Of a DNA stretch of 64,000 nucleotides, positions 1-64,000 are shown piece by piece. Source of the DNA: Allacma fusca (lineage: Eukaryota > Arthropoda > Collembola > Symphypleona > Sminthuridae); the NCBI GenBank assembly GCA_947179485.1, contig OX359246.1:496001-560000 (forward strand), written 5' to 3'. The first letter of the stretch is position 1, and the number at the start of each line of letters is the position of its first letter. The notes beneath the pieces are model-generated. The model had not been told where the DNA came from, ran no database searches, and saw only the letters and a program-made list of their open reading frames with translations. A program made the translations under genes and the position numbers.

Positions 1-457
1 GTGGTAGTAGTGTTATGGTTTGGGGCTGTATCAGTGCATATTGGGTGGGAACCATTGATTTTATGGAGGGAAATATGAACCAACACTACTACCAATCCAT
101 ATTCAACCGAAACATTAAGCAATTAGCCCAACACCTGGGACTTGGACGCCGATTTGTGTATCAACAGGGCAACGACCCCAAGCACACGGCAAAGTCCACA
201 TGGGCCGATTTAAACAACAACAAGATACCAGTTCTGGACCCCAAAGTACGGATATCACCTCTAATGAACATAAGTGTTATCACATATGTTGGTCGGGAGC
301 TGACAAAATTTCACATTACCGGGAAAAAAGACCCGAAAATCCGAATTAAGGAGAGATGGGACAACATACCCCCGAATTCACCCGGAACCTTGCCAGCTCC
401 GTCCCACAGTGCATAAATGCTGTCCTGATGGCAAACGGGAGGAATACTGCTTATTAG
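1..457 (+). pseudogene. Tc1/mariner-type transposase, 3' part, frameshifted and catalytically altered
   Basis: The window opens inside a transposase. The frame is already open from base 3, and VMVWGCISAYWVGTIDF matches the start of the second catalytic region of Tc1-like DDE transposases. The family motif QQDNDPKHTA appears here as QQGNDPKHTA, so the expected catalytic aspartate is glycine. After KIPVLDPKV the sequence loses the family's proline-rich SPDLNPIE block. Near 395 the correct reading moves to another frame and ends as SSVPQCINAVLMANGRNTAY with TAG at 455-457, a typical Tc1 C-terminus. There are therefore at least two defects: a lost catalytic residue and a frameshift or scrambled segment. 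I infer a dead copy that depends on other elements. The 5' part lies outside the window, and I could not define the terminal inverted repeat downstream. Confidence 0.85.
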
Positions 458-1782
458 TCAATCGGGCCGTGAAGTTTTATCCCGTTTAAAACCATCTTTC
501 TCTTTTGTTCCAACACTAATGCACACGAATAATTGGATACTTTTTCGTTTTTGTCCATGTTTTCATATAAAAAACTGTTTTTTACAAAATGTTTTTGCAG
601 ATCTATAATCAGCATAAAAATCTGAATAAAAGCAAACAGAAGCACTATAGATAAGTACTAAACTCCAAGATTATTTAGACCCTGAGTCTCAGAGTTTAAC
701 TTGTTCTAACACTAAAGCACCCCAGTGTATATTCTTTAAGGATAAACTTAGAATCTGTTCATTCAATCCAATGGTTCGATTTTGTCTTATGTATATGATA
801 ACCCATCTTTGTTTTTCAGTTTGACTTTCTTCCATAATAATATTATTTAATGTTAAGGGTACGTTAACAACACAGTTGTGTGTATATGATTGCATTGTAT
901 AAAATTCGTGGATCTTACAGGATAGCATTTCATCACTTGTACAATTAGTATGTTTATAACCAAGTTTATAACAAATATTTTTTGTGTTAAAAATGTTTGA
1001 AATTATTATGTACTGTGTCGTAAGGCAAATACTATTGTGGTATCAGTGAAATAAATTATTTCTTTCTCTCTCTACCGATGTTTGGGTTTTATCATTTAAA
1101 AGATTTACAAACAAGGATCAGTATTGACCTACTTTTTTCATTCATTATCTCAGCTGTTTGTACTTAAAATTACAGTCCCTCCAGTAAGACAGGTTTATAT
1201 ATAGGAATTTAAATTAAGTAACACGAAATGCTACTCGATAAAACCTTGTAAAAAGCTGAATGCAAGGAAAATGAATTGAGATTCACGAGTTCATGTTGAC
1301 CACAAGTTATAATACGTTTTTGTAATTATCGTAAATAAATAATTCTTGAACATTAATTATCTTCAAACTCCGATTATCTTCTCATTTTCCCATCCACGCT
1401 CACGCATTTTAAACTATATAAGTTATTTAGCCTCAAAACCCCAGCTAAACCCTGAAATATACGTGTAACCTTTTCTTCTGCCTCTACTCAGTAAAAGGCC
1501 ATATTTGTTTTACATATATGATTTTGTAACATATTTTGTTCTGTTTCGTTTTTTAATCGTCAATTTTACCAAACGAAACACGTACATCTAACTTTGCCTG
1601 AAATGTTTATTTAACTTGATTGCAGAGCGTGGTTTGTTCGTGGTTTGCTACCGCACTATCAGGATTTAAGCTAATTAGCCAGGAAGTAAGTACTGGCCCG
1701 ATTAGTAGTCGATTTTCTTGAACATATATACAAATGTGTTACTTAGGTAAGTATTCAGAAATTGAAGTTAATTTGAGCTCCA
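458..1782. other. AT-rich non-coding stretch after the Tc1 remnant
   Basis: No convincing coding region is visible. The first few hundred bases probably still belong to the Tc1 element, because two similar short blocks (GTTCCAACACTAATGCAC near 508 and GTTCTAACACTAAAGCAC near 702) suggest duplicated or terminal sequence. A pyrimidine-rich run follows TGAAATAAATTATTTC at about 1047. I could not place an element end. Confidence 0.4.
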
Positions 1783-2078
1783 TCCGGGCTCCAACTAAAA
1801 GTTCTAGCTTATTTGCGGGCAATTCAAATTATTTTTAGGCCTCGAATCCGGTATGTGTAAAATATTGACCCCGAAGGTCACCGCTGGGGCACCGTGTCAC
1901 CAACTAGAACCAAACTTGACAGGCAACTCATCCGGGCTCCAACTAAAAGTTCTAACCTATTTGCGGGAAATTCGAATGATTATTAGGGACCAAATCCGGT
2001 ATGGGTGTGATATTGACCTCGGAGGTCACAGCTGGGTCATCGTATCACCAACTGGAACCAAACTCGGCACACGTTTAA
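1783..2078 (+). repeat. Diverged 148-bp tandem duplication
   Basis: Two head-to-tail units begin with TCCGGGCTCCAACTAAAAGT at 1783 and 1931, an offset of 148 bp. Both continue through the shared blocks TTTGCGGG, AATCCGGTATG, ATTGACC, GAGGTCAC/AAGGTCAC and CACCAACT(A/G)GAACCAAACT. The units differ by scattered substitutions, so the duplication is not recent. The unit encodes no recognisable protein. Confidence 0.8.
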
Positions 2079-3489
2079 TATGTGTCTAAATAAAGCTCTA
2101 GTTCTAATTTGGACTAGTTTCATCACCGGTTAGATTATGAAACCGGTATCGACGCTCTTTGACCTCTTGAGGTCAATATCTCGGAGTTCGGAGGTCATAT
2201 CTCGCTGAAAAATTTTGCACACGCTATTTAATTTTTATTCTCGCCATTTTTGAAGTTATATTGCTAATTTTCACTGTTTGAATTTTTTGGTACCCCATGA
2301 GCCCCCCCCCCTCATTTTTCGGTAACTTTAACCCCGGATATCTCCGAATCCTGTTTTACGATTTCTTTGGGCCAATTATCAAAAATAATCTACTCTTCAA
2401 GGCGCACCCACCAGGAATTTTCTTATCGAGATCAAACAGGGGGCATATTCTCGTAAGGATTGTGCGGTGTCCTTCGCTGCAATCTATAGGAAATTAATTC
2501 ATTTGTCAGTAATTTCTGATTTGGGAAAGGGGTCTATTTCAGTGCAAAGAGCATACAGCTCACGTTTTTTGACTACTAGGATTTCCCTGGAAAACAAGGT
2601 GAATCAGCACGTCATATATACGGTTATGCCCTTTGTGTAGATTAAGCAGTAATGCCTTTACAAAATGGTCTGGCATATCCCCTGGCTTCTTTGCATTCAT
2701 AATTGCCGAATTTAGATACTTTCTGGCTTTTTAGTTGTAAAGTTACGGTGTATTTCGGGACTCTAGTACCTCCGGGTATTAATACTTAATAACTAAAGTA
2801 TTAGAATTATATTGGAATTCATAGAAAATATTTGAATAAATTAAATTGGAATTTACATTTTCTGAAAAAAATACATTTGAATTGGGATTGGAATCCGTTA
2901 GGATTAATTTTAATCAGAATTGTATCCGTATTTTCTGAATACTCCAGCCCAGGTGTCGTACAGTGTTTAAGACGCTCCATTTGTTTCCTATGGCATACAA
3001 ATGGGTAAGTAAATTGGGAACCATTTAAACTTTGGTACTAATTAACATTTTATTAAATTTAATTAATTGAAGAGTATTTAGTTAAAGAGAAACTTCGATT
3101 TTCTAAACTGCCGTCAGAAACATTCCAGAATTGGCTAAAATTCCTGGAGCAAGTGTTTACAACAATAAAGAACATTCTTAAGTTCGCTGAAATATTTTTG
3201 CCCTTACTCGAGAGAGATTGGTTACAAGTAATTACTGTTGAGCAATTTACCTTTGCCCCAAGATTGGGATCGTATTTATTATTCAATTTTGCTAAACTTG
3301 TTCCGAATATAGTAGAAATTATTGTACAATAGGGGTTTCATTGACTCAATCTCACAACTAATGGTACGACCTTCACATGTCGATATGGTTGTTCCTGTGT
3401 TGACCATAGTTAATTTATTTTAACATGCGGAGGTCACACAATGGGTCTTGGGGTGCCGTGCTTTAAAATCCCCTTGTACAATAAAATTT
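2079..3489. other. Non-coding stretch with a small palindrome and AT-rich repeats
   Basis: TTGACCTC-TT-GAGGTCAA at 2159-2176 is a perfect 8-bp inverted repeat just after the tandem duplication and may belong to the same repeat unit. Around 2800-2940 the text is dominated by variants of ATTGGAATT, which suggests an old MITE-like fragment, but no ends or target duplication could be defined. No gene is visible. Confidence 0.4.
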
Positions 3490-3497
3490 ACTCCACC

Positions 3498-4682
3498 TAG
3501 GGTATGTCGATTGAAAATGTCCTGCAGTATTTGGCCGCCCAGCTGAAAATGCCCAAAATGCCTGCCCACATGCCCAAAAACTGGGCATGTGGGCAGCTTT
3601 TGAAAATGCCCTGATTTTGGGCATTTTGGGCAGGGCAAGTTGGGCATTTTCATAGCACCAAAATTGGATTACTAGCATATATTCTGAATATCCATCCAAA
3701 TGCATGGAAGCGCAGCTAAGGAAAAGTTACAAATATGGATGTCTGGTTATTCGCTTGTTCGTTTATATATCAAAATGGCAAAAACAGCCAAATCAATTAA
3801 ATTTCATTGACATGAGGTGATATCATTTATCACTGCTATGAAAAAAAATTTCTATGTAAACAAAAATATGCAATAAATTTGCGTATGCGTCACTGACAGG
3901 CGGGCAGAAATACTATTTTCTTTTGAAGTACGAACTCCTAACGTAAAAATCTGATGGTAAGGGATCAGTGAAAATTTTAATGGGTGATGTAGCTTAATTT
4001 TATACTCATTTTATTCTACATCACTATTGTCTGCAGTTTGCAACGATTAGCTAAAAATTGCTCGAGTAGAAACCAATGTACATCCTCCATACGGGTCCCC
4101 CAAATATTGTTGTTTGTAGTTTTATGGTGTATACAAAAATTACCGTATGGATTCAAATTTTAACCGAAAAGACATTTCTGATAACAGTAATATACATACA
4201 TGCATAGGGGTATGTGAATATTACTAGGATGGTGGAAGTTCATTTTACATCATCTGCAGTTTGGAAAAATAGTTCCTAGAATATTTTAATTTATAGCCGT
4301 ATCGTGTACTGTACAGGTGTTTCATAAATTGTAATGTTCAATATGACCGATGGTATACAAACGTATTTCATCACCGGTTGAATTAACTTCGTCAAAATAA
4401 TGACAAACAGAATAAAATTTTCAAGATAATTTCGAACGCTTTTTCTCCAAAATTACAAAGAAATTTTCAAATTCACTGTCAAATTGTATAGATTGTTCTA
4501 TAATATTCCACGATTCTGCCCAAAATGCCCAATTTGTCCTCGATGAAAATGCCCAAAATGCCCTTGCCCAATATGCCCTATTATGCCGCCCTCGCCCTGA
4601 AATGAAAATGCCCAAAATGCCCTGGCATTTTGGGCGGGCGAGTTGCCCAAAATGCCGGGCATTTTCAAATCGACATACCCTA
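3498..4682. mobile_element. Non-autonomous hAT-type DNA transposon (hAT-A), complete with 8-bp TSD
   Basis: The left end starts TAGGGTATGTCGATTGAAAA (3498). The right end, read on the other strand, starts TAGGGTATGTCGATTTGAAA, which is the same 23-bp terminus with a single-base indel. The flanks are perfect 8-bp direct repeats, ACTCCACC at 3490-3497 and again at 4683-4690. An 8-bp target duplication with TAGGG termini is the signature of the hAT superfamily. Both subterminal regions (about 3540-3655 and 4516-4665) are packed with copies of GCCCAAAATGCCC in both orientations, as expected for hAT transposase-binding repeats. At 1185 bp there is no transposase frame, so it must be mobilised in trans. 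Confidence 0.88.
3538..3655. repeat. Left subterminal GCCCAAAATGCCC repeat cluster of hAT-A
   Basis: Several direct and inverted copies of the GCCCAAAATGCCC type lie within about 115 bp, including the inverted pair CTGCCCACATGCCCA and TGGGCATGTGGGCAG around 3568-3597. Strong secondary structure is expected in single strands. The matching right cluster is at about 4516-4665. I infer a role as transposase-binding sites by analogy with hAT elements. Confidence 0.7.
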
Positions 4683-4690
4683 ACTCCACC

Positions 4691-5197
4691 CTGATAAAAT
4701 TTTAGCAAAAGTGAACCATAAATACGGTTATCAACTGTGGGCAACTCCACCTCACCTATAACAGACCCCTCTGGGGTAAGAGTAAAGGAAGTTTGCGAAA
4801 CTGTTCCTTATAGTCGTATACATTTATCCCATCATTTTTAGCCAATTCGGATTTCCTGACGACAGTTGAGAAAACTCAGACTGAGGTTTTTGAGGTTATA
4901 GATGATCTTCAGGAGTGAATGGCAAGTACAATTACTGAAATATTGGTCTAATATCTTTTTACGCGATAAAACAGTGCAAGAATACTCCGCTGTAAAAATG
5001 TATTATTTTAATTTATAAATTAAGCTTGCGTTAAAAGCAGTGGGGGGTCATTTATGCAGAAGTTACGGTTGCGTTTCGCAGGGTGGGTAGTGGGGCAAAA
5101 TGTGCAATTTTTAGCGCTACGTATTAAATGAATGGCCCCAAATACTCAATTACACACTTTATGAAATATACGAGTAATGAGCAAAATTGAGAGCACT
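4691..5197. other. Non-coding stretch between two hAT-derived segments
   Basis: No open frame or RNA gene could be recognised. The sequence is AT-rich and shows no internal repeat that I could align. Confidence 0.4.
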
Positions 5198-5376
5198 GGT
5201 TCAACTTCAACTAATACCTTGTTTAAAATTGAAGCTGCCATCAATTTTCAATTTAATTTGTTTAATAAACTGAAGTTGCAATAATTGAAATTGACTGGAA
5301 GTTGCAACTCAAATTGACTGGAAGTTGGAATTGAAATTGTAAGTTGCAACTATTACTTGAAGGTCTGAGGAGGCCT
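5198..5376 (+). mobile_element. 5'-truncated fragment of the hAT-B family
   Basis: TTCAACTTCAACTAATACC through AAGTTGCAACTATTACTTGA to a degenerate terminus (GAGGAGGCCTCA) follows the right half of the complete hAT-B element at 23922-24889 block by block, including repeated TTGAAGTTG/TTGGAAGTTG words. The left half and the target duplication are missing, and the terminal GGAGCCCTA has decayed. Confidence 0.65.
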
Positions 5377-8255
5377 CATAACATCTCGATATGGCTATGA
5401 AATTTAAATGCCATCTGGAGATGGTAAAAAGTTTTTATGACTGTGCTCCTGTTCCCAACTAAATGCTTTCTTTGCCTGTTTCCACACTCTGTCCACTACA
5501 GCACAATTAAAACAAATAATTACACTAGTAGCTACATATAAATTTATTTAATAAATTACTCCAGTTTTGTTGAGTTTTAATAGTTTACAAGGGCGAGGAT
5601 AAATTCGTGTGGAACTGTTACTTTGGTGACGTCACATAATTTTTTTTACCTACAAATATTCATCATTGGGCATTGAACAACCCTGTATTTGATTAGCCTT
5701 ACAGGAGCACGAAGAAATTCTGAAGTTGCCAATTTATCAAAAACACCTGGTCGATACAAAAATGTTTCCCCGTATAAGATATGTATGGACTATTCTAATG
5801 ATTTTTATCCTTTATACACATTCACCCTTGAATGAATGAAATGGAAATGGAGTAATGGCTGCATGTTCTGGTGCCTTATAGTCGAAATCCAATATAGCGA
5901 GTTCATATAATTATGTATTCCAAAGCACTGGCTTGTTAGAAATATTTTATTGGGATGTATTTTCGTCAAATACCAAAAGTCTAATTATACAAAATTCAAG
6001 CACCCCATTCCGTGAGACAAGCTTTAAATTCAAATACAGCCAAACAATAGGCTTTTCATGACAACATTTAGAAATAATTAAAAGCTCCTCACATTTTTGG
6101 AAGGAATGCCCTCGTGAAGGAGACCTCCGACTTTGCATCAAATACAACAATGTCGTGACTTTAAATATTTACCCCGGTAAATGAAGTACATTCTAACGAT
6201 TCTGCAAAATGAAGAACCCTATTTTATCGTATATTTCTTCTATCGCCTCCCCATACCTGAAATCTATTTTTATGACATGAAGTACTGGGTCGTATATAGT
6301 CGCTTATAATTTTCTGCTGTAAAACAGGGGCATTGGAATTAATTTTATTCAAAAATGAATTCTTTATAATTAAACTCTCTCATAATGACACAATTCTTAC
6401 TGACACTATATTTTGACTTAATAAAGATCAATTTAGATATTGAGCTTAACTGAACCCTCATGAATTTTACTGGAAACAAGCGTTACAAAACGTTTTGGGA
6501 ATGTCAGACCGTACTTGAATAAATTACAAGATAACAAATTATCCCCTTTCTCCGCCTCTCTCATTTTGAATTACCGAATTTTTATTCATTTTTACGGGTC
6601 ATGCCCCAACTCTTTGCGTATGAACCTGGATAGCTCCTTGTAAATTATTTTTCCAACGTCTTACAGTAAATAGGTATTTGGAAAAACATTTTTGCTGGGA
6701 ATTAACATTTTTAATGACTAAAGTCTCAAAAACTCGACTTTGCTTACGACTGTGGTCACAATTCTTGTTCTACTTTCATGATGCAAATTTTGGAAAATAT
6801 AGAACTAAAATGCTTGACTAAAACGAGCTCCGGATTTTTTGATCATCTTTACTGATGTGGGCTTAGAAAAAAATGCAAAATGTCCAATACTTGTTTATAT
6901 ACAATATCTAAAGTATAAGCAATGATTTACATTGCATACAATACCCACATATGAATATATTACAAATATTTGGATCATTTTGAGCGAACGTTGATCAGCG
7001 CTCGTAATGCAATAGATATGTGTAGATATACATATACACACTGTCAGGTACAACACCTCATGCCTTTTAGGTCAAAATATGCCTTTCTCGTACTTTTCCA
7101 AAGGAGATGGTAACAACAATAAAATTCCAGAAAAAAATCCAGAAAATTGTTCTAGACAATAGGCAAGTCTTAACGTGCTAGGACAAATATTATTAGAAGT
7201 TACGGAAATCTATTAGGTTTCGCAGAACGTATTGTGAAATTGGCTGCTCTTTAAGGTATTCAAAGAATTTATAATCTGAAATTTGGAATAAGATACAATA
7301 AGTAAACAAATATTTTACCTGCTTCCTGATGAAAATTGAACACCGAGGATGTTTTGCAGCACAATGAATAGTTACTATGTTTAATGTAATTATGTTAAAA
7401 TAACTAGGCGTACTTCAAAATTCCGATTGTTATTCTGTTATTTGCACAACGGTGATTGAAGTTTAGGGTCGACTGTAGATGGATTAAGGGTGAAATGCAA
7501 AGATGCTTTCAAGAACTTGCAGATTAGACGACTGTTGCTCTCTGTCCAGCGTCGGCTTCTATAAATGGAGAAACTCAATGTGACTCGTGGATTTTCCACG
7601 TTCGGAAAAAGCGAATGCGATCTAAGATCTCTATTCATCTACTTCTATCTAGGGGTGATTAATTTTTGACATATGTAAGTAGAGATTGTTGATTAATGCT
7701 GCATATATTTGTATTATTCGCTTGAGCTGGAAGGACACTAATAAAAATTACTAAACTAAATTCAGTAAAGTGCTTATTACGACATATGTATATTATTCCG
7801 TGGATTTTCTTATAAGATGTATAACATCTTTCAAAAATCTTCATGTAATTGCTGTTCTTTGTACTGGGATCTCGCGCCTCCGTAAAATATTCTCCTAACA
7901 TGTACAAGTTGACTGTGGAAATCCCCTACAATGACAGCTTTCCTTTTTAATAATTTTACACTGCCTAAATCATGAAGGCCCCGTGTATAGGCTACAAGAT
8001 CTAAGGTGAGTAGGAGTATATTTGCTGCAGTGTGGCTAAACCATCCTCTGGATTTTGTAGATGCAAGTAATTAAACTTCATTGCATTCGATCCCTAAACA
8101 CGTCTATTTATAAAAGAATTAACTCTACTCTTATACAAATTGACATTGTAGCTAAAGCAGAAAGACTAACATGGTTATGAATGGGAATTTATCAACCCAA
8201 TGTAATTCCTACTGCAACATCCCCTACGGAACCATAGTGCCAGAAGGTTTTCTTG
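5377..8255. other. AT-rich non-coding stretch up to the copia insertion site
   Basis: Only short frames are present, and none shows a recognisable domain or codon pattern. I found no tRNA, no complete inverted-repeat element and no tandem array. It ends at the 5-bp target site of the copia element. Confidence 0.4.
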
Positions 8256-8260
8256 CCAGA
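8256..8260. repeat. Target site duplication of the copia element (left)
   Basis: CCAGA immediately precedes the LTR and is repeated exactly at 15376-15380 immediately after the other LTR. Five bases is the usual length for Ty1/copia integrases. Confidence 0.92.
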
Positions 8261-8614
8261 TGAGAGTAAAAGTGTCCTTATGTAAATATGCAGATATAAT
8301 TTATGAGTTGTAATTTTAGAGATATGTGAATTTCGTATGAAGGAAATAACTTTGGAGTCAAACTACAGAGTATTTGGGTTTTGTAAAGTGACAGTGAACT
8401 GTGTTTTATTCGGGAATTTTTACACCTTTTTATACAAGAAAAGAGTAATTAAAAACGCATTAATATGTAATCGATAATGTATTTTTAATAGGGTCAAAGT
8501 CTATTATTTTATCATGTAGACTTTGACCTTTGGATTTTGATCTTTTTGGAATAATTACATATGTATATATATATTATAGTTACATATATGTGTGTATATA
8601 ATTATAATTTCACA
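8261..8614 (-). repeat. 3' LTR of the copia element
   Basis: 354 bp, matching 15022-15375 at every position I compared. On the minus strand it contains a polyadenylation signal AATAAA (8405-8410), a TATA-like TATAAAAAGG (8425-8434) and a 12-bp inverted repeat. Confidence 0.95.
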
Positions 8615-8622
8615 CCTTCCCT
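8615..8622 (-). promoter_or_regulatory. Polypurine tract of the copia element
   Basis: The minus strand reads AGGGAAGG directly before the TGTG start of the 3' LTR, the expected place and composition for plus-strand priming. Confidence 0.75.
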
Positions 8623-8864
8623 AAATTTAAAAACACATATATAGGTAAATACATATATAAAGGGTTTATTCCAGTCTTTGTTGTTTTTCTTCTGGTCCGT
8701 TGTAATCTGTATCGTCATCTTGTGGGGAGATTTCTAGTCTATAGAGAATTAGGGGCGGAGAGGTTTATAGTCATGTTATATTGTTTAAAAAAAACAAAAC
8801 AAAGCAAAACAAAACGAAACCGAAACAAAAAAACAGAACTAAGGTTGGAGAGTTTTGGTAGTAA

Positions 8865-11800
8865 TTAATTGCCTTCCTCTCTTTCAATGATTGACGCTAA
8901 TTCTATTGGGCGTTGTCGACGTATTCTTGGTCGGATTGTGATTACTCTTTTTGATTGGCGAATTTTCCAAATACATATTGCAATAATAATAGCTAGTATA
9001 TTTAATATAGTTATTCCCGTTGTAGTAGTCCAGAAAAATGGATGAGCATATTCGACTCTCGGATATAGTGACTGTAGAATATATGTTGATTCGTTAGTCT
9101 GGGATACCGATGTAATTAAGCTGGTCCAATTGATTGTGGGTTGTAATACCCAGTTAATCTGAGCAGAAAAAATTGGCTCAGGTTTTACTATGTGGGAGAT
9201 TTCAGTCAAATGGCCAATATACTCAATATTATTAATTTTAAAGGTTGCGGTTATTGGGAGAGTGAAGACTTCGTCAGGGCATGTGTCTGTTTTATGTCCT
9301 ATGGTTAAGTTTGAACCTGGGCAATATATATAGTACTTGCCATGGAATGGTTTTAGTTGCACAAATTGCCGAAAGTCAAATGGGTAGCTGGGTCTGCATT
9401 CTTTTACTGTGTAATATACCTTTCCTTGTATTGCTTCCTTGGGAAGACAGTGATCGGATTTTGGAAGAACTAATTTTGAATTTTTGGAGTATTCTAAGTC
9501 GGTGTCGAGTACACAGTTGGTTCCTAGTTGGATGATGGCATTTACTGGTCCGGTGTATACTAGTTTACACGTATCATTTTCTGTCTTCATCATGAAGTTG
9601 AACGGATCTGCTTCCACCAATATATTATCTTTTGATACATATGGTATTGAGAAATCCATGTATAGGATATCTTTATTTTCAGATAATGAGCATTGTTGGG
9701 ATTTTCCTTCAGGACAGTAATTAGGTGACTGGCAAATTTTGGAGTAATTTAGGAAATCAAAGAAGTTTGGATTAATCTTTCCGTTTTCCCAGTCCCGATG
9801 TGTTTCTTTAATTATGTCTCTTCCAATCATCAATCGATTGGTTATAAATGAGATAGCGTAGTTAGTACTTATCAGTTTATTTTTTATTTCGTCAAAGTCT
9901 TTTTGATGTATTGACAAGCTCTCCATAGCAGTTTTAAAATCTTGTTGGAGTCGTTTAATTGCTTCCTTGTTTTGGAGGTAATTTTGTTCCAGTGTCCGTA
10001 TTTCGTTGCGGTGATTCGAGATCATTTGATCATACGCACCTGGACTTGGATATTGATTTGATGTGTACGCTGTATGTCCAAAGACTCCTAGACCCATACA
10101 TGCTACAATGATTGCAGAAATTCCAACTACTGCAAGATTTAAAGCTCGTTCTACAACACGTTTCTCTCTTATAATATTTTTGTGTTTATATTTGGTAGGG
10201 CACATTAGTTCTAGTTGTCGGATAAATATATCGTTATACATTTGGGTACATTGTTCTTTCGCAAATGGGAGTAGTCCCGAGTCGATTTTGTCCTGTGTTA
10301 GTATTTCGCATGGACTTATAAATTTTATTGCCAGAGCTACCTGAGTATGTCCAGTTGTGATTTGATTTTCACTTTTTCGCCAGAGTATCTGAATTTCTTC
10401 TTGTTGAACAGTTTTTACATTTATGGGGATTAATATGATTAGTAGAAATAAAACCCATATCGAGCTTAGTTGCTGGTTGTTTATTGGAGTTATTGAAAAC
10501 CATATTGAGCTTAGTTGTTGATTGTTTGCTGGAGGTATTAGAGTTGTTTTATTTGCGACTTTAGAAAGTACCAAGGTTGGGAGGGATATAATGGTAATGA
10601 TGGCTGTCCATAGAGATAAGTAAGCTGCGGATGACCATGTTTTCTTCGGTTTTATCTCTTCAGTTGATTTTATTCCGAATCCTTCCCTTGATTCCAGAAA
10701 TTTTGTTCGGGATAGTGGTTTTGTTAATCCATCAGCTAGTTGATCATGTGTAGGTACATATTCTACTTGAATTTCGTTATTTGTCACTAAGTCTCGGGTA
10801 AAATGATAACGTACATCTATATGCTTCGTACGGTTATGCATTTCTGGGTTCTTGGCAAGTCTAATCGTGCTTTGGTTATCAACGTAAATTGGTATCGGTG
10901 AAGTCCTGGGATGACCTAGTTCACCCAAGAATCTTCGGAGCCATGTGGATTCCCTAGCTGCTGAAGCTAGAGCTATGTATTCTGCTTCTGTTGATGACAC
11001 AGCCACGACAGGCTGCTTTTGACTGGACCAACTTATAGCTCCATTTCCCAATAAGAATACATACCCGCTGGTTGATTTTCTTTGAAGTTTATCTCCAGCG
11101 TAATCCGAGTCAGAATATCCAATAAGTTCCGAATTTGAGTTTTGTTCATACTTTATACTGAGGTTCATGGTTCCTTTCAAGTACCTCAAGATATATTTGG
11201 CTGCTATCCAGTGGCTGTTGTCGAAGGCATGTAGAAATTGCGATAACTTAGAGACTGCATAAGAGATGTCAGGGCGAGTACATTTAGCTAAAAATAGGAG
11301 TGAGCCTATGAGTTGTCTGTATGGCAATGCTGTATTTGGTTGTAGACTTGGGACCAGATCCAAATTTGGTTGCATTGGTACGTTTGCTATTTTACAGTCT
11401 GTCATGTTGTAGTTTTCCAATAGGGTTTTAATATATGTAGTTTGGGTAATTTTTATAATTCCAGTTCTTGTTTCTTGTAAGATTTCTAGTCCAACGTATG
11501 TACTTACATCTCCAGTTTTAATTTCAAATAATCGTTGTATTTCATTAATAACTTCAGAGATGGTTTCGTTATTTTCTGAGATAATAAGTCCGTCATCTAC
11601 ATATAATGCTAGATACACGATTTTATTTTTGATTGTTCCAACGTAAACGCTGTGGTCACATGATGTTCTTTGTAAATTGAAATCGCTCAGGAATTTGTTG
11701 AATTTTTGATTCCAACATCTTGGAGATTGTTTGAGTCCGTACAAACTTTTGTTAAGTTTACAAACTATATTCTGATCTCCATTAGAGAATCCCTTGGGTT

Positions 11801-14651
11801 GCCTCATATAAATGTCTTCCTCCAGGTCTCCATATAGGAAGGCTGTTTTAACATCAAACTGTTGCATCACCATATTGAACATGGCAGCGAGACATAAAAG
11901 AAGTCTGATTGACTCATACCGACATACTGAGGCAAATGTTTCCAGGTAATCAATACCATATTTTTGACGGTATCCTTTTATCACTAGTCTTGCTTTGTAG
12001 AAATTGTCTGTTCCGTTGGTATTCTGCTTTATTTTGTATACCCAGCGACTGTCAAGAATTTTTGTACCTTTTGGTTTAGGTACCAAGTTCCAGGTGTTGT
12101 TTTGTTCGTGGCTGATCATTTCTTGATCCATGGCTTCGAGCCATTTGTTCTTATCTGGAGCTTGTTGTGATTCTTCGTAATTATTTGGTTCTTGATTGCT
12201 GTTGCTAAAAAGTGCTTGGTATCTGTTAGGTGGTTGTAATGTGGACCTATCCCTTAATCTTGTTTTATCGAACAGGTTTTTGGGGTTCAGTTTATTCAGG
12301 AGTCCTGGCTTGGGTGTGTTTTTACTTGAAGTTGGTTTTCCACTTTCAGATTCGTCATTTGTCATCAGGGGTTCGTCATCTGTAAGGTAGTCTTCTGGGT
12401 AGATGCTGTCTGATCCGGAATCGCTATTATAGTCCGAGGCTGGTGCTACTGTTTTTCCTTTATTCCTAGTACTAGTCCCTGCTGCTGTATTGTCTGTACT
12501 TGTACTTTCGTCTTTGGTAATGACAGGGATACTTCCTTGATTAGACAAGTCTTCGTGAAATTTGACATTTCTAGCTTCAATGATCTCGTGATCTTTTTCA
12601 TTATAAAGTCGATATTTTCTTCCAAAAGGAGTGTATCCCACCATGATGTATTTGGCACCTTTTGGATCAAAGGTAGTTCTTTTTGTATCCGGGATATGAA
12701 CATATGCTGTGCTTCCAAAAACCCGAAGATGATCCAGTGATGGTTTTCTTCCAAATAGTTTTTCGAAGGCAGTCTTATCTTCGCTTTGTTTATCAAGTAC
12801 TCTATTGTGTATGTAAACGGTGGTTGCTACTGCTTCTCCCCATAGGTATTCGGGAACGCCTGATTCTAAGATTATAGTCCTGGCACAATCTTTGATTGTC
12901 CGGATTTCTCGTTCAATTCGACCATTAGTTTCGGGGCAATAAGGTGCACTTGTTTGGTGAATAATGCCTTGTTCCGAGAAGAATAGTTCGAGTTTTAAAT
13001 TTACGAATTCAGTCCCGTTGTCAGAGATAAATTTTCTTACCTTCGAACCCGTCTGGGTTTCGATAAATCTTATAAATTCCATTAGATTTTCAGCAGTTTC
13101 ATCCTTCTTTTTCTGAAAATAGGCCATCCGAAAACCTGTCGCCTCATCTTTGATTAGGAGAAAATAGTTGGCTCCTCCTATTGTGGGAACTGGCATTTTT
13201 CCAGTGAGGTCGGCGTGAATCACTTCACCTATTTTGGTTGATTTCTGTGTCTGTTTCCGGGGAAATGGTTTTCGGGTTTGTTTCCCGATTTCACAGGATT
13301 CGCAATGAATCCTATCCTGGACTTCGTCCAGAGCAATACCCTTAACTGCACCCTTTCGCACGGTTTCTTGAATATACATCGTATTGATGTGATTCAACCG
13401 TCGATGCCATAGATTTGACATCCTTGGGTCCGCCATCATGGCGTGGGTCTCTTGACTTATGGGGCGAAATTTCATTATATATAGGCCTTCCTTTTGTTCT
13501 GCCGAGGGTCCCAAACTCCGATCTCGGTAGTACTTCACCCCAATATCGTCACGTACAATTTTGTATCCCTCTTTTGCCATTCTAAATTCGGAAAAGAGAT
13601 TAGCAGCGCCTGGGATGAATAGCACATCACTTATTTCCATGGTCTCCCAATGAGTACCAATAGCTGCTTCAACCGTCACAGTACCTTTACCTTCTGCATT
13701 AACTGAATTGCGAGTTGTAAGGTAGACTGGATGCGGTTCTTGAAATGTCTCAAATGATGAGAACATCCGGATATCTCCACAAATGTGTCCCGTTGACCCA
13801 GAGTCTGATATCCATTCAATATCCAGGGGAGGTTGAATTGATCCTTTCCCCATGAAGGCCTTTGGTTGTCCCGATCTGTTTCCATGGTCTGTATTTACCG
13901 TTTGTGCTGACCGGCAGTCTCGTTTTATATGACCAATTTTACCGCAATAAAAGCATTTGATCTGCCTTTTCAGTTGCTGTTGGTCTTTCCAGGTTCCTGC
14001 CTGATGTGGCGTCTTAACCTGATCTGTGTGAAAAGCTTTAACACTAGTAGTTTTCTCACCCTTACTTGTGTCGATGTGCTCCAAATCTTCCTTCTTCAGT
14101 CTGACAAGTAGTTGTGCCATAGTTTGTGAGCTTGGAGCCACCGAGTCCCATGCCTTTTTGAAAGCATTATATTTGTCTGGCAAACAGTTGGTAATTTTGG
14201 TTACAACTGTAGATTCGTCCATGGATACTCCTATATCCAATAAAGATCTCCAAATTTCCTCTAGCTCCATGTAGGCGTCGACCAAGAGTTGATCGGGTCC
14301 AATCTGGTAGTTTAGAAATTTTGCCAACGTTTGTTGTTTATTTAATATAGAATAATCTGAATTGAGGTTTTCCAGCCTATCCCAGATTTCGCAGGATGTT
14401 TGACAGTGTGCTACGTGAATTAGCTGACGTTTTTCCAGAGTGGGTAGGATCATGGACATTGCCTCGACATCCTTTTTATCCCAGGTGGCCGCTTCTTCTG
14501 GATCATCAATTTCGTCTGGTCGTCCCTCGATTCCGGCGGTGATGTTCCAGTAGCCACTAGCTCGTAGGATGGTTGACACCATTAACTTCCAAGTTAAATA
14601 ATTTGATCCGTTCAATTTTTCAATTTGCGAGAGTTCTGTGCGTTTCTGCAT
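8865..14651 (-). CDS. Ty1/copia Gag-Pol-Env polyprotein
   Basis: One uninterrupted frame of 1928 codons. Residues 1-220 are a copia-type Gag (LNGSNYLTWK start). A CCHC knuckle CFYCGKIGHIKRDC spans 233-246. The protease has DSG with D283. An HHCC pre-integrase domain starts at about 409. The integrase core has D481, D544 and E580 (DD35E). RT carries YVDD at 1017-1020 and RNase H has D1181. Instead of ending there, the frame continues about 550 codons into an Env-like part: hydrophobic segments at about 1341-1364 and 1395-1410, a furin-type site REKR (1495-1498) followed at once by a hydrophobic glycine-rich segment, a heptad region, N-glycosylation motifs, and a transmembrane helix at about 1873-1896 with a basic tail. 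A short subunit before the cleavage site and a long one after it recall the layout of baculovirus F and errantivirus Env; that comparison is inference. All catalytic residues checked are present. Confidence 0.93.
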   Translation of the reverse strand: MQKRTELSQIEKLNGSNYLTWKLMVSTILRASGYWNITAGIEGRPDEIDDPEEAATWDKKDVEAMSMILPTLEKRQLIHVAHCQTSCEIWDRLENLNSDYSILNKQQTLAKFLNYQIGPDQLLVDAYMELEEIWRSLLDIGVSMDESTVVTKITNCLPDKYNAFKKAWDSVAPSSQTMAQLLVRLKKEDLEHIDTSKGEKTTSVKAFHTDQVKTPHQAGTWKDQQQLKRQIKCFYCGKIGHIKRDCRSAQTVNTDHGNRSGQPKAFMGKGSIQPPLDIEWISDSGSTGHICGDIRMFSSFETFQEPHPVYLTTRNSVNAEGKGTVTVEAAIGTHWETMEISDVLFIPGAANLFSEFRMAKEGYKIVRDDIGVKYYRDRSLGPSAEQKEGLYIMKFRPISQETHAMMADPRMSNLWHRRLNHINTMYIQETVRKGAVKGIALDEVQDRIHCESCEIGKQTRKPFPRKQTQKSTKIGEVIHADLTGKMPVPTIGGANYFLLIKDEATGFRMAYFQKKKDETAENLMEFIRFIETQTGSKVRKFISDNGTEFVNLKLELFFSEQGIIHQTSAPYCPETNGRIEREIRTIKDCARTIILESGVPEYLWGEAVATTVYIHNRVLDKQSEDKTAFEKLFGRKPSLDHLRVFGSTAYVHIPDTKRTTFDPKGAKYIMVGYTPFGRKYRLYNEKDHEIIEARNVKFHEDLSNQGSIPVITKDESTSTDNTAAGTSTRNKGKTVAPASDYNSDSGSDSIYPEDYLTDDEPLMTNDESESGKPTSSKNTPKPGLLNKLNPKNLFDKTRLRDRSTLQPPNRYQALFSNSNQEPNNYEESQQAPDKNKWLEAMDQEMISHEQNNTWNLVPKPKGTKILDSRWVYKIKQNTNGTDNFYKARLVIKGYRQKYGIDYLETFASVCRYESIRLLLCLAAMFNMVMQQFDVKTAFLYGDLEEDIYMRQPKGFSNGDQNIVCKLNKSLYGLKQSPRCWNQKFNKFLSDFNLQRTSCDHSVYVGTIKNKIVYLALYVDDGLIISENNETISEVINEIQRLFEIKTGDVSTYVGLEILQETRTGIIKITQTTYIKTLLENYNMTDCKIANVPMQPNLDLVPSLQPNTALPYRQLIGSLLFLAKCTRPDISYAVSKLSQFLHAFDNSHWIAAKYILRYLKGTMNLSIKYEQNSNSELIGYSDSDYAGDKLQRKSTSGYVFLLGNGAISWSSQKQPVVAVSSTEAEYIALASAARESTWLRRFLGELGHPRTSPIPIYVDNQSTIRLAKNPEMHNRTKHIDVRYHFTRDLVTNNEIQVEYVPTHDQLADGLTKPLSRTKFLESREGFGIKSTEEIKPKKTWSSAAYLSLWTAIITIISLPTLVLSKVANKTTLIPPANNQQLSSIWFSITPINNQQLSSIWVLFLLIILIPINVKTVQQEEIQILWRKSENQITTGHTQVALAIKFISPCEILTQDKIDSGLLPFAKEQCTQMYNDIFIRQLELMCPTKYKHKNIIREKRVVERALNLAVVGISAIIVACMGLGVFGHTAYTSNQYPSPGAYDQMISNHRNEIRTLEQNYLQNKEAIKRLQQDFKTAMESLSIHQKDFDEIKNKLISTNYAISFITNRLMIGRDIIKETHRDWENGKINPNFFDFLNYSKICQSPNYCPEGKSQQCSLSENKDILYMDFSIPYVSKDNILVEADPFNFMMKTENDTCKLVYTGPVNAIIQLGTNCVLDTDLEYSKNSKLVLPKSDHCLPKEAIQGKVYYTVKECRPSYPFDFRQFVQLKPFHGKYYIYCPGSNLTIGHKTDTCPDEVFTLPITATFKINNIEYIGHLTEISHIVKPEPIFSAQINWVLQPTINWTSLITSVSQTNESTYILQSLYPRVEYAHPFFWTTTTGITILNILAIIIAICIWKIRQSKRVITIRPRIRRQRPIELASIIEREEGN
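10456..10545 (-). repeat. In-frame 45-bp tandem duplication at the pol-env junction
   Basis: CATAT(C/T)GAGCTTAGTTG begins at 10456 and again at 10501. In the protein the block NNQQLSSIW occurs twice, 15 residues apart, just before the second hydrophobic segment of the Env-like part. The duplication keeps the frame. Confidence 0.8.
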
Positions 14652-14673
14652 GTTTGTTTTCCGAGTGATTCCG

Positions 14674-14876
14674 CTTCGCCCCTTTATAGTTTAGCAGCGT
14701 CTTGAAGTTGTTACTTCGCCCCTGTATGGTTTAGATAATTTTTCCAAGTTGGATCTTCGCCCCTATATGGTTTGGGTGTTTTTCCAAAGTTGGCTCTTCG
14801 CCCCTATATGGTTTGTTTATTACTTCAAGTTGGTGCTTCGCCCCTCTGTGGTTATTCTGCGTTTTCGTCTGGTTGG
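14674..14876 (-). repeat. Five 40-41-bp tandem repeats in the copia 5' leader
   Basis: CTTCGCCCC occurs at 14674, 14714, 14755, 14796 and 14836 on the plus strand. Each copy is followed by a TATATGGTTT-like block and a CCAAGTTGG-like block, giving a regular 40-41-bp period. The array fills the leader between the primer binding site and the start codon at 14651. On the RNA each unit carries AACCATATAGGGGCGAAG or a close variant. The regularity suggests a protein-binding or packaging role. Confidence 0.85.
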
Positions 14877-15003
14877 CTGGGTCCTGTGTTGATAGGCTGC
14901 GTCTGAGTGTAATTACTCACTGGAACCTGTAATGGTGTAATTAGGGGTAATGAGTTGATAATCTCAGGTACTCTCAGAGTTGAGTCCAATGTTTTCAATC
15001 GAA

Positions 15004-15021
15004 CCACGCTCTATGCTACCA
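15004..15021 (-). promoter_or_regulatory. Primer binding site of the copia element (initiator-Met tRNA type)
   Basis: Immediately inside the 5' LTR the minus strand reads TGGTAGCATAGAGCGTGG. The first eight bases, TGGTAGCA, match the complement of the 3' end of eukaryotic initiator tRNA-Met (TGCTACCA). The following GAGC also matches if a two-base insertion (TA) is allowed. Ty1 and Ty3 elements use the same tRNA. There is no spacer between LTR and site. Confidence 0.75.
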
Positions 15022-15185
15022 TGAGAGTAAAAGTGTCCTTATGTAAATATGCAGATATAATTTATGAGTTGTAATTTTAGAGATATGTGAATTTCGTATG
15101 AAGGAAATAACTTTGGAGTCAAACTACAGAGTATTTGGGTTTTGTAAAGTGACAGTGAACTGTGTTTTATTCGGGAATTTTTACA

Positions 15186-15195
15186 CCTTTTTATA
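15186..15195 (-). promoter_or_regulatory. TATA box of the copia 5' LTR
   Basis: The minus strand reads TATAAAAAGG, a good TATA match placed mid-LTR. Transcription would start some 25-30 bases further left, near 15155-15165. The AATAAA signal lies 15 bases downstream of the box (15166-15171), so the R region is short. Confidence 0.6.
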
Positions 15196-15252
15196 CAAGA
15201 AAAGAGTAATTAAAAACGCATTAATATGTAATCGATAATGTATTTTTAATAG

Positions 15253-15289
15253 GGTCAAAGTCTATTATTTTATCATGTAGACTTTGACC
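15253..15289 (-). promoter_or_regulatory. 12-bp inverted repeat in the copia LTR U3
   Basis: GGTCAAAGTCTA and TAGACTTTGACC are perfect inverted copies separated by 13 bases. The same structure is at 8492-8528 in the other LTR. It lies upstream of the TATA box, where a palindromic activator site or a nuclear-receptor-like half-site pair (AGGTCA-related) would sit. That function is inference only. Confidence 0.5.
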
Positions 15290-15375
15290 TTTGGATTTTG
15301 ATCTTTTTGGAATAATTACATATGTATATATATATTATAGTTACATATATGTGTGTATATAATTATAATTTCACA

Positions 15376-15380
15376 CCAGA
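15376..15380. repeat. Target site duplication of the copia element (right)
   Basis: CCAGA, the exact partner of 8256-8260. Removing 8261-15380 restores an uninterrupted host sequence (TCTTGCCAGA followed by CCATTAAC). Confidence 0.92.
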
Positions 15381-18049
15381 CCATTAACTTTCACCAATAA
15401 TATAGCTTGGACTAGCTTTTGTAAAACTACAACTACACACTTGCACTACTCGTAGACAACCCCTCAAATATTCAATACTTCAACCTATCCAGTCTTTGCT
15501 ATCCTGTAAGTGAAACGTGCAGCAAGAATAGTATAGAAAATTGCTCAACAGGTTGCTCGGCTTTATTAAACAAAGCTGACTATTAGACTAGGATACATCA
15601 TCCCCACAAACTGAATGAACTGATATTCCAATCTAACCACGTTACATGGTTTATGCTGAAAGCTTATTCCAACTTTGAACTGATGAAGTTTGATCTGTGA
15701 CTAAATTATACAGGTTCTGACAGTGTCGTGGAACTAACGGCTTTTTTATGTAGGATCCAGCATTCGGATTTTTGTTGGAAGGCGTGAAGATTCTTCCCAA
15801 ATAAAAAATATTTCTACAGGGAAATATCAAATGGAAGGAATTTATTTTTACGAACAGGCAAATTTAGATTGGTTTGCCTGATTCGGCTGGGGTTTGACGT
15901 CTTATAATGAAATTATTTTTGCCAACAATGTTCAGCAGGGAAATTCAGACATGATATTCCAGGGAGATTTACAAAAATCGAACCACTGGCAGGGTTTTGA
16001 AAACGTATAAAAATTCATTAGCAACATATTTTGTTCCGACAGTAAAAGTATCACCCGAAACAGCCACATGAAATAGAGAGATTTGGATTTAATGCTCGCA
16101 TGTTCACACTTCACATGAAACCTAATTACAATAAAGGTCTAGTTGAAAGCTGATTTCGAGTTTCTAGGCAAGTGGTTATCAAAAAATGTACCAATAAAGA
16201 CCATTAAAGACATGACTGATCGTCCCACTAGCCATCACTAACAGTGGGCTCGATTGTATATTAGAAAGAAATTCAGGAAAAAACGATTACAATTTGTAGT
16301 GACACACATTTGTGTAATATTTCAATGTTAAAATGCCTAACTTCATAGGTGCAGAGTAAAGCACTACAGCAATTATACTCTTCATCTGTCAACCCCCACA
16401 ATATGTGATTTCCGTTATTGACACTCCCGGCAAAGATCGTAATGTTTTAAAAATTTTTCCACTTGAAGTGACATGAAAAATTATAGATCACAGCCACAAG
16501 TAGTGCACAGTTACATAATTATGTTTCAACACAGGTAAGATTTAAAGTGAAAAGTATATACGTCGATGATTAAAACTGAATAACGTAGCTGTATTACTGC
16601 TAGTTGATATCATCAAAAACTTCTTTATAACAACTTCCGATGTATACACCTCATCTGTTCACCCCATATTATATATTATTTCTATTAATGCGACTCCCCG
16701 CAAAGGTCTTAATGTTTACATACAAAATGCATTTAATACCATAAAATGTCTTTGGAGTAATTATTTAACGGGCGATCAGATATAATATCATCAGTCGTTT
16801 TTAAATAAAAATATGAGTGCCTCCTTTGGAATGAAACTCCATCAGGTTTGAAGAACTAACCGGAAGTTAATTAAACGTTTACGACAAATTCTGTGGAGGG
16901 TTGACGATACAATTACTTACTCCAACATCTACAGGATTTCCTTTGTAATTCCAGCTCAGACCTCTGCTTCTGAATTCTGTAAATGTTGACAAATGTTTTG
17001 CATTAATTCACGAAGTCAACCACAAAATTAAATACTAACATTGAAAGAGAAGTTGGGCCTCAACGAAAATGGCTTGAAATATATCCCAAAAAGCACGTGG
17101 AGGCTTGACTGTGTCAATTGTCAAGTCTGGAAAGTAGTGCTTACGACTGTAAAAATGGCAATTTAGCACTATTTGATATAATGTGGTATGAATTAAAGAC
17201 TTAAGGCTTAAGTTTGACCCACAGTTAAAATGTGCAAGTTCTATCGATGACTTCAAAAACTGGCTTTTATTGCTTTTTCGAATGGAATCTTACAAGAAGT
17301 AGAACAACTCATGGGGAAAGGTATAAATTAGGGGGAAGTGAAAGCAGCTATCATGCTCGCATCCAAATTTCAGATATGTACACGCATGTACTCAAGTTAG
17401 TACGATTTGTTTCGAGTGTGGCTCTAACTGTTATAACGTGCACCTGATGGTGACGAAAGTAAGTTTTCCACAGGGTGTTTCCCTCCCCCGTCTAGTCGTA
17501 AGGGAGTACCACACACACTGATTGAACTCCCGAGTTTTGTAGAACATTCTGTTTTTATTAAATTTATTACATTGACCTTGGTCAATTTTTGCTGTCACAT
17601 TGGTCATGGACATGAACCAAGTTGGATTTTTCTTACGTAATTTCATTTCAACTGTTGCTTATGTGGAGTGTTGGTAGGAAATGGTTCTACAGGGATGCCT
17701 TTTGCTGATAATTTTGAACATGACATGTGCGAACGGAGAGCAAGGTTGGGGAAATTTAACGTCAGATGTGAAAGTGGCGAAGACGTGGGAAAAACAATTT
17801 GTCGTCTTAAAATTTTTGTATGGACGTATCCACGTTTGTGGAGTATTGGCGTTCATAAAACTGCAGCCTAGTGTTGTCATTATCTTAATTATTGCAACTT
17901 GAGTCAAATATGATCTTCCGAAATCAAAACATTTGCTCTCGGGACATGATAATGTGACGTTAGATTGAATACAAGAAAATATTTTATTATTACAGCTGTT
18001 GGAAAAAATTATGAACTCATAATCTTAGGCCTTATGGCAGCCGATTTCG
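15381..18049. other. Non-coding repeat-bearing stretch
   Basis: No gene is recognised. Two diverged direct copies lie 268 bp apart: CTTCATCTGTCAACCCCCAC through AAAGATCGTAATGTTT (16377-16446) and CCTCATCTGTTCACCCCAT through AAAGGTCTTAATGTTT (16645-16714). Bases 16880-17000 are an inverted diverged copy of 31420-31515, sharing the AATTC..AAGCAGA.GTCTGAGCT and AAATCCTGTAGA blocks. These look like decayed dispersed repeats. Confidence 0.5.
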
Positions 18050-19380
18050 ACCTAACGTTCTCCAATTTGCCCTCTGTTCTTACAGGTCATGTCTATCTCT
18101 CATCTTAAATACCTAGTTCATAGCTCCCTAGAAAGATCATAAAATTCTCTACTTAAACTAGTTTTACAACAGAGAAAAATTAGGTTGGAATGAAGACTTA
18201 CTGAATTCAAGATCCGTAAATAAATTCCGGCTTTGTTTCACGTCCGTGATCCATGTGACTGTAATAAGTCGAGGTCAATGGAACAAATTTTATGCAATCT
18301 GCCAAAATATTTTCTACAAACTGGGGAAATCGAACATTGCATGAGCTATAATAATTATACTCTCTGATTTGGGCCAGAGGGCGAGAAATGGGACATAAAA
18401 CACCCTTCATATTATCAGGGGTTTCTAAAGAGACTAGTAGACACATCTCCGACGTAGTGTAGCATTTTTAATACAAAATCAGGCGGAGTCACAATTAGTA
18501 CCATAATAAATTTTAAGGGATAGTTAAATTGCACAATTGCATATATAAAATTTGTACACGCTACTTCCAGTCAAGTGCTGACAGTTCAGAAGGGATAACA
18601 CATCGTATGTAATAAGTTTATCCTCAGCATCTTGATCCGAATGAAATTTTTTGAATTTTACTCGAACTTCAAAAAACTGTTTTTAAATTAATTACTTTCA
18701 ATCTCATCACTTTTCAAGTATTTTGACACGTATGACATTTTCAATGAAATTTTAAAGCTCTAGTTTAGCAATTGTCGACATGACTGGTAAATATAGAAAT
18801 CCAGGTTGGTGAAGGTCAGCCCCACAGTGGAAGTTAGGAGATGAAATTCTGAAGTTGTCATCTTAGACGATCTGGAGCTGTTAAGATTGGGCCGACAGGA
18901 TCTTATTATGTGAGACACTTGCTACATACAAATATGTAATTATATGACACTAATGTGGGCACGGCCTGTATACAGAGTTTTCAATAAAAAATATGTTCCT
19001 CTGTGAAGAGGTAAAATGAACTAAATGCATCTTCGGTTCAAATCAAATAGGACTAATTCATTCGTTTTACTAATGCAAAACGATTCACAAGAATCGTATT
19101 TTCTAATTTTTATTTAATTTTTTACACTTTTGAAGTGTTTCCCTTTTTACAAAAAACAAATAAGGCCAGTTGTAGGAAACAAGTTTATCCCAGCAGGCTA
19201 TAAAGCAATTGAAAATGACTTCAACTAAGAGAGCACTTTCCCAACTTGCTTTAAAGCCTAAAGGGAAAATTGCATTTCGGTTCCTTTGATTTTACCCTCT
19301 CTAACATGTAAGTTTCCCCTCCTTAAAGGTGAGACGAAATAAAGTTGCCGAATCTTATTCCAACTAATTATGCATCCTTC
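18050..19380 (+). repeat. Dispersed repeat family R, copy 1
   Basis: Over about 1 kb this region follows 25690-26930 in the same order: GGGGTTTCTAAAGAGACTAG, ACGTAGTGT, ATTGAAATTTTAA-type text, AGGATCTTATTATGTGAGA, TGTTTTCAAC/GAGTTTTCAA, GAAGAGG.AAAATGA, TTTTTACACTTTTGAAGTGT, AATAAGGCCA, and TCCCAGCAGGC. Roughly a quarter of positions differ and there are many indels, so the copies are old. No coding frame survives. The family is unidentified. Confidence 0.75.
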
Positions 19381-21399
19381 CCTGCAATCAGTGCAAATAA
19401 ACTATTGTGTTTAAAACAAGCTTTGCACATTTCAGAGATCTACCTACAGGTTAAAAAAGAGAATATTTACAACGGGTGAAGCAATCCAGTGCATCAGACT
19501 CTTAAACAGCAATCCAGACCAGAGTATAGTCTTTACTACATATTCACTGAATCACCGAGAAATTTAATAAATAATTTCTAATCAATATCTCAACTGCATT
19601 GTGGCCAATGATTTAATCCTGTATAAAAGGGCAATTTCTATCTTACCTGGTTGAGTCAAATTCAGCTTAATAAGCTTTCCTATGGTTTTGGAATAGTCAC
19701 GAGTGTCTCCCTTTCCAGAAAGTAAAAATATACCTTCATATGACCAGTTGCAAGAAAATGTCAGTTAATGTACAACACATGGAAGTATTTATGTAAAGTA
19801 CACATCACTGTCGTACGTTTTATTTCAGTTTCCCTATAATTACACAATTTTATTAAAGATAATTTCCTTAGATAGCATACATTTATATCGGCATAATACA
19901 AAACTTGCCTATGGTTACATTGAAATTATATACTTGTGAGAAATAGTGGCATCTATACATATATTTGTAGGTATTTTGCCACCCCGTAAGAATAGATGTA
20001 CAAGGAAATCTTTGTATTTCATACATACCTAAGTACCCACCCGATGTTCCAAGAAAGAGTTGACTCCCTATTTGAAAGCACACAAAATGAACGCAGACTT
20101 TTCACTACATTTTTAAAGCATTTCTCTATTAACCACTCTGCGAGAACTACTTTTACACTAGGGATATTCCTATTCAATTAAAGGCCTTTCATAAGTTCTC
20201 AATGTAACCTTCCTCCTTGATTATATAAAGCACTGAAATAGTGAATGTTGTCAAAAATGAAGGAACAGTTGTCCACTGGGTATAATTAGAACGCTTGACC
20301 AGTAGGAAAAATGCATTGTTATAGATGTGCAATCAATTCTTAAGAAGCTCAAAGTTTATCCAGGATTACTCCCTATCATTGACAATTGCATCCAGGAAGG
20401 AGTCTTGGTATAGCAAACATTTTCGAGCTATGTACATTAGGGTTATCTCAATACGTATTACTTGAGCGGATTGGAAAGTTGGTAAGGTATTGATATAGAT
20501 AGGGGGGTTATAGTACATTAATTCTTATTAAAGTTCATTTTGCCCCATAAAACACATGCTTGTGAGAATCTCATCCCTCTAAGCAAAAACAGTGCTGTTT
20601 TGCAGTCGAAAATGTTCCTGTATCTTCTCTCGCAATGAATGCCATCATGGTCTGAATAAAGGCAAAAACGGGACCACCAGAAAGGATGCAATTTGTGAGA
20701 CGTCGCAGTCACATCACAGGCCACAATACTTAAAGAGACAAATTACCACTCTATGTTACGAGTACGTCACACAAATGATATGCAGTCATTGGATGAACGC
20801 TTCTAGAAAATCAAAATTTATATCAAAACATAAAAGCTGAATTCCACGTAACCTTTTTTAAGTAGGTGTGTGATTTTTGAAATGTTAATTGAAATTATCC
20901 CACATTTACAACATAGCTTTAACAATAATGTGCAGTCAGAAGATCAGCTGAACAGTGTATAAAGGATGTTGAGATATAAACTAATCTCATCTTGGGTCAC
21001 ATTACGAAATCTAAAGATTCATTTATTGACTCCCTCTGAGTTCATACTCACTACTCTTTCAATTTCTTAATAAGCATGTTGTTGTTATTATATAGCAATA
21101 TGAGCTGTTAAATATTTTTAACGTATGAAGGAAGTGTTCGAAACATAGTAGTCATTGAATCATAGTTAGCCATTTCGTATTTGAATATTAAAATTTGTTC
21201 AATGACGTGATGAACTAATAAAAACCGTATATAATTATATAGACACGTATGTACAGTTAGTGTTTCCTCTCTGTAGATTTCCTTCAAATAGCATTGTTGA
21301 ACTACGGCCAAAGATAAAATTATTACATATAGGCAAATTCAAGTTCTCGATGTACTTCCTTTAAGCGAGCTTACTCCTCCAAGAGTTTTAAGGGTTCGG
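19381..21399. other. Non-coding stretch with no recognised feature
   Basis: AT-rich sequence with only short, unrecognised frames. I saw no repeat pair, inverted-repeat element or RNA gene. Confidence 0.4.
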
Positions 21400-21676
21400 G
21401 CATACGTACACACATGCAGACAAAAATACATCTTGGAAAGGTACGATTACTTGAGATTCAGTTTCTGGATAGGGCGATCAATGCATCGCATGCAGTACAC
21501 TCTCAGTTTAAGAGCATCCCTCAAAGTAGCTAAATTTTGCTTCTGTAGGGGGGACGTTCCCATCAGGGAAAAATATTATAATTGTGACAACCCGGAGCGA
21601 GCTTGAAAATTCCTGTCCTTACAAAGAAATTGCCGTTAAAAGGTTGTTCGCTCTTGGAGTCTAGTGTATGCTTATA

Positions 21677-22542
21677 CAGTCGACTCTCGCTATAAGGTCA
21701 CTCTCCCTATAAAGTCACTCTCCCTATAAAGTCACTCTCCCTATAAAGTCACTCTCCCTATAAAGTCACTCTCCCTATAAAGTCACTCTCCCTATAAAGT
21801 CATCCTGGGTTCCTCCCAAGCTACATTATATGATAATTTCTACATTTATAGCGTCACTCGTTATAACGTCAGTTCCTTTATAAAGTGTTTTTTTGTAGCG
21901 GTGAAAAACATACCCCTATAACATCATGTTCACGTTTCAAAGCGTCAAACCTACCTAAATAACAAACTGGTGCTGTCATTTTATTTTTTTACGCTTCAAT
22001 TTCACTATAATTGCATTGGCTTTTATAAAGCGACGTTATAAAAGACTGGAAGGAACGTATTATTGTAAATATATGTGCAAGCGTGGGTAACGACATTAAC
22101 TAAGTCCCATCGAGGAAAATCAACATTTCCAATCTTTTAGATTTATTTTCTCATCCAATGAAAAACTGATATTCATAGTTTTAACGGAATTACATTTTTT
22201 ACTATTTGAAAACTTTTGTAAATGATCTGACATGTGTCTTATTGAGATTCAGAAAATACTTTATTCAATCCTGACCTTTGTTGTTGCCGGTGTTTGTGGC
22301 TTGGCAAACTTTGAAAAATATGACTATTTATTAATTAATATTAACTATTTTTATTCTCATTCTGCATAAACATATAGTATGTGCTATATGTCTGCAATGA
22401 AACGAGACATGAGTCCAATTTAACTAAAAACGAAAAATTTTCAATTAAACCATCATTTATTTTATGTGCCTCTATAACATCGTTCCCTTATAAAGTCACT
22501 TTTTGGGAGATTTATGGATGTCGTTATAAAGAGAGTCGACTG
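21677..22542. mobile_element. Non-autonomous pogo/Tigger-like Tc1-mariner element with TA target duplication
   Basis: The left end reads CAGTCGACTCTCGCTATAAG. The right end on the other strand reads CAGTCGACTCTCTTTATAAC. The first 12 bases match perfectly and the similarity continues further. TA flanks both sides (21675-21676 and 22543-22544). The CAGTCGACTCTC terminus with a TA duplication is the pattern of many invertebrate pogo-like families. At 866 bp it has no transposase frame. Words such as TTATAACGTCA and CTTTATAAAG recur internally, echoing the terminal repeat. Confidence 0.8.
21693..21802 (+). repeat. 17-bp tandem array at the left end of the pogo-like element
   Basis: The unit TATAAAGTCACTCTCCC is repeated about six to seven times with almost no variation, starting inside the left terminal inverted repeat. 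The right terminus carries no such expansion, so the array grew by slippage or unequal exchange after or during spread of the element. Confidence 0.9.
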
Positions 22543-22715
22543 TAGTTGGAAGTGAAGGTTTTGCCCTGTCTGTACGTTTGTAGAAATAAGTAGTAAGGCT
22601 TGGACTACTCCCCTTGTGCTTTAATTATTTCACTGCAAACTTCCCTTCACAACTGCTGTCTTCTCTTCATTCCGGCTTCATTCATGAGTTCAACCCTTCA
22701 TGTTTTCTTGCTTAA

Positions 22716-23053
22716 TTGATGGATATACGAACCACATTCCTGATATGTAATATATGGGCTTATGACATTGACCATCAGTATTTTTTCAATATCCACAAGA
22801 ATGGAAGGAAACCACCCCAAATAATTCAACCTAGATTCAACTGCGCACTCCGAAAAAACTTTTTACTTCTACGAGTAACTAATACATGGAAATCATTAAA
22901 TTCTGGGGTTGAGCAGAGCACAAATATAACTCAGTTTAAACGAAAAATACTATTGTAATGGTATGTGCAAGATTACATGTAATTCTTCGAAAGATGAGAT
23001 AAGGAGCATTACTATGATCACTGTCCGTAACATTAATAAATCTAAATCTAAAT
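22716..23053 (+). pseudogene. 5'-truncated LINE: C-terminal end of a non-LTR reverse transcriptase plus tail
   Basis: An 80-codon open stretch ends with RKNFLLLRVTNTWKSL and then FKRKILL. This matches the arginine-rich (R..FF..R....WN.LP....SFK..L) C-terminus typical of jockey/CR1-type LINE ORF2 proteins, here with decayed WN.LP. No catalytic domain remains. After the stop codon the sequence runs about 90 bases into AATAAATCTAAATCTAAAT, a short tandem tail of the kind that ends such LINEs. It begins directly at the right end of repeat S copy A, consistent with 5' truncation on insertion. Confidence 0.65.
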
Positions 23054-23739
23054 TACCCGTACATTTTTAACTGACTAAAGGTTCCTGTACTTACCGTTTC
23101 ATACTACTAACAAAATGTTTAAACTCAAGTAAATTTAAATTAATAAGCGCACCCGACATCCAATAATTACGAAGATAATGAAATAGCTAACTCAACATTT
23201 TTAACAGGATTATCTGTCATCTTTACAAACAGTAAATATCATGTGCTGTGAATAAATCATGCATGCATGCACACAATCCACCCTTATATGTAGGTATATG
23301 TTATAAGGTCTGGGGTACTTGGGAGAATAATAATAAAAATTTATTCAGGTCAAAATTTTGGCAAAAGCATTTACCTTTAGGATTCATCTTCATTAATTTT
23401 GAAAATTAATACGGGAATCCTTATACAGATCGATGTCACCTATGGAAGTACAGTGTACTGTATCTGCAAATGTGGTCTAAGAAGGACACTTAACAACATT
23501 CTCCGGAGGAATTATGTCGTACAAAGGAGTGTTCACTCATTCCCCTTCTTGTGAAAGGACTTATAAGTAAAGGACATGTGGGGTATGTTATTACACGGCT
23601 AAATTATATGTGTAAAATTTCATGTTGCGTGGTAAGTTTGAGTGACTTAGATTAAACTTAACACAGTAGTGCAGTCCTTCCAACAAGTGTTCCTTCATAA
23701 GTACAAACTTGTAGACTCACACAAGCATGGTTTTCTTCA
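23054..23739. other. Non-coding stretch between the LINE tail and repeat S copy B
   Basis: No gene or defined element. A short CATGCATGCATGCAC run sits near 23261. Confidence 0.4.
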
Positions 23740-25060
23740 AAAGCTATGATGATTCAGCCTAGATTCAGGTTAACAGGTTTGGAGGTTAGCAATACAATTG
23801 CAGCACATGTGGTGCACTGCTTGTCTGTAAAAATAATATATCGTGACAAACCGGAGGAAGTTCAAATATGAGTTCAAAATGCTCATAAAAAGTTTTTCAC
23901 TGTTGGAGTCGATGCACGGTTTAGGGCTCCTCACAACTCAAGTTATCACGTTATTTGAACTTGAAGTTGTACTTGAAATTGAATTTTCAACTCAATTTTG
24001 GCCTCATAGTTGTATTTGACCAATTGCAAATCAATTTTTTAATTGAAAGTCAATTACCGGAAACCAACTTATAGCTTCATTATTTGAAGTTGACAATTTC
24101 AAGTTGTAATATTTGTACAAATTGAAGTTGAATTGAAATTGACTTGAAGTTGATTTAAATTGAGTTGAGCAATTTAACGTGCTATTAAATAATTCTACTT
24201 AATATCAAAATACAAAAGTATAATGGGTAAAACTAAGTTTCCCGAGAAGCGTGTTAGACACCTCAAAAGATTTTTGCTTCACAAAAAATTGTTTTCAAAT
24301 TTCAGCAGAAAATAAATACCGTAAATTACAAAGAAACTCAGTCTCTGATTACATGCTAGTTTGTCGGAGGATTTTGGTTTTGTTTTTAGGTGTCTGCTTG
24401 AACCATTTTATGAGTCTCCACTAACAATTAAATCAACTATTTCCTCCCTGTCCTCACTCATAACAAATAACGTTGATTAAACTAAGAATTATTTTAACGT
24501 AATATAGATTGTGTTTGAACTAGATTTCAGGAGCTTTGCGTTGCCAGATTATATTTTATTCATTAAAACAACCAGTGGAATCCCGCAATTTACTACAAAG
24601 CTTTTCCCAACGCGCATGTTTAATTCGTTCAGAAATTGTCAATTGATCAACTTCAACTGTCAACTATTTGTATTTCAGCAACTTGAAGTTGAATTGACTA
24701 TGCTTCTCAAATGAAGAGCTTTATTTGTAAGTTGAATTGAAGTTGAACTTGAATGTTCAACTAATATTTTGTTTCAAATTGAAGTTGACTTCAATTTACA
24801 ATTTATTTTTTTAAATAAATTGAAGTTGACTTGAAGTTGTAATTGAAATTGTAAGTTGCAACTACTACTTGAAGTTGTGAGGAGCCCTAGCACGGTTATA
24901 GTTGAAAAGAAACATTCGTGTCCTGTGTGTACGCTTATACAAATACTTCAAGGATTGGACTATACTTCTGCTGTATTTTAGTTTTTACACCAAAGACTGG
25001 ACTCAGTATTCTTCTCTTCATTTAGAAATATTTCATGAACTCATCCCCATTCTCGTCTAA
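23740..25060 (+). repeat. Dispersed repeat family S, copy B (interrupted by hAT-B)
   Basis: The host repeat is 23740-23921 joined to 24890-25060. It is the paralogue of copy A at 21400-22715; alignment blocks are given there. Removing the hAT and one target duplication gives a continuous sequence matching copy A after removal of its own insertion. Confidence 0.7.
23922..24889. mobile_element. Non-autonomous hAT-type DNA transposon (hAT-B), complete with 8-bp TSD
   Basis: The left terminus reads TAGGGCTCCTCACAACTCAA. The right terminus on the other strand reads TAGGGCTCCTCACAACTTCA, differing by one indel over 22 bp. GCACGGTT flanks both sides exactly (23914-23921 and 24890-24897), an 8-bp target duplication. 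The 968-bp interior is dominated by direct and inverted copies of TTGAAGTTG and CAACTTCAA, which fits hAT subterminal binding sites. No transposase is encoded. It shares the TAGGG start with hAT-A but the remaining terminal and internal sequence is unrelated. Confidence 0.88.
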
Positions 25061-25689
25061 ACCAGTCATTACGGTGGAGTTCAAAAATGAATTCGGATCC
25101 AAATGGACAACTCACCAATCTGATTGTGAGTGGTACATTCGTATCTAAGAACTTGATTGTGTAAATTTGTAGGACCACGAGAAGGACCTTCTTCTCTACC
25201 TCAAACGTTTCATAAAATATCACCCAATTCACAGAAACAGAAATGCAGTATCTGGAATTTATTATCTAGTCCAGTAACTTATTCTAAGAGTAGTTATTTC
25301 CAATAGAAGAAAACATCGTATGTATAAATTGGGCTTCGTAATTACATCAAACCATAGATGGCTAAATATTTGAACAGGCTTAATATACGGTAGTGGATTC
25401 AGTACCGTTGTTCAATGTGGAATTTAAATTAGCACTAACACTTGTTTTAGCCAGGTGAAAATATTTGAGAAAAATGAACTAGATGTAACTAAGAGACTAA
25501 TTTACAGTGTCAGTCCTCTCCTAGAGTTTACTCAAAGGCGACTACTGTCATTTAATAATTATTTTTGCAAAACTACTCTTGGAGGTGGGTTACTTTAAAT
25601 GTGAAGTCTCTGTCTGAGTTGAAATAATAGTGTACAAGTACCCACCTCAAAGGAGAAACCAGTTGACGTTGTAATTAGTGTAGGATTAG
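25061..25689. other. Non-coding stretch
   Basis: No gene, RNA or repeat structure was recognised here. Confidence 0.4.
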
Positions 25690-26930
25690 GGATCAGGAAA
25701 TTGTAGCATTTCTCACCTTGAAGACCTGAGATCAGGGGAGAAAAAGGATTTGAAACACCCTGCATAGTTTCAGGGGTTTCTGAAGAGACTAGTAAGATCT
25801 CAGACGTAGTGTTACGTTTCTAATACGAAACCAGGAGGATTTACATATTATCTAATAGCCACGATAAATACCGATATAAATAAAAAACGGGTGTAGATTC
25901 TTTAAGTCCTTTCCATCCACTTGTGTAGTTATTTTTTACATTTAAATTGGTTTCAGTGAAATCCATTTTATTATAAATAGCAACAAATGTGTTCATCTTC
26001 GGGCTATATATTACTAACTGCTAAATAATTACGAAAATTAAATAATTATCTTTTACATCGTAATAATTTTTTACAAAAAACTGAAATAATAATAATTATT
26101 TATATTAATTTAGTTTTGGAATAATTGGTTTCCAAGCATCACTTATTGTTAGTATGTAAAAACAGGTGATTCCTCAACTGGATGAGTTGAAACACTGAAG
26201 TGTAACTTCAAACATTTGTCTGTAAATCTATTTTCCCCTCGTCTGCCAAGTATTTAATGATCCGTTCATTGAAATTTTAAGGTTCTGGTTTCAAAATTTT
26301 GGATACGAACCGGGAATATAGAGACCCAGCTTGGGGAATTTCAGTGAATTTCACAGAGCGGAAGTGATGAGAGAGGAATTTATCTTGGACGATCTTGAGC
26401 TCTTAAAATTATTTCTAAACCCTTCTCTTGCAGTAATTCGGAAGAAGATTCAATTGAGCTTAATTTCAGTACCCCAGGGTCAAAGCCGCGCCCACAGGAT
26501 CCTATAATGTGAGATACCTACAACATACAAATAGGTATGCATTTGTACTTATGTAAATAATAGGGATGTTGGTTGTGGTTGTACGTAGTGTTTTCAACTA
26601 AATCGGTTTTTCCTGGGTGAAGAGGCAAAATGATCTACAAGCATCACATTCTCTCATTTGCGGTTAATTTTTACACTATTGAAGTGTTTGATTTTTAACC
26701 AGCAAATAAGGCCAATTTTAGGGAATCGATTCATCCCAGCAGGCCGTAAAGTAGATGTATCAAAATGGTTTCAACCACGGCTGAACTTCCCCACCTTACT
26801 TTGTAGTCTACAGTGAAAATTGTTTGTCGGCTCCTTTGATTTATTTCCCCCAACATCACGGATGAAACTTGAAATGGATTTGCTGGATCTTATTCCGGCT
26901 AAGCATCTATGTATATAAAGTTTTCTTTCC
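25690..26930 (+). repeat. Dispersed repeat family R, copy 2
   Basis: Collinear with copy 1 (18050-19380); shared blocks include GTTTCTGAAGAGACTAGTA, AGGATCCTATAATGTGAGA, TACACTATTGAAGTGTTT and ATCCCAGCAGGC. It carries extra sequence near 26410-26490 that copy 1 lacks. Degenerate, with no coding frame. Confidence 0.75.
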
Positions 26931-28201
26931 TAAAAACACTGGAAGAAAACTTATAAACATTTTTGTGTACTGGAAGGGGACAGTGCGTGTAATATATTAA
27001 GTCAGTTTATTGCATTTAAAGGCCGATACTTAATAACAAAAGCGTTTCGGATTGTGTCTTAACAGTCCAATTCACACGTATTCAACACAATTTAGGGGAT
27101 TTTATTGAAGTTATTATAGACCGTCTCGTACCTTAGGCTTGTGTGATACTTCATTTGAATTTGGAGTCTCTAGTAAAAATAAATATTTTAAAGTTATTTA
27201 TGCAATGACTCCAAACTACATCTTTATCATAACTTAATGGTATCCTTTGTGTTGGAATACACATAGATTCAAATATGTATGCATGAAAGCTGAAGGAAAC
27301 TGTGCTAGATATCATCAGACCAACTTGAGTCATTACTACTAGAGCATTTGTAACCTCAAGCATCGGATTCCTATTACTATCACCATCTACATAAACAAGT
27401 ATTTAACCAAGAAATTATTGTAGGGTTTAAATAAATATTCTATAATAATTTAATATTTAGCCACAATGCTTATGTGTATAGACGAAACTGTGCATATTTA
27501 GTGGAATAAATATCTATTACGTATATACAGTACTTGCTGGTTTCAAACGAGGTTGAGTCAACTGTCTCAAATAATACAACTGGTCACTCCTGTATTATTC
27601 TTTTAAATGTAGTAATTATCGCATTTAATTACCCTGTGGAATAACGCTTGTGCAAAACTCAAAGTGAGCACGAGGCAAGGACAACGAGCAAAACTGACTT
27701 TGTTCAAAGAGAATACACAATTCAGATTCCATAGTATCTGTACATGTGTAATTACATGTACGTATACATGTACAAATACAACGGAAAGAGTCGTGTGCTT
27801 TAAAAGTTTTTGTCATAAAATGTCATTGAACGTATGTACATATATGTAATTATTGTCAGGAAAAATCATATCTCGCGTTTTGAACAATTGAAGTATAAAA
27901 TAATAATTACCCCACTACTTTTTATATTTCCAATATTATATTCCAAAATGTCCTACAAGATAATGCCAACAAACAAAAACAGTCCACAAAAAATTTAAAA
28001 ACAAGATTTGGAACCAAATGGAACAGAAATCCCATTTGAATTCTATTGATTTTTCCTTTACTAATAAATCCCTATTCCAACACTATGAATCTATGTCAAT
28101 TTAGTGAGCCCATATGTATAATGACATCTATATGATTTTATGCTTGGATTAATCTGTATCAACGAAATTGCAAACTGAGTCTTCAAAGCGCTAATTATAA
28201 T
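26931..28201. other. AT-rich non-coding stretch
   Basis: No gene recognised. Near 27738-27775 there is a cluster of TACATGTA-type words that can pair with each other, a low-complexity feature rather than a defined site. Confidence 0.4.
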
Positions 28202-28276
28202 GGAAATTAATTTCAACTGGCAGGTTAGAAACTATAGTAACTATAGTTTCTAACCTGCCAGTTGAAATCAATTTCC
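28202..28276. repeat. 75-bp near-perfect palindrome
   Basis: Two 37-base arms, 28202-28238 and 28240-28276, are inverted copies with a single mismatch and a one-base centre. The inner part reads GAAACTATAGT-A-ACTATAGTTTC, and the arms extend through AACTGGCAGGTTA to GGAAATT. It could extrude as a cruciform. No element ends or target duplication frame it. Confidence 0.92.
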
Positions 28277-30339
28277 TTGAATACTTGAACTGTTCAAGTA
28301 TACACACATGCATGGATGTCCAAGTTTCCTGACTACTTTGCATTTTTCTATCATTTGTGAGCTGCAGAATTCAGGTTTTATATAGATCCCCTCCGTACAT
28401 GTACTATTATTAAGAGAAATCCATTGTTAATGGCTAGAATTAAGACACGACTTCTGTAAAATTTGTACATAATTATATAAACAATTACGTGTAAGTAGAA
28501 ACTAATTTAGTCGCTTATAACTTAACCCTTTTTCTCAATGTCTTGCTGATTCCTACTGTTATAAATAATCACTGCTGGGACTCACTCAAATAGCTACCCT
28601 AAAGCAGACGTAGACTGTTGATGGCGGACAAAAGAGAATATATGCAGTTTCGATTTTAAGTAATTATTTATTAAGTGTATAAAATACAAATAATACTGCA
28701 AGCAGTAAGCACAAAGTTGCCGCACAAAATTCTCCAAAATTTCCAGTAGATTCGGAATCGGACATGTCCTCTTACATGTCCTTAATTATTTTATATAGAA
28801 TTACAGAGGAGTAACAATCGGAGTGCGGACCTAGGAGAGGTGCGCCATTTGATTCATAGTGGTCATTCATTTTCCTTAGCACTGACAAGAACAATAGAAT
28901 TACATAATGGCTGCATTCCTCAGCCGAGTAGATTATGTGAAACGGAGTAACTGCTCCAGACACCAGAGTAAGAGAATACAACTTACAATTAGTCAACCTA
29001 TCTATGTACATACGATTCTCAACACTTACTGTGTATATTCCCATAGATTGAAGAGCAAAGTTTGAAGCCAAGAGAGAATAATGAGCTCATGAAAATAGTA
29101 ACATTAGAGACATTGGCCCATTCACGGACAATTGCTAAAACTAGCATATACATATAATGCCATATGTAGATAATTACCTCATAAATTCCTGAATCCTCTC
29201 ATACGGCTTACCGTATGTGAGCAACTTTCTCCACCTCTTCCTTTCACTTTCTGCTCATCTCACGATTCGTCGTATGCATGTTATACATTCCCCTGACTTA
29301 GCTCTTCCTCTCAGACCCACTTCATGGCATATACATAGGTACTATATGTAGTTATGTCGGCAATTATTGTTATGCCAGGACCGCTGAATGGAGCAACAGT
29401 GGCCGCTTGTCGTAAACATGTATTACAGTAATTGCATATAAGTAGAAATCACGTATAACATGATGGTAAATGAGAATTAAACCAAACATTGTAATTACTT
29501 GTACTGAGAAATACGTTTCTAAGCTACAGGAAATTGTATTTGAATAATTTCCAGGCACCACTTCATACCTCTAAGTATGATTTTAATATGTAAGTGTAAT
29601 TACAATATAAGAGGATACACAGGTGTAAGTATTTTAAACGTTTTTCATGATAAAAAACGTATCTGTTTTACAGGGTAGGGAGAGGATAGTGCTGTGTGTG
29701 CATTTGACAGAAAATATCAACTGATAACTGCAAATGTGCCTCCGTGGGTGTTGTTTTATTCTGTGGGTGTAGCAGGCACCAAACAAAAGCAACTGTTTAC
29801 GTAAGACAAGTAATTTGGAAACCACCTTACAAATACGTCCATAAATGCTGGGTCAATGTTTTCCCAATGAATTTGTTCCTCAAAAATCACCTATCCAGGA
29901 AGCATCACTGAAATTCCCGAAATATGTAAAGCCTGTCTCAGAATCTGTCGTATTTGCAATAGTAAGTAGTTCTACTTTGCCTTTTCCTACTACTGTGAAG
30001 TTTTTCTCGTATACTTTGGAGAATTATTTCATGTAATTACATAGATGGCAGTGTATTGTTACGCCTGCACACATATGTTCCTATAGATAAGTATACATTT
30101 TTATATAGATTGTGTGTATTATATAAATTATAACAGCACCCCCTCGTTGAAGAAAAAATTTAATCTTACAATTACTTGTCTTTAATATCTGTAGGAAGAG
30201 AAATTGGGTCAATCTGAAGCGTAGCATTCTTTGCTCAATGTATTTCATCCTTATGTGGAGCAAATGCTGCTTTTAGGCTGATTGGTAAAAAACAATCTGG
30301 ATATATTAGTGCATGTATGTATGCATGCAAAATCAGCAA
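28277..30339. other. Non-coding stretch with no recognised feature
   Basis: The frames present are under 100 codons and show no domain. A 99-codon minus-strand frame at 28772-29071 was considered and not supported. Confidence 0.4.
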
Positions 30340-30830
30340 TTTCGTATTAGAAATGCAACACTATACGTCTGAGATCTTACTAGTCTCTTCAGAAACCCCT
30401 GAAACTATATGCAGGGTGTTTCAAATCCTTTTCTCTCCCGATCTCAGGTCTTCAAGTTGAGAAATACGGGCATGAACTATAAGAACCTTTTACTTTCACT
30501 CCAACCTTGCTCTGTTCTTACAGGCCATGTCACGAATTCTCAGCACAGGACACCTGTGTAATGGATCCCCGGAAAGTAAGATTCCGTAAGATTTCCTACA
30601 AACGTTGTTAAAATAAGCAACTGCTGATAATAAATTACATAAATAGTTCCAACTTTGTTCAAGTCCTTGACCCCCTGTGACTTCAGAAACTGACCGAGGA
30701 CAATGCAACACATTTAATAAATTTAGATTTTTCTACAAACTCGGAAGATCATGTATTGTGTGAGTTAGTTAGTCAATTACGACTAGGCGGGGCAGCAGGG
30801 TCATATGAAACACCCAGTAGAAAACTTACT
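30340..30830. repeat. Dispersed repeat family R, rearranged copy 3
   Basis: Bases 30345-30480 are the reverse complement of 25700-25835 (TTACTAGTCTCTTCAGAAAC, CCCTGAAACTAT, CCCGATCTCAGGTCTTCAAG). Bases 30490-30830 instead align in direct orientation with 18050-18400 (CTCTGTTCTTACAGG, GTGACTTC/GTGACTGT, TTTCTACAAACT.GG). The copy is therefore an inverted join of two parts of the family. Confidence 0.65.
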
Positions 30831-33341
30831 TTCCTTACCAACAGGTAAACTCACAGTTAGTGACACATTCCAAGCATATCCTTGTCCCTTGTGTATGCGT
30901 GTACATATGTTGAGAGTTTTGAGTAGGGAGCATGATGGCTGCTTTTACTCGGCCTCAGTCGAACATTTCCGAGAGTAATTCCATGTTCGTGAACCCAAAG
31001 AATTTTTCTACTTCTTCTAAGACACCATCATAAAAGGCAACAGTAAGTTTTGCAAGCAGTTGAGAGAACTTGCGTATTTTAACTGTGCGTCAAAAATAAA
31101 CCTAGTCTATAATTTCGCACCGTAGAAGTTCAAAGAAATTATTTTTTCCCCTGGAACTTTATTTTGGTCTCAGTATGCCCCAATTTGTTAGAAGCACAAA
31201 AATACAAAGGGGAAAAATTAAGCTATACGTAAGTGTCGTAGTTGGAAATCATAGTGTTACGTACTGTTTAATTTGACGGAATTAATCCATTAGCATAGTG
31301 CAAATTATTCGTGCCAAAATAACGTTTTACCCGAATTTCCTCCGACTGTTAAAGTTAGTGAGTTAGTGAAATCTTAAACAGAGGTTCTCTCAAATTGTCT
31401 AACATTTAGTTTGCGGTCAACATTTTCCGAATTCCAAAGCAGAAGTCTGAGCTCGAATTATGCGGGAAATCCTGTAGAAGCTGGACTGACTAATTTTATG
31501 GTCAACCGTTCACAGGTTGTACCGTAATAAACCATTCCATTAACTTCAGGTTGGCTCTTCGAACCTGTTGGTGGGTCATTGCAAAGGAGCCACTCATATT
31601 TTCTAGTTAAATTACGACTGGAGATATTATTTCTAATCGGAGGTTATTCTAAAAAAGGTTTTTTGCTATCAATTAAAATCAATACAGTTTTCGTTTGATT
31701 CGTCCATGCGTATAATTTTCACTTGAAATCTTTCTGTGTTGATATATAATAATTGTATACATTTGTAACTATGTACATACTGCTTGTGGATGTGGTCAAT
31801 CATTTTTGTTGTCACTTTCGAACATTTTTTAAAACGTTAAGACCTCTGCCTGGAATGTTATTAATAGACAGATATAGTAGGGGTCGACAGATGAGGAGTA
31901 TGCAATATTGCTTTACTCCGCAATCTACGAAGTTTGACATTTTAACATTTCAATATTACACAAATATGTGTCACTACTAATTGTAATTGTTTCTTCAAGA
32001 ATTTCATTCCATTCTACAATCCAGTCTACTCCTAGTGATGTGTGATTGGAAGATCAGTTATATCCAAGGTTAGCGGGATTGGGAATACATTTACATATTA
32101 TGCAAATGTTTAAACCTATGTTAAGAAACAATGAATATTTATCTCCTTACAATGATCTTTATTGGAGATTTTTTTACAACTGTGGATCCAACTAGTTTGA
32201 GCGTATAGTTATGCAATCCCATTTATGACAGTTTTTTCCTATTTACAGAGGCATGCCAAGAGCAGCTCGCAACATTGGATCCTTTCAGAAGAGAGGCGAC
32301 TAAGAAATGATAGATTTGCATTTCTGTGGACGAATTAATACGAACCCAAGGAGTGACCGAATGGAGAGGGATCTCATGATTTTCAGTTTACAATACTCAC
32401 CGTCCTAGCCAGATAATTTCCGGACTTCTGGGTTACGACCATGAATAAGAGGGATTTCCAATTTGCACCACTTGTGAATGTCCATATTTACTGAAGAAGC
32501 TCTGTTCAAGTTCCGACAATATAATCGCTGCATTTCAGATTTTTATAAACCAATACTGGTGGGGATATCCAAACTATAAATATTGACTGTGTTCCATAAT
32601 TTAAGGGTCCGCCAGCATTAATGTTTTGTATACCATGGAATAAAAAATTTATTTATAATAAAGATTACATCCTAAGCATTTTCCGCTAAATGTCAAGCAA
32701 GCAACAGACTATTTGGTTGTACCACTGTGACTTTATCTATTAATACGCATAATAACATACGTATTTATTATTTACATGTGTATTTATATTGTTTCTATTT
32801 TACTAAACCTCGTGTTTGGGAGTCGATTTCAGTTGACACTTCGTAGGTACAAAGTGAGATCTTGACATTGCCTTGAAACTCTAAATCAGCTTTTAACTAT
32901 AGAACTTTATTTTAATTAGATTTGATATCAAGTGTGAACATGTGTAAAACAACATCTCCATCCATGATATCATGCTGCTGTTTCGGAGTGTACATTTATT
33001 GTCAGGGCGAAACAGCAATGGAATTTTCATACCCGGCTAAAAAGTCATTGCTTCCCCGAGACATTTAAAACCTGTATAATTTAGCGAAAGATCAAAGTTG
33101 GACTCTTGGACTGAAACTTGTATTCATCCAGTTTATGGAGATGAATTCTGGTGAGTTATTAGTCGGCCTTGTTTACTAAAGCTGACGAATCTTTGGAGTC
33201 TTTTTCCATACTAATACTTGATATACGTTTCCCTCACGGGGTAGCAAAGGCTACACAGGTTGACACACGGGATCGTTTACGAGAAGTGTAAGGGTGCAGC
33301 TGTAGAGTTCTACAAAAGCTAGTCCAACCAGTATATAGATT
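30831..33341. other. Non-coding stretch
   Basis: Bases 31420-31515 are the inverted partner of 16880-17000 (AGCAGAAGTCTGAGCTC, AATCCTGTAGAAG). A weak third resemblance to repeat S lies near 30885-30935, too diverged to assert. No gene is visible. Confidence 0.4.
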
Positions 33342-33420
33342 TAGATTTATTCAGCCGATTCGGTCTTAGCCCTTACAACCATTGGAGTTAGCTTCAATTC
33401 ATTTATAAAATTTAAAAAAT
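33342..33420 (-). pseudogene. Possible LINE 3' tail, minus strand
   Basis: Read on the minus strand, GGTTGTAAGGGCTAAGACCG is followed by GGCTGAATAAATCTAAATCT. The GTAAGGGC...GGCTGAATAAAT layout with a short tandem tail is typical of jockey/CR1-type LINE 3' ends, and the tail repeats the word seen at 23030-23050. No reverse transcriptase coding survives upstream. Confidence 0.4.
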
Positions 33421-34395
33421 TAATTTAAATTCAAAGGTTCGGCTTTATATTATGAGTATGAAGCAGGAATATATTTCTGCATATGTATAATTTTCATTTG
33501 CATCTATAGTTTCCACCGCTTCAATCCAGAATGAATATATCTGCTTTAGCAATTCACCAGAATTTAGTCCAACCAGTATTATTGGTGATATTTGAAGGTT
33601 TGGCAAGGAAACCTTATGGCAGTAGTGGAAGTGGAATGTGGATGTTGCAGTAGGAATTAGAGTTGATTGATCCATTCCCATTCATAACCGTGTTAGCTTT
33701 TCGGCTTAAGGAACAATGTCAATTTGTACAAGAGTAGAGTTTCGAGTCTTATAATTAGACGTGTTTAGGGATTAAATGCAACGAACATTGATTACTCGCG
33801 GCTACAAAATCCAATAAACCATGCACACGACTACAGAAGACACAAATAATGCTGAGTTATATTGCAAACCTTTCGATAGTATTATTATTCGATAGCACAT
33901 GCATAATATAGAGTAACAAACACTTTTTGTGTAAGCTTTAAGCACAAAGTCGAAATTACGATTTTTTTAATTAGTAGGTCAATCTTTAATTTGAATTAGA
34001 ACTCATATTTAGACTCCATCACCGTAACTGGTTTCTGCAGGTGCAGGTAGAGATACGTAACTCAAACGATAAACCCATTTGAGTTCAAATTTGAATTACA
34101 ATTTGAATATATAATTTTAGAAAAAGTTCAATTTATCCATAAATATTTTATAGAAACAGTGGTAACGAGAAGCCATAGAAATTGTAGTCAAATTTTAGAG
34201 TCTGTGGAGTGAAAGAACTAAAATGCAGTGGAGGTAGTCCAACCCTATTGTTGACTTATACCTCTCATATAGCACAAGGTTACGAGTTACCTGTTGGATT
34301 GGAAAAAAGTTCGAAACCTGGATTTTCATGAAGGAATTGACAAAAAATTAAGAATTCGGATTTGAAATATTGATTGACAATAACGTTTAAAATAA
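33421..34395. other. Non-coding stretch
   Basis: No feature recognised. The far end, near 34270, may hold a decayed extra unit of the 119-bp repeat that follows (ACGAGTTACCTG). Confidence 0.35.
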
Positions 34396-35200
34396 ATGGG
34401 TCCGAATTGGTCAACCCGTTTAGGAGTTACCCGGATGTTATGCAATTTCCTTCAGATTTTGCTAAAATCTGGTACACATACTCTCCAGTGGTACATTAAA
34501 TATTATAATATCAAGTTAAGCCGAATCAGTTAAACCGTTTCGAAGTTACCCGGGTGTTCTTTCTGTCTTTCTATTTCTTTCTGATTTTGCTTTAAATTAA
34601 TTAGTCTACATACTCTGTAATTATAAAATTTAAAAGAATTAAAAGTTATGACTTGTTTATTGCTGACAGTTTTTTTTCACTTCACTCGATAATTCTTGCA
34701 TTTTCACGAATGACTCATCGTTTGATAGTCGCATTTCGCTAAAATGTTTTTGATCTAGTTTCACGCCACTTTCATTTCACTACATTTTCACAAGTTGTCC
34801 CAATTTACAGTCTAAAGTGACATGAAAATTTTCACTCAGTTTTTCTTTTCGCCGTTTATATTTATTAACGCGTTTTTTAAAAAGCATTATGGAAATTTGT
34901 TTCTAATCGACTTTATAGTTATCTTGGAGAAAAATGTCGTAAAACTCATGACCCGAATATTCGTGCTCGATGACGCAGACTATTAATGCAGTGATAATAC
35001 TGTCATTAAAATTTCCGGAAAAATTAAATGAAAAGTGAATTGAAAGGAAATGAAATATCTGCTGGACTATAAACAAGGCATTAAGTCGGATCAGTCAACC
35101 AGGTTCAGAGTTACCCGGGTTTTACACGATTTTCTTCCGAATTTGGTTAAATTTATTGTGCATATTCTACAGTCATACTTAAATACACATTGGCTATAAT
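34396..35200 (+). repeat. Diverged 119-bp tandem repeat, split by an insertion
   Basis: Three units share a GTCAACC.GTTT..GAGTTACCCGG core, with GTTACCCGG starting at 34426, 34545 and 35110. Units one and two are 119 bp apart. Unit three is displaced by about 446 bp more, which fits an insertion inside the array. Confidence 0.6.
34652..35077. mobile_element. Possible MITE inside the 119-bp repeat array
   Basis: The left end CTTGTTTATTGCTGACAG and the reverse complement of the right end, CTTGTTTATAGTCCAGCAG, are similar, and both continue into TTTCA.TTC-rich sequence. The 426-bp length accounts for the displaced third unit of the host repeat. I found no clean target duplication (GTTATGA versus GCATTAA), so the ends may be off or the insertion old. 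Confidence 0.4.
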
Positions 35201-35639
35201 TTGCAGTCGATCACTTTCGCACAGTTACAACTCAATACATAAGTAATTACATATACATACATACGTATTTCGTTACTGACGTCAAAACTACTTCAGTGTA
35301 ATAGCAAATATTCGCTTACTGACACAAAATGAAACAAAACTAAAATCACCCCATTAATAATATTATTTTATTTTTATATACATAAAATACTAATATGCAA
35401 CTGCATTATCCGACTACTCATTTCCTTCATATCTCCCTTCGCTCACTCTGTCACCGGTTACACTTCCATAATATTTTAGTATCTACTTGGTTTAGGGGTC
35501 GACTTAATGCATATGCATTTAATTAGTTATATTTTGAATAAGAAACTTCAATCAGCCAACACAGTTTTTTATAGTAGTTATTATTGATTCGAATTTTACA
35601 GAATAATTTTTCAACTTTCTGCATACTTTTGGACAATAA
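35201..35639. other. Non-coding stretch before the minisatellite
   Basis: No gene or repeat recognised; AT-rich. Confidence 0.35.
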
Positions 35640-37174
35640 AACCGCATATTATATTCGGGACGGGCACAAAAAAAATGTCACCAGTATATTCAGGACAGGG
35701 ACAAAAAAATTGTCCCCATTGGGTGGGGACAGAAAAAACTGTCCCCGTTATATTCGGGAAAGAGACAGAAAAATTTGTTCCCATTACATTCGGGACAGGG
35801 ACGGAAAAAATTTGCCCCACTTTATTCAGTTCGAGGTCAGAAAGATGAAAGATGTCCCCAAAATATTCGGGACGGGACGGGGACAGAAAAACTGGCCCCA
35901 TTATAATCGGGGCGGGGACAGAAAAAATTCTGTACATTATATTCGGGGCGGGGACAGAAAAATTGTCCCGAATATTTTCGGGCGGGGACAGAAAAATTTG
36001 TTCCGATTATATTCGGGACGGGGACAAAATAACTGTCCCCACTATATTCGGGATGGGCACAAACAAAATTTGATCAACTTTATTCAGGACGAGGTCAGCA
36101 AAAATGTCCCCAATATATTCGGGACGGGACGGGGACAGAAAAACTGGCCCCATTATATTCGGGATGGGACGGAGACAATAAAACTGCACATTATATTCGG
36201 GATAGGGACACAAAAAATTGACCCCATTATATTCAGGACGGGACTGAGACAATATAACTGAAAATTATTTTCGGGACGGGACCGGGACAGAAAAAATTGC
36301 CACCATTAGATTCGAGACGGGGACAGAAAAATTGTGCACATTATTTTCGGGATGGGGACAGAAAAGATTGTCCCCATTATAATCGGGGCGGGTACAGAAA
36401 AAATTGTCCCCAATATTTTCGGGCGGGGACAGAAAAATTTGTTCCGATTATATCCGGGACGGGGAAGAAATAATTGTCCCTAATATTTTGAGGCGGCGAC
36501 CAAAATTGCCCCCGTTATATTCGGAAAGGGACGGGGACAATAAAACCGTGCATATTATATTCGAGGCGGGGACGCAAAAAATTTATACCATTATATTCAA
36601 GACGGGACTGGGACAATATAACTGAACATTATTTTCGGGACGGGACAGGGACAGAAAAATTGTGCACATTATTTTCGGGATGGGGACAGAACAAATTGTC
36701 CCCATTTTATTCGGCACGGGGACAGAAAAAATTGTCCCATTATATTAATGTGGGGACTGAAAAAATTGTCCCCACTTTATTCAGGACGGGATCAGAAAAA
36801 TTGTCCCCGTTATATACCGGACGGGACAGGGACAAAAAATTGAGCTAATTATATTTGGGGCAGGGAAAGAAAAAATTGTCCATAATATTTTCGAGACGAG
36901 GACCAAAATTGCCCCCGTTATATTCGCGAAGGGACGGGGACAGAAAAATTGGCCCCATTATATTCGGGACGGGACGGGGATAACAAAACCGTTCATATTA
37001 TATTCGGGACGGGGACACAAAAAGTTGACCCCATTATATTCGTAACGGGACTGAGACAATATAACTGAACATTATTTTCGGGACAGGGACACAAAAAGTT
37101 GACCCCATTATATTCAGGACGGGACTGAGTCAATATAACTGAACATTATTTTCGGGACGGGACTGAGTCAATAT
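35640..37174 (+). repeat. Minisatellite of hairpin-forming units, interrupted by the giant retroelement
   Basis: The unit is roughly TTATATTCGGGACGGGGACA followed by GAAAAAATTGTCCCCA, about 35-40 bp, repeated some forty times with substitutions and length variants. Within most units GGGACA and TGTCCC pair around an A-rich loop, so the array is a series of potential hairpins. The array stops in mid-unit (GACTGAGTCAATAT at 37174, where other units continue AACTGAACATT), marking the insertion point of the retroelement that follows. Confidence 0.92.
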
Positions 37175-37188
37175 TGTTACGGATATAT

Positions 37189-37196
37189 TATAAATA
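37189..37196 (+). promoter_or_regulatory. TATA box in the giant element LTR
   Basis: TATAAATA lies only 14 bases inside the LTR. If it is the promoter, U3 is extremely short and transcription would begin near 37220. The controlling sequence might then lie elsewhere, for example in the leader. Confidence 0.4.
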
Positions 37197-37576
37197 GAGT
37201 AGAATAAGCATAATCTAAGTCAGCAAATAGTTTAGAAGGTCGTAAGCAGAAGCTACGTGAGACCAAACGCTGACCTAACATAATCATAAGTAAAGGAAAG
37301 GAAATGATTCAGATTATTTAATAAACAATAAACTAAGAATAGGATAAGATTAGATTTAGATTAAGACACGTAGACTAAGTACAAGTTCTAATCACGACTT
37401 CAAGCAAGCAACATCAGAGGAGCCGCACCTAGAGTCCATTCCCTCCGGGATGGATCTCAACAGGTAGCAAGCGGGGTGACATGAAATCGGAGATTTCATG
37501 AAGAAGAGATTCAGACTTCAAATTCTATTTGTGTTAAATGTTAATTGTTCAGTGTAAATTGTATCAGTTTAGGAAC

Positions 37577-37595
37577 AATAAATCGGATCAATAAA
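37577..37595 (+). terminator. Polyadenylation signals in the giant element LTR
   Basis: Two AATAAA hexamers, at 37577-37582 and 37590-37595. The copy in the 3' LTR would direct 3' end formation. Confidence 0.5.
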
Positions 37596-37769
37596 TTATA
37601 AAAACGAACTACACACAGAATTCATTAGTTCCATTTATTCATGCGTTTCCAACAACATCGGATTCCAGGAATTCAGGGGATGGAACACCCGAACCTAGGC
37701 TACATTATTATTACCCACACACCATCCATACCCGGGTAATACCGTACATAACATGATGTTTCTGCCAGG

Positions 37770-37824
37770 CCTTCGGGTTTTTTGGTAAGGACCCGGAGGA
37801 TCCGTAGGTCGGGGACCTGCGGAT
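37770..37824 (+). promoter_or_regulatory. Two adjacent strong hairpins at the start of the leader
   Basis: CCTTCGGGT (37770-37778) pairs with ACCCGGAGG (37791-37799), giving 9 bp with one G-U. It is followed without a gap by ATCCGTAGGT (37800-37809) pairing with ACCTGCGGAT (37815-37824), giving 10 bp with one G-U and a CGGGG loop. The pair could stack coaxially. The first loop contains GGTAAG, a good 5' splice-site match with its GT at 37785-37786. Packaging, dimerisation or splice control are possible roles. Confidence 0.65.
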
Positions 37825-38430
37825 GACCCTGTGACAAAAGACCGAACTTTGTAGCAAGTAAGGTCGTCAGTCAAACAAAATTCATGAGATGGAAGTATGG
37901 GGTCCGAAACGGAGGTGATGTTTCATTTCTCTCCAGGGCCACCCGAAACTTCTCGTGAAAGGCAGTCATAACATGCAACAATGTTACCTCAAGAAAGAAA
38001 ATTTGGCCATTATCATCACGCGCGGATTCAAATAACAGTTCAGAAGTCCTAGTGCGGCACTAGAAAAAGAACTATTTTGTGGCCAGAAATATTATTTTAA
38101 GTGACCAGTGAAATTGGGACTCTTTCCATCCGGAAAATTAGGGGAAGAGGACGTCCAATAAGGTAATACAATTTTTCTTTAAGGTTCATGAATTTCATGT
38201 TTAGGAGCATATTAATTTTGTCATGTAGTTACGACGCGTAGCTAATATTCAGGAGTAATTAACCAGAGTTTAGATACAAATCATATGTGTAAATTAGAAA
38301 AACTGCGCATATATGTATATGTATTTTGTGGTTTTCAGAGTACATAGTAGGTGTATGTGCATTAAAAATTTTTCACCAAAATTAGCTTCTTCCAGTAAAA
38401 TAAGTCTTCTTCTATCTTTTTAGACGCCTT

Positions 38431-40174
38431 AAGTGCCGTTGTGAGCGGAGGCATAAACAGTGTTCGTATTGTAAAGGGAACTATTCCGGCTGAAGGGCCG
38501 TTTCTGTGCGCAGTATAATAGTAATCTTTCTCTTCGTAAGTTTTAAGTTCTTAATTTCAAAAAGGCCGTTTTGAGCGTTGAAATTCTTTTAACTCTTCAA
38601 ATTACTTTCCAAAGTTTTGGGAAACCCCAGGCTAGGGGATAGGAACCCAAAACACAATTAAAAGCTTTCAATTAATTAGGACATTTTTTATTAATACCAG
38701 ACTCTCAAAATTAACTTTCCAAGCTAAGTTTAAAGCAAAATACGATCTATCTTTTCAGTAAATAACTCAAAAATAATCTTTCACTCTCTTCTTTCTCTAC
38801 ATCTTTCTCCTTCTAGTATAAGTACATTTGAAGGGCCGTTACTGAGCGCAAATGCCTTTAAAGTCTTTATCTCCAAATTACGTAATTAAGAGCCCCATGG
38901 CAAGGTGGCAAAACCCAATTAAAACCCTTTCGCTGAAAATTACTTTCTTTACCTGATGTGTAGGTTTACACGGGTAACAATAGGACCTATCATAAACTTT
39001 TCACAAACTTCTTTTCTTCTTCCATCTTTCCATTTCTACCAGAAATGCCGTTTTGTGCGCTGGGTAATTAGGACATAATTTGTCATGGTTTTGGCAAATA
39101 TTAGGATTTCAAAATCAATCCGGAAGGCCGAATGTGAGCACGGAGCATATCAGAGTTCAGTTAGTCATTTTGCAAATCAAAACCTATATAGCTCAGTTAG
39201 AGAGCATAGGTAGATCAGACCATCTAAAGACTATAGTATGTAAGGTGAGCAAAATTACTCGGGACGGCCGAATATGAGCACCGAGGTGATTAGGACAGTT
39301 TAATTAAGGTTTGAACAAAATTTAGTCCAAAGGGCCGAGGTACATTGAGCGTGGACACATTGGCATAGTATATAAGCATACATATAAGAAAATTCTCATC
39401 TACGTAGTTTTAGGGATTCAAGGGCCGAAATGTGAGCGGAATCATTGTTGTGTATAAGTTTTAGTATACGTAGAATCCGAGAGGCTAGGAAGATTATGAG
39501 GGACCTTATGGTTCAGTAGGGTTCGAGTCATTCCAAGCACGGAGGTGATCGGACGGAGTGCCGACAAAAGTACCGATAAGCCTGTGACCTACTAGAGGTA
39601 ATCGGAGAGGCTATGATTGACGCACCGATATAGGTATATGTTTGTAATGTGCCCGAGCTAGCGGATAGGTAACAGCAATGACTATTACTAGTAAGGAGGT
39701 CCATGGTTTAGTGGATAGGATAACAGGGGACATTCCAAAGCACGGATGTTCACTTTAAAATCTATGTATGCGGTTTCCAGCTATGGCCATACATAGGGAC
39801 TTTCATATTTATTACTTCTTCCATAGATGACTCATGGTTTTGAGTGCATCATAAGTTTAGCCATTCTCGAAGGATTTTGCTAGAGTAGAGAGAATTGGCA
39901 TAAGAAACCACAGGCTCATGGTTTTTGAGAGTTGGTTATAGGGATAGGAATTCAGTAAATTCTGGTGCTTTCAGTTTTTGCTGTCTACGTCAGATACAAG
40001 CCTTGCTGATGGTAGGATCGGTTCAAGGAAGTTCTTAGGTACGAATTAGGACGCGAAACATATCCTTTGGGGCAGAAGGGTAATTAGTAGCGAGGAATAC
40101 AGTCTTTATTAATTCTGGGAATCATTACAGGAGTATTTAGGGAATTTAGGCAACACCGGCCCGAATGTGAGGAG
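38431..40174 (+). repeat. About ten dispersed copies of a GGCCG...GAGC motif in the leader
   Basis: The consensus is roughly GGCCGNNNTGTGAGCG. Copies: TGCCGTTGTGAGCGG (38434), GGGCCGTTTCTGTGCGC (38495), AGGCCGTTTTGAGCG (38563), GGGCCGTTACTGAGCGC (38833), TGCCGTTTTGTGCGC (39046), AGGCCGAATGTGAGCACGG (39125), CGGCCGAATATGAGCACCG (39265), GGGCCGAGGTACATTGAGCG (39332), GGGCCGAAATGTGAGCGG (39422), GGCCCGAATGTGAGGAG (40158). The sequence between copies is unrelated, so this is a maintained short motif and not a tandem duplication. Confidence 0.7.
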
Positions 40175-40239
40175 TGTTGATTGACAAAGACTGATAATTT
40201 AAGGAGTTAGACGCAACTAGCCATTGCAAATAAGTTATT

Positions 40240-40530
40240 GTAAGAAGGTTAAGTTTTAAGGTGAGTAAGTTAAAGAGCGCTAAGTTTTAAGGAGGATAGG
40301 ATTAAGGAGACTAAGTTTAGGGAAGTTTAAGTTTTAAAGGACACTAAGTTTTAAGGGGAATAGGTCTTAAGGAGTTTAAGTCTAAAGAAAGTAAGTTTAC
40401 GACAGTCTAGGTTTAAAAGGATTAAGTTTTAAAGGAAATTAAGATTAGAAAAGTTTAGGTTTTAAGGAAATTCAGGTGGTAACACCAGGAGGTACTCATT
40501 GGAAACGTTAGGATTACAGAGATTAAGTTT
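40240..40530 (+). repeat. Imperfect TAAGTTTTAAGGA short repeats in the leader
   Basis: Variants of TTAAGTTTTAAGGAG occur about fifteen times in 290 bp with irregular spacing, giving an AG/T-rich strand almost free of C. Confidence 0.7.
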
Positions 40531-40851
40531 TAAGACGATTCACAGCTAAGGTTAGGGACGTTCAGGGATTGAACATTTAGATTATAAGCACAGAAAATTC
40601 CTTTTCCAGGTTATCATCACCTATTGGCACAATTAAGTTTAACAACTAGAGTTACATAAGCATAGGCATACAAGGCAAAAATTTTAGGAAACGGTTTAAG
40701 TTGAAATTTGGCATAAGTTTTAAGAAGGTTTTCAGGATTGGAATTGACAAACGAACTCTCACAACCGTCAAAACAAATTCATAAAACCAAACTCTACGAA
40801 ACGCCTTAGCATTTTTCAGCCCATCAAGAAAAAGTTAGGACGTTTACAGGT

Positions 40852-43800
40852 ATGGAACCCGAAAAGAACCAACATCCATCAAGAAGGGAACCACCACCTG
40901 CACCTTCAATACCATCTCGAAGGACTACGCGATCGGCAGGCCCAGTGCCACAGAACGAAACAGGCTTGGAGGAAATCCTCGCCCGCAGGAAAGAAGAGAG
41001 AAAAGCAGCAAAAGCCAAAGCTAATACAGCAACGGCAGGTGTAGACCTCTCTTCAACATCTTCAGCTTCGACATCTACAGTCATGGAAGAATCCGGCAGT
41101 ACAACCCTGGCATTATCTGCACAAAGTCCATCGGGCTCGCAGGCCATGGGGCACGGAGATAATCCTGACAATAATGATGAAAGTATGGACGTGTTCTTGG
41201 ACACGGTGTCAACACCTGCAACAGGTACGGCAACCAGTCCGAGACGAACACCAACAGTATCGACAGCACAAACACCAAAGTTTTCAAGAACAAAGGTGGT
41301 GCAAGGACAAAATCTCCATAGACTAGCTATGCAACGAGAATTACGCGACCTCGAGGTAACCAACCTGGAGGGCCAACAGGTCCAACAAGACCAGGAGGTT
41401 GAGGCCACAGGCGAATTCATGCTAAATGCTAGAGGAGACATGGTTTTTGTCAGTCACGACGCTGACCCCACGATCAAGGAAATCCTGTCGCAGTTCAATC
41501 AACCTGAGGAAAGACCAACTAGTAGCGCTGCCACGTCATCATTTGAAATCATCACGGATCCTGGAAGCAATCATACAAGCGTAGAGGAGGGCGAGCAAGG
41601 ATTCGCAACTCCGGAAAGTGAGATGGAAGACGTGACCAATGAATCAGCCAACAATGCGGTTGTCAGCAACCTGACAAACCCAGTTGGCAACGGAGACATT
41701 CCTCAAGACACGAGCATACAATCCCAACAGGATGTACAAAGTCAAGGAATGTGCAGCAAAACTACTGGACAAACAGAACAACAGGTTAATCAGCAAAGCT
41801 CAACGGAATTGGATGATGTGGAGGATTCCAATAGACCAATTGCTATAGCAACAAGTACACCAGAGATTATCCAGCAAGGGAATCTCAGTACACACTCATC
41901 ATTTAGGGACAATTTAGCAATAACTCAATCGGACGAGTCAACCGAACAGAGCGAACAAGGTGACTCACCAACAGGAGTGCCACGTACTAATAACAGTATA
42001 GGGAGTGATCGTGACCAGGTCACTACTCAATTAAATCAGCAGTTATCAAACTTAAGCATTAGTGACCACCGTAAGGCTTCACAGTCAAATACTACAGTTT
42101 CCCAACAACCAGACATACAACAACTTGTACGAGACAGGTTTCTATCAAGACCATCTCCAGGATTTTCCAATAGAGGAGACGTAGGCTTTCAAAGGACACT
42201 CAGCCGGGTGTCTGAGTCTACAGAACAGGAAGGCCCGGTCGAGGATCAGTTACCACCGATCAGAGAAGGGCAAGATAACATCCAAAGAGTGGAAGAAAAT
42301 TTCGTACAATTAGTGACAGGTACAGGTGTGATAGTACCAGCAGGTTCGTTTCAACAATTAGTGACCACCGCAGGCTTCCAACGGAACTCAGTGGAAAATT
42401 TTCTGGTAGTTCGAGGATTGGAAGGACAACTGATAGAGGTGTATCACAGGTTAGCTCAAAATCTTTATACAGGTACAGTCCAGTGGACACATTTTTTCCT
42501 TAGATTAGCTGAAGTCACCCACAGACGGGACAATAACAGAGATCCAAATAGGGAAGAAAGGGAAGTGTTACGTACACGTGCCTTCGAGTACGGTCGGAAC
42601 GTCAGGGACAACATTTTCATCCCCACAGACGTCATCCGAAACCTTTTAGAGCACCGGGTATTGTCGTTGAGAAGTCACCAGGCACACCAGGATAGCCAGA
42701 TTTTCTTCAACGATACACCTAGGTACACAACCGTGATACAATCTGGACGACTTAGCGAAAATCTAGAATTTGGTCAACCACGACAAGAAAGACGAGTCAG
42801 CGACGAGAGTAGGCCAGGCCCAGAACAAGATTCAAATAACAACGGGACCACCCAACAAAGTGTAATCGACTCCAGTGCTGACGACATCATTAGCAGGTAC
42901 CTTAGGTACGACCAAAGAAACCCACCAGTAACACGGAATCCGGTTACGGGTTTATTAGAACCAGCATCTAGATCTACGCTAAGGACCATCTCAGGCGAAC
43001 CTACAGTACAACCCGTTACGTCACGAAGGATTTCACCGGAAAGCCTGAATACCAGCTCAAGTTCAATCAACAAGGCTATAGCCCAGGCAATAGCCTCAGC
43101 GACACTTCAAGCAGGTTTAACAACCCCTCGAAATCGGAAGTTGAGTAACTCCGATCGTGACCATCTCAGACCAAGTAACCAGGTGACGGACAGTAACCAG
43201 GTAGATTACTCATCACCTAGGTCACAACTTTTCCAGAAATCGGTGAGAAGACACTACAGGGTAGATAGTGCTGAGGAGAACAGCAACTTAAACCCCAGGA
43301 CCAGTCCACAAGGGATTGCGACACGTGAGAGACCAAGCAACAGCCGTTGCGAGACAGCCGCTCAGAAGGGTAGCCCAAGAGCACCCACTACATCACCTAC
43401 AGTCCAGACAGGTAATCAGACGCCAACAGGGAGCTCTACGGCACAACCGAGAGTGACCCCGAGGTCCAGTAATTCCTGTCGCTCAACACCCGCAACAGGT
43501 GAAAGAGGGCAATCAAGCCGACACAGCAACTCTCACGAAATAACACAGCAAATTAACCCAGTACACATATCACCAACCAGTCAGAATAGACAGGTTTCAA
43601 CGGAAAATACGCCAAGGAACCGACCAACTCAACCTAACTTGCAATTTAGACCACAACCTACCCAAGACGATTTAGAGACACCAACCGAGGAGGTCGAGAC
43701 CACCCAAATTGGTAGTACATCACAGGCTAACGTTAAGAGGGATTTAACATCAACAAAATTGTACGTCAACACAGATTCCACCCAGGCAAACAATAACGAC

Positions 43801-46800
43801 CAACTGGTACACCGAGTTTACCAGTCACCGGGAGGCCGAATCTACGTACACCCACCCGTGCACGCGTTGCGAGCACCGCCACTTGACGTTAGTGAGACAG
43901 CTTTAAGAACATTGGTACAAGTAGGGAGACAAATAAGGGAACAGAATCCGTCATTAACTATCGCAAATACCATCAGAAATTCTGACACAGGTACTTACTA
44001 TCAGGCATTTAGACCCCAAGACAGGTTTACCGTCTATCAATCACCGAGAGGCTCGTTATATAACAGCCTACCGATAGGACGCACAGGTATACACCGCCAC
44101 AGTTTACGAGGTCGAGACATCCTGCAACGAGCAACCAACAACGATAGGACCATCATAGAAGGTGGAGAGCTTGTAACAGTACCACAACCACCACCTTCAG
44201 AACAAACATCTAGAAGCAACGAGTCGTACGTCCAAGGTGACACCTTAAGGTCACGGACAGCAACACCTGCATCTACGACACGTGCAGCAACGACTTTTGC
44301 AGTACCAGCAAGACCAACCGGAAGGTTCATAACCAGGTCAGCAAAACGACCAACGACACCGACAGCTCCAGCTGTCCCCGTCAGACCAAATTCAGCAGTA
44401 GCAGGACCATCTCGAGCAACAACAACTCCAACCACAAGTCAAGGTAAAGTCAGTTGGCTTGACGACTTACAATACGGAGTTAACATTTGGACAGGACCAA
44501 GTGGCAGAGTATACACCAGCGAGAACGAAGCAACCGAAGACGAGTTAGTACCAAGCAGAGTAACAGTAAGACAATACTCTAAGATCGCGAGACAACAAGA
44601 CAGATTCAGAAACCAGGGGGTAGAGAACGAAGCAACTTGGACAGGTCAAGTGAGACGCCTGATCTACTATAACAGAAGGGACGGAATCATACAACGAAGG
44701 TTTAGACCAGCTAGAGATTCAAATTTTGAAGCGTTTGCAGCCACAAGAGCTGAACACGAAGAAATTGTTCTGAGTGAACACCCGATATTTACCTTCTGGA
44801 ATATAATTACCCGAAGATCTTTAGACCCAGGACAGATCTCCAGCTACATCGCACCTAATTTCAGACTTTATCATCGACACATCAGTTTACCAAACGGCGT
44901 TCGCAGACAAAGGGTACCACCAGGCTTCTTGGAAGAAATTGAGAACGAACACGACCACCAAGAGGCATTGAATAGATTAATTCACGACCCTAACGTAGAA
45001 ATCTTGAGTGACACGTCCAGCGAGGAAGAAGAAGAGCAGGTAGTACAGAGAGACACTCCAAGACGTGAGAGTGGTCAGCATAACAGTACACAGTCTAGTG
45101 AAGAGACAGACCACATTTTTATTGGAGTTGACGAAGAGGACTTCATTATTCCAGAAGTACCAGGTCAATTTACCATAAGAATCTCTATAGACGACGCCTA
45201 CGACGCAGCGTTCAGAGCAATTGAAAGAGACGAAGAGATACAAGAGGAAGTCCGATTTGTGGATAATACCGGAGAAACCCACTTCTTCCCAAGAATCCGA
45301 CTCCGAGACCTTAGTCCGGAAACTCAAGTTGTACTCACTCAAGTCAGAAAGAGACGTAAACCCTTACGAGCACGCCGTCAAATTGGAAATAACCAACCCA
45401 GACCACCAGGCCCAGGACCAAGTGGATCAGGGAGAGGAAACCAGCCGAGAGGGGCTAATAACAACAATTCCCACAACCAGCGACCATCTCAATCAAGGTC
45501 AAACCCAGGTCGAAGAGGCTCAAGAGGAGGTAGACACATCGGAGGCAGACGGAGAGCAAGGAGCGACCCCGGAAGTTCCGGAGGAAGTAGCTCATCATCC
45601 AGCTCCAGTAGTAGCAACTCAAGTAACCCTCACGACTTTGAGGCCTTCGACAACTGGAGGAATAGACAGATTGTGAACAGAAATAATTTCTTTAACCAGG
45701 TCAACGTTAACATCATCAACCCATACGTACCACTCAATCGCAATCAGGGAATACGTATTGAGGAAGTTGCAGACCAAGAACAAGTACGAATAATTCCAAG
45801 GAGACATCTGGACGACGACATGACCGCCCTCATGTTTCCCAAAGTAGAATTCAAACCGGGTGTAGATGACCCAGAGACAGCTTTCGCAACAGCCGAACTC
45901 CAAACCAACAGGTTCGGAGGAGATACCATCATAACTAGGATGCAGTACGTACAGATCATCTTTGACCCACCCGTCAGGGATTGGATCAGAAATTGGATTG
46001 CCGAACGAAGATTACATGAGGAACTACCCTACGACACCATTAACTGGGACGAATTCAGGGAGGAATTTCTAATAAGGTACAGTATCACCGACCAAATGAT
46101 ACGTACACTAATGGAAAAGCGAAAGATGAATACGGATGAAGATCCATGTGCATACATAGATGCGAAATTAGCACTAATCAATAGAGTCGACAGATTTATG
46201 CCCGAACTGGAGAAAATCAGACTCTTACGCGCAGGTTTAACATCCGAATACATAGTTTTCTGCCGAGGATGGACAGCAGGGACTGTAGCAGATTTCATAG
46301 AGGGAATCAAGCAGTATGATGAAGACCGAAAGACGGACGGCGCGGAATCCATTGAGACAAGATTTGCCAAAGTCCAAGAAATGTTGGAGAAATTGACCTC
46401 CGGAATGAAACCAGTTCCAGCAGAAACAACTGTAGTGAAAATAGCTGCAGTGAGAGAACAACAGGATTATCGGAGACCCGAAAATAGACCCAATGACCAA
46501 CGAGGACGAAGTCCAGGTCAGGGAAACTTCAATAACTCACGAAATTCCAGCCCAGGTTACGGTAACAATAACAACTACCCGGACAGGGGACGTAACAACC
46601 AAGGGTATGATGACCGAAGAAATTATGGGAACCGAGGTAGATCTCCAACACCTGAGAGATTCTACAATAATCAAGACAGGAGTAGGCCTCAGTACAGAAA
46701 TGATGGCAACAGCTCCAACAACCAAGGTTACCCGCAGCGGAACCAAAATTTCGGACCCAGACAAAGTCCGAACCGACAATACTACAACAACAACCCTAAC

Positions 46801-47418
46801 AATCAGGGAAATCGTCAGTGGAATGACCAACAGATGAACCAAGGATACAATCAATCCTACAACGGCTATAACAGCCAAGGATTTAATCAAACTCAAGGCT
46901 TTATGCCACCCCAAGGGTTTAATCCGAATCAAGGATACCCACCACAACAAGGTTATGCACCATTTCAAGGTTATGCACCTACCCAAGGGTATGGACCATC
47001 TCAAGGATACGTAACTCAACAAGGATACGGTCAAGGGCAAAATGCAGGGTACGCCAACCCTGGCATGCAACAAATTCAGGCCAACCCACAAGGTTACCAG
47101 AACCAGGGTTACCAGCCAAACAATAACCAAGGAGGTCAGCGACCCCAACAGTACAATAACAATAACAACAGGAGTAGAACTAACTCCAGGGACCGGAACA
47201 GCCAAAGCAATGACAGAAACAACTCTTGGAGAAATCAACCAGACCGCCAGGAGCAGTCACAACCGATACCGGGACAATTGGCGCTAGAATCCACTCAAAC
47301 CGACCTAAAGTGTTTCGGATGTGGAGAGATGGGCCACCTGAGGAGAAATTGCCCACACAAAAGACAATCTAGCCCATATCCGTCGGGAAACTCACAGAGG
47401 GGGACGCACCCCCAGTAA
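40852..47418 (+). CDS. Giant element Gag (2188 codons)
   Basis: The start ATG at 40852 is followed by G (ATGG); TAA is at 47416-47418. Residues 1 to about 1590 are mostly disordered and rich in S, T, Q, N and R, far beyond the 300-500 residues of usual gypsy Gags. They include three spaced modules of the form YQSPGGRIY, YQSPRGSLY and WTGPSGRVY (about 990, 1060 and 1211). An R/G/S-rich stretch follows (about 1520-1590). Residues about 1630-1840 read as the helical capsid core of the retrotransposon Gag family (INWDEFREEFLIRY, then KIRLLRAGLTSEY). About 1880-2140 is N/Q/R-rich, with a cluster of QGY/QGF repeats at 1994-2090 resembling prion-like proteins. A CCHC knuckle CFGCGEMGHLRRNC (2154-2167) ends the protein. 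It should assemble particles and bind the genomic RNA. Pol is reached by frameshifting in the last 12 codons. Confidence 0.9.
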   Translation: MEPEKNQHPSRREPPPAPSIPSRRTTRSAGPVPQNETGLEEILARRKEERKAAKAKANTATAGVDLSSTSSASTSTVMEESGSTTLALSAQSPSGSQAMGHGDNPDNNDESMDVFLDTVSTPATGTATSPRRTPTVSTAQTPKFSRTKVVQGQNLHRLAMQRELRDLEVTNLEGQQVQQDQEVEATGEFMLNARGDMVFVSHDADPTIKEILSQFNQPEERPTSSAATSSFEIITDPGSNHTSVEEGEQGFATPESEMEDVTNESANNAVVSNLTNPVGNGDIPQDTSIQSQQDVQSQGMCSKTTGQTEQQVNQQSSTELDDVEDSNRPIAIATSTPEIIQQGNLSTHSSFRDNLAITQSDESTEQSEQGDSPTGVPRTNNSIGSDRDQVTTQLNQQLSNLSISDHRKASQSNTTVSQQPDIQQLVRDRFLSRPSPGFSNRGDVGFQRTLSRVSESTEQEGPVEDQLPPIREGQDNIQRVEENFVQLVTGTGVIVPAGSFQQLVTTAGFQRNSVENFLVVRGLEGQLIEVYHRLAQNLYTGTVQWTHFFLRLAEVTHRRDNNRDPNREEREVLRTRAFEYGRNVRDNIFIPTDVIRNLLEHRVLSLRSHQAHQDSQIFFNDTPRYTTVIQSGRLSENLEFGQPRQERRVSDESRPGPEQDSNNNGTTQQSVIDSSADDIISRYLRYDQRNPPVTRNPVTGLLEPASRSTLRTISGEPTVQPVTSRRISPESLNTSSSSINKAIAQAIASATLQAGLTTPRNRKLSNSDRDHLRPSNQVTDSNQVDYSSPRSQLFQKSVRRHYRVDSAEENSNLNPRTSPQGIATRERPSNSRCETAAQKGSPRAPTTSPTVQTGNQTPTGSSTAQPRVTPRSSNSCRSTPATGERGQSSRHSNSHEITQQINPVHISPTSQNRQVSTENTPRNRPTQPNLQFRPQPTQDDLETPTEEVETTQIGSTSQANVKRDLTSTKLYVNTDSTQANNNDQLVHRVYQSPGGRIYVHPPVHALRAPPLDVSETALRTLVQVGRQIREQNPSLTIANTIRNSDTGTYYQAFRPQDRFTVYQSPRGSLYNSLPIGRTGIHRHSLRGRDILQRATNNDRTIIEGGELVTVPQPPPSEQTSRSNESYVQGDTLRSRTATPASTTRAATTFAVPARPTGRFITRSAKRPTTPTAPAVPVRPNSAVAGPSRATTTPTTSQGKVSWLDDLQYGVNIWTGPSGRVYTSENEATEDELVPSRVTVRQYSKIARQQDRFRNQGVENEATWTGQVRRLIYYNRRDGIIQRRFRPARDSNFEAFAATRAEHEEIVLSEHPIFTFWNIITRRSLDPGQISSYIAPNFRLYHRHISLPNGVRRQRVPPGFLEEIENEHDHQEALNRLIHDPNVEILSDTSSEEEEEQVVQRDTPRRESGQHNSTQSSEETDHIFIGVDEEDFIIPEVPGQFTIRISIDDAYDAAFRAIERDEEIQEEVRFVDNTGETHFFPRIRLRDLSPETQVVLTQVRKRRKPLRARRQIGNNQPRPPGPGPSGSGRGNQPRGANNNNSHNQRPSQSRSNPGRRGSRGGRHIGGRRRARSDPGSSGGSSSSSSSSSSNSSNPHDFEAFDNWRNRQIVNRNNFFNQVNVNIINPYVPLNRNQGIRIEEVADQEQVRIIPRRHLDDDMTALMFPKVEFKPGVDDPETAFATAELQTNRFGGDTIITRMQYVQIIFDPPVRDWIRNWIAERRLHEELPYDTINWDEFREEFLIRYSITDQMIRTLMEKRKMNTDEDPCAYIDAKLALINRVDRFMPELEKIRLLRAGLTSEYIVFCRGWTAGTVADFIEGIKQYDEDRKTDGAESIETRFAKVQEMLEKLTSGMKPVPAETTVVKIAAVREQQDYRRPENRPNDQRGRSPGQGNFNNSRNSSPGYGNNNNYPDRGRNNQGYDDRRNYGNRGRSPTPERFYNNQDRSRPQYRNDGNSSNNQGYPQRNQNFGPRQSPNRQYYNNNPNNQGNRQWNDQQMNQGYNQSYNGYNSQGFNQTQGFMPPQGFNPNQGYPPQQGYAPFQGYAPTQGYGPSQGYVTQQGYGQGQNAGYANPGMQQIQANPQGYQNQGYQPNNNQGGQRPQQYNNNNNRSRTNSRDRNSQSNDRNNSWRNQPDRQEQSQPIPGQLALESTQTDLKCFGCGEMGHLRRNCPHKRQSSPYPSGNSQRGTHPQ
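47385..47413 (+). promoter_or_regulatory. Gag-Pol -1 ribosomal frameshift signal
   Basis: The heptamer GGGAAAC (47385-47391) is in the correct register of the gag frame (G GGA AAC). A 7-base spacer follows, then a GC hairpin GGGGG-ACGCA-CCCCC (47399-47413). The pol frame is open from 47373, and slipping one base back continues as LTEGDAPPVTEDIQERMN straight into Pol, while gag stops at 47416. GGGAAAC is the slippery sequence known from the simian retrovirus gag-pro junction. All three parts (site, spacing, structure) fit. Confidence 0.85.
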
Positions 47419-50400
47419 CTGAAGATATCCAAGAAAGAATGAATGCAATTATAGCAACTAGAGTAGAAAGTCAGTCAAAAGACGACGAAGAATTAGAAAT
47501 TATTGATCTCAACCCATGTCGTTTATCAAACGGCAACAAGTCCACTTTACAAGTACAAATATGCAGTATGATGATACCAGCCTTACTAGATTCAGGAGCA
47601 ACAAGATCCTGTATCCAAAGAAACTTAGTACCCAGATGTGCGGAAATAAAAGAAGTTCCAAGCGCGCTGCGAGTAGCAGTAGCAAACGCGGAATTGGTAA
47701 AACCAATTTGTCTCACCAAATTTACAATGATGATTGAAGGTGAAAAACTTTTATTCAAAGGTCTAGTGATGGAAACACTAGAACCACGAATGATTATAGG
47801 TGAAGATCTTCTATCACGCTACGGAATAACGTTGGATTACAAGAATAATGAAATACGGAGTGATCGATTTCAAACTGTTCCAATGACTAGAGATACTCAT
47901 CTCTATGTCGGGGAGAAAAAGGCCGACATAGAATTTGTCAGGTCAATATTTTCATTTCATGAAGTCAAAGGACCGAAGAACATGATGTGCAGAACTCGAA
48001 AAGCAGTCACAATACCAGCCTATGGACACATGAAAGTGCCCATACAAATTCCAAAACGTATCAAAAAGGATTTTTATTTACAACCATCAGAAAAACTTTA
48101 TACCAGTAAGCGACTTTTAATAGCCGCAGGTGTAGTACCGAATGAAGAACCTTTCGCATATGTATTTAATCCAGCTCCATGCCCACAGACGATGTATGGA
48201 CGTACAGCTATAGGTCATGCTGAGGAAAATTTTGATCTCATCAAAATCAAGCGCAATCAATTACGTGATGCTCATAAAAGGCTCACACAAGAACAGCTCG
48301 ATTGTTTCGACGTCAATGAAGAGCTCGATGAAGAAGGAAGAGCTAAGTACCGAGCATTGCTGACAAGATATCCAGAATGTTTCGCATTTAACAAGGGAGA
48401 TTTGAAAGAACCAGCGTGGATTGATCCCATTCGGATCCATACGGGAAATAATCCACCCGTTCAGGCAAAACCTTTCCCTTGCTCACCTATGGAGCGACAA
48501 AAAGTACGAGAAGAAGTACAAAAGATGTTAGATGCAGACATCATCAAGGAAGTAAACGGACCTTACAGCAGTCCACTATTTCTCATCAAAAAGAAAGACG
48601 GAACATTTAGATCAGTTGTGGATTATCGAGCATTAAATAAGACCATCACAGATCAAGTTTACCCTTTAGCAAGAATAGATGACATACTTATGCAATTTGG
48701 AAAATCTGCAATGTTCGACACTCTTGACATGGAATCAGGCTTCTTTCAACTATTAATACACGAGGATGATCAAATTATAACCTCTTTCATTACACAGGAC
48801 GGATTATATGCATTCAAACGACTACCTATGGGAGTCAAGATTGCACCGTCAGCTTTTCAGCGAGCAGCAGATCAAATGCTGGGCTCACTCAAATTTAGGG
48901 GAGCCATGGTATATTTAGATGATGTAATCTCTTATGGAATTCATCTTTTGGACAAATTAGCATCACTCGAAGAATTGATGTTAAGAGCCAGCAACAAGAA
49001 CTTTAAGTTCAAGCCAAAGAAATGCAAATTCGGATATTTTGAAGTAATCGTTTTAGGATTCAAAGTATCTAGGGAAGGCACCAGTCCAGATCCTGCAAAG
49101 GTGGACGCTATTAGACATGTGCCAATACCAAAATCTGAAACAGAAGCTAGGAGATTTTTCGGAATATGCAGTTTCTATAGAAAATACATCAAGGACTTCG
49201 CAAAAATTGCTAGTCCCATCTCACAATCATGGATTGGCAGTAAAGGGAAATCTGAAGGTCAAAAACGCATAAGATGCTTCCAATGGAGTGCAGATGCAAC
49301 AATTGCCTTCAACATTCTCAAAACCAAATTAATGACACAGCCAGTTCTAGCTCATTTCAACCCAGAGTTGGATTGCATACTGCACACAGATGCATCAATC
49401 TCAGGACTAGGATGCTGTATACTCCAAGATGATGGAGGAGAACATCCAATAGCTTATGCCTCAAGGACACTTATTCAATCAGAAAAGAATTACTCAGTCA
49501 CAGAATTAGAACTAGCAGCAGTCGTATATGCAGTTCGCAAATTCAGACAATATCTTTATTTGAGAAAATTTTTAATCAGATCAGATCATTTAGCATTGTG
49601 CTACTTAAGATTACAAAAAGATCCAAACCACCGAATAAGTAAGTTTGTAAATAAACTACAGGAATTTGACTTCCAAGTTACATACAAGAAAGGAGCATTA
49701 CACTTGGATGCAGACTTTCTATCAAGAGCTCCATTACCCTATACAAAGGAAGATTTGGAGGATACAGAGGACCGAGTGATCGAATTTGAACCAGATCCGG
49801 TCAAGGAACACAAAATTGCGTTGGAAGAGCGAAAACAAATCCCTCAGGGGAATACAATAATGCCACCACCAGCGTGTGCAGCCAGCCTTACGACCAGGGA
49901 AAGCTATAAGGGAAAATATTGGACGGATGACGAAAGTCAATCCTCAGACGAAGAGGAAGCCATAATCCCACAGCGACAAAATCCATGGTCAGGAAGATTG
50001 AAAGGTCAACCCAGGCGTAAAGTCAAATCACAAGTGGAAATTTTAGCACCTCAACCGAATTTGGAGGAAACGGATTGGGAAAACCATACAATGAGCGTAA
50101 AGAGCCGTGTTAATGAAGTTACACACAGCTACTCAGCACTCAAAGAATGGAAATTATCCGTAGATGACATCATTACAATACACAAATTCCGGGAGGATGA
50201 TCCACAAGAGGATGAAAATACCTGGAAATATACCAATGAGTATATCTACGAGAAGAATCTCAAACTAATACAGGAAATAGAGCTTCACAATGCCACAATA
50301 AATGAACTAGACATGAAGGAATTTTTATCACCAGATAAAGTTCAAAATGAGAATGAAGATTTTGACAGAAATACTATCATTGACATTGGAATGGGGACGG

Positions 50401-53400
50401 ATTGGTCTCCTACCCCAAAGTCAACGGCAGCAACAACGTCACAAAGTCCAGCCAACGGGAAGGTTGACATTGATTCACCAAAATCCCAAGGGCAGATGAC
50501 ACGAAGTACAATGGAATTCACAACAATGGATGGGGCAGGTGAGGCTGAAACTAAAACTGTACATCTACCACCAGCCATAATTGTAGACTCCGATATGGAA
50601 GTCCATGATCAAACATTGAAGAATCAGGAGACAGCGGATCTGGTGAGCCAGGCAGCTGAGACTACACAAAAGAAGTCCTCAACTAACCCGCCCACCCATC
50701 CCGCCAGTCCTACAGAGGCCAAGAAATTGGTACTCACGGATGAAGATAGGAACGTCCAAAAGGAATGCGACCGACCGACACTGAGACAGGAAAAGTTCAG
50801 TGTGGAAAATCACATTCCATCCGGACATGATCCCACAGATGAAGAGAAATGGTTTGCATTTGAAGAAATTTGGAGGAATCCAACGCCAGCAAAAGGTGAT
50901 GAATGGAAGCTCAAACAGGAAGTTATTTCGCAATTGAAGACATACACTGCACAATCTGCCAGGAAGATTAATCAAGTTCCTGATGCAGAAAGTCCAGGAT
51001 ATGCTAACAATCCGGATCTTGATACCCCACAGCGGATCAAGGCGATGAAGATTTCCAAAGATGTGGATGAATGGATGAGAAATATCCAACGAAGATCTGC
51101 AGCATGCGAGTCGGAGGAAAACAAAAACCCTCCGCCGTCGCATACGTACATATCCACAGAGAATCCAGATAATGAAGATAATTTCTCTCTACTGGCGACC
51201 ACAGTAGAAGAGCTGAGGAAAAATATCCGGGAAGGTGAAATCAAATTCACCGATGGAAGATCATGGAAGATTCAACCTCTGAAAGGGCAGGGTGTTGTGA
51301 CAAGTAAAAAGACGTCACATTCACTATGTCTTTCACAGGATGAAGACCCAAAGGATAAAGACGCTCAGAAAACTGAGGACATGTCATTAAATAGAGCAAT
51401 AAAATTTGTTCCAGGAGCTCACGCACTACAGGGGTGCGAAGGGAGCAAAGATACTTTTTCCACACACAAGCCTGTGTGTAGGATACTTGAAGATGAAGAG
51501 CAAGTTACTATGTTAGACGAACATAACATGCAGGAGATGCAAAGGGACGATCCAGACTGTTTATTCATCATGGACAAAATAAAGATGCGGCATACGTTAA
51601 ATTGGAAGGACAAAGAAAAGTATAGCCGATATGACATTGATGAAGAAGGGATTCTTACTATAGTACATAAAGATGGACGTAAGCTATACGTACCCCGAGT
51701 ACTTAGAAATTTCCTACTATCAAAAGCCCATGATGGGATTCTATGCGGAGGACATTTAGGATTCCAGAAAACTCTTCATAGACTCAACAAAAATTATTTT
51801 TGGAGAAAAATGAACGTCTCAGTAGCAAAATATGTCATGTCATGTGAAAGTTGCCAAGCAGCCAAATCCATGAGAATGAAGCCAGCAGGACTACTTCATC
51901 CAATCAGGATAGAAAATGTAGGAGATGCATTATGTATTGATCTCATTGGACCCATGCAAATTAGCATAAAAGGGAATAAGTACATTATAATCGCACAGGA
52001 TTATGTTTCAAAGTTCGTGATCGCAGAAGCAATTCCAGATAAAACTGCTGACAGGATAGCAGAATTTTTGCTTCACAAAGTAGTTTTAAAATACGGACTG
52101 TTCAAAAACTTGCTGAGTGACGGAGGATCCGAATTCAGAGCGGAAATCACTCAAGCATTACTTCGTAGATTAGGCATGAACCATTCTACATCTACAGCAC
52201 TAAGACATAATAGTGTTGGACAAATAGAAAGAATGGTCCAGACTATAAGCACTATGCTGAGTCATTATACTCAAAAAGAGCAGGCATTATGGTGCAGTTG
52301 TTTACCGTTTCTAATAAATGCTTACAATTGCAGTCACCATGACGTGACCAAAGAAACTCCTTATTTTATGATGTTTAGGCGACAACCTATATATGATTTT
52401 AACTTACAACTGTGTTTAAGCAGCGTCGACACTAATTTTATGAGTGCTGAGGAAGCCACTACTAGAATAGAAAAGGCTATTGCTAAGATAAGGGAACGTC
52501 AGGACTACAGTAAGGATTGGTATGATAGGAAAAGAAGGTTCGTTAAATTCAACATCGGAGACACAGTGCGAGTCTTTACACCGACCAGGATAGTTGGAAA
52601 GAGCGAACGCTTTCTTCATCCTTACAAAGGACCCTTTGTAGTCATAGAAGTTTTAGCCAAAGACAATTATATCATTCAAGACCTTAGGAATTCTAAAAAG
52701 AGACAGAAAGTCCATGTGGAGAGGCTTAAGAAGTGCCTACAGCGAGAACACATTGAGGACGAGTATAGTTACGATTTAGATTCCGATATAGTGGAATTGG
52801 TGACAAAACGAAACTGGAACAAGTGTGAAAAAGTTATAGTGAGTCAGCCACGGTCAATTCTTAAGAGTTCGACCACTTCAGATAACAGTTCAACTACGAG
52901 CAAGAAGGTGACTTTTAAAGCTCAACCTGCTCAAACCAAAGAAATAACTAGAGAATTTTCATCCGAAAATTACTCAGACAGTTCAAGTGAACAAACCCAG
53001 CCAGTACAACAGAGAGGAGAATTTTGTGACAAAAATTACTCACACTCTCAAATTACCCCAAGTGAAGGAGGGAGATCAAACCAGGAACCACGTCAACACA
53101 AAGATAACACTCAAGGAGGAAAACGTACTACTAAGCAGTCAAGTACACAAGTAAGAGAATTTTCGTCAGAAAATTATTCAAATAATCGGGAATTTTTAGA
53201 TAAAAATTACCCATATTTCACTCGCTCGAAAGTAAATGAACACCCTAGAGGAAATCAGGGACGAGATAAGGGGATTGAAACAACAGAGGAATTTAGTCCA
53301 AATAAAAATCTGGAAGTACGCAGCTCAGGAAGAGTACATCAAACAGAGAATCGCAGACTTAGAACTGCTAATTCAGGAGACAAAACCTCAAACGTCAAGT

Positions 53401-54629
53401 TTCTGCCCACAAGTGGAGAAATCACAAGACGAGGTTCAACCAGAATAACTGATGACACATACAAAGAGAGAATTAATCCTAATCATCCAGGGATTACAAG
53501 CCCAACTAATCAAGGCAAAGGAGAACGAAATTCGTCTCAAACAAAGAATTTTACACCAGATTTCGGAACAACAGGAAATACTGAGCAAATTGAAACAACT
53601 CGAGGGAGACCACAAAGCAACCCTCCAGGAAACCCAGAAAGCCAAAGAAGATATTTCGGATTTAATAAACCAGCTGAAAATAGCTCAGGTGTAATATCCG
53701 AAGGTGAGGAAGAAACTCAACCACTTATTGACGAGAGTGACTTGAAAACACTTAAAGAATTAAGTAGTTCAGGGATAAGTCCAACAGAGTTTGATGTGGA
53801 CGACAGCAGTGAGTGTAGAGAGACAAATTCTTACAATTCGGGATCAGAACCGAGAATTAATCAACCGCCTACGACAGAGAGAGGGAGACCTGGACAAATT
53901 GAAACAGGAAATCAAGGACCTTCAGAAGCGACTTCACGAGTTGAGGTGCCTTGGCCCTCAGTAGCGACGGACATCTCAACCCAATTGCTTCACTCAGATG
54001 AGCAAAAGGCCTTGGAAGAGCCCCCCTTTGTGGAACTCAACACCAAGCCCACCCAGCGAAGCTCAGAGACAGACACTGCAAAGCCTACAAGCGCAAGGCA
54101 GTCGGATCAGAGAAGCAATAGCACGAGTGGAGAGAGAAATAGAACAAACCGAGAGAGCCAAGAATATTCTGAAAAATCAGATACGAGCAGCAAACAGTCT
54201 AGCCAACAATTCAAACAACCCCCGGAACGAGAAGTCCTTGTAGAAAATTCTACAGAAGAGGACGAAGAGTTCCAGGAAGTCCCAGTGGAAGAAAACGGAC
54301 AAGACTCTGTAGATACTCATACAGAAGTCATTAACATACCTGTAGAATTTTCTACAGAAGAGGACAGGTCATTGGATGTCATCACGAAAGACAGTCCCAG
54401 AAGGCCTGAGAGAATTAGAACAAATACGTCAAAGCACCGAGAGACATTCAGCGACCCTCAGAACCCGACGAGTACAAATCCAACAGGAACTTCAACAAGT
54501 TCAGGAGGAGATTCGGGAGTTAAAGAAGCAGGCGAAACACCTCAAGAAGGAAGCGCGGAAGAAACCGGAGAAAGTAGACGATACCCAACTCGTACCCGAA
54601 AAAGGACGAGAAGATTTGGATCAGTCTGA
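47391..54629 (+). CDS. Giant element Pol: protease, RT, RNase H, integrase with very long tail
   Basis: The start given is the first codon after the predicted frameshift; the first ATG is 47439, and residues are numbered from there. Protease has DSGAT with D51. RT begins near 345 and carries YLDD at 492-495. RNase H has HTDAS with D651. The integrase has an H2C2 finger near 1431-1465 (CESC) and a core with D1501, D1561 and E1597 (DD35E), followed by an SH3-like C-terminal module (about 1703-1770). The domain order is Ty3/gypsy. Two features are unusual: about 665 low-complexity residues separate RNase H from the integrase, and about 620 disordered residues follow it. The tail has four EF..xNY motifs and acidic blocks, and overlaps coiled-coil segments in another frame. 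The TGA stop (54627-54629) is followed in the same frame by ORF3. No catalytic residue is missing. Confidence 0.92.
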   Translation, partial: LTEGDAPPVTEDIQERMNAIIATRVESQSKDDEELEIIDLNPCRLSNGNKSTLQVQICSMMIPALLDSGATRSCIQRNLVPRCAEIKEVPSALRVAVANAELVKPICLTKFTMMIEGEKLLFKGLVMETLEPRMIIGEDLLSRYGITLDYKNNEIRSDRFQTVPMTRDTHLYVGEKKADIEFVRSIFSFHEVKGPKNMMCRTRKAVTIPAYGHMKVPIQIPKRIKKDFYLQPSEKLYTSKRLLIAAGVVPNEEPFAYVFNPAPCPQTMYGRTAIGHAEENFDLIKIKRNQLRDAHKRLTQEQLDCFDVNEELDEEGRAKYRALLTRYPECFAFNKGDLKEPAWIDPIRIHTGNNPPVQAKPFPCSPMERQKVREEVQKMLDADIIKEVNGPYSSPLFLIKKKDGTFRSVVDYRALNKTITDQVYPLARIDDILMQFGKSAMFDTLDMESGFFQLLIHEDDQIITSFITQDGLYAFKRLPMGVKIAPSAFQRAADQMLGSLKFRGAMVYLDDVISYGIHLLDKLASLEELMLRASNKNFKFKPKKCKFGYFEVIVLGFKVSREGTSPDPAKVDAIRHVPIPKSETEARRFFGICSFYRKYIKDFAKIASPISQSWIGSKGKSEGQKRIRCFQWSADATIAFNILKTKLMTQPVLAHFNPELDCILHTDASISGLGCCILQDDGGEHPIAYASRTLIQSEKNYSVTELELAAVVYAVRKFRQYLYLRKFLIRSDHLALCYLRLQKDPNHRISKFVNKLQEFDFQVTYKKGALHLDADFLSRAPLPYTKEDLEDTEDRVIEFEPDPVKEHKIALEERKQIPQGNTIMPPPACAASLTTRESYKGKYWTDDESQSSDEEEAIIPQRQNPWSGRLKGQPRRKVKSQVEILAPQPNLEETDWENHTMSVKSRVNEVTHSYSALKEWKLSVDDIITIHKFREDDPQEDENTWKYTNEYIYEKNLKLIQEIELHNATINELDMKEFLSPDKVQNENEDFDRNTIIDIGMGTDWSPTPKSTAATTSQSPANGKVDIDSPKSQGQMTRSTMEFTTMDGAGEAETKTVHLPPAIIVDSDMEVHDQTLKNQETADLVSQAAETTQKKSSTNPPTHPASPTEAKKLVLTDEDRNVQKECDRPTLRQEKFSVENHIPSGHDPTDEEKWFAFEEIWRNPTPAKGDEWKLKQEVISQLKTYTAQSARKINQVPDAESPGYANNPDLDTPQRIKAMKISKDVDEWMRNIQRRSAACESEENKNPPPSHTYISTENPDNEDNFSLLATTVEELRKNIREGEIKFTDGRSWKIQPLKGQGVVTSKKTSHSLCLSQDEDPKDKDAQKTEDMSLNRAIKFVPGAHALQGCEGSKDTFSTHKPVCRILEDEEQVTMLDEHNMQEMQRDDPDCLFIMDKIKMRHTLNWKDKEKYSRYDIDEEGILTIVHKDGRKLYVPRVLRNFLLSKAHDGILCGGHLGFQKTLHRLNKNYFWRKMNVSVAKYVMSCESCQAAKSMRMKPAGLLHPIRIENVGDALCIDLIGPMQISIKGNKYIIIAQDYVSKFVIAEAIPDKTADRIAEFLLHKVVLKYGLFKNLLSDGGSEFRAEITQALLRRLGMNHSTSTALRHNSVGQIERMVQTISTMLSHYTQKEQALWCSCLPFLINAYNCSHHDVTKETPYFMMFRRQPIYDFNLQLCLSSVDTNFMSAEEATTRIEKAIAKIRERQDYSKDWYDRKRRFVKFNIGDTVRVFTPTRIVGKSERFLHPYKGPFVVIEVLAKDNYIIQDLRNSKKRQKVHVERLKKCLQREHIEDEYSYDLDSDIVELVTKRNWNKCEKVIVSQPRSILKSSTTSDNSSTTSKKVTFKAQPAQTKEITREFSSENYSDSSSEQTQPVQQRGEFCDKNYSHSQITPSEGGRSNQEPRQHKDNTQGGKRTTKQSSTQVREFSSENYSNNREFLDKNYPYFTRSKVNEHPRGNQGRDKGIETTEEFSPNKNLEVRSSGRVHQTENRRLRTANSGDKTSNVKFLPTSGEITRRGSTRITDDTYKERINPNHPGITSPTNQGKGERNSSQTKNFTPDFGTTGNTEQIETTRGRPQSNPPGNPESQRRYFGFNKPAENSSGVISEGEEETQPLIDESDLKTLKELSSSGISPTEFDVDDSSECRETNSYNSGSEPRINQPPTTERGRPGQIETGNQGPSEATSRVEVPWPSVATDISTQLLHSDEQKALEEPPFVELNTKPTQRSSETDTAKPTSARQSDQRSNSTSGERNRTNRESQEYSEKSDTSSKQSSQQFKQPPEREVLVENSTEEDEEFQEVPVEENGQDSVDTHTEVINIPVEFSTEEDRSLDVITKDSPRRPERIRTNTSKHRETFSDPQNPTSTNPTGTSTSSGGDSGVKEAGETPQEGSAEETGESRRYPTRTRKRTRRFGSV
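52950..53226 (+). repeat. Four EF(S/C/L)xxNY motifs in the Pol tail
   Basis: REFSSENYS (52950), GEFCDKNYS (53016), REFSSENYS (53154) and REFLDKNYP (53187) alternate in two flavours, SSEN and (C/L)DKN. The conserved EF and NY in an otherwise disordered tail look like a short linear binding motif kept in multiple copies. Confidence 0.7.
53236..53448 (+). CDS. Alternate-frame coiled-coil segment 1, overlapping Pol tail
   Basis: 70 codons in the +1 frame relative to Pol. Its ATG directly follows a TAA of the same frame (TAAATG at 53233-53238). The start LEEIRDEIRGLKQQRNLVQI has hydrophobic residues at 3-4 spacing (L, I, I, L, then V, I). Whether it is translated is unknown. Confidence 0.35.
   Translation: MNTLEEIRDEIRGLKQQRNLVQIKIWKYAAQEEYIKQRIADLELLIQETKPQTSSFCPQVEKSQDEVQPE
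53452..53694 (+). CDS. Alternate-frame coiled-coil segment 2
   Basis: 80 codons, the same +1 frame. The ATG lies three bases after the stop of segment 1 (TAA CTG ATG). About 40 residues keep one heptad register (I, L, L, A, E, L, I, Q, Q, I, L, L), for example in KQRILHQISEQQEILSKLKQ. The composition (Q, E, K, L, I) differs sharply from the disordered Pol-frame text on the same DNA. Confidence 0.4.
   Translation: MTHTKRELILIIQGLQAQLIKAKENEIRLKQRILHQISEQQEILSKLKQLEGDHKATLQETQKAKEDISDLINQLKIAQV
53794..53964 (+). CDS. Alternate-frame coiled-coil segment 3
   Basis: 56 codons from ATG to TAG. LDKLKQEIKDLQKRLHEL gives leucine or isoleucine at strict 3-4 intervals. Same frame as segments 1, 2, 4 and 5. 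Two stop codons separate it from segment 2. Confidence 0.38.
   Translation: MWTTAVSVERQILTIRDQNRELINRLRQREGDLDKLKQEIKDLQKRLHELRCLGPQ
53998..54243 (+). CDS. Alternate-frame coiled-coil segment 4
   Basis: 81 codons. SRIREAIARVEREIEQTERA continues into KNILKNQIRAANSL with hydrophobic or small residues at 3-4 spacing for about 30 residues. The ends are disordered (P/S-rich before, N-rich after). Confidence 0.38.
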   Translation: MSKRPWKSPPLWNSTPSPPSEAQRQTLQSLQAQGSRIREAIARVEREIEQTERAKNILKNQIRAANSLANNSNNPRNEKSL

Positions 54630-54639
54630 AAGCGAATGA
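54376..54639 (+). CDS. Alternate-frame coiled-coil segment 5, ending in an ATGA overlap
   Basis: 87 codons. VQIQQELQQVQEEIRELKKQ and the following AKHLKKEA form a clear heptad register, then a charged tail. Its TGA (54637-54639) overlaps the ATG of ORF3 (54636-54638) as ATGA, an arrangement that in other systems supports termination-coupled reinitiation. Confidence 0.4.
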   Translation: MSSRKTVPEGLRELEQIRQSTERHSATLRTRRVQIQQELQQVQEEIRELKKQAKHLKKEARKKPEKVDDTQLVPEKGREDLDQSESE

Positions 54640-54962
54640 ACACAACCAGATATTTAACAACAATACCAAACTGTGTTAGTTTTGGTCAAAGCGAGATTGA
54701 TCTCAAGATTGGAGACCGTATAAATCTCATTAGTTACCTCATACGACAAGGTCGAAGGAGAATCCGATACGTAGGTACGTACACAATCATTAAATCAGAT
54801 TACTGCAAAGTATTTTATCTTCAACCAGATGTCAGAGAACAGAGGATCACGTGCATCCGGGTCTCGAACCAACGAGACTCCACGCCAAGACGCCCTACCC
54901 GCCGTCGACAGGGACGACGACGATCGACCACGTTATTGGACCCAATACGTGAGTCAAACTGA
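54636..54962 (+). CDS. ORF3: small basic protein, possibly with an SH3-like fold
   Basis: 108 codons, in the same frame as Pol and beginning two codons after its TGA stop, so leaky termination would append it to Pol. Residues 23-70 (LKIGDRINLISY, then YVGTYTIIKSDYCKVFYLQ) recall the layout of the SH3-like C-terminal module of gypsy integrases (IGDTVRVF ... GPFVVIEV ... YIIQDL in this Pol). That relation is inference. The last 30 residues are arginine-rich because they overlap the start of ORF4. It is not otherwise recognised. Confidence 0.55.
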   Translation: MNTTRYLTTIPNCVSFGQSEIDLKIGDRINLISYLIRQGRRRIRYVGTYTIIKSDYCKVFYLQPDVREQRITCIRVSNQRDSTPRRPTRRRQGRRRSTTLLDPIRESN

Positions 54963-57900
54963 AGTGGAAATACCACAAGCGAAAATTTTACCAAACTCAG
55001 ATACGGGACGACTGGAAGTTGTTCTCAGAGTAGACGGGAAGTTACCCCACAGGATTATCATCCAAGGACGAGATGGACGAGAAATCGTAACCCATTCAGT
55101 ATTAATTGGAGCTCTCAGGAAACCTAGAGAGTTAACATTAGATTACCGCATATTACGACGAGAACCGCACTTTTGCGGGTCAATAAATTTTCCGGAGCAG
55201 CAGGTGGAAGTTGACAAAGGCGAACGAGCGCCAGATGATCTTGTTTACCTTTTTAGAGGACAAGAGTTTAATCCCACTCCCATACGACGACAGATCCCCA
55301 TCTGTAGAACACGTAATAGACAGCCAGATGATCCATGGCTAGTCCAAAATTACAGGCAAGAAAAGGATGTGCCCGGACAAAAGAATCCAAGGGGAGATTA
55401 TGAACACGACCCCTGGGCATTTACTCCAAGCCTTCAGTACGAACGAGGCAAGACAAGTCGAAGCTCATCCCGGAAAGTGATGGGAGCCGACCCCATTTGT
55501 GGAGTGACCCGAGTCAACATCCCCGACATCAGTGAATGGCTACCGCAACATGAAGAACAGGTCGAGGACGTAACCCATAGAATCAACAGACGTATTGATG
55601 ACAACTATGGACCCGATCTGAGACGAGGAAACTTGGAGGACCGACGAAGGGAACCTCCGAGATTCGCAGCCTACTCGGCACATATGGTACCAGCCGGGAG
55701 AGGCCGCGGGCGGGCCATCACTACCGGAGAAAGTTCGAGCAGACACCACAGAAGCTCAAGAGAAAGTTCAAGGGAAAGACACAGCTCTAAAGACAGTAGG
55801 ACCAGGAAGCGGGAGACAGAGTCGTCATCAGAAAGGAAGAAGCGACGGGAGGACGACAGGTCAAGGAGCCGCTATGACAGTCCAGCGCGGTCAAGGAGCA
55901 GGAGAGAGTCAACCCCACCACCCTCACCATTTCTATCACCAGCAGCGAAAGATTATAAGGATCGAATGGAGAGGGAGTCAATACTGACAGCACCCATAGC
56001 AGCTCCAGCTTCAAGCTACACAGCGGTCACAAAGATGCCACCGCCAACAATACCGGTCAATAGTGAACCACCCAAACCACAGCGTGCAGTTTGCATCGCT
56101 CAAAGAGAAAGACCAGTGGAAGTACCTGTAGTGACTCCACCATCAGTAGCTGTGACATTATGGAGCGAGGAAACTGCCACGGACACAGCTACAACAGCGG
56201 ACAGAGATACCGCCAATGAATCTTCTTCAGACTCAGAAGAGGAAGAGACAGTACCCATCCAAACCTGTAGTAGGAAAGGATGTAAAAGGGTACGACAAGT
56301 AATTGCAACAGACAGTGGACCAGTGGTACAACAGGAATGTGAACATCATGCAAAGAAACGTGCAAAGAAGGAGAAGAAGTTCAAGAAGGAGGCTCAGATG
56401 ACCATCTTAGAGCTATTCGGACAGAGCACAGCACCAACCCAACCACCGGCGAAATGGCAGTCGAACATCCTAAAGATCGGAGAGGACTCCAGGAAAGCAG
56501 GGAAGCACGAGGAGATGGTAAACCGAATTAAAGATCTCGGGGAAATCATCCGCAACCTTGCCAGACAAAACGTCAATGCAGACAGTGCGAAAAAGCAAAA
56601 GGAAGAATTAATGAAAGAACTAGCACGCCACCGCCAGGAATGGATAAAGTGGAGAAATGATAACGACTTTCACTTGGTATGTGCTGAGTCAAAGATAGAC
56701 CTTCAAACCAGAGAATTACCTCCAGCACATTTTGAACCAACGAACATTCCAACGTCAACAGCCACATCCGGAGAGCTAGAGCGTTTGCTCGCTCAGGAAA
56801 AGCGAAATGGTCCAGAAACTGCAAACCCAACAGGAATGGCAACGGAAATGCCACCCTCACCAGCACAAAACGTCGAAGTTGCAACATCCGAGCTATCTAT
56901 AGCCGAACAACACAACGAACAGAGCAGTAGTTCAGAGGATTTTGAGGTGATCAGATCGAAGAGAAGACCCAAAGATCGAGAATCATCAATAACTTCAGAT
57001 ACAACGGAAATTGTTAATCACCACCAGCTTTCATTGGCTGATTTTGCCAATTCACCCCAGGACGGAACCGTCATACTCAGTGACGACGAGGAACCAAGAC
57101 AGTCAACCTCATCAATTCAAACGCCACCTCACACGCCGGAGATGGGACGTGGAGGAGGAGGAAGACGAGGAGGACCCATACCTTACCTCGGTAACAGTTG
57201 GTTATCATTTTTATTAATGTTCGGTTTAATAACATCTGCTGTAGGACAATCCACCTTGAGAAAAGAATTGACGGGACACTACGGACCATATCCAACAACC
57301 AGGGCCTCACATTACCAGTGGTGGACCCGATTGGAAACCGAGAATCTAACCAGTCCAAGAGGCTTTGACTATGTCAGCCTAGACTTTGAAAACAAGGAAG
57401 ACTCAGAGGAAATCGGACACTATGACCCTTACGGCCAACGGGATTGCCCACCTGTCGGAAATTCAGCCGTACGGTACCAAGGTTTCGGTTCAGCCACAGC
57501 GCACCGACTCTGGCAAAATGGAGTAGTACGAGGAGTAGCAGGAGCCGTAGGCATGTGTACCACGGGAATGGTCATAGTAGGAGTCTATACCAGCTCAATC
57601 CTAGACGCAGTCAGGAGATGGAATAAACCACTCAAAACAGTAAAAATACCACAGGATTGGGTACTCATTGAGTCCCAACTACCAGACCAACGACCCATCT
57701 GGATGATAATGCCCGTCAACGCCAGTGAGGAAAAGGAATTAGAAGATTTTCTTAAGAAAGATCCAACAGCAACAGAAATATCTCCAAATTTAATAGCATT
57801 ACCAGGTGATATCCAAAGGAATGCTCATTACCTCAACGAAACTTCTGTAGCCAAAGTATGGAATCAAGCTTTAGGCAAGGAAGTGGAAGAGGAAGAATCC

Positions 57901-60900
57901 GAAAACGGGAGAGTGCGACGACATGCTCCTGAACCCACCTCGGAGGAAGAGGAACGAAGACAGAAAATTCGAGACCAACGGAAATTACCGCAAGCTATTT
58001 GGTTAATGTCACAAGCAATACGTGACGGTTACCATCTTACAACAAGAACTTTACAGTCAGTCGCAATGGACTTAATAACAAAACCAATTCAACTGCCACT
58101 ACAAACCAAATACGAAATATGGAAGGAATATGAAATACAATACGGGAAATTCATTGACAAAGTCATCCAAATTTTGGGACTCAAAACCATACATAAACGC
58201 ACCAGGCGGAGTATCTTGGCAAAAGACCAGATAAATAACCTACAACGCCAGATGCAAAACAACCCGCACAGGATCACAAAAGGGGAAGACTATGTTCACC
58301 CCACCGAGGAAATCGCAATAGGTGAAGTCGTACACTTCGCACTAGCAACGACAATTACGGAAGCAAACTGGACGATAGTTTTGCTCATACCACACATATA
58401 CAACGGAGTTGACCATCTCGAAGAAGAAGAACTCAAGGGATGGGAGACAAAGGCACACGCCAACGTCTCACAAACCCACCCACTCTTCCAGCGAACGTCG
58501 GAACGAGCAGCCAGAGAACGGCAGAGGCGAGATGCATTCGTAGGACCGACCAACGCATGGTCACCCGTCAGTTATAGCAAACAATTCTTAAAACAACAGC
58601 TACAGCTTATGCTGGCACGGATTGAGGAAGAGGAGGCTCACTCATCGTCAGGAAGACCTACAGGGATTATTCAACAGCTTGTGCGATTTACCCTCAGAAT
58701 GGTAATCTATATTGGCACGTCCGTTGGAATGGACTTCGGAGGAAACCAGGACCCTATACGGAAAGGTGACCTAGGAAGAAGCCACCCACGAAGGACAGAG
58801 GGAGCAGAAGGACCGGTTTTGGCCTCAGAAGAGGAACCGGCTGTGCCAACGGAACAAGCTATGGAAGCTCAAGAAGAAGGAGCCGGAACATCATTGAACG
58901 TAATCAAGGAAGAAGTCTTAGACGACGAAGAAAAGCCACCATTGGAACATCAGGTAGATAGTTCGTCAGACAATGAGACAGACAGTAAGTGGGTGCAGAC
59001 CAGATGCGAATACTGCCCACTCAAACATGGCCATAAGCCACCCGTACGACCAAAGACCAAGTTAGCAGCACATGAAGCTTGGCAAAGACAAAAGGACATT
59101 CCGGTACAATACATCCGAAGGAGTAGACCCGAGTTGGACAGGTTGTATGGAAGAGACAACGCTCCAAACTGTACATTCCAGTATAGAGGACGACGACGAG
59201 GTCCAGAGCCAGAAATTGAACGACCCAGGGTTAGAGTATACTCACCCATTAAGACTGTAATATTTAACGATACAAGGGACAGACGAGGATCAAGGTCACC
59301 ATCACCCGGACCATCCGCGATAGCAGGACAATCCATACCACCCATTGAAGATAACCTGAAGTCCAGACGAGCTAGACAACGTCAACGAAAAGTGGAGTTT
59401 AAGGAAGAACGCCAGGAAGACCCACCAGCTCCAGCACCAGAAGATCCACTGGCACAACCCGACTCACCTGAGGTAAGATTCGTCGACTTAGCTCACGTAT
59501 CATTTTACATAGGAGTCCGTGGATGGATGGTAGCACCAGGTTGGGAAGATGAGGATGCGGAAATAGTCATCTTTACCAACCCAAACAAGACACAGCTATA
59601 CAGCCAACTGGATCCGGTACGACTTCAAGTGAAAAAGATGGTGGAAAGGGCCAATGACCCATTGGACCACTCACCACCGCCAAGATTTCCGGACCAAGTG
59701 ATGGAAGACATATCCGGAGACGAACGCCACAGCCAGATAGAAGCACAGTACTCCAGGAGAACGAACTACTTCAGTAACAACATGGACACCCGAGAAAGAT
59801 CCACCATGTGTCCTCATTGTTACCAGAAATCTACCATCGACCCAGAGAGATTTCCAACATATAATATCTCACATCGTTCAACCAACAGTCCAGAGCAAAA
59901 TTTAGTGAGATGGCTCAACAGAATGTACAGAGAGACATTTATCGAGAGACTTGACATCCACCAACAACCCACCCAACCACCTCAACTACGACTCGAGCAG
60001 TTACGAAGGGCGCTTAGCACTTTAAGCGAACCTAGAACAGATGCTCACGAATCAAATATAGAATACGCCGAACACCAGGCAGGAATAGACTACAACAATC
60101 ACGGAGAATTAATCCGGGAAAGAAGGGCATTGCTGTATGATGCAATGGACCATCCCACAGATTATCGCAGACTAGACCCAAGGGAGCGAGACCTGCTCAT
60201 CCTATATGGGCAAAGTCGAAGAAACGTACCAATGGAAAACACCCGTCTGGAAACGATGGCAGGAGACATGAACATCTCACCAGGGGAAATGATACCGAGA
60301 CTTTGGACAACACTGTTCAATGGTCAAAGAGGTATTGATAATCACCAAGTACCAACATACCTAACATGTCGGGAACATCAAGGAGTAATGCAAGGGCTAA
60401 CAGGAACCGAGCTACGCAGATTGATTACTCAGATGTGGTTTGACATAGGAACTCAGCCAACCTGGCGAGAGCAAGAAATATGGATAAATAGTTTCCTACT
60501 GAGAGGAGACGCCATCACCGGACGTGGAGAGAAAGCTTTACAACAACTAGCAAGTATACCAATACACATGCTAAGTTTTCAAGAATTTGCGAGTATGACC
60601 GAAAGGCTCATAACTCTTTATCATCAGGACGAGGCAATTCAGGAGTGGCGACAATTTGGAGCGATGAACCAAAGCGGCAGAAGTCAACCCAATCCAATAG
60701 ACGACATAGAAGAAGAACTAGGACAATGGGAAGACTGGATATTCGCAATGAAACTAGCAGGGGAAGGCCAAAAGCCAACTACCCTATACGCTAGAAAACT
60801 AAAAGGAGGAGTAGCCACCCTAAGACAACCCCGGAGGACAGGTTCTTTCAGAGACCTAAACGAACTTGTCACGATACGAATCTGGCAAAGAGAACATTTT

Positions 60901-61398
60901 CACAGGATTCGGGAGCAAATTAGCAACCGTGGAGACGGACCAAGTTACAAACCATATCAATTATCGCCAAGAAATGAAAGACGACCAGGAATAACACCAA
61001 TACATATGGTACCAAGCGCTATAGATCGATTCCAAACACCCCAATGGCGATCAGTTGTCATTGATGGAAGACCAGATGAACCCGATATAATAAATCTCAT
61101 ACGAACCCTCAGAGGTCGAACAGGAATCGAAATAGTCTTTCGAGACCTTGGACATGATTTTATTCAGGAAGAACTCAGGAGAGACCCAGTAACACAACAG
61201 AGAACCAGCTATCTTTCCATAACAAACCCTGTGGAGCATAGAAGACTAATGGATCAGTTATGGGAAAGATCAGAACGGGCAAGATGGGACCCGGAGATTT
61301 TATCTGAAAATAGATTCGCAGTCATATCATTCCGAACACTAGCGGAAGGAGAGGAGGAGACAGGCACCCTCAGAGGGCCGTCCGAGGAAGACGATTAG
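54829..61398 (+). CDS. ORF4: 2189-codon protein of unknown function with RS domain, internal membrane segment and furin-like sites
   Basis: ATG at 54829 lies inside ORF3 in another frame; TAG is at 61396. Regions in order: an ordered-looking N-terminus (about 30-180); an RS-rich domain (302-361) like that of splicing factors; a cysteine-histidine cluster CSRKGC..CEHH (about 480-510) in a K-rich context; helical charged sequence; a hydrophobic signal-like segment SWLSFLLMFGLITSAVG (about 790-805). Then come about 500 residues with several N-glycosylation motifs and basic cleavage-type sites RVRR (about 1028) and KRTRR (1123-1127); a second disordered part with CEYC and CPHC pairs; and a helical C-terminus (about 1825-2025) whose FLLRGDAITG and following text resemble a Gag capsid domain. 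The middle could be Env-like. No family is assigned, but the uninterrupted length shows it is a real coding region. Confidence 0.75.
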   Translation: MSENRGSRASGSRTNETPRQDALPAVDRDDDDRPRYWTQYVSQTEVEIPQAKILPNSDTGRLEVVLRVDGKLPHRIIIQGRDGREIVTHSVLIGALRKPRELTLDYRILRREPHFCGSINFPEQQVEVDKGERAPDDLVYLFRGQEFNPTPIRRQIPICRTRNRQPDDPWLVQNYRQEKDVPGQKNPRGDYEHDPWAFTPSLQYERGKTSRSSSRKVMGADPICGVTRVNIPDISEWLPQHEEQVEDVTHRINRRIDDNYGPDLRRGNLEDRRREPPRFAAYSAHMVPAGRGRGRAITTGESSSRHHRSSRESSRERHSSKDSRTRKRETESSSERKKRREDDRSRSRYDSPARSRSRRESTPPPSPFLSPAAKDYKDRMERESILTAPIAAPASSYTAVTKMPPPTIPVNSEPPKPQRAVCIAQRERPVEVPVVTPPSVAVTLWSEETATDTATTADRDTANESSSDSEEEETVPIQTCSRKGCKRVRQVIATDSGPVVQQECEHHAKKRAKKEKKFKKEAQMTILELFGQSTAPTQPPAKWQSNILKIGEDSRKAGKHEEMVNRIKDLGEIIRNLARQNVNADSAKKQKEELMKELARHRQEWIKWRNDNDFHLVCAESKIDLQTRELPPAHFEPTNIPTSTATSGELERLLAQEKRNGPETANPTGMATEMPPSPAQNVEVATSELSIAEQHNEQSSSSEDFEVIRSKRRPKDRESSITSDTTEIVNHHQLSLADFANSPQDGTVILSDDEEPRQSTSSIQTPPHTPEMGRGGGGRRGGPIPYLGNSWLSFLLMFGLITSAVGQSTLRKELTGHYGPYPTTRASHYQWWTRLETENLTSPRGFDYVSLDFENKEDSEEIGHYDPYGQRDCPPVGNSAVRYQGFGSATAHRLWQNGVVRGVAGAVGMCTTGMVIVGVYTSSILDAVRRWNKPLKTVKIPQDWVLIESQLPDQRPIWMIMPVNASEEKELEDFLKKDPTATEISPNLIALPGDIQRNAHYLNETSVAKVWNQALGKEVEEEESENGRVRRHAPEPTSEEEERRQKIRDQRKLPQAIWLMSQAIRDGYHLTTRTLQSVAMDLITKPIQLPLQTKYEIWKEYEIQYGKFIDKVIQILGLKTIHKRTRRSILAKDQINNLQRQMQNNPHRITKGEDYVHPTEEIAIGEVVHFALATTITEANWTIVLLIPHIYNGVDHLEEEELKGWETKAHANVSQTHPLFQRTSERAARERQRRDAFVGPTNAWSPVSYSKQFLKQQLQLMLARIEEEEAHSSSGRPTGIIQQLVRFTLRMVIYIGTSVGMDFGGNQDPIRKGDLGRSHPRRTEGAEGPVLASEEEPAVPTEQAMEAQEEGAGTSLNVIKEEVLDDEEKPPLEHQVDSSSDNETDSKWVQTRCEYCPLKHGHKPPVRPKTKLAAHEAWQRQKDIPVQYIRRSRPELDRLYGRDNAPNCTFQYRGRRRGPEPEIERPRVRVYSPIKTVIFNDTRDRRGSRSPSPGPSAIAGQSIPPIEDNLKSRRARQRQRKVEFKEERQEDPPAPAPEDPLAQPDSPEVRFVDLAHVSFYIGVRGWMVAPGWEDEDAEIVIFTNPNKTQLYSQLDPVRLQVKKMVERANDPLDHSPPPRFPDQVMEDISGDERHSQIEAQYSRRTNYFSNNMDTRERSTMCPHCYQKSTIDPERFPTYNISHRSTNSPEQNLVRWLNRMYRETFIERLDIHQQPTQPPQLRLEQLRRALSTLSEPRTDAHESNIEYAEHQAGIDYNNHGELIRERRALLYDAMDHPTDYRRLDPRERDLLILYGQSRRNVPMENTRLETMAGDMNISPGEMIPRLWTTLFNGQRGIDNHQVPTYLTCREHQGVMQGLTGTELRRLITQMWFDIGTQPTWREQEIWINSFLLRGDAITGRGEKALQQLASIPIHMLSFQEFASMTERLITLYHQDEAIQEWRQFGAMNQSGRSQPNPIDDIEEELGQWEDWIFAMKLAGEGQKPTTLYARKLKGGVATLRQPRRTGSFRDLNELVTIRIWQREHFHRIREQISNRGDGPSYKPYQLSPRNERRPGITPIHMVPSAIDRFQTPQWRSVVIDGRPDEPDIINLIRTLRGRTGIEIVFRDLGHDFIQEELRRDPVTQQRTSYLSITNPVEHRRLMDQLWERSERARWDPEILSENRFAVISFRTLAEGEEETGTLRGPSEEDD

Positions 61399-61964
61399 GA
61401 CGTCACAGAGGATAATAACCTGACCATTCCATCCAGGTCATGGCATAATAAGAAGGAGAACTAGCGGGGAAAAGCAGAAGCCAAATTACCTGATGACGGA
61501 AGAAATTCCCGAAGGGAATGTAAAGTGTAGATTATTTCGTAAGAGAGGATCTACGATAAAACATTTTTAAGATCTTATGTAGCATCAACCATCGGGATTA
61601 CGGCGGATGTTACATAATGATCAACATAACAGAGTAGTTAGAAAAGAAAAACAAATAAAAATAAAATACAAAATAGAAAACAAAACAAAAATATTTTACT
61701 TACTAACACATTTCATAGAGTTCATAAGATAGAAGTACTAACAAAAGATTATGTCACCGGAAGTGGGACATACGGATTACAACATTGGAATTAGGAAAAG
61801 AATTCTCTTTCGCAATCGGAAGATGAAAACATAAACAATATACTGATATAAATAAGAGACTCTTAAACCAGAGTACTCATTATAATCTCAACACCCACAG
61901 AGAGCTCAAATACTTGAGGTTACCCAGAAATACGGAACCAAAAATAGATACAAATTTTCCAAGG
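61399..61964 (+). other. Spacer between ORF4 and ORF5 in the giant element
   Basis: AT-rich with no long frame. It ends in ATCTCAACACCCACAG (about 61885-61900), an acceptor-like tract, which would suit a spliced subgenomic message for ORF5. An A-rich run of AAAACAAA-type words lies near 61645-61690. Confidence 0.4.
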
Positions 61965-62711
61965 ATGGAATACAAGTGGTATATTCTTTTGAGCCTTACA
62001 ATAATTCTAATTGCAATGGACGTTTCCGAAACCAGGCCGATAGCACAACCAAGTCCAGAACCATGGCAAGGACCACTGATGGCAGCCCTAGGAACTCAAG
62101 TCGGAAAATGGTTCGCAAATTACATGGTACCAGCCATAACCGTCGGAAGCGGAGCTATCACAGCATCAGTGTTATCACAAAAGGACCCAATAGTACACAT
62201 ACTACACCACAAAGATGACGGGAAACTAGCCGTAGTGCAGTATGACCCGAACGACCCAAACGTAGAAGCCCAGAGAATCATGGAGAGGAATCAACAAATG
62301 GCTCTACTACAACCCCAACAACAACTTATACAACCCCAATTCATACAAAACCAACAGCCTACGATGCTGAAGGATAGCAGACCACCATGGATGGAGCAAT
62401 TCAACGAAATTGATTGGAAATCCAATGAGGTTCCAACATCAGACACGGATTATACCGTAGTCATTATTAGTTCATTCGGTTGTATTACCACAGTAGTGAT
62501 ATTTATATTCACAGTAATACTGTACCGAATTCGAATGAAGAAAAGAAAAACAGATCAACAAAAACCGAATGAGAGAGAATTAGACAATGTTGCAGACACG
62601 CAGGCATTAGTCCAAAATTCTATAGAGCAGCTAGTCGGATGCAGAATTGTGAGGCCCAATACACAACAACAAGCCAGCCGACACACAACCAGAGCAACCG
62701 TACAACTATAA
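61965..62711 (+). CDS. ORF5: type I membrane protein (about 249 codons), Env-like accessory
   Basis: The start chosen is the ATG at 61965 (AAGGATGG, good context). The frame is open 17 codons further upstream without an ATG. Residues about 3-20 (YKWYILLSLTIILIAMD) are a signal peptide. A second hydrophobic stretch near 55-72 (MVPAITVGSGAITASVL) could be a fusion-peptide-like or membrane-associated helix. A Q/P-rich middle follows. A strong transmembrane helix lies at about 163-188, then a basic stop-transfer (RIRMKKRKT) and a 55-residue tail. The size and topology suit a small envelope or accessory glycoprotein, yet there is no furin site and few cysteines. No family recognised. Confidence 0.65.
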   Translation: MEYKWYILLSLTIILIAMDVSETRPIAQPSPEPWQGPLMAALGTQVGKWFANYMVPAITVGSGAITASVLSQKDPIVHILHHKDDGKLAVVQYDPNDPNVEAQRIMERNQQMALLQPQQQLIQPQFIQNQQPTMLKDSRPPWMEQFNEIDWKSNEVPTSDTDYTVVIISSFGCITTVVIFIFTVILYRIRMKKRKTDQQKPNERELDNVADTQALVQNSIEQLVGCRIVRPNTQQQASRHTTRATVQL

Positions 62712-64000
62712 CACCGACCCAACCGGGAAGGATCAACGCAAGAAAGAAAACAACGAAGAAAAATATACACAAAACCATAAAATTGTATGGAAAAATATTT
62801 AAAAACATTTAATAGTTATAAGATAGTATTAGCAAAATAATAGGATACGTAGTTATAAGTAGAATAAGGTTAGGAAGAGAAAACACAGAAAATTAAGTTC
62901 ATATACAACAAAAATATAAAAATGAAATGAAAATAATCAAAGTTCAAATAACGAACGAAAAGTTCCATTTAGTTAAAGAGACAGATCCCCAATAGGAGTA
63001 AAAGGAAGAAAAGTCTAAAGATTGTGATTCAAATCAATATATCTTTCGTGTCTCGATGGATTTATTATCCATTTTCTTTCCAATTTCCTTTTCACCCCAT
63101 TGATTCCAGTGATTAGGTTTTTATTAGATATCAACACTATCAAGTCAGGCTGTGTTTTCAAAACAAACACTGATTTGTTAACGAGACGAAATTGTTTCAA
63201 GATAAGGTTCAGTTCTAACAAAAATTTTAGGCAATATCATAATTCCTTGAGGCTTGTTCACTCAACAGCCAATGAGTGATGATTGTAATGCCTTGTGACT
63301 TATTAGGTCATTCGACTCCATATGAGAAGAATAAAAAAAATTAAATTTCCAACCTACTCATCGTTTGGGATGAGCGGGATACCAAATTTCCAGCAAAAAT
63401 CAGAACCCCTGTATAAGCAAGTTCTCTACGATCAGGATCAGTTTACCTTTTAGCTTCAGTTTAACAAAATCTATTTAGCTAGACGTGCTAATATTTTAGG
63501 TACCTAGAAAACAGATTAAGTAAAACGAAAGTCCGAAGGATAGATTCTTTCAAAAGAATTTCTGTAACACAGGTTTGTTTACAAAATTATTTACTTGCAA
63601 AGTGTTTCGCATTTCAAATGATAGTTAGAAAATAATTTTGTCAAAAATTATTGACATGAATGTGCCCCGATCAGAAGGATCCTAATGTCGTTTGAGAGTA
63701 AGGACCTTCACCTATTTCAAGGGCCTACATGAATGATCTAGGGACCAGAAGAATAAACAAAAATATACCACGAATAGGTAGGAGGAACTTTAAATAAAAA
63801 TATAAAAAGTAAAGAAATTAAAGAAAAGGAGAAAATAGTGAGGAACTCCAGGTTCTAGGTACGGCATTTCTTGATGGAGTTTAACTAGGCTGCAAGGTTT
63901 TGCACCTCAGAGGTATTAAAAGCAGTACAGATTTACATTGCAAACAGTGTCGACATCTTTTACAACTTGACATTAAGAAAAATTTACGGAATCATTAAAT
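62712..64000 (+). other. 3' non-coding part of the giant element or flank
   Basis: No gene is visible. The TGTTACGGATAT start of the LTR and the GGGACA minisatellite are both absent, so neither the 3' LTR nor the opposite flank has been reached. A-rich up to about 63000, then mixed AT-rich sequence without repeats that I could align. Confidence 0.5.

Follow-up and report, generated by a model that had tools for sequence, protein, structure and literature searches.

Five putative +1-frame genes for small helical proteins within the pol tail of a giant Ty3/gypsy-type retroelement from Allacma fusca

In complex retroviruses, the region between pol and env holds small accessory genes, and some of these overlap pol. 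The locus described here differs in that genes for helical proteins form a cluster contained almost entirely within the pol ORF.

Leaky scanning through ORFs I and II has been described for Rice tungro bacilliform virus and the badnaviruses (Caulimoviridae), as has scanning over 900 nt without internal AUGs in plant pararetroviruses, in the available part of a review (PMC5902531). As far as that part goes, the present locus resembles these viruses in its small ORFs without internal AUGs and with suboptimal starts ahead of a long ORF, which in the viruses are found on one RNA. It differs in that the small ORFs, which are putative genes, lie within pol in its +1 frame, run five or six in series and belong to an animal Ty3/gypsy-type element. 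According to the accessible text on the Cer1 element of Caenorhabditis elegans, its CERV protein, which contains a helical domain and for which multimerisation is predicted, is required for genomic RNA export (PMC10309623), which sets a precedent for an extra, predicted-multimerising protein in an animal LTR retrotransposon. Both are thus animal LTR retrotransposons with an extra lineage-specific protein; unlike the chain of small ORFs seen here, CERV is a single 517-aa protein made from a five-exon spliced mRNA, as the same text has it (PMC10309623). Giant size is a trait in common with the Ogre elements of plants and the Burro gypsy elements of planarians, the latter exceeding 30 kb with an internal region of up to 25 kb in the portion of the account at hand (PMC6431247), which contains no mention of overlapping coiled-coil genes; unlike Burro, the element has LTRs of only 578 bp around an internal part of ~27.6 kb. 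In the available text on bdelloid rotifer LTR elements, additional ORFs follow pol, and some of them encode a coiled-coil domain (PMC5408684); unlike the ORFs reported here, these are ORF3s placed after pol, and the word 'overlap' is absent from that text. Gene overlap, leaky scanning, accessory genes and giant size are each already known, and their combination is new as far as the literature searched reaches: a search from which subscription papers were mostly absent returned no report of an overlapping chain of coiled-coil genes in an LTR retrotransposon.

The window, by which we mean the whole 64-kb stretch of DNA analysed (C8:496001-560000, G000:C8), was taken from a 392.7-Mb assembly. A Ty3/gypsy-type LTR element begins at 37176 and extends over ~28.7 kb end to end, and the 100% identity of its LTR pair marks the copy as young. 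Flanking LTRs were found together with a gag that carries a zinc knuckle (PF00098 at 2153-2169, 20.9 bits vs a cut-off of 20.8) and a 2396-aa pol product with the Pfam order protease, RT, RNase H, integrase, which is that of the Ty3/gypsy type; the integrase core match lies 0.4 bits below its cut-off and the integrase zinc-binding domain well above. Judged by these features, the element is a giant, recently active Ty3/gypsy-type LTR element. In a search of 5.8 billion proteins, the RT/RNase H part showed ~35-43% identity to the best-scoring proteins, and ORF3, placed where an infectious, env-bearing member would carry its fusion glycoprotein, has no Pfam match and had no homologue among 8000 scored candidates. 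No viral contig was found with the RT stretch as query, and Rfam and tRNA scans of the 64-kb window gave no match. A 4-kb stretch of gag is without any ATG. The features are summarised in Table 1.

Table 1. Features of the element, in window positions except for the 3' LTR
Feature	Position	Strand	Description
5' LTR	37176..37753	+	578 bp; ends TGTTA...TAACA
gag ORF	40852..47418	+	2188 aa; zinc knuckle at C end (Pfam)
pol ORF	47439..54629	+	2396 aa; protease, RT, RNase H, integrase; long tail of low-complexity appearance after these
ATG-poor region	52740..54828	+	in the window, only six ATGs here in any forward frame: the starts of cc1-cc5 and of the 108-aa ORF
cc1	53236..53448	+	70 aa; +1 frame to Pol, ATG to stop
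cc2	53452..53694	+	80 aa; +1 frame to Pol, ATG to stop
cc3	53794..53964	+	56 aa; +1 frame to Pol, ATG to stop
cc4	53998..54243	+	81 aa; +1 frame to Pol; N-terminal MSKRxWxSPPxWN motif in common with family B
cc5	54376..54639	+	87 aa; +1 frame to Pol; extends 10 bases beyond the Pol stop
108-aa ORF	54636..54962	+	Pol frame; ATGA join with cc5; overlaps the ORF3 start
ORF3	54829..61398	+	2189 aa; env position; same frame as cc1-cc5
ORF4	61966..62711	+	counted from first ATG; ORF list starts it at TTG 61914
3' LTR	G000:C8:561308-561885		outside the window; identical to 5' LTR over 578/578 bases

An earlier sequence-only reading of the window had proposed five coiled-coil segments in a single +1 frame beneath the Pol tail. 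Their coordinates proved exact, and each runs from an ATG to a stop; the junctions it had picked out, TAAATG (at 53233) and TAACTGATG (at 53446), are both present, and the Pol frame over the same DNA is stop-free, as it had stated, up to the TGA at 54627-54629. The ATGA that it took for a join to ORF3 does exist at 54636, where it opens the 108-aa ORF instead, ORF3 starting only at 54829. We interpret cc1-cc5 as five separate functional genes that occupy the +1 frame within the pol tail, and assign to this interpretation, with its proteins, mRNA and scanning model taken jointly, a probability of roughly 0.8; the sequence comparisons set out below indicate living overlapping genes and not a by-product.

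Coiled coils were scanned for in the six frames of the 64-kb window with a COILS-type procedure that used a reconstructed matrix, and stretches were called at P>0.5. Seven stretches resulted, four corresponding to cc2-cc5 and the other three lying in long ORFs (ORF3, pol and a copia ORF). The coil signal that had been claimed for all five segments was thus recovered in cc2-cc5 but not in cc1, which fails the threshold in the window (score 1.21) and passes it in its family B counterpart (1.72). Structure modelling of the coil ORFs covered cc2 alone, for which AlphaFold2 predicted a single helix spanning residues 5-79 (75 residues) at a mean pLDDT of 96. Weak Pfam matches of cc4 and cc5 (GPS2_interact, THOC7, CENP-Q and others) were below cut-off and were taken as generic coiled-coil noise. 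For the 108-aa ORF, the predicted structure had a pLDDT of 54, so that no fold is claimed; no homologues were present among 358 scored candidates, and a single PDB match (E 0.35) was set aside as chance. Codon-preference scoring separated the frames poorly.

Copies of the same family (family A) were collected from 2278 candidates, which yielded 107 places scored by integrase protein, and the 38 at ranks 2-39 were fetched. As these come from the top of the integrase-score list, the sample is biased towards intact copies and overstates how nearly complete their openness is, and part of the low variation next to the integrase reflects selection by the integrase query. Five copies with indels were excluded at the outset: L047 and L074, with a 21-bp deletion upstream of cc1; L067 and L068, with a 75-bp deletion upstream of cc1, accompanied in L068 by an 8-bp deletion after cc4; and L058, with a 2-bp deletion within cc3. 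The remaining 33 copies and the window made up a set of 34 rows, from which a strict gapless set of 32 rows was obtained by dropping L059 and L062, which hold small compensating indels; selection results from the two sets gave the same picture.

Polymorphic columns were counted at Pol positions 1/2/3, which are +1-frame positions 3/1/2. Within cc1-cc5 (32 rows) the counts were 102/44/41, which differs from the 15/22/28 of the gaps between segments (chi-square p 4e-5) and from the 25/28/51 of the adjacent upstream part of pol (p 3e-7); they became 11/10/31 in the 108-aa ORF before ORF3 and 45/10/9 at the ORF3 start, from which it follows that the constrained frame switches at the ORF borders. 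Likewise, pN/pS for cc1 to cc5 in turn (32 rows) was 0.04, 0.21, 0.10, 0.14 and 0.37 in the +1 frame vs 4.75, 1.05, 3.81, 1.60 and 0.67 in Pol. The relation was reversed in the two measurable inter-ORF gaps, with 0.19 and 0.32 in Pol and 1.03 and 1.26 in the +1 frame, and the 108-aa ORF had a value of 0.14 over 54640-54828 (32 rows). Taken singly, the wobble excess over Pol position 3 was significant in cc1 (p 0.0003), cc2 (p 0.043) and cc3 (p 0.0002), and was not significant in cc4 (p 0.14) or cc5 (p 0.30). Across the copies, the +1 frame is therefore the more constrained of the two over the five ORFs, as expected from the overlapping genes that had been suggested, and over cc5 the Pol C-terminus is also partly constrained.

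All five ATG starts and all five stops were kept in 32/32 rows, with 0 internal stops in cc1-cc5; the 34-row set had one internal stop, in cc2 (1/34), which disappeared once L059 and L062 were dropped. The Pol tail had 0 stops in 32 rows. Variants creating a Pol stop numbered 2 vs 8.3 expected (7/2000 as low), and those creating a +1-frame stop 0 vs 6.5 expected (1/2000). Both frames are accordingly open, each with a constraint of its own, which is the pattern of dual coding, and the constraint on Pol over cc1-cc4 is one of openness rather than of residues.

The arrangement recurs in family B, which comprises two diverged copies in the same genome, L039 and L040, with an integrase stretch 90-91% protein-identical. 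There, beneath a Pol tail that is likewise open, the +1 frame holds cc1-cc5 in the same order and an extra sixth ORF between cc2 and cc3. The five ORFs pair one-to-one between the families, with 18-36 identities in 56-87 aligned residues and z values, against shuffles that keep the hydrophobic pattern, of 5.7, 8.0, 7.4, 12.3 and 10.1 for cc1 to cc5. Over the same DNA, Pol is less alike between families A and B (z 0.3-10.8) than is the +1 frame (z 6.9-17.2), and the differences between L039 and L040 in the cc region fall 15/6/6 by Pol position. The ATGA junction of cc5 with the next ORF is common to both families, as is a basic RRYPTRTR-type end of the Pol C-terminus. A third lineage, represented by the single decayed copy L083, holds remnants of six coil ORFs in one frame, with seven coil stretches called, two of these in cc4.

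The scarcity of ATGs in the pol tail was compared with several expectations. Dinucleotide shuffles over 53000-54828 predicted 16.7 ATGs, and 1/300 was as low as observed. Against shuffles that preserve the Pol protein, the deficit in the Pol tail was not significant (4 seen vs 5.9 expected, 336/2000 as low), nor was it in a second such test (5 seen vs 6.3 expected, 344/1000); since Pol-fixed shuffles expect only about six ATGs, the Pol residues themselves leave little room for them. Among 424 variants in 32 rows, those creating a new ATG numbered 4 vs 15.4 expected (1/2000), the expectation coming from matching by base change, by sub-region and by effect on the two frames; in 34 rows the figures were 6 vs 17.5 (1/3000), and eight control trinucleotides were at expectation. 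Extra ATGs do occur in some copies, at 52771 in 12/32 rows and at 53731 in 8/32 rows, and three are present in family B (2400-4607). A pyrimidine occupies position -3 in 7/7 starts of the window and in 6/8 of family B, compared with a pyrimidine share of 0.39 for the other ATGs in pol and ORF3; the start contexts are thus weak in both, as in a leaky-scanning polycistron. Avoided new ATGs and weak start contexts together suggest an RNA read by scanning ribosomes, as leaky scanning or scanning combined with reinitiation would leave such traces. Two ATGs upstream of the ATG-poor region, at 52522 and 52714, make a 5' end of this RNA downstream of both the likelier one.

If the segments were a chance by-product of an A-rich Pol tail, with codons that spell heptads one base over, synonymous permutations with Pol fixed should yield similar runs. 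To some extent they do, with a mean of 37 coil residues and four separate coil runs in 13/3000, so that the Pol sequence by itself carries some tendency towards helix. The 205 coil residues observed in the +1 ORFs were, however, reached by 0/3000 of these permutations (max 161), which likewise never matched the top coil score (0/3000), and by 0/3000 redraws from the codon usage of the element (mean 4.6). With the +1 peptides fixed instead, the Pol frame averaged 19.7 stops vs the one terminal stop observed (0/3000 as few); as shuffles of both kinds fail, neither frame explains the other. Given also that variation tracks the +1-frame wobble and that cc1-cc5 are conserved one-to-one in family B, a by-product is almost certainly not what is seen. 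The overlapping genes offered by the sequence-only reading hence stand, on the +1-frame constraint across copies and the failure of Pol-preserving shuffles to reproduce the amount of coiled coil. That reading had also considered an ancestral coiled-coil protein that Pol overprinted, and a relic of this kind, now unused and covered by a Pol that has been extended, would agree with helix in one frame and disorder in Pol, which fits an older helix frame, and with a coil frame interrupted by stops. A dead relic is nonetheless incompatible with present purifying selection on the +1 frame and with conserved ATGs and stops, and the truly decayed copy, L083, looks different (11 stops in the Pol frame, the cc1 ATG lost, early stops in cc2 and cc4), so that we hold this origin for highly improbable.

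Splicing bears on the remaining alternatives. Acceptor-like sequence ends exactly at the ORF3 ATG (best 0.8%) and at the cc4 ATG in the window, and a further site is found 18 nt before cc5 in both families (best 4.3% in family B). The window sites before cc4, cc5, ORF3 and also gag rank in the best 2.4% or better, those before cc1-cc3 being weaker; in family B, the ORF3 site ends 4 nt before the ATG and ranks in the best 0.1%, and sites other than those of ORF3 and cc5 rank at 10%-29%. Because the sites common to both families are those at ORF3 and before cc5, splicing is probably used by the element, and a separate spliced mRNA probably serves ORF3, as judged from the site at its start. As an explanation of all starts, splice acceptors were rejected, given the weaker sites of cc1-cc3 in the window and only cc5 and ORF3 within the best 5% in family B. 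A search for SL1 RNA gave no match, and its positive controls were likewise without one. Spliced exons had been raised in the sequence-only reading. That the segments are exons of one long coiled-coil protein, perhaps joined to ORF3, is in keeping with a single frame for all of them, which is also that of ORF3, and with the acceptor-like sites that closely precede cc4, cc5 and ORF3 in the window. It is an unlikely option, as exons need neither an ATG nor a stop of their own, yet every one is kept in 32/32 rows, family B has the same ORF order and boundaries, and the sites before cc1-cc3 in the window are weaker, as are those before all but cc5 and ORF3 in family B. Fusions of the cc proteins to Pol through +1 frameshifting would match both the frame and the need for Pol to stay open, but five separate shift sites would be required and the conserved ATGs would be idle, which leaves them very improbable. 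The main rival to scanning is that the genes are real and several or all are read from spliced or trans-spliced mRNAs of their own, for which ORF3 is the best candidate. Acceptor-like sequence ending exactly at the cc4 and ORF3 ATGs in the window, the strength of the ORF3 site in family B and the pre-cc5 site of both families speak for it, as does the spliced accessory mRNA of Cer1 in the text available (PMC10309623). It predicts neither the avoidance of new ATGs nor the weak -3 contexts, and no good site precedes cc1-cc4 in family B; we regard it as a real but lesser possibility.

Under the preferred reading of five nested genes, each would encode a different small, mainly helical coiled-coil protein, and Pol would be translated across the same DNA from full-length RNA, with a tail whose sequence hardly matters over cc1-cc4. 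The +1 genes would be read from a shorter mRNA with its 5' end downstream of ATG 52714 and upstream of 53236, along which ribosomes would scan the ATG-poor stretch and start at the weak-context ATGs in turn, cc1 to cc5 and the 108-aa ORF being reached by leaking past or by reinitiation; ORF3 would be made from a separate spliced mRNA. Leaking past six starts in series is demanding, which counts against scanning. That the five predicted proteins differ from one another, are co-conserved and are mainly helical points to oligomerisation, perhaps among themselves, and they may act as accessory factors for particles or genomic RNA. More tentatively, five or six nested genes may supply a hetero-oligomeric complex through serial scanning from a pol-internal RNA, with the AUG-free part of gag kept for similar scanning. 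If so, this would be a retroelement gene organisation without a counterpart in the literature searched, to the extent that its sources were accessible. Gene finders would drop such ORFs as out-of-frame transposon noise; variation between copies marks their predicted products as constrained. With its many copies, the locus lends itself to the measurement of extreme gene overlap in a natural setting; it is also a possible example of serial initiation in an animal retroelement, and its five helical proteins may help explain packaging or movement of a 28.7-kb genome.

As to the history of the overlap, the frame that encodes the coils may predate that of Pol. Tandem duplication as the origin of the cc ORFs was considered and rejected, most cross-pairs having z <2.5; the exceptions are A3-B4 (4.6), B3-B5 (4.4) and A2-A3 (2.9).

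The 108-aa ORF that follows the Pol stop of the Ty3/gypsy-type element is subject to purifying selection, with a pN/pS of 0.14 ahead of the ORF3 overlap across 32 strictly gapless copies of the window's family. Compared with family B, a diverged family in the same genome, 53 of 93 residues are identical. No relatives were found among the 358 candidates scored, and structure prediction returned no confident fold. Family B also carries a sixth coiled-coil ORF (100 aa), which is absent from the window copy, where a 99-nt gap stands in its place. Within the Pol tail, ENYS/KNYS/KNYP motifs recur, the final one lying directly 5' of cc1, the first of the five +1-frame coiled-coil ORFs, and similar motifs are present in family B. 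These repeats could be protease cleavage sites freeing the Pol tail.

Coordinates of the features discussed (window positions unless stated)
Feature	Position	Strand	Remarks
Copia-type element	8865-14651	minus	Gag-Pol as single ORF
Tandem repeats	36014-37174		Diverged, unit ~36 bases
Leader	38430-40170
ATG-free gag stretch	41819-45819		~4 kb
ENYS/KNYS/KNYP motifs	52959-53227		Pol tail
108-aa ORF	54636-54962		Pol frame
ORF4	61966-62711
Sixth coiled-coil ORF	L040 3240-3542		Copy of family B

The gag stretch contains no ATG in any forward frame, against 15.5 (s.d. 2.9) expected with the Gag protein held fixed, and none of 1000 permutations was as low. The next ATG (45820), in the gag frame, opens a segment that is also conserved in family B. 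Over the ATG-free region, each of two further copies inspected had one ATG, and the single family B copy inspected had about 10, none in the gag frame.

In the leader, a GGCCG...GAGC-like motif was seen by eye to recur several times, possibly as a packaging or structural signal. The tandem repeats, with GGGACGGGGACA-like units, stop just 5' of the 5' LTR. ORF4 showed, also by eye, a hydrophobic stretch at its N-terminus and a second near 62440-62530, and its product is possibly a membrane protein.

The copia-type ORF extends ~550 residues beyond Gag-Pol, and this extension has, on visual inspection, the look of a class I fusion glycoprotein, with a basic site, a hydrophobic run and a coiled coil, the last detected by a COILS-type scan of the six frames of the 64-kb window. 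Elsewhere in the assembly (G000), COX1 copies with in-frame TGA, presumably mitochondrial insertions, occur on several chromosome-sized contigs (C5, C8, which holds the window, and C12).
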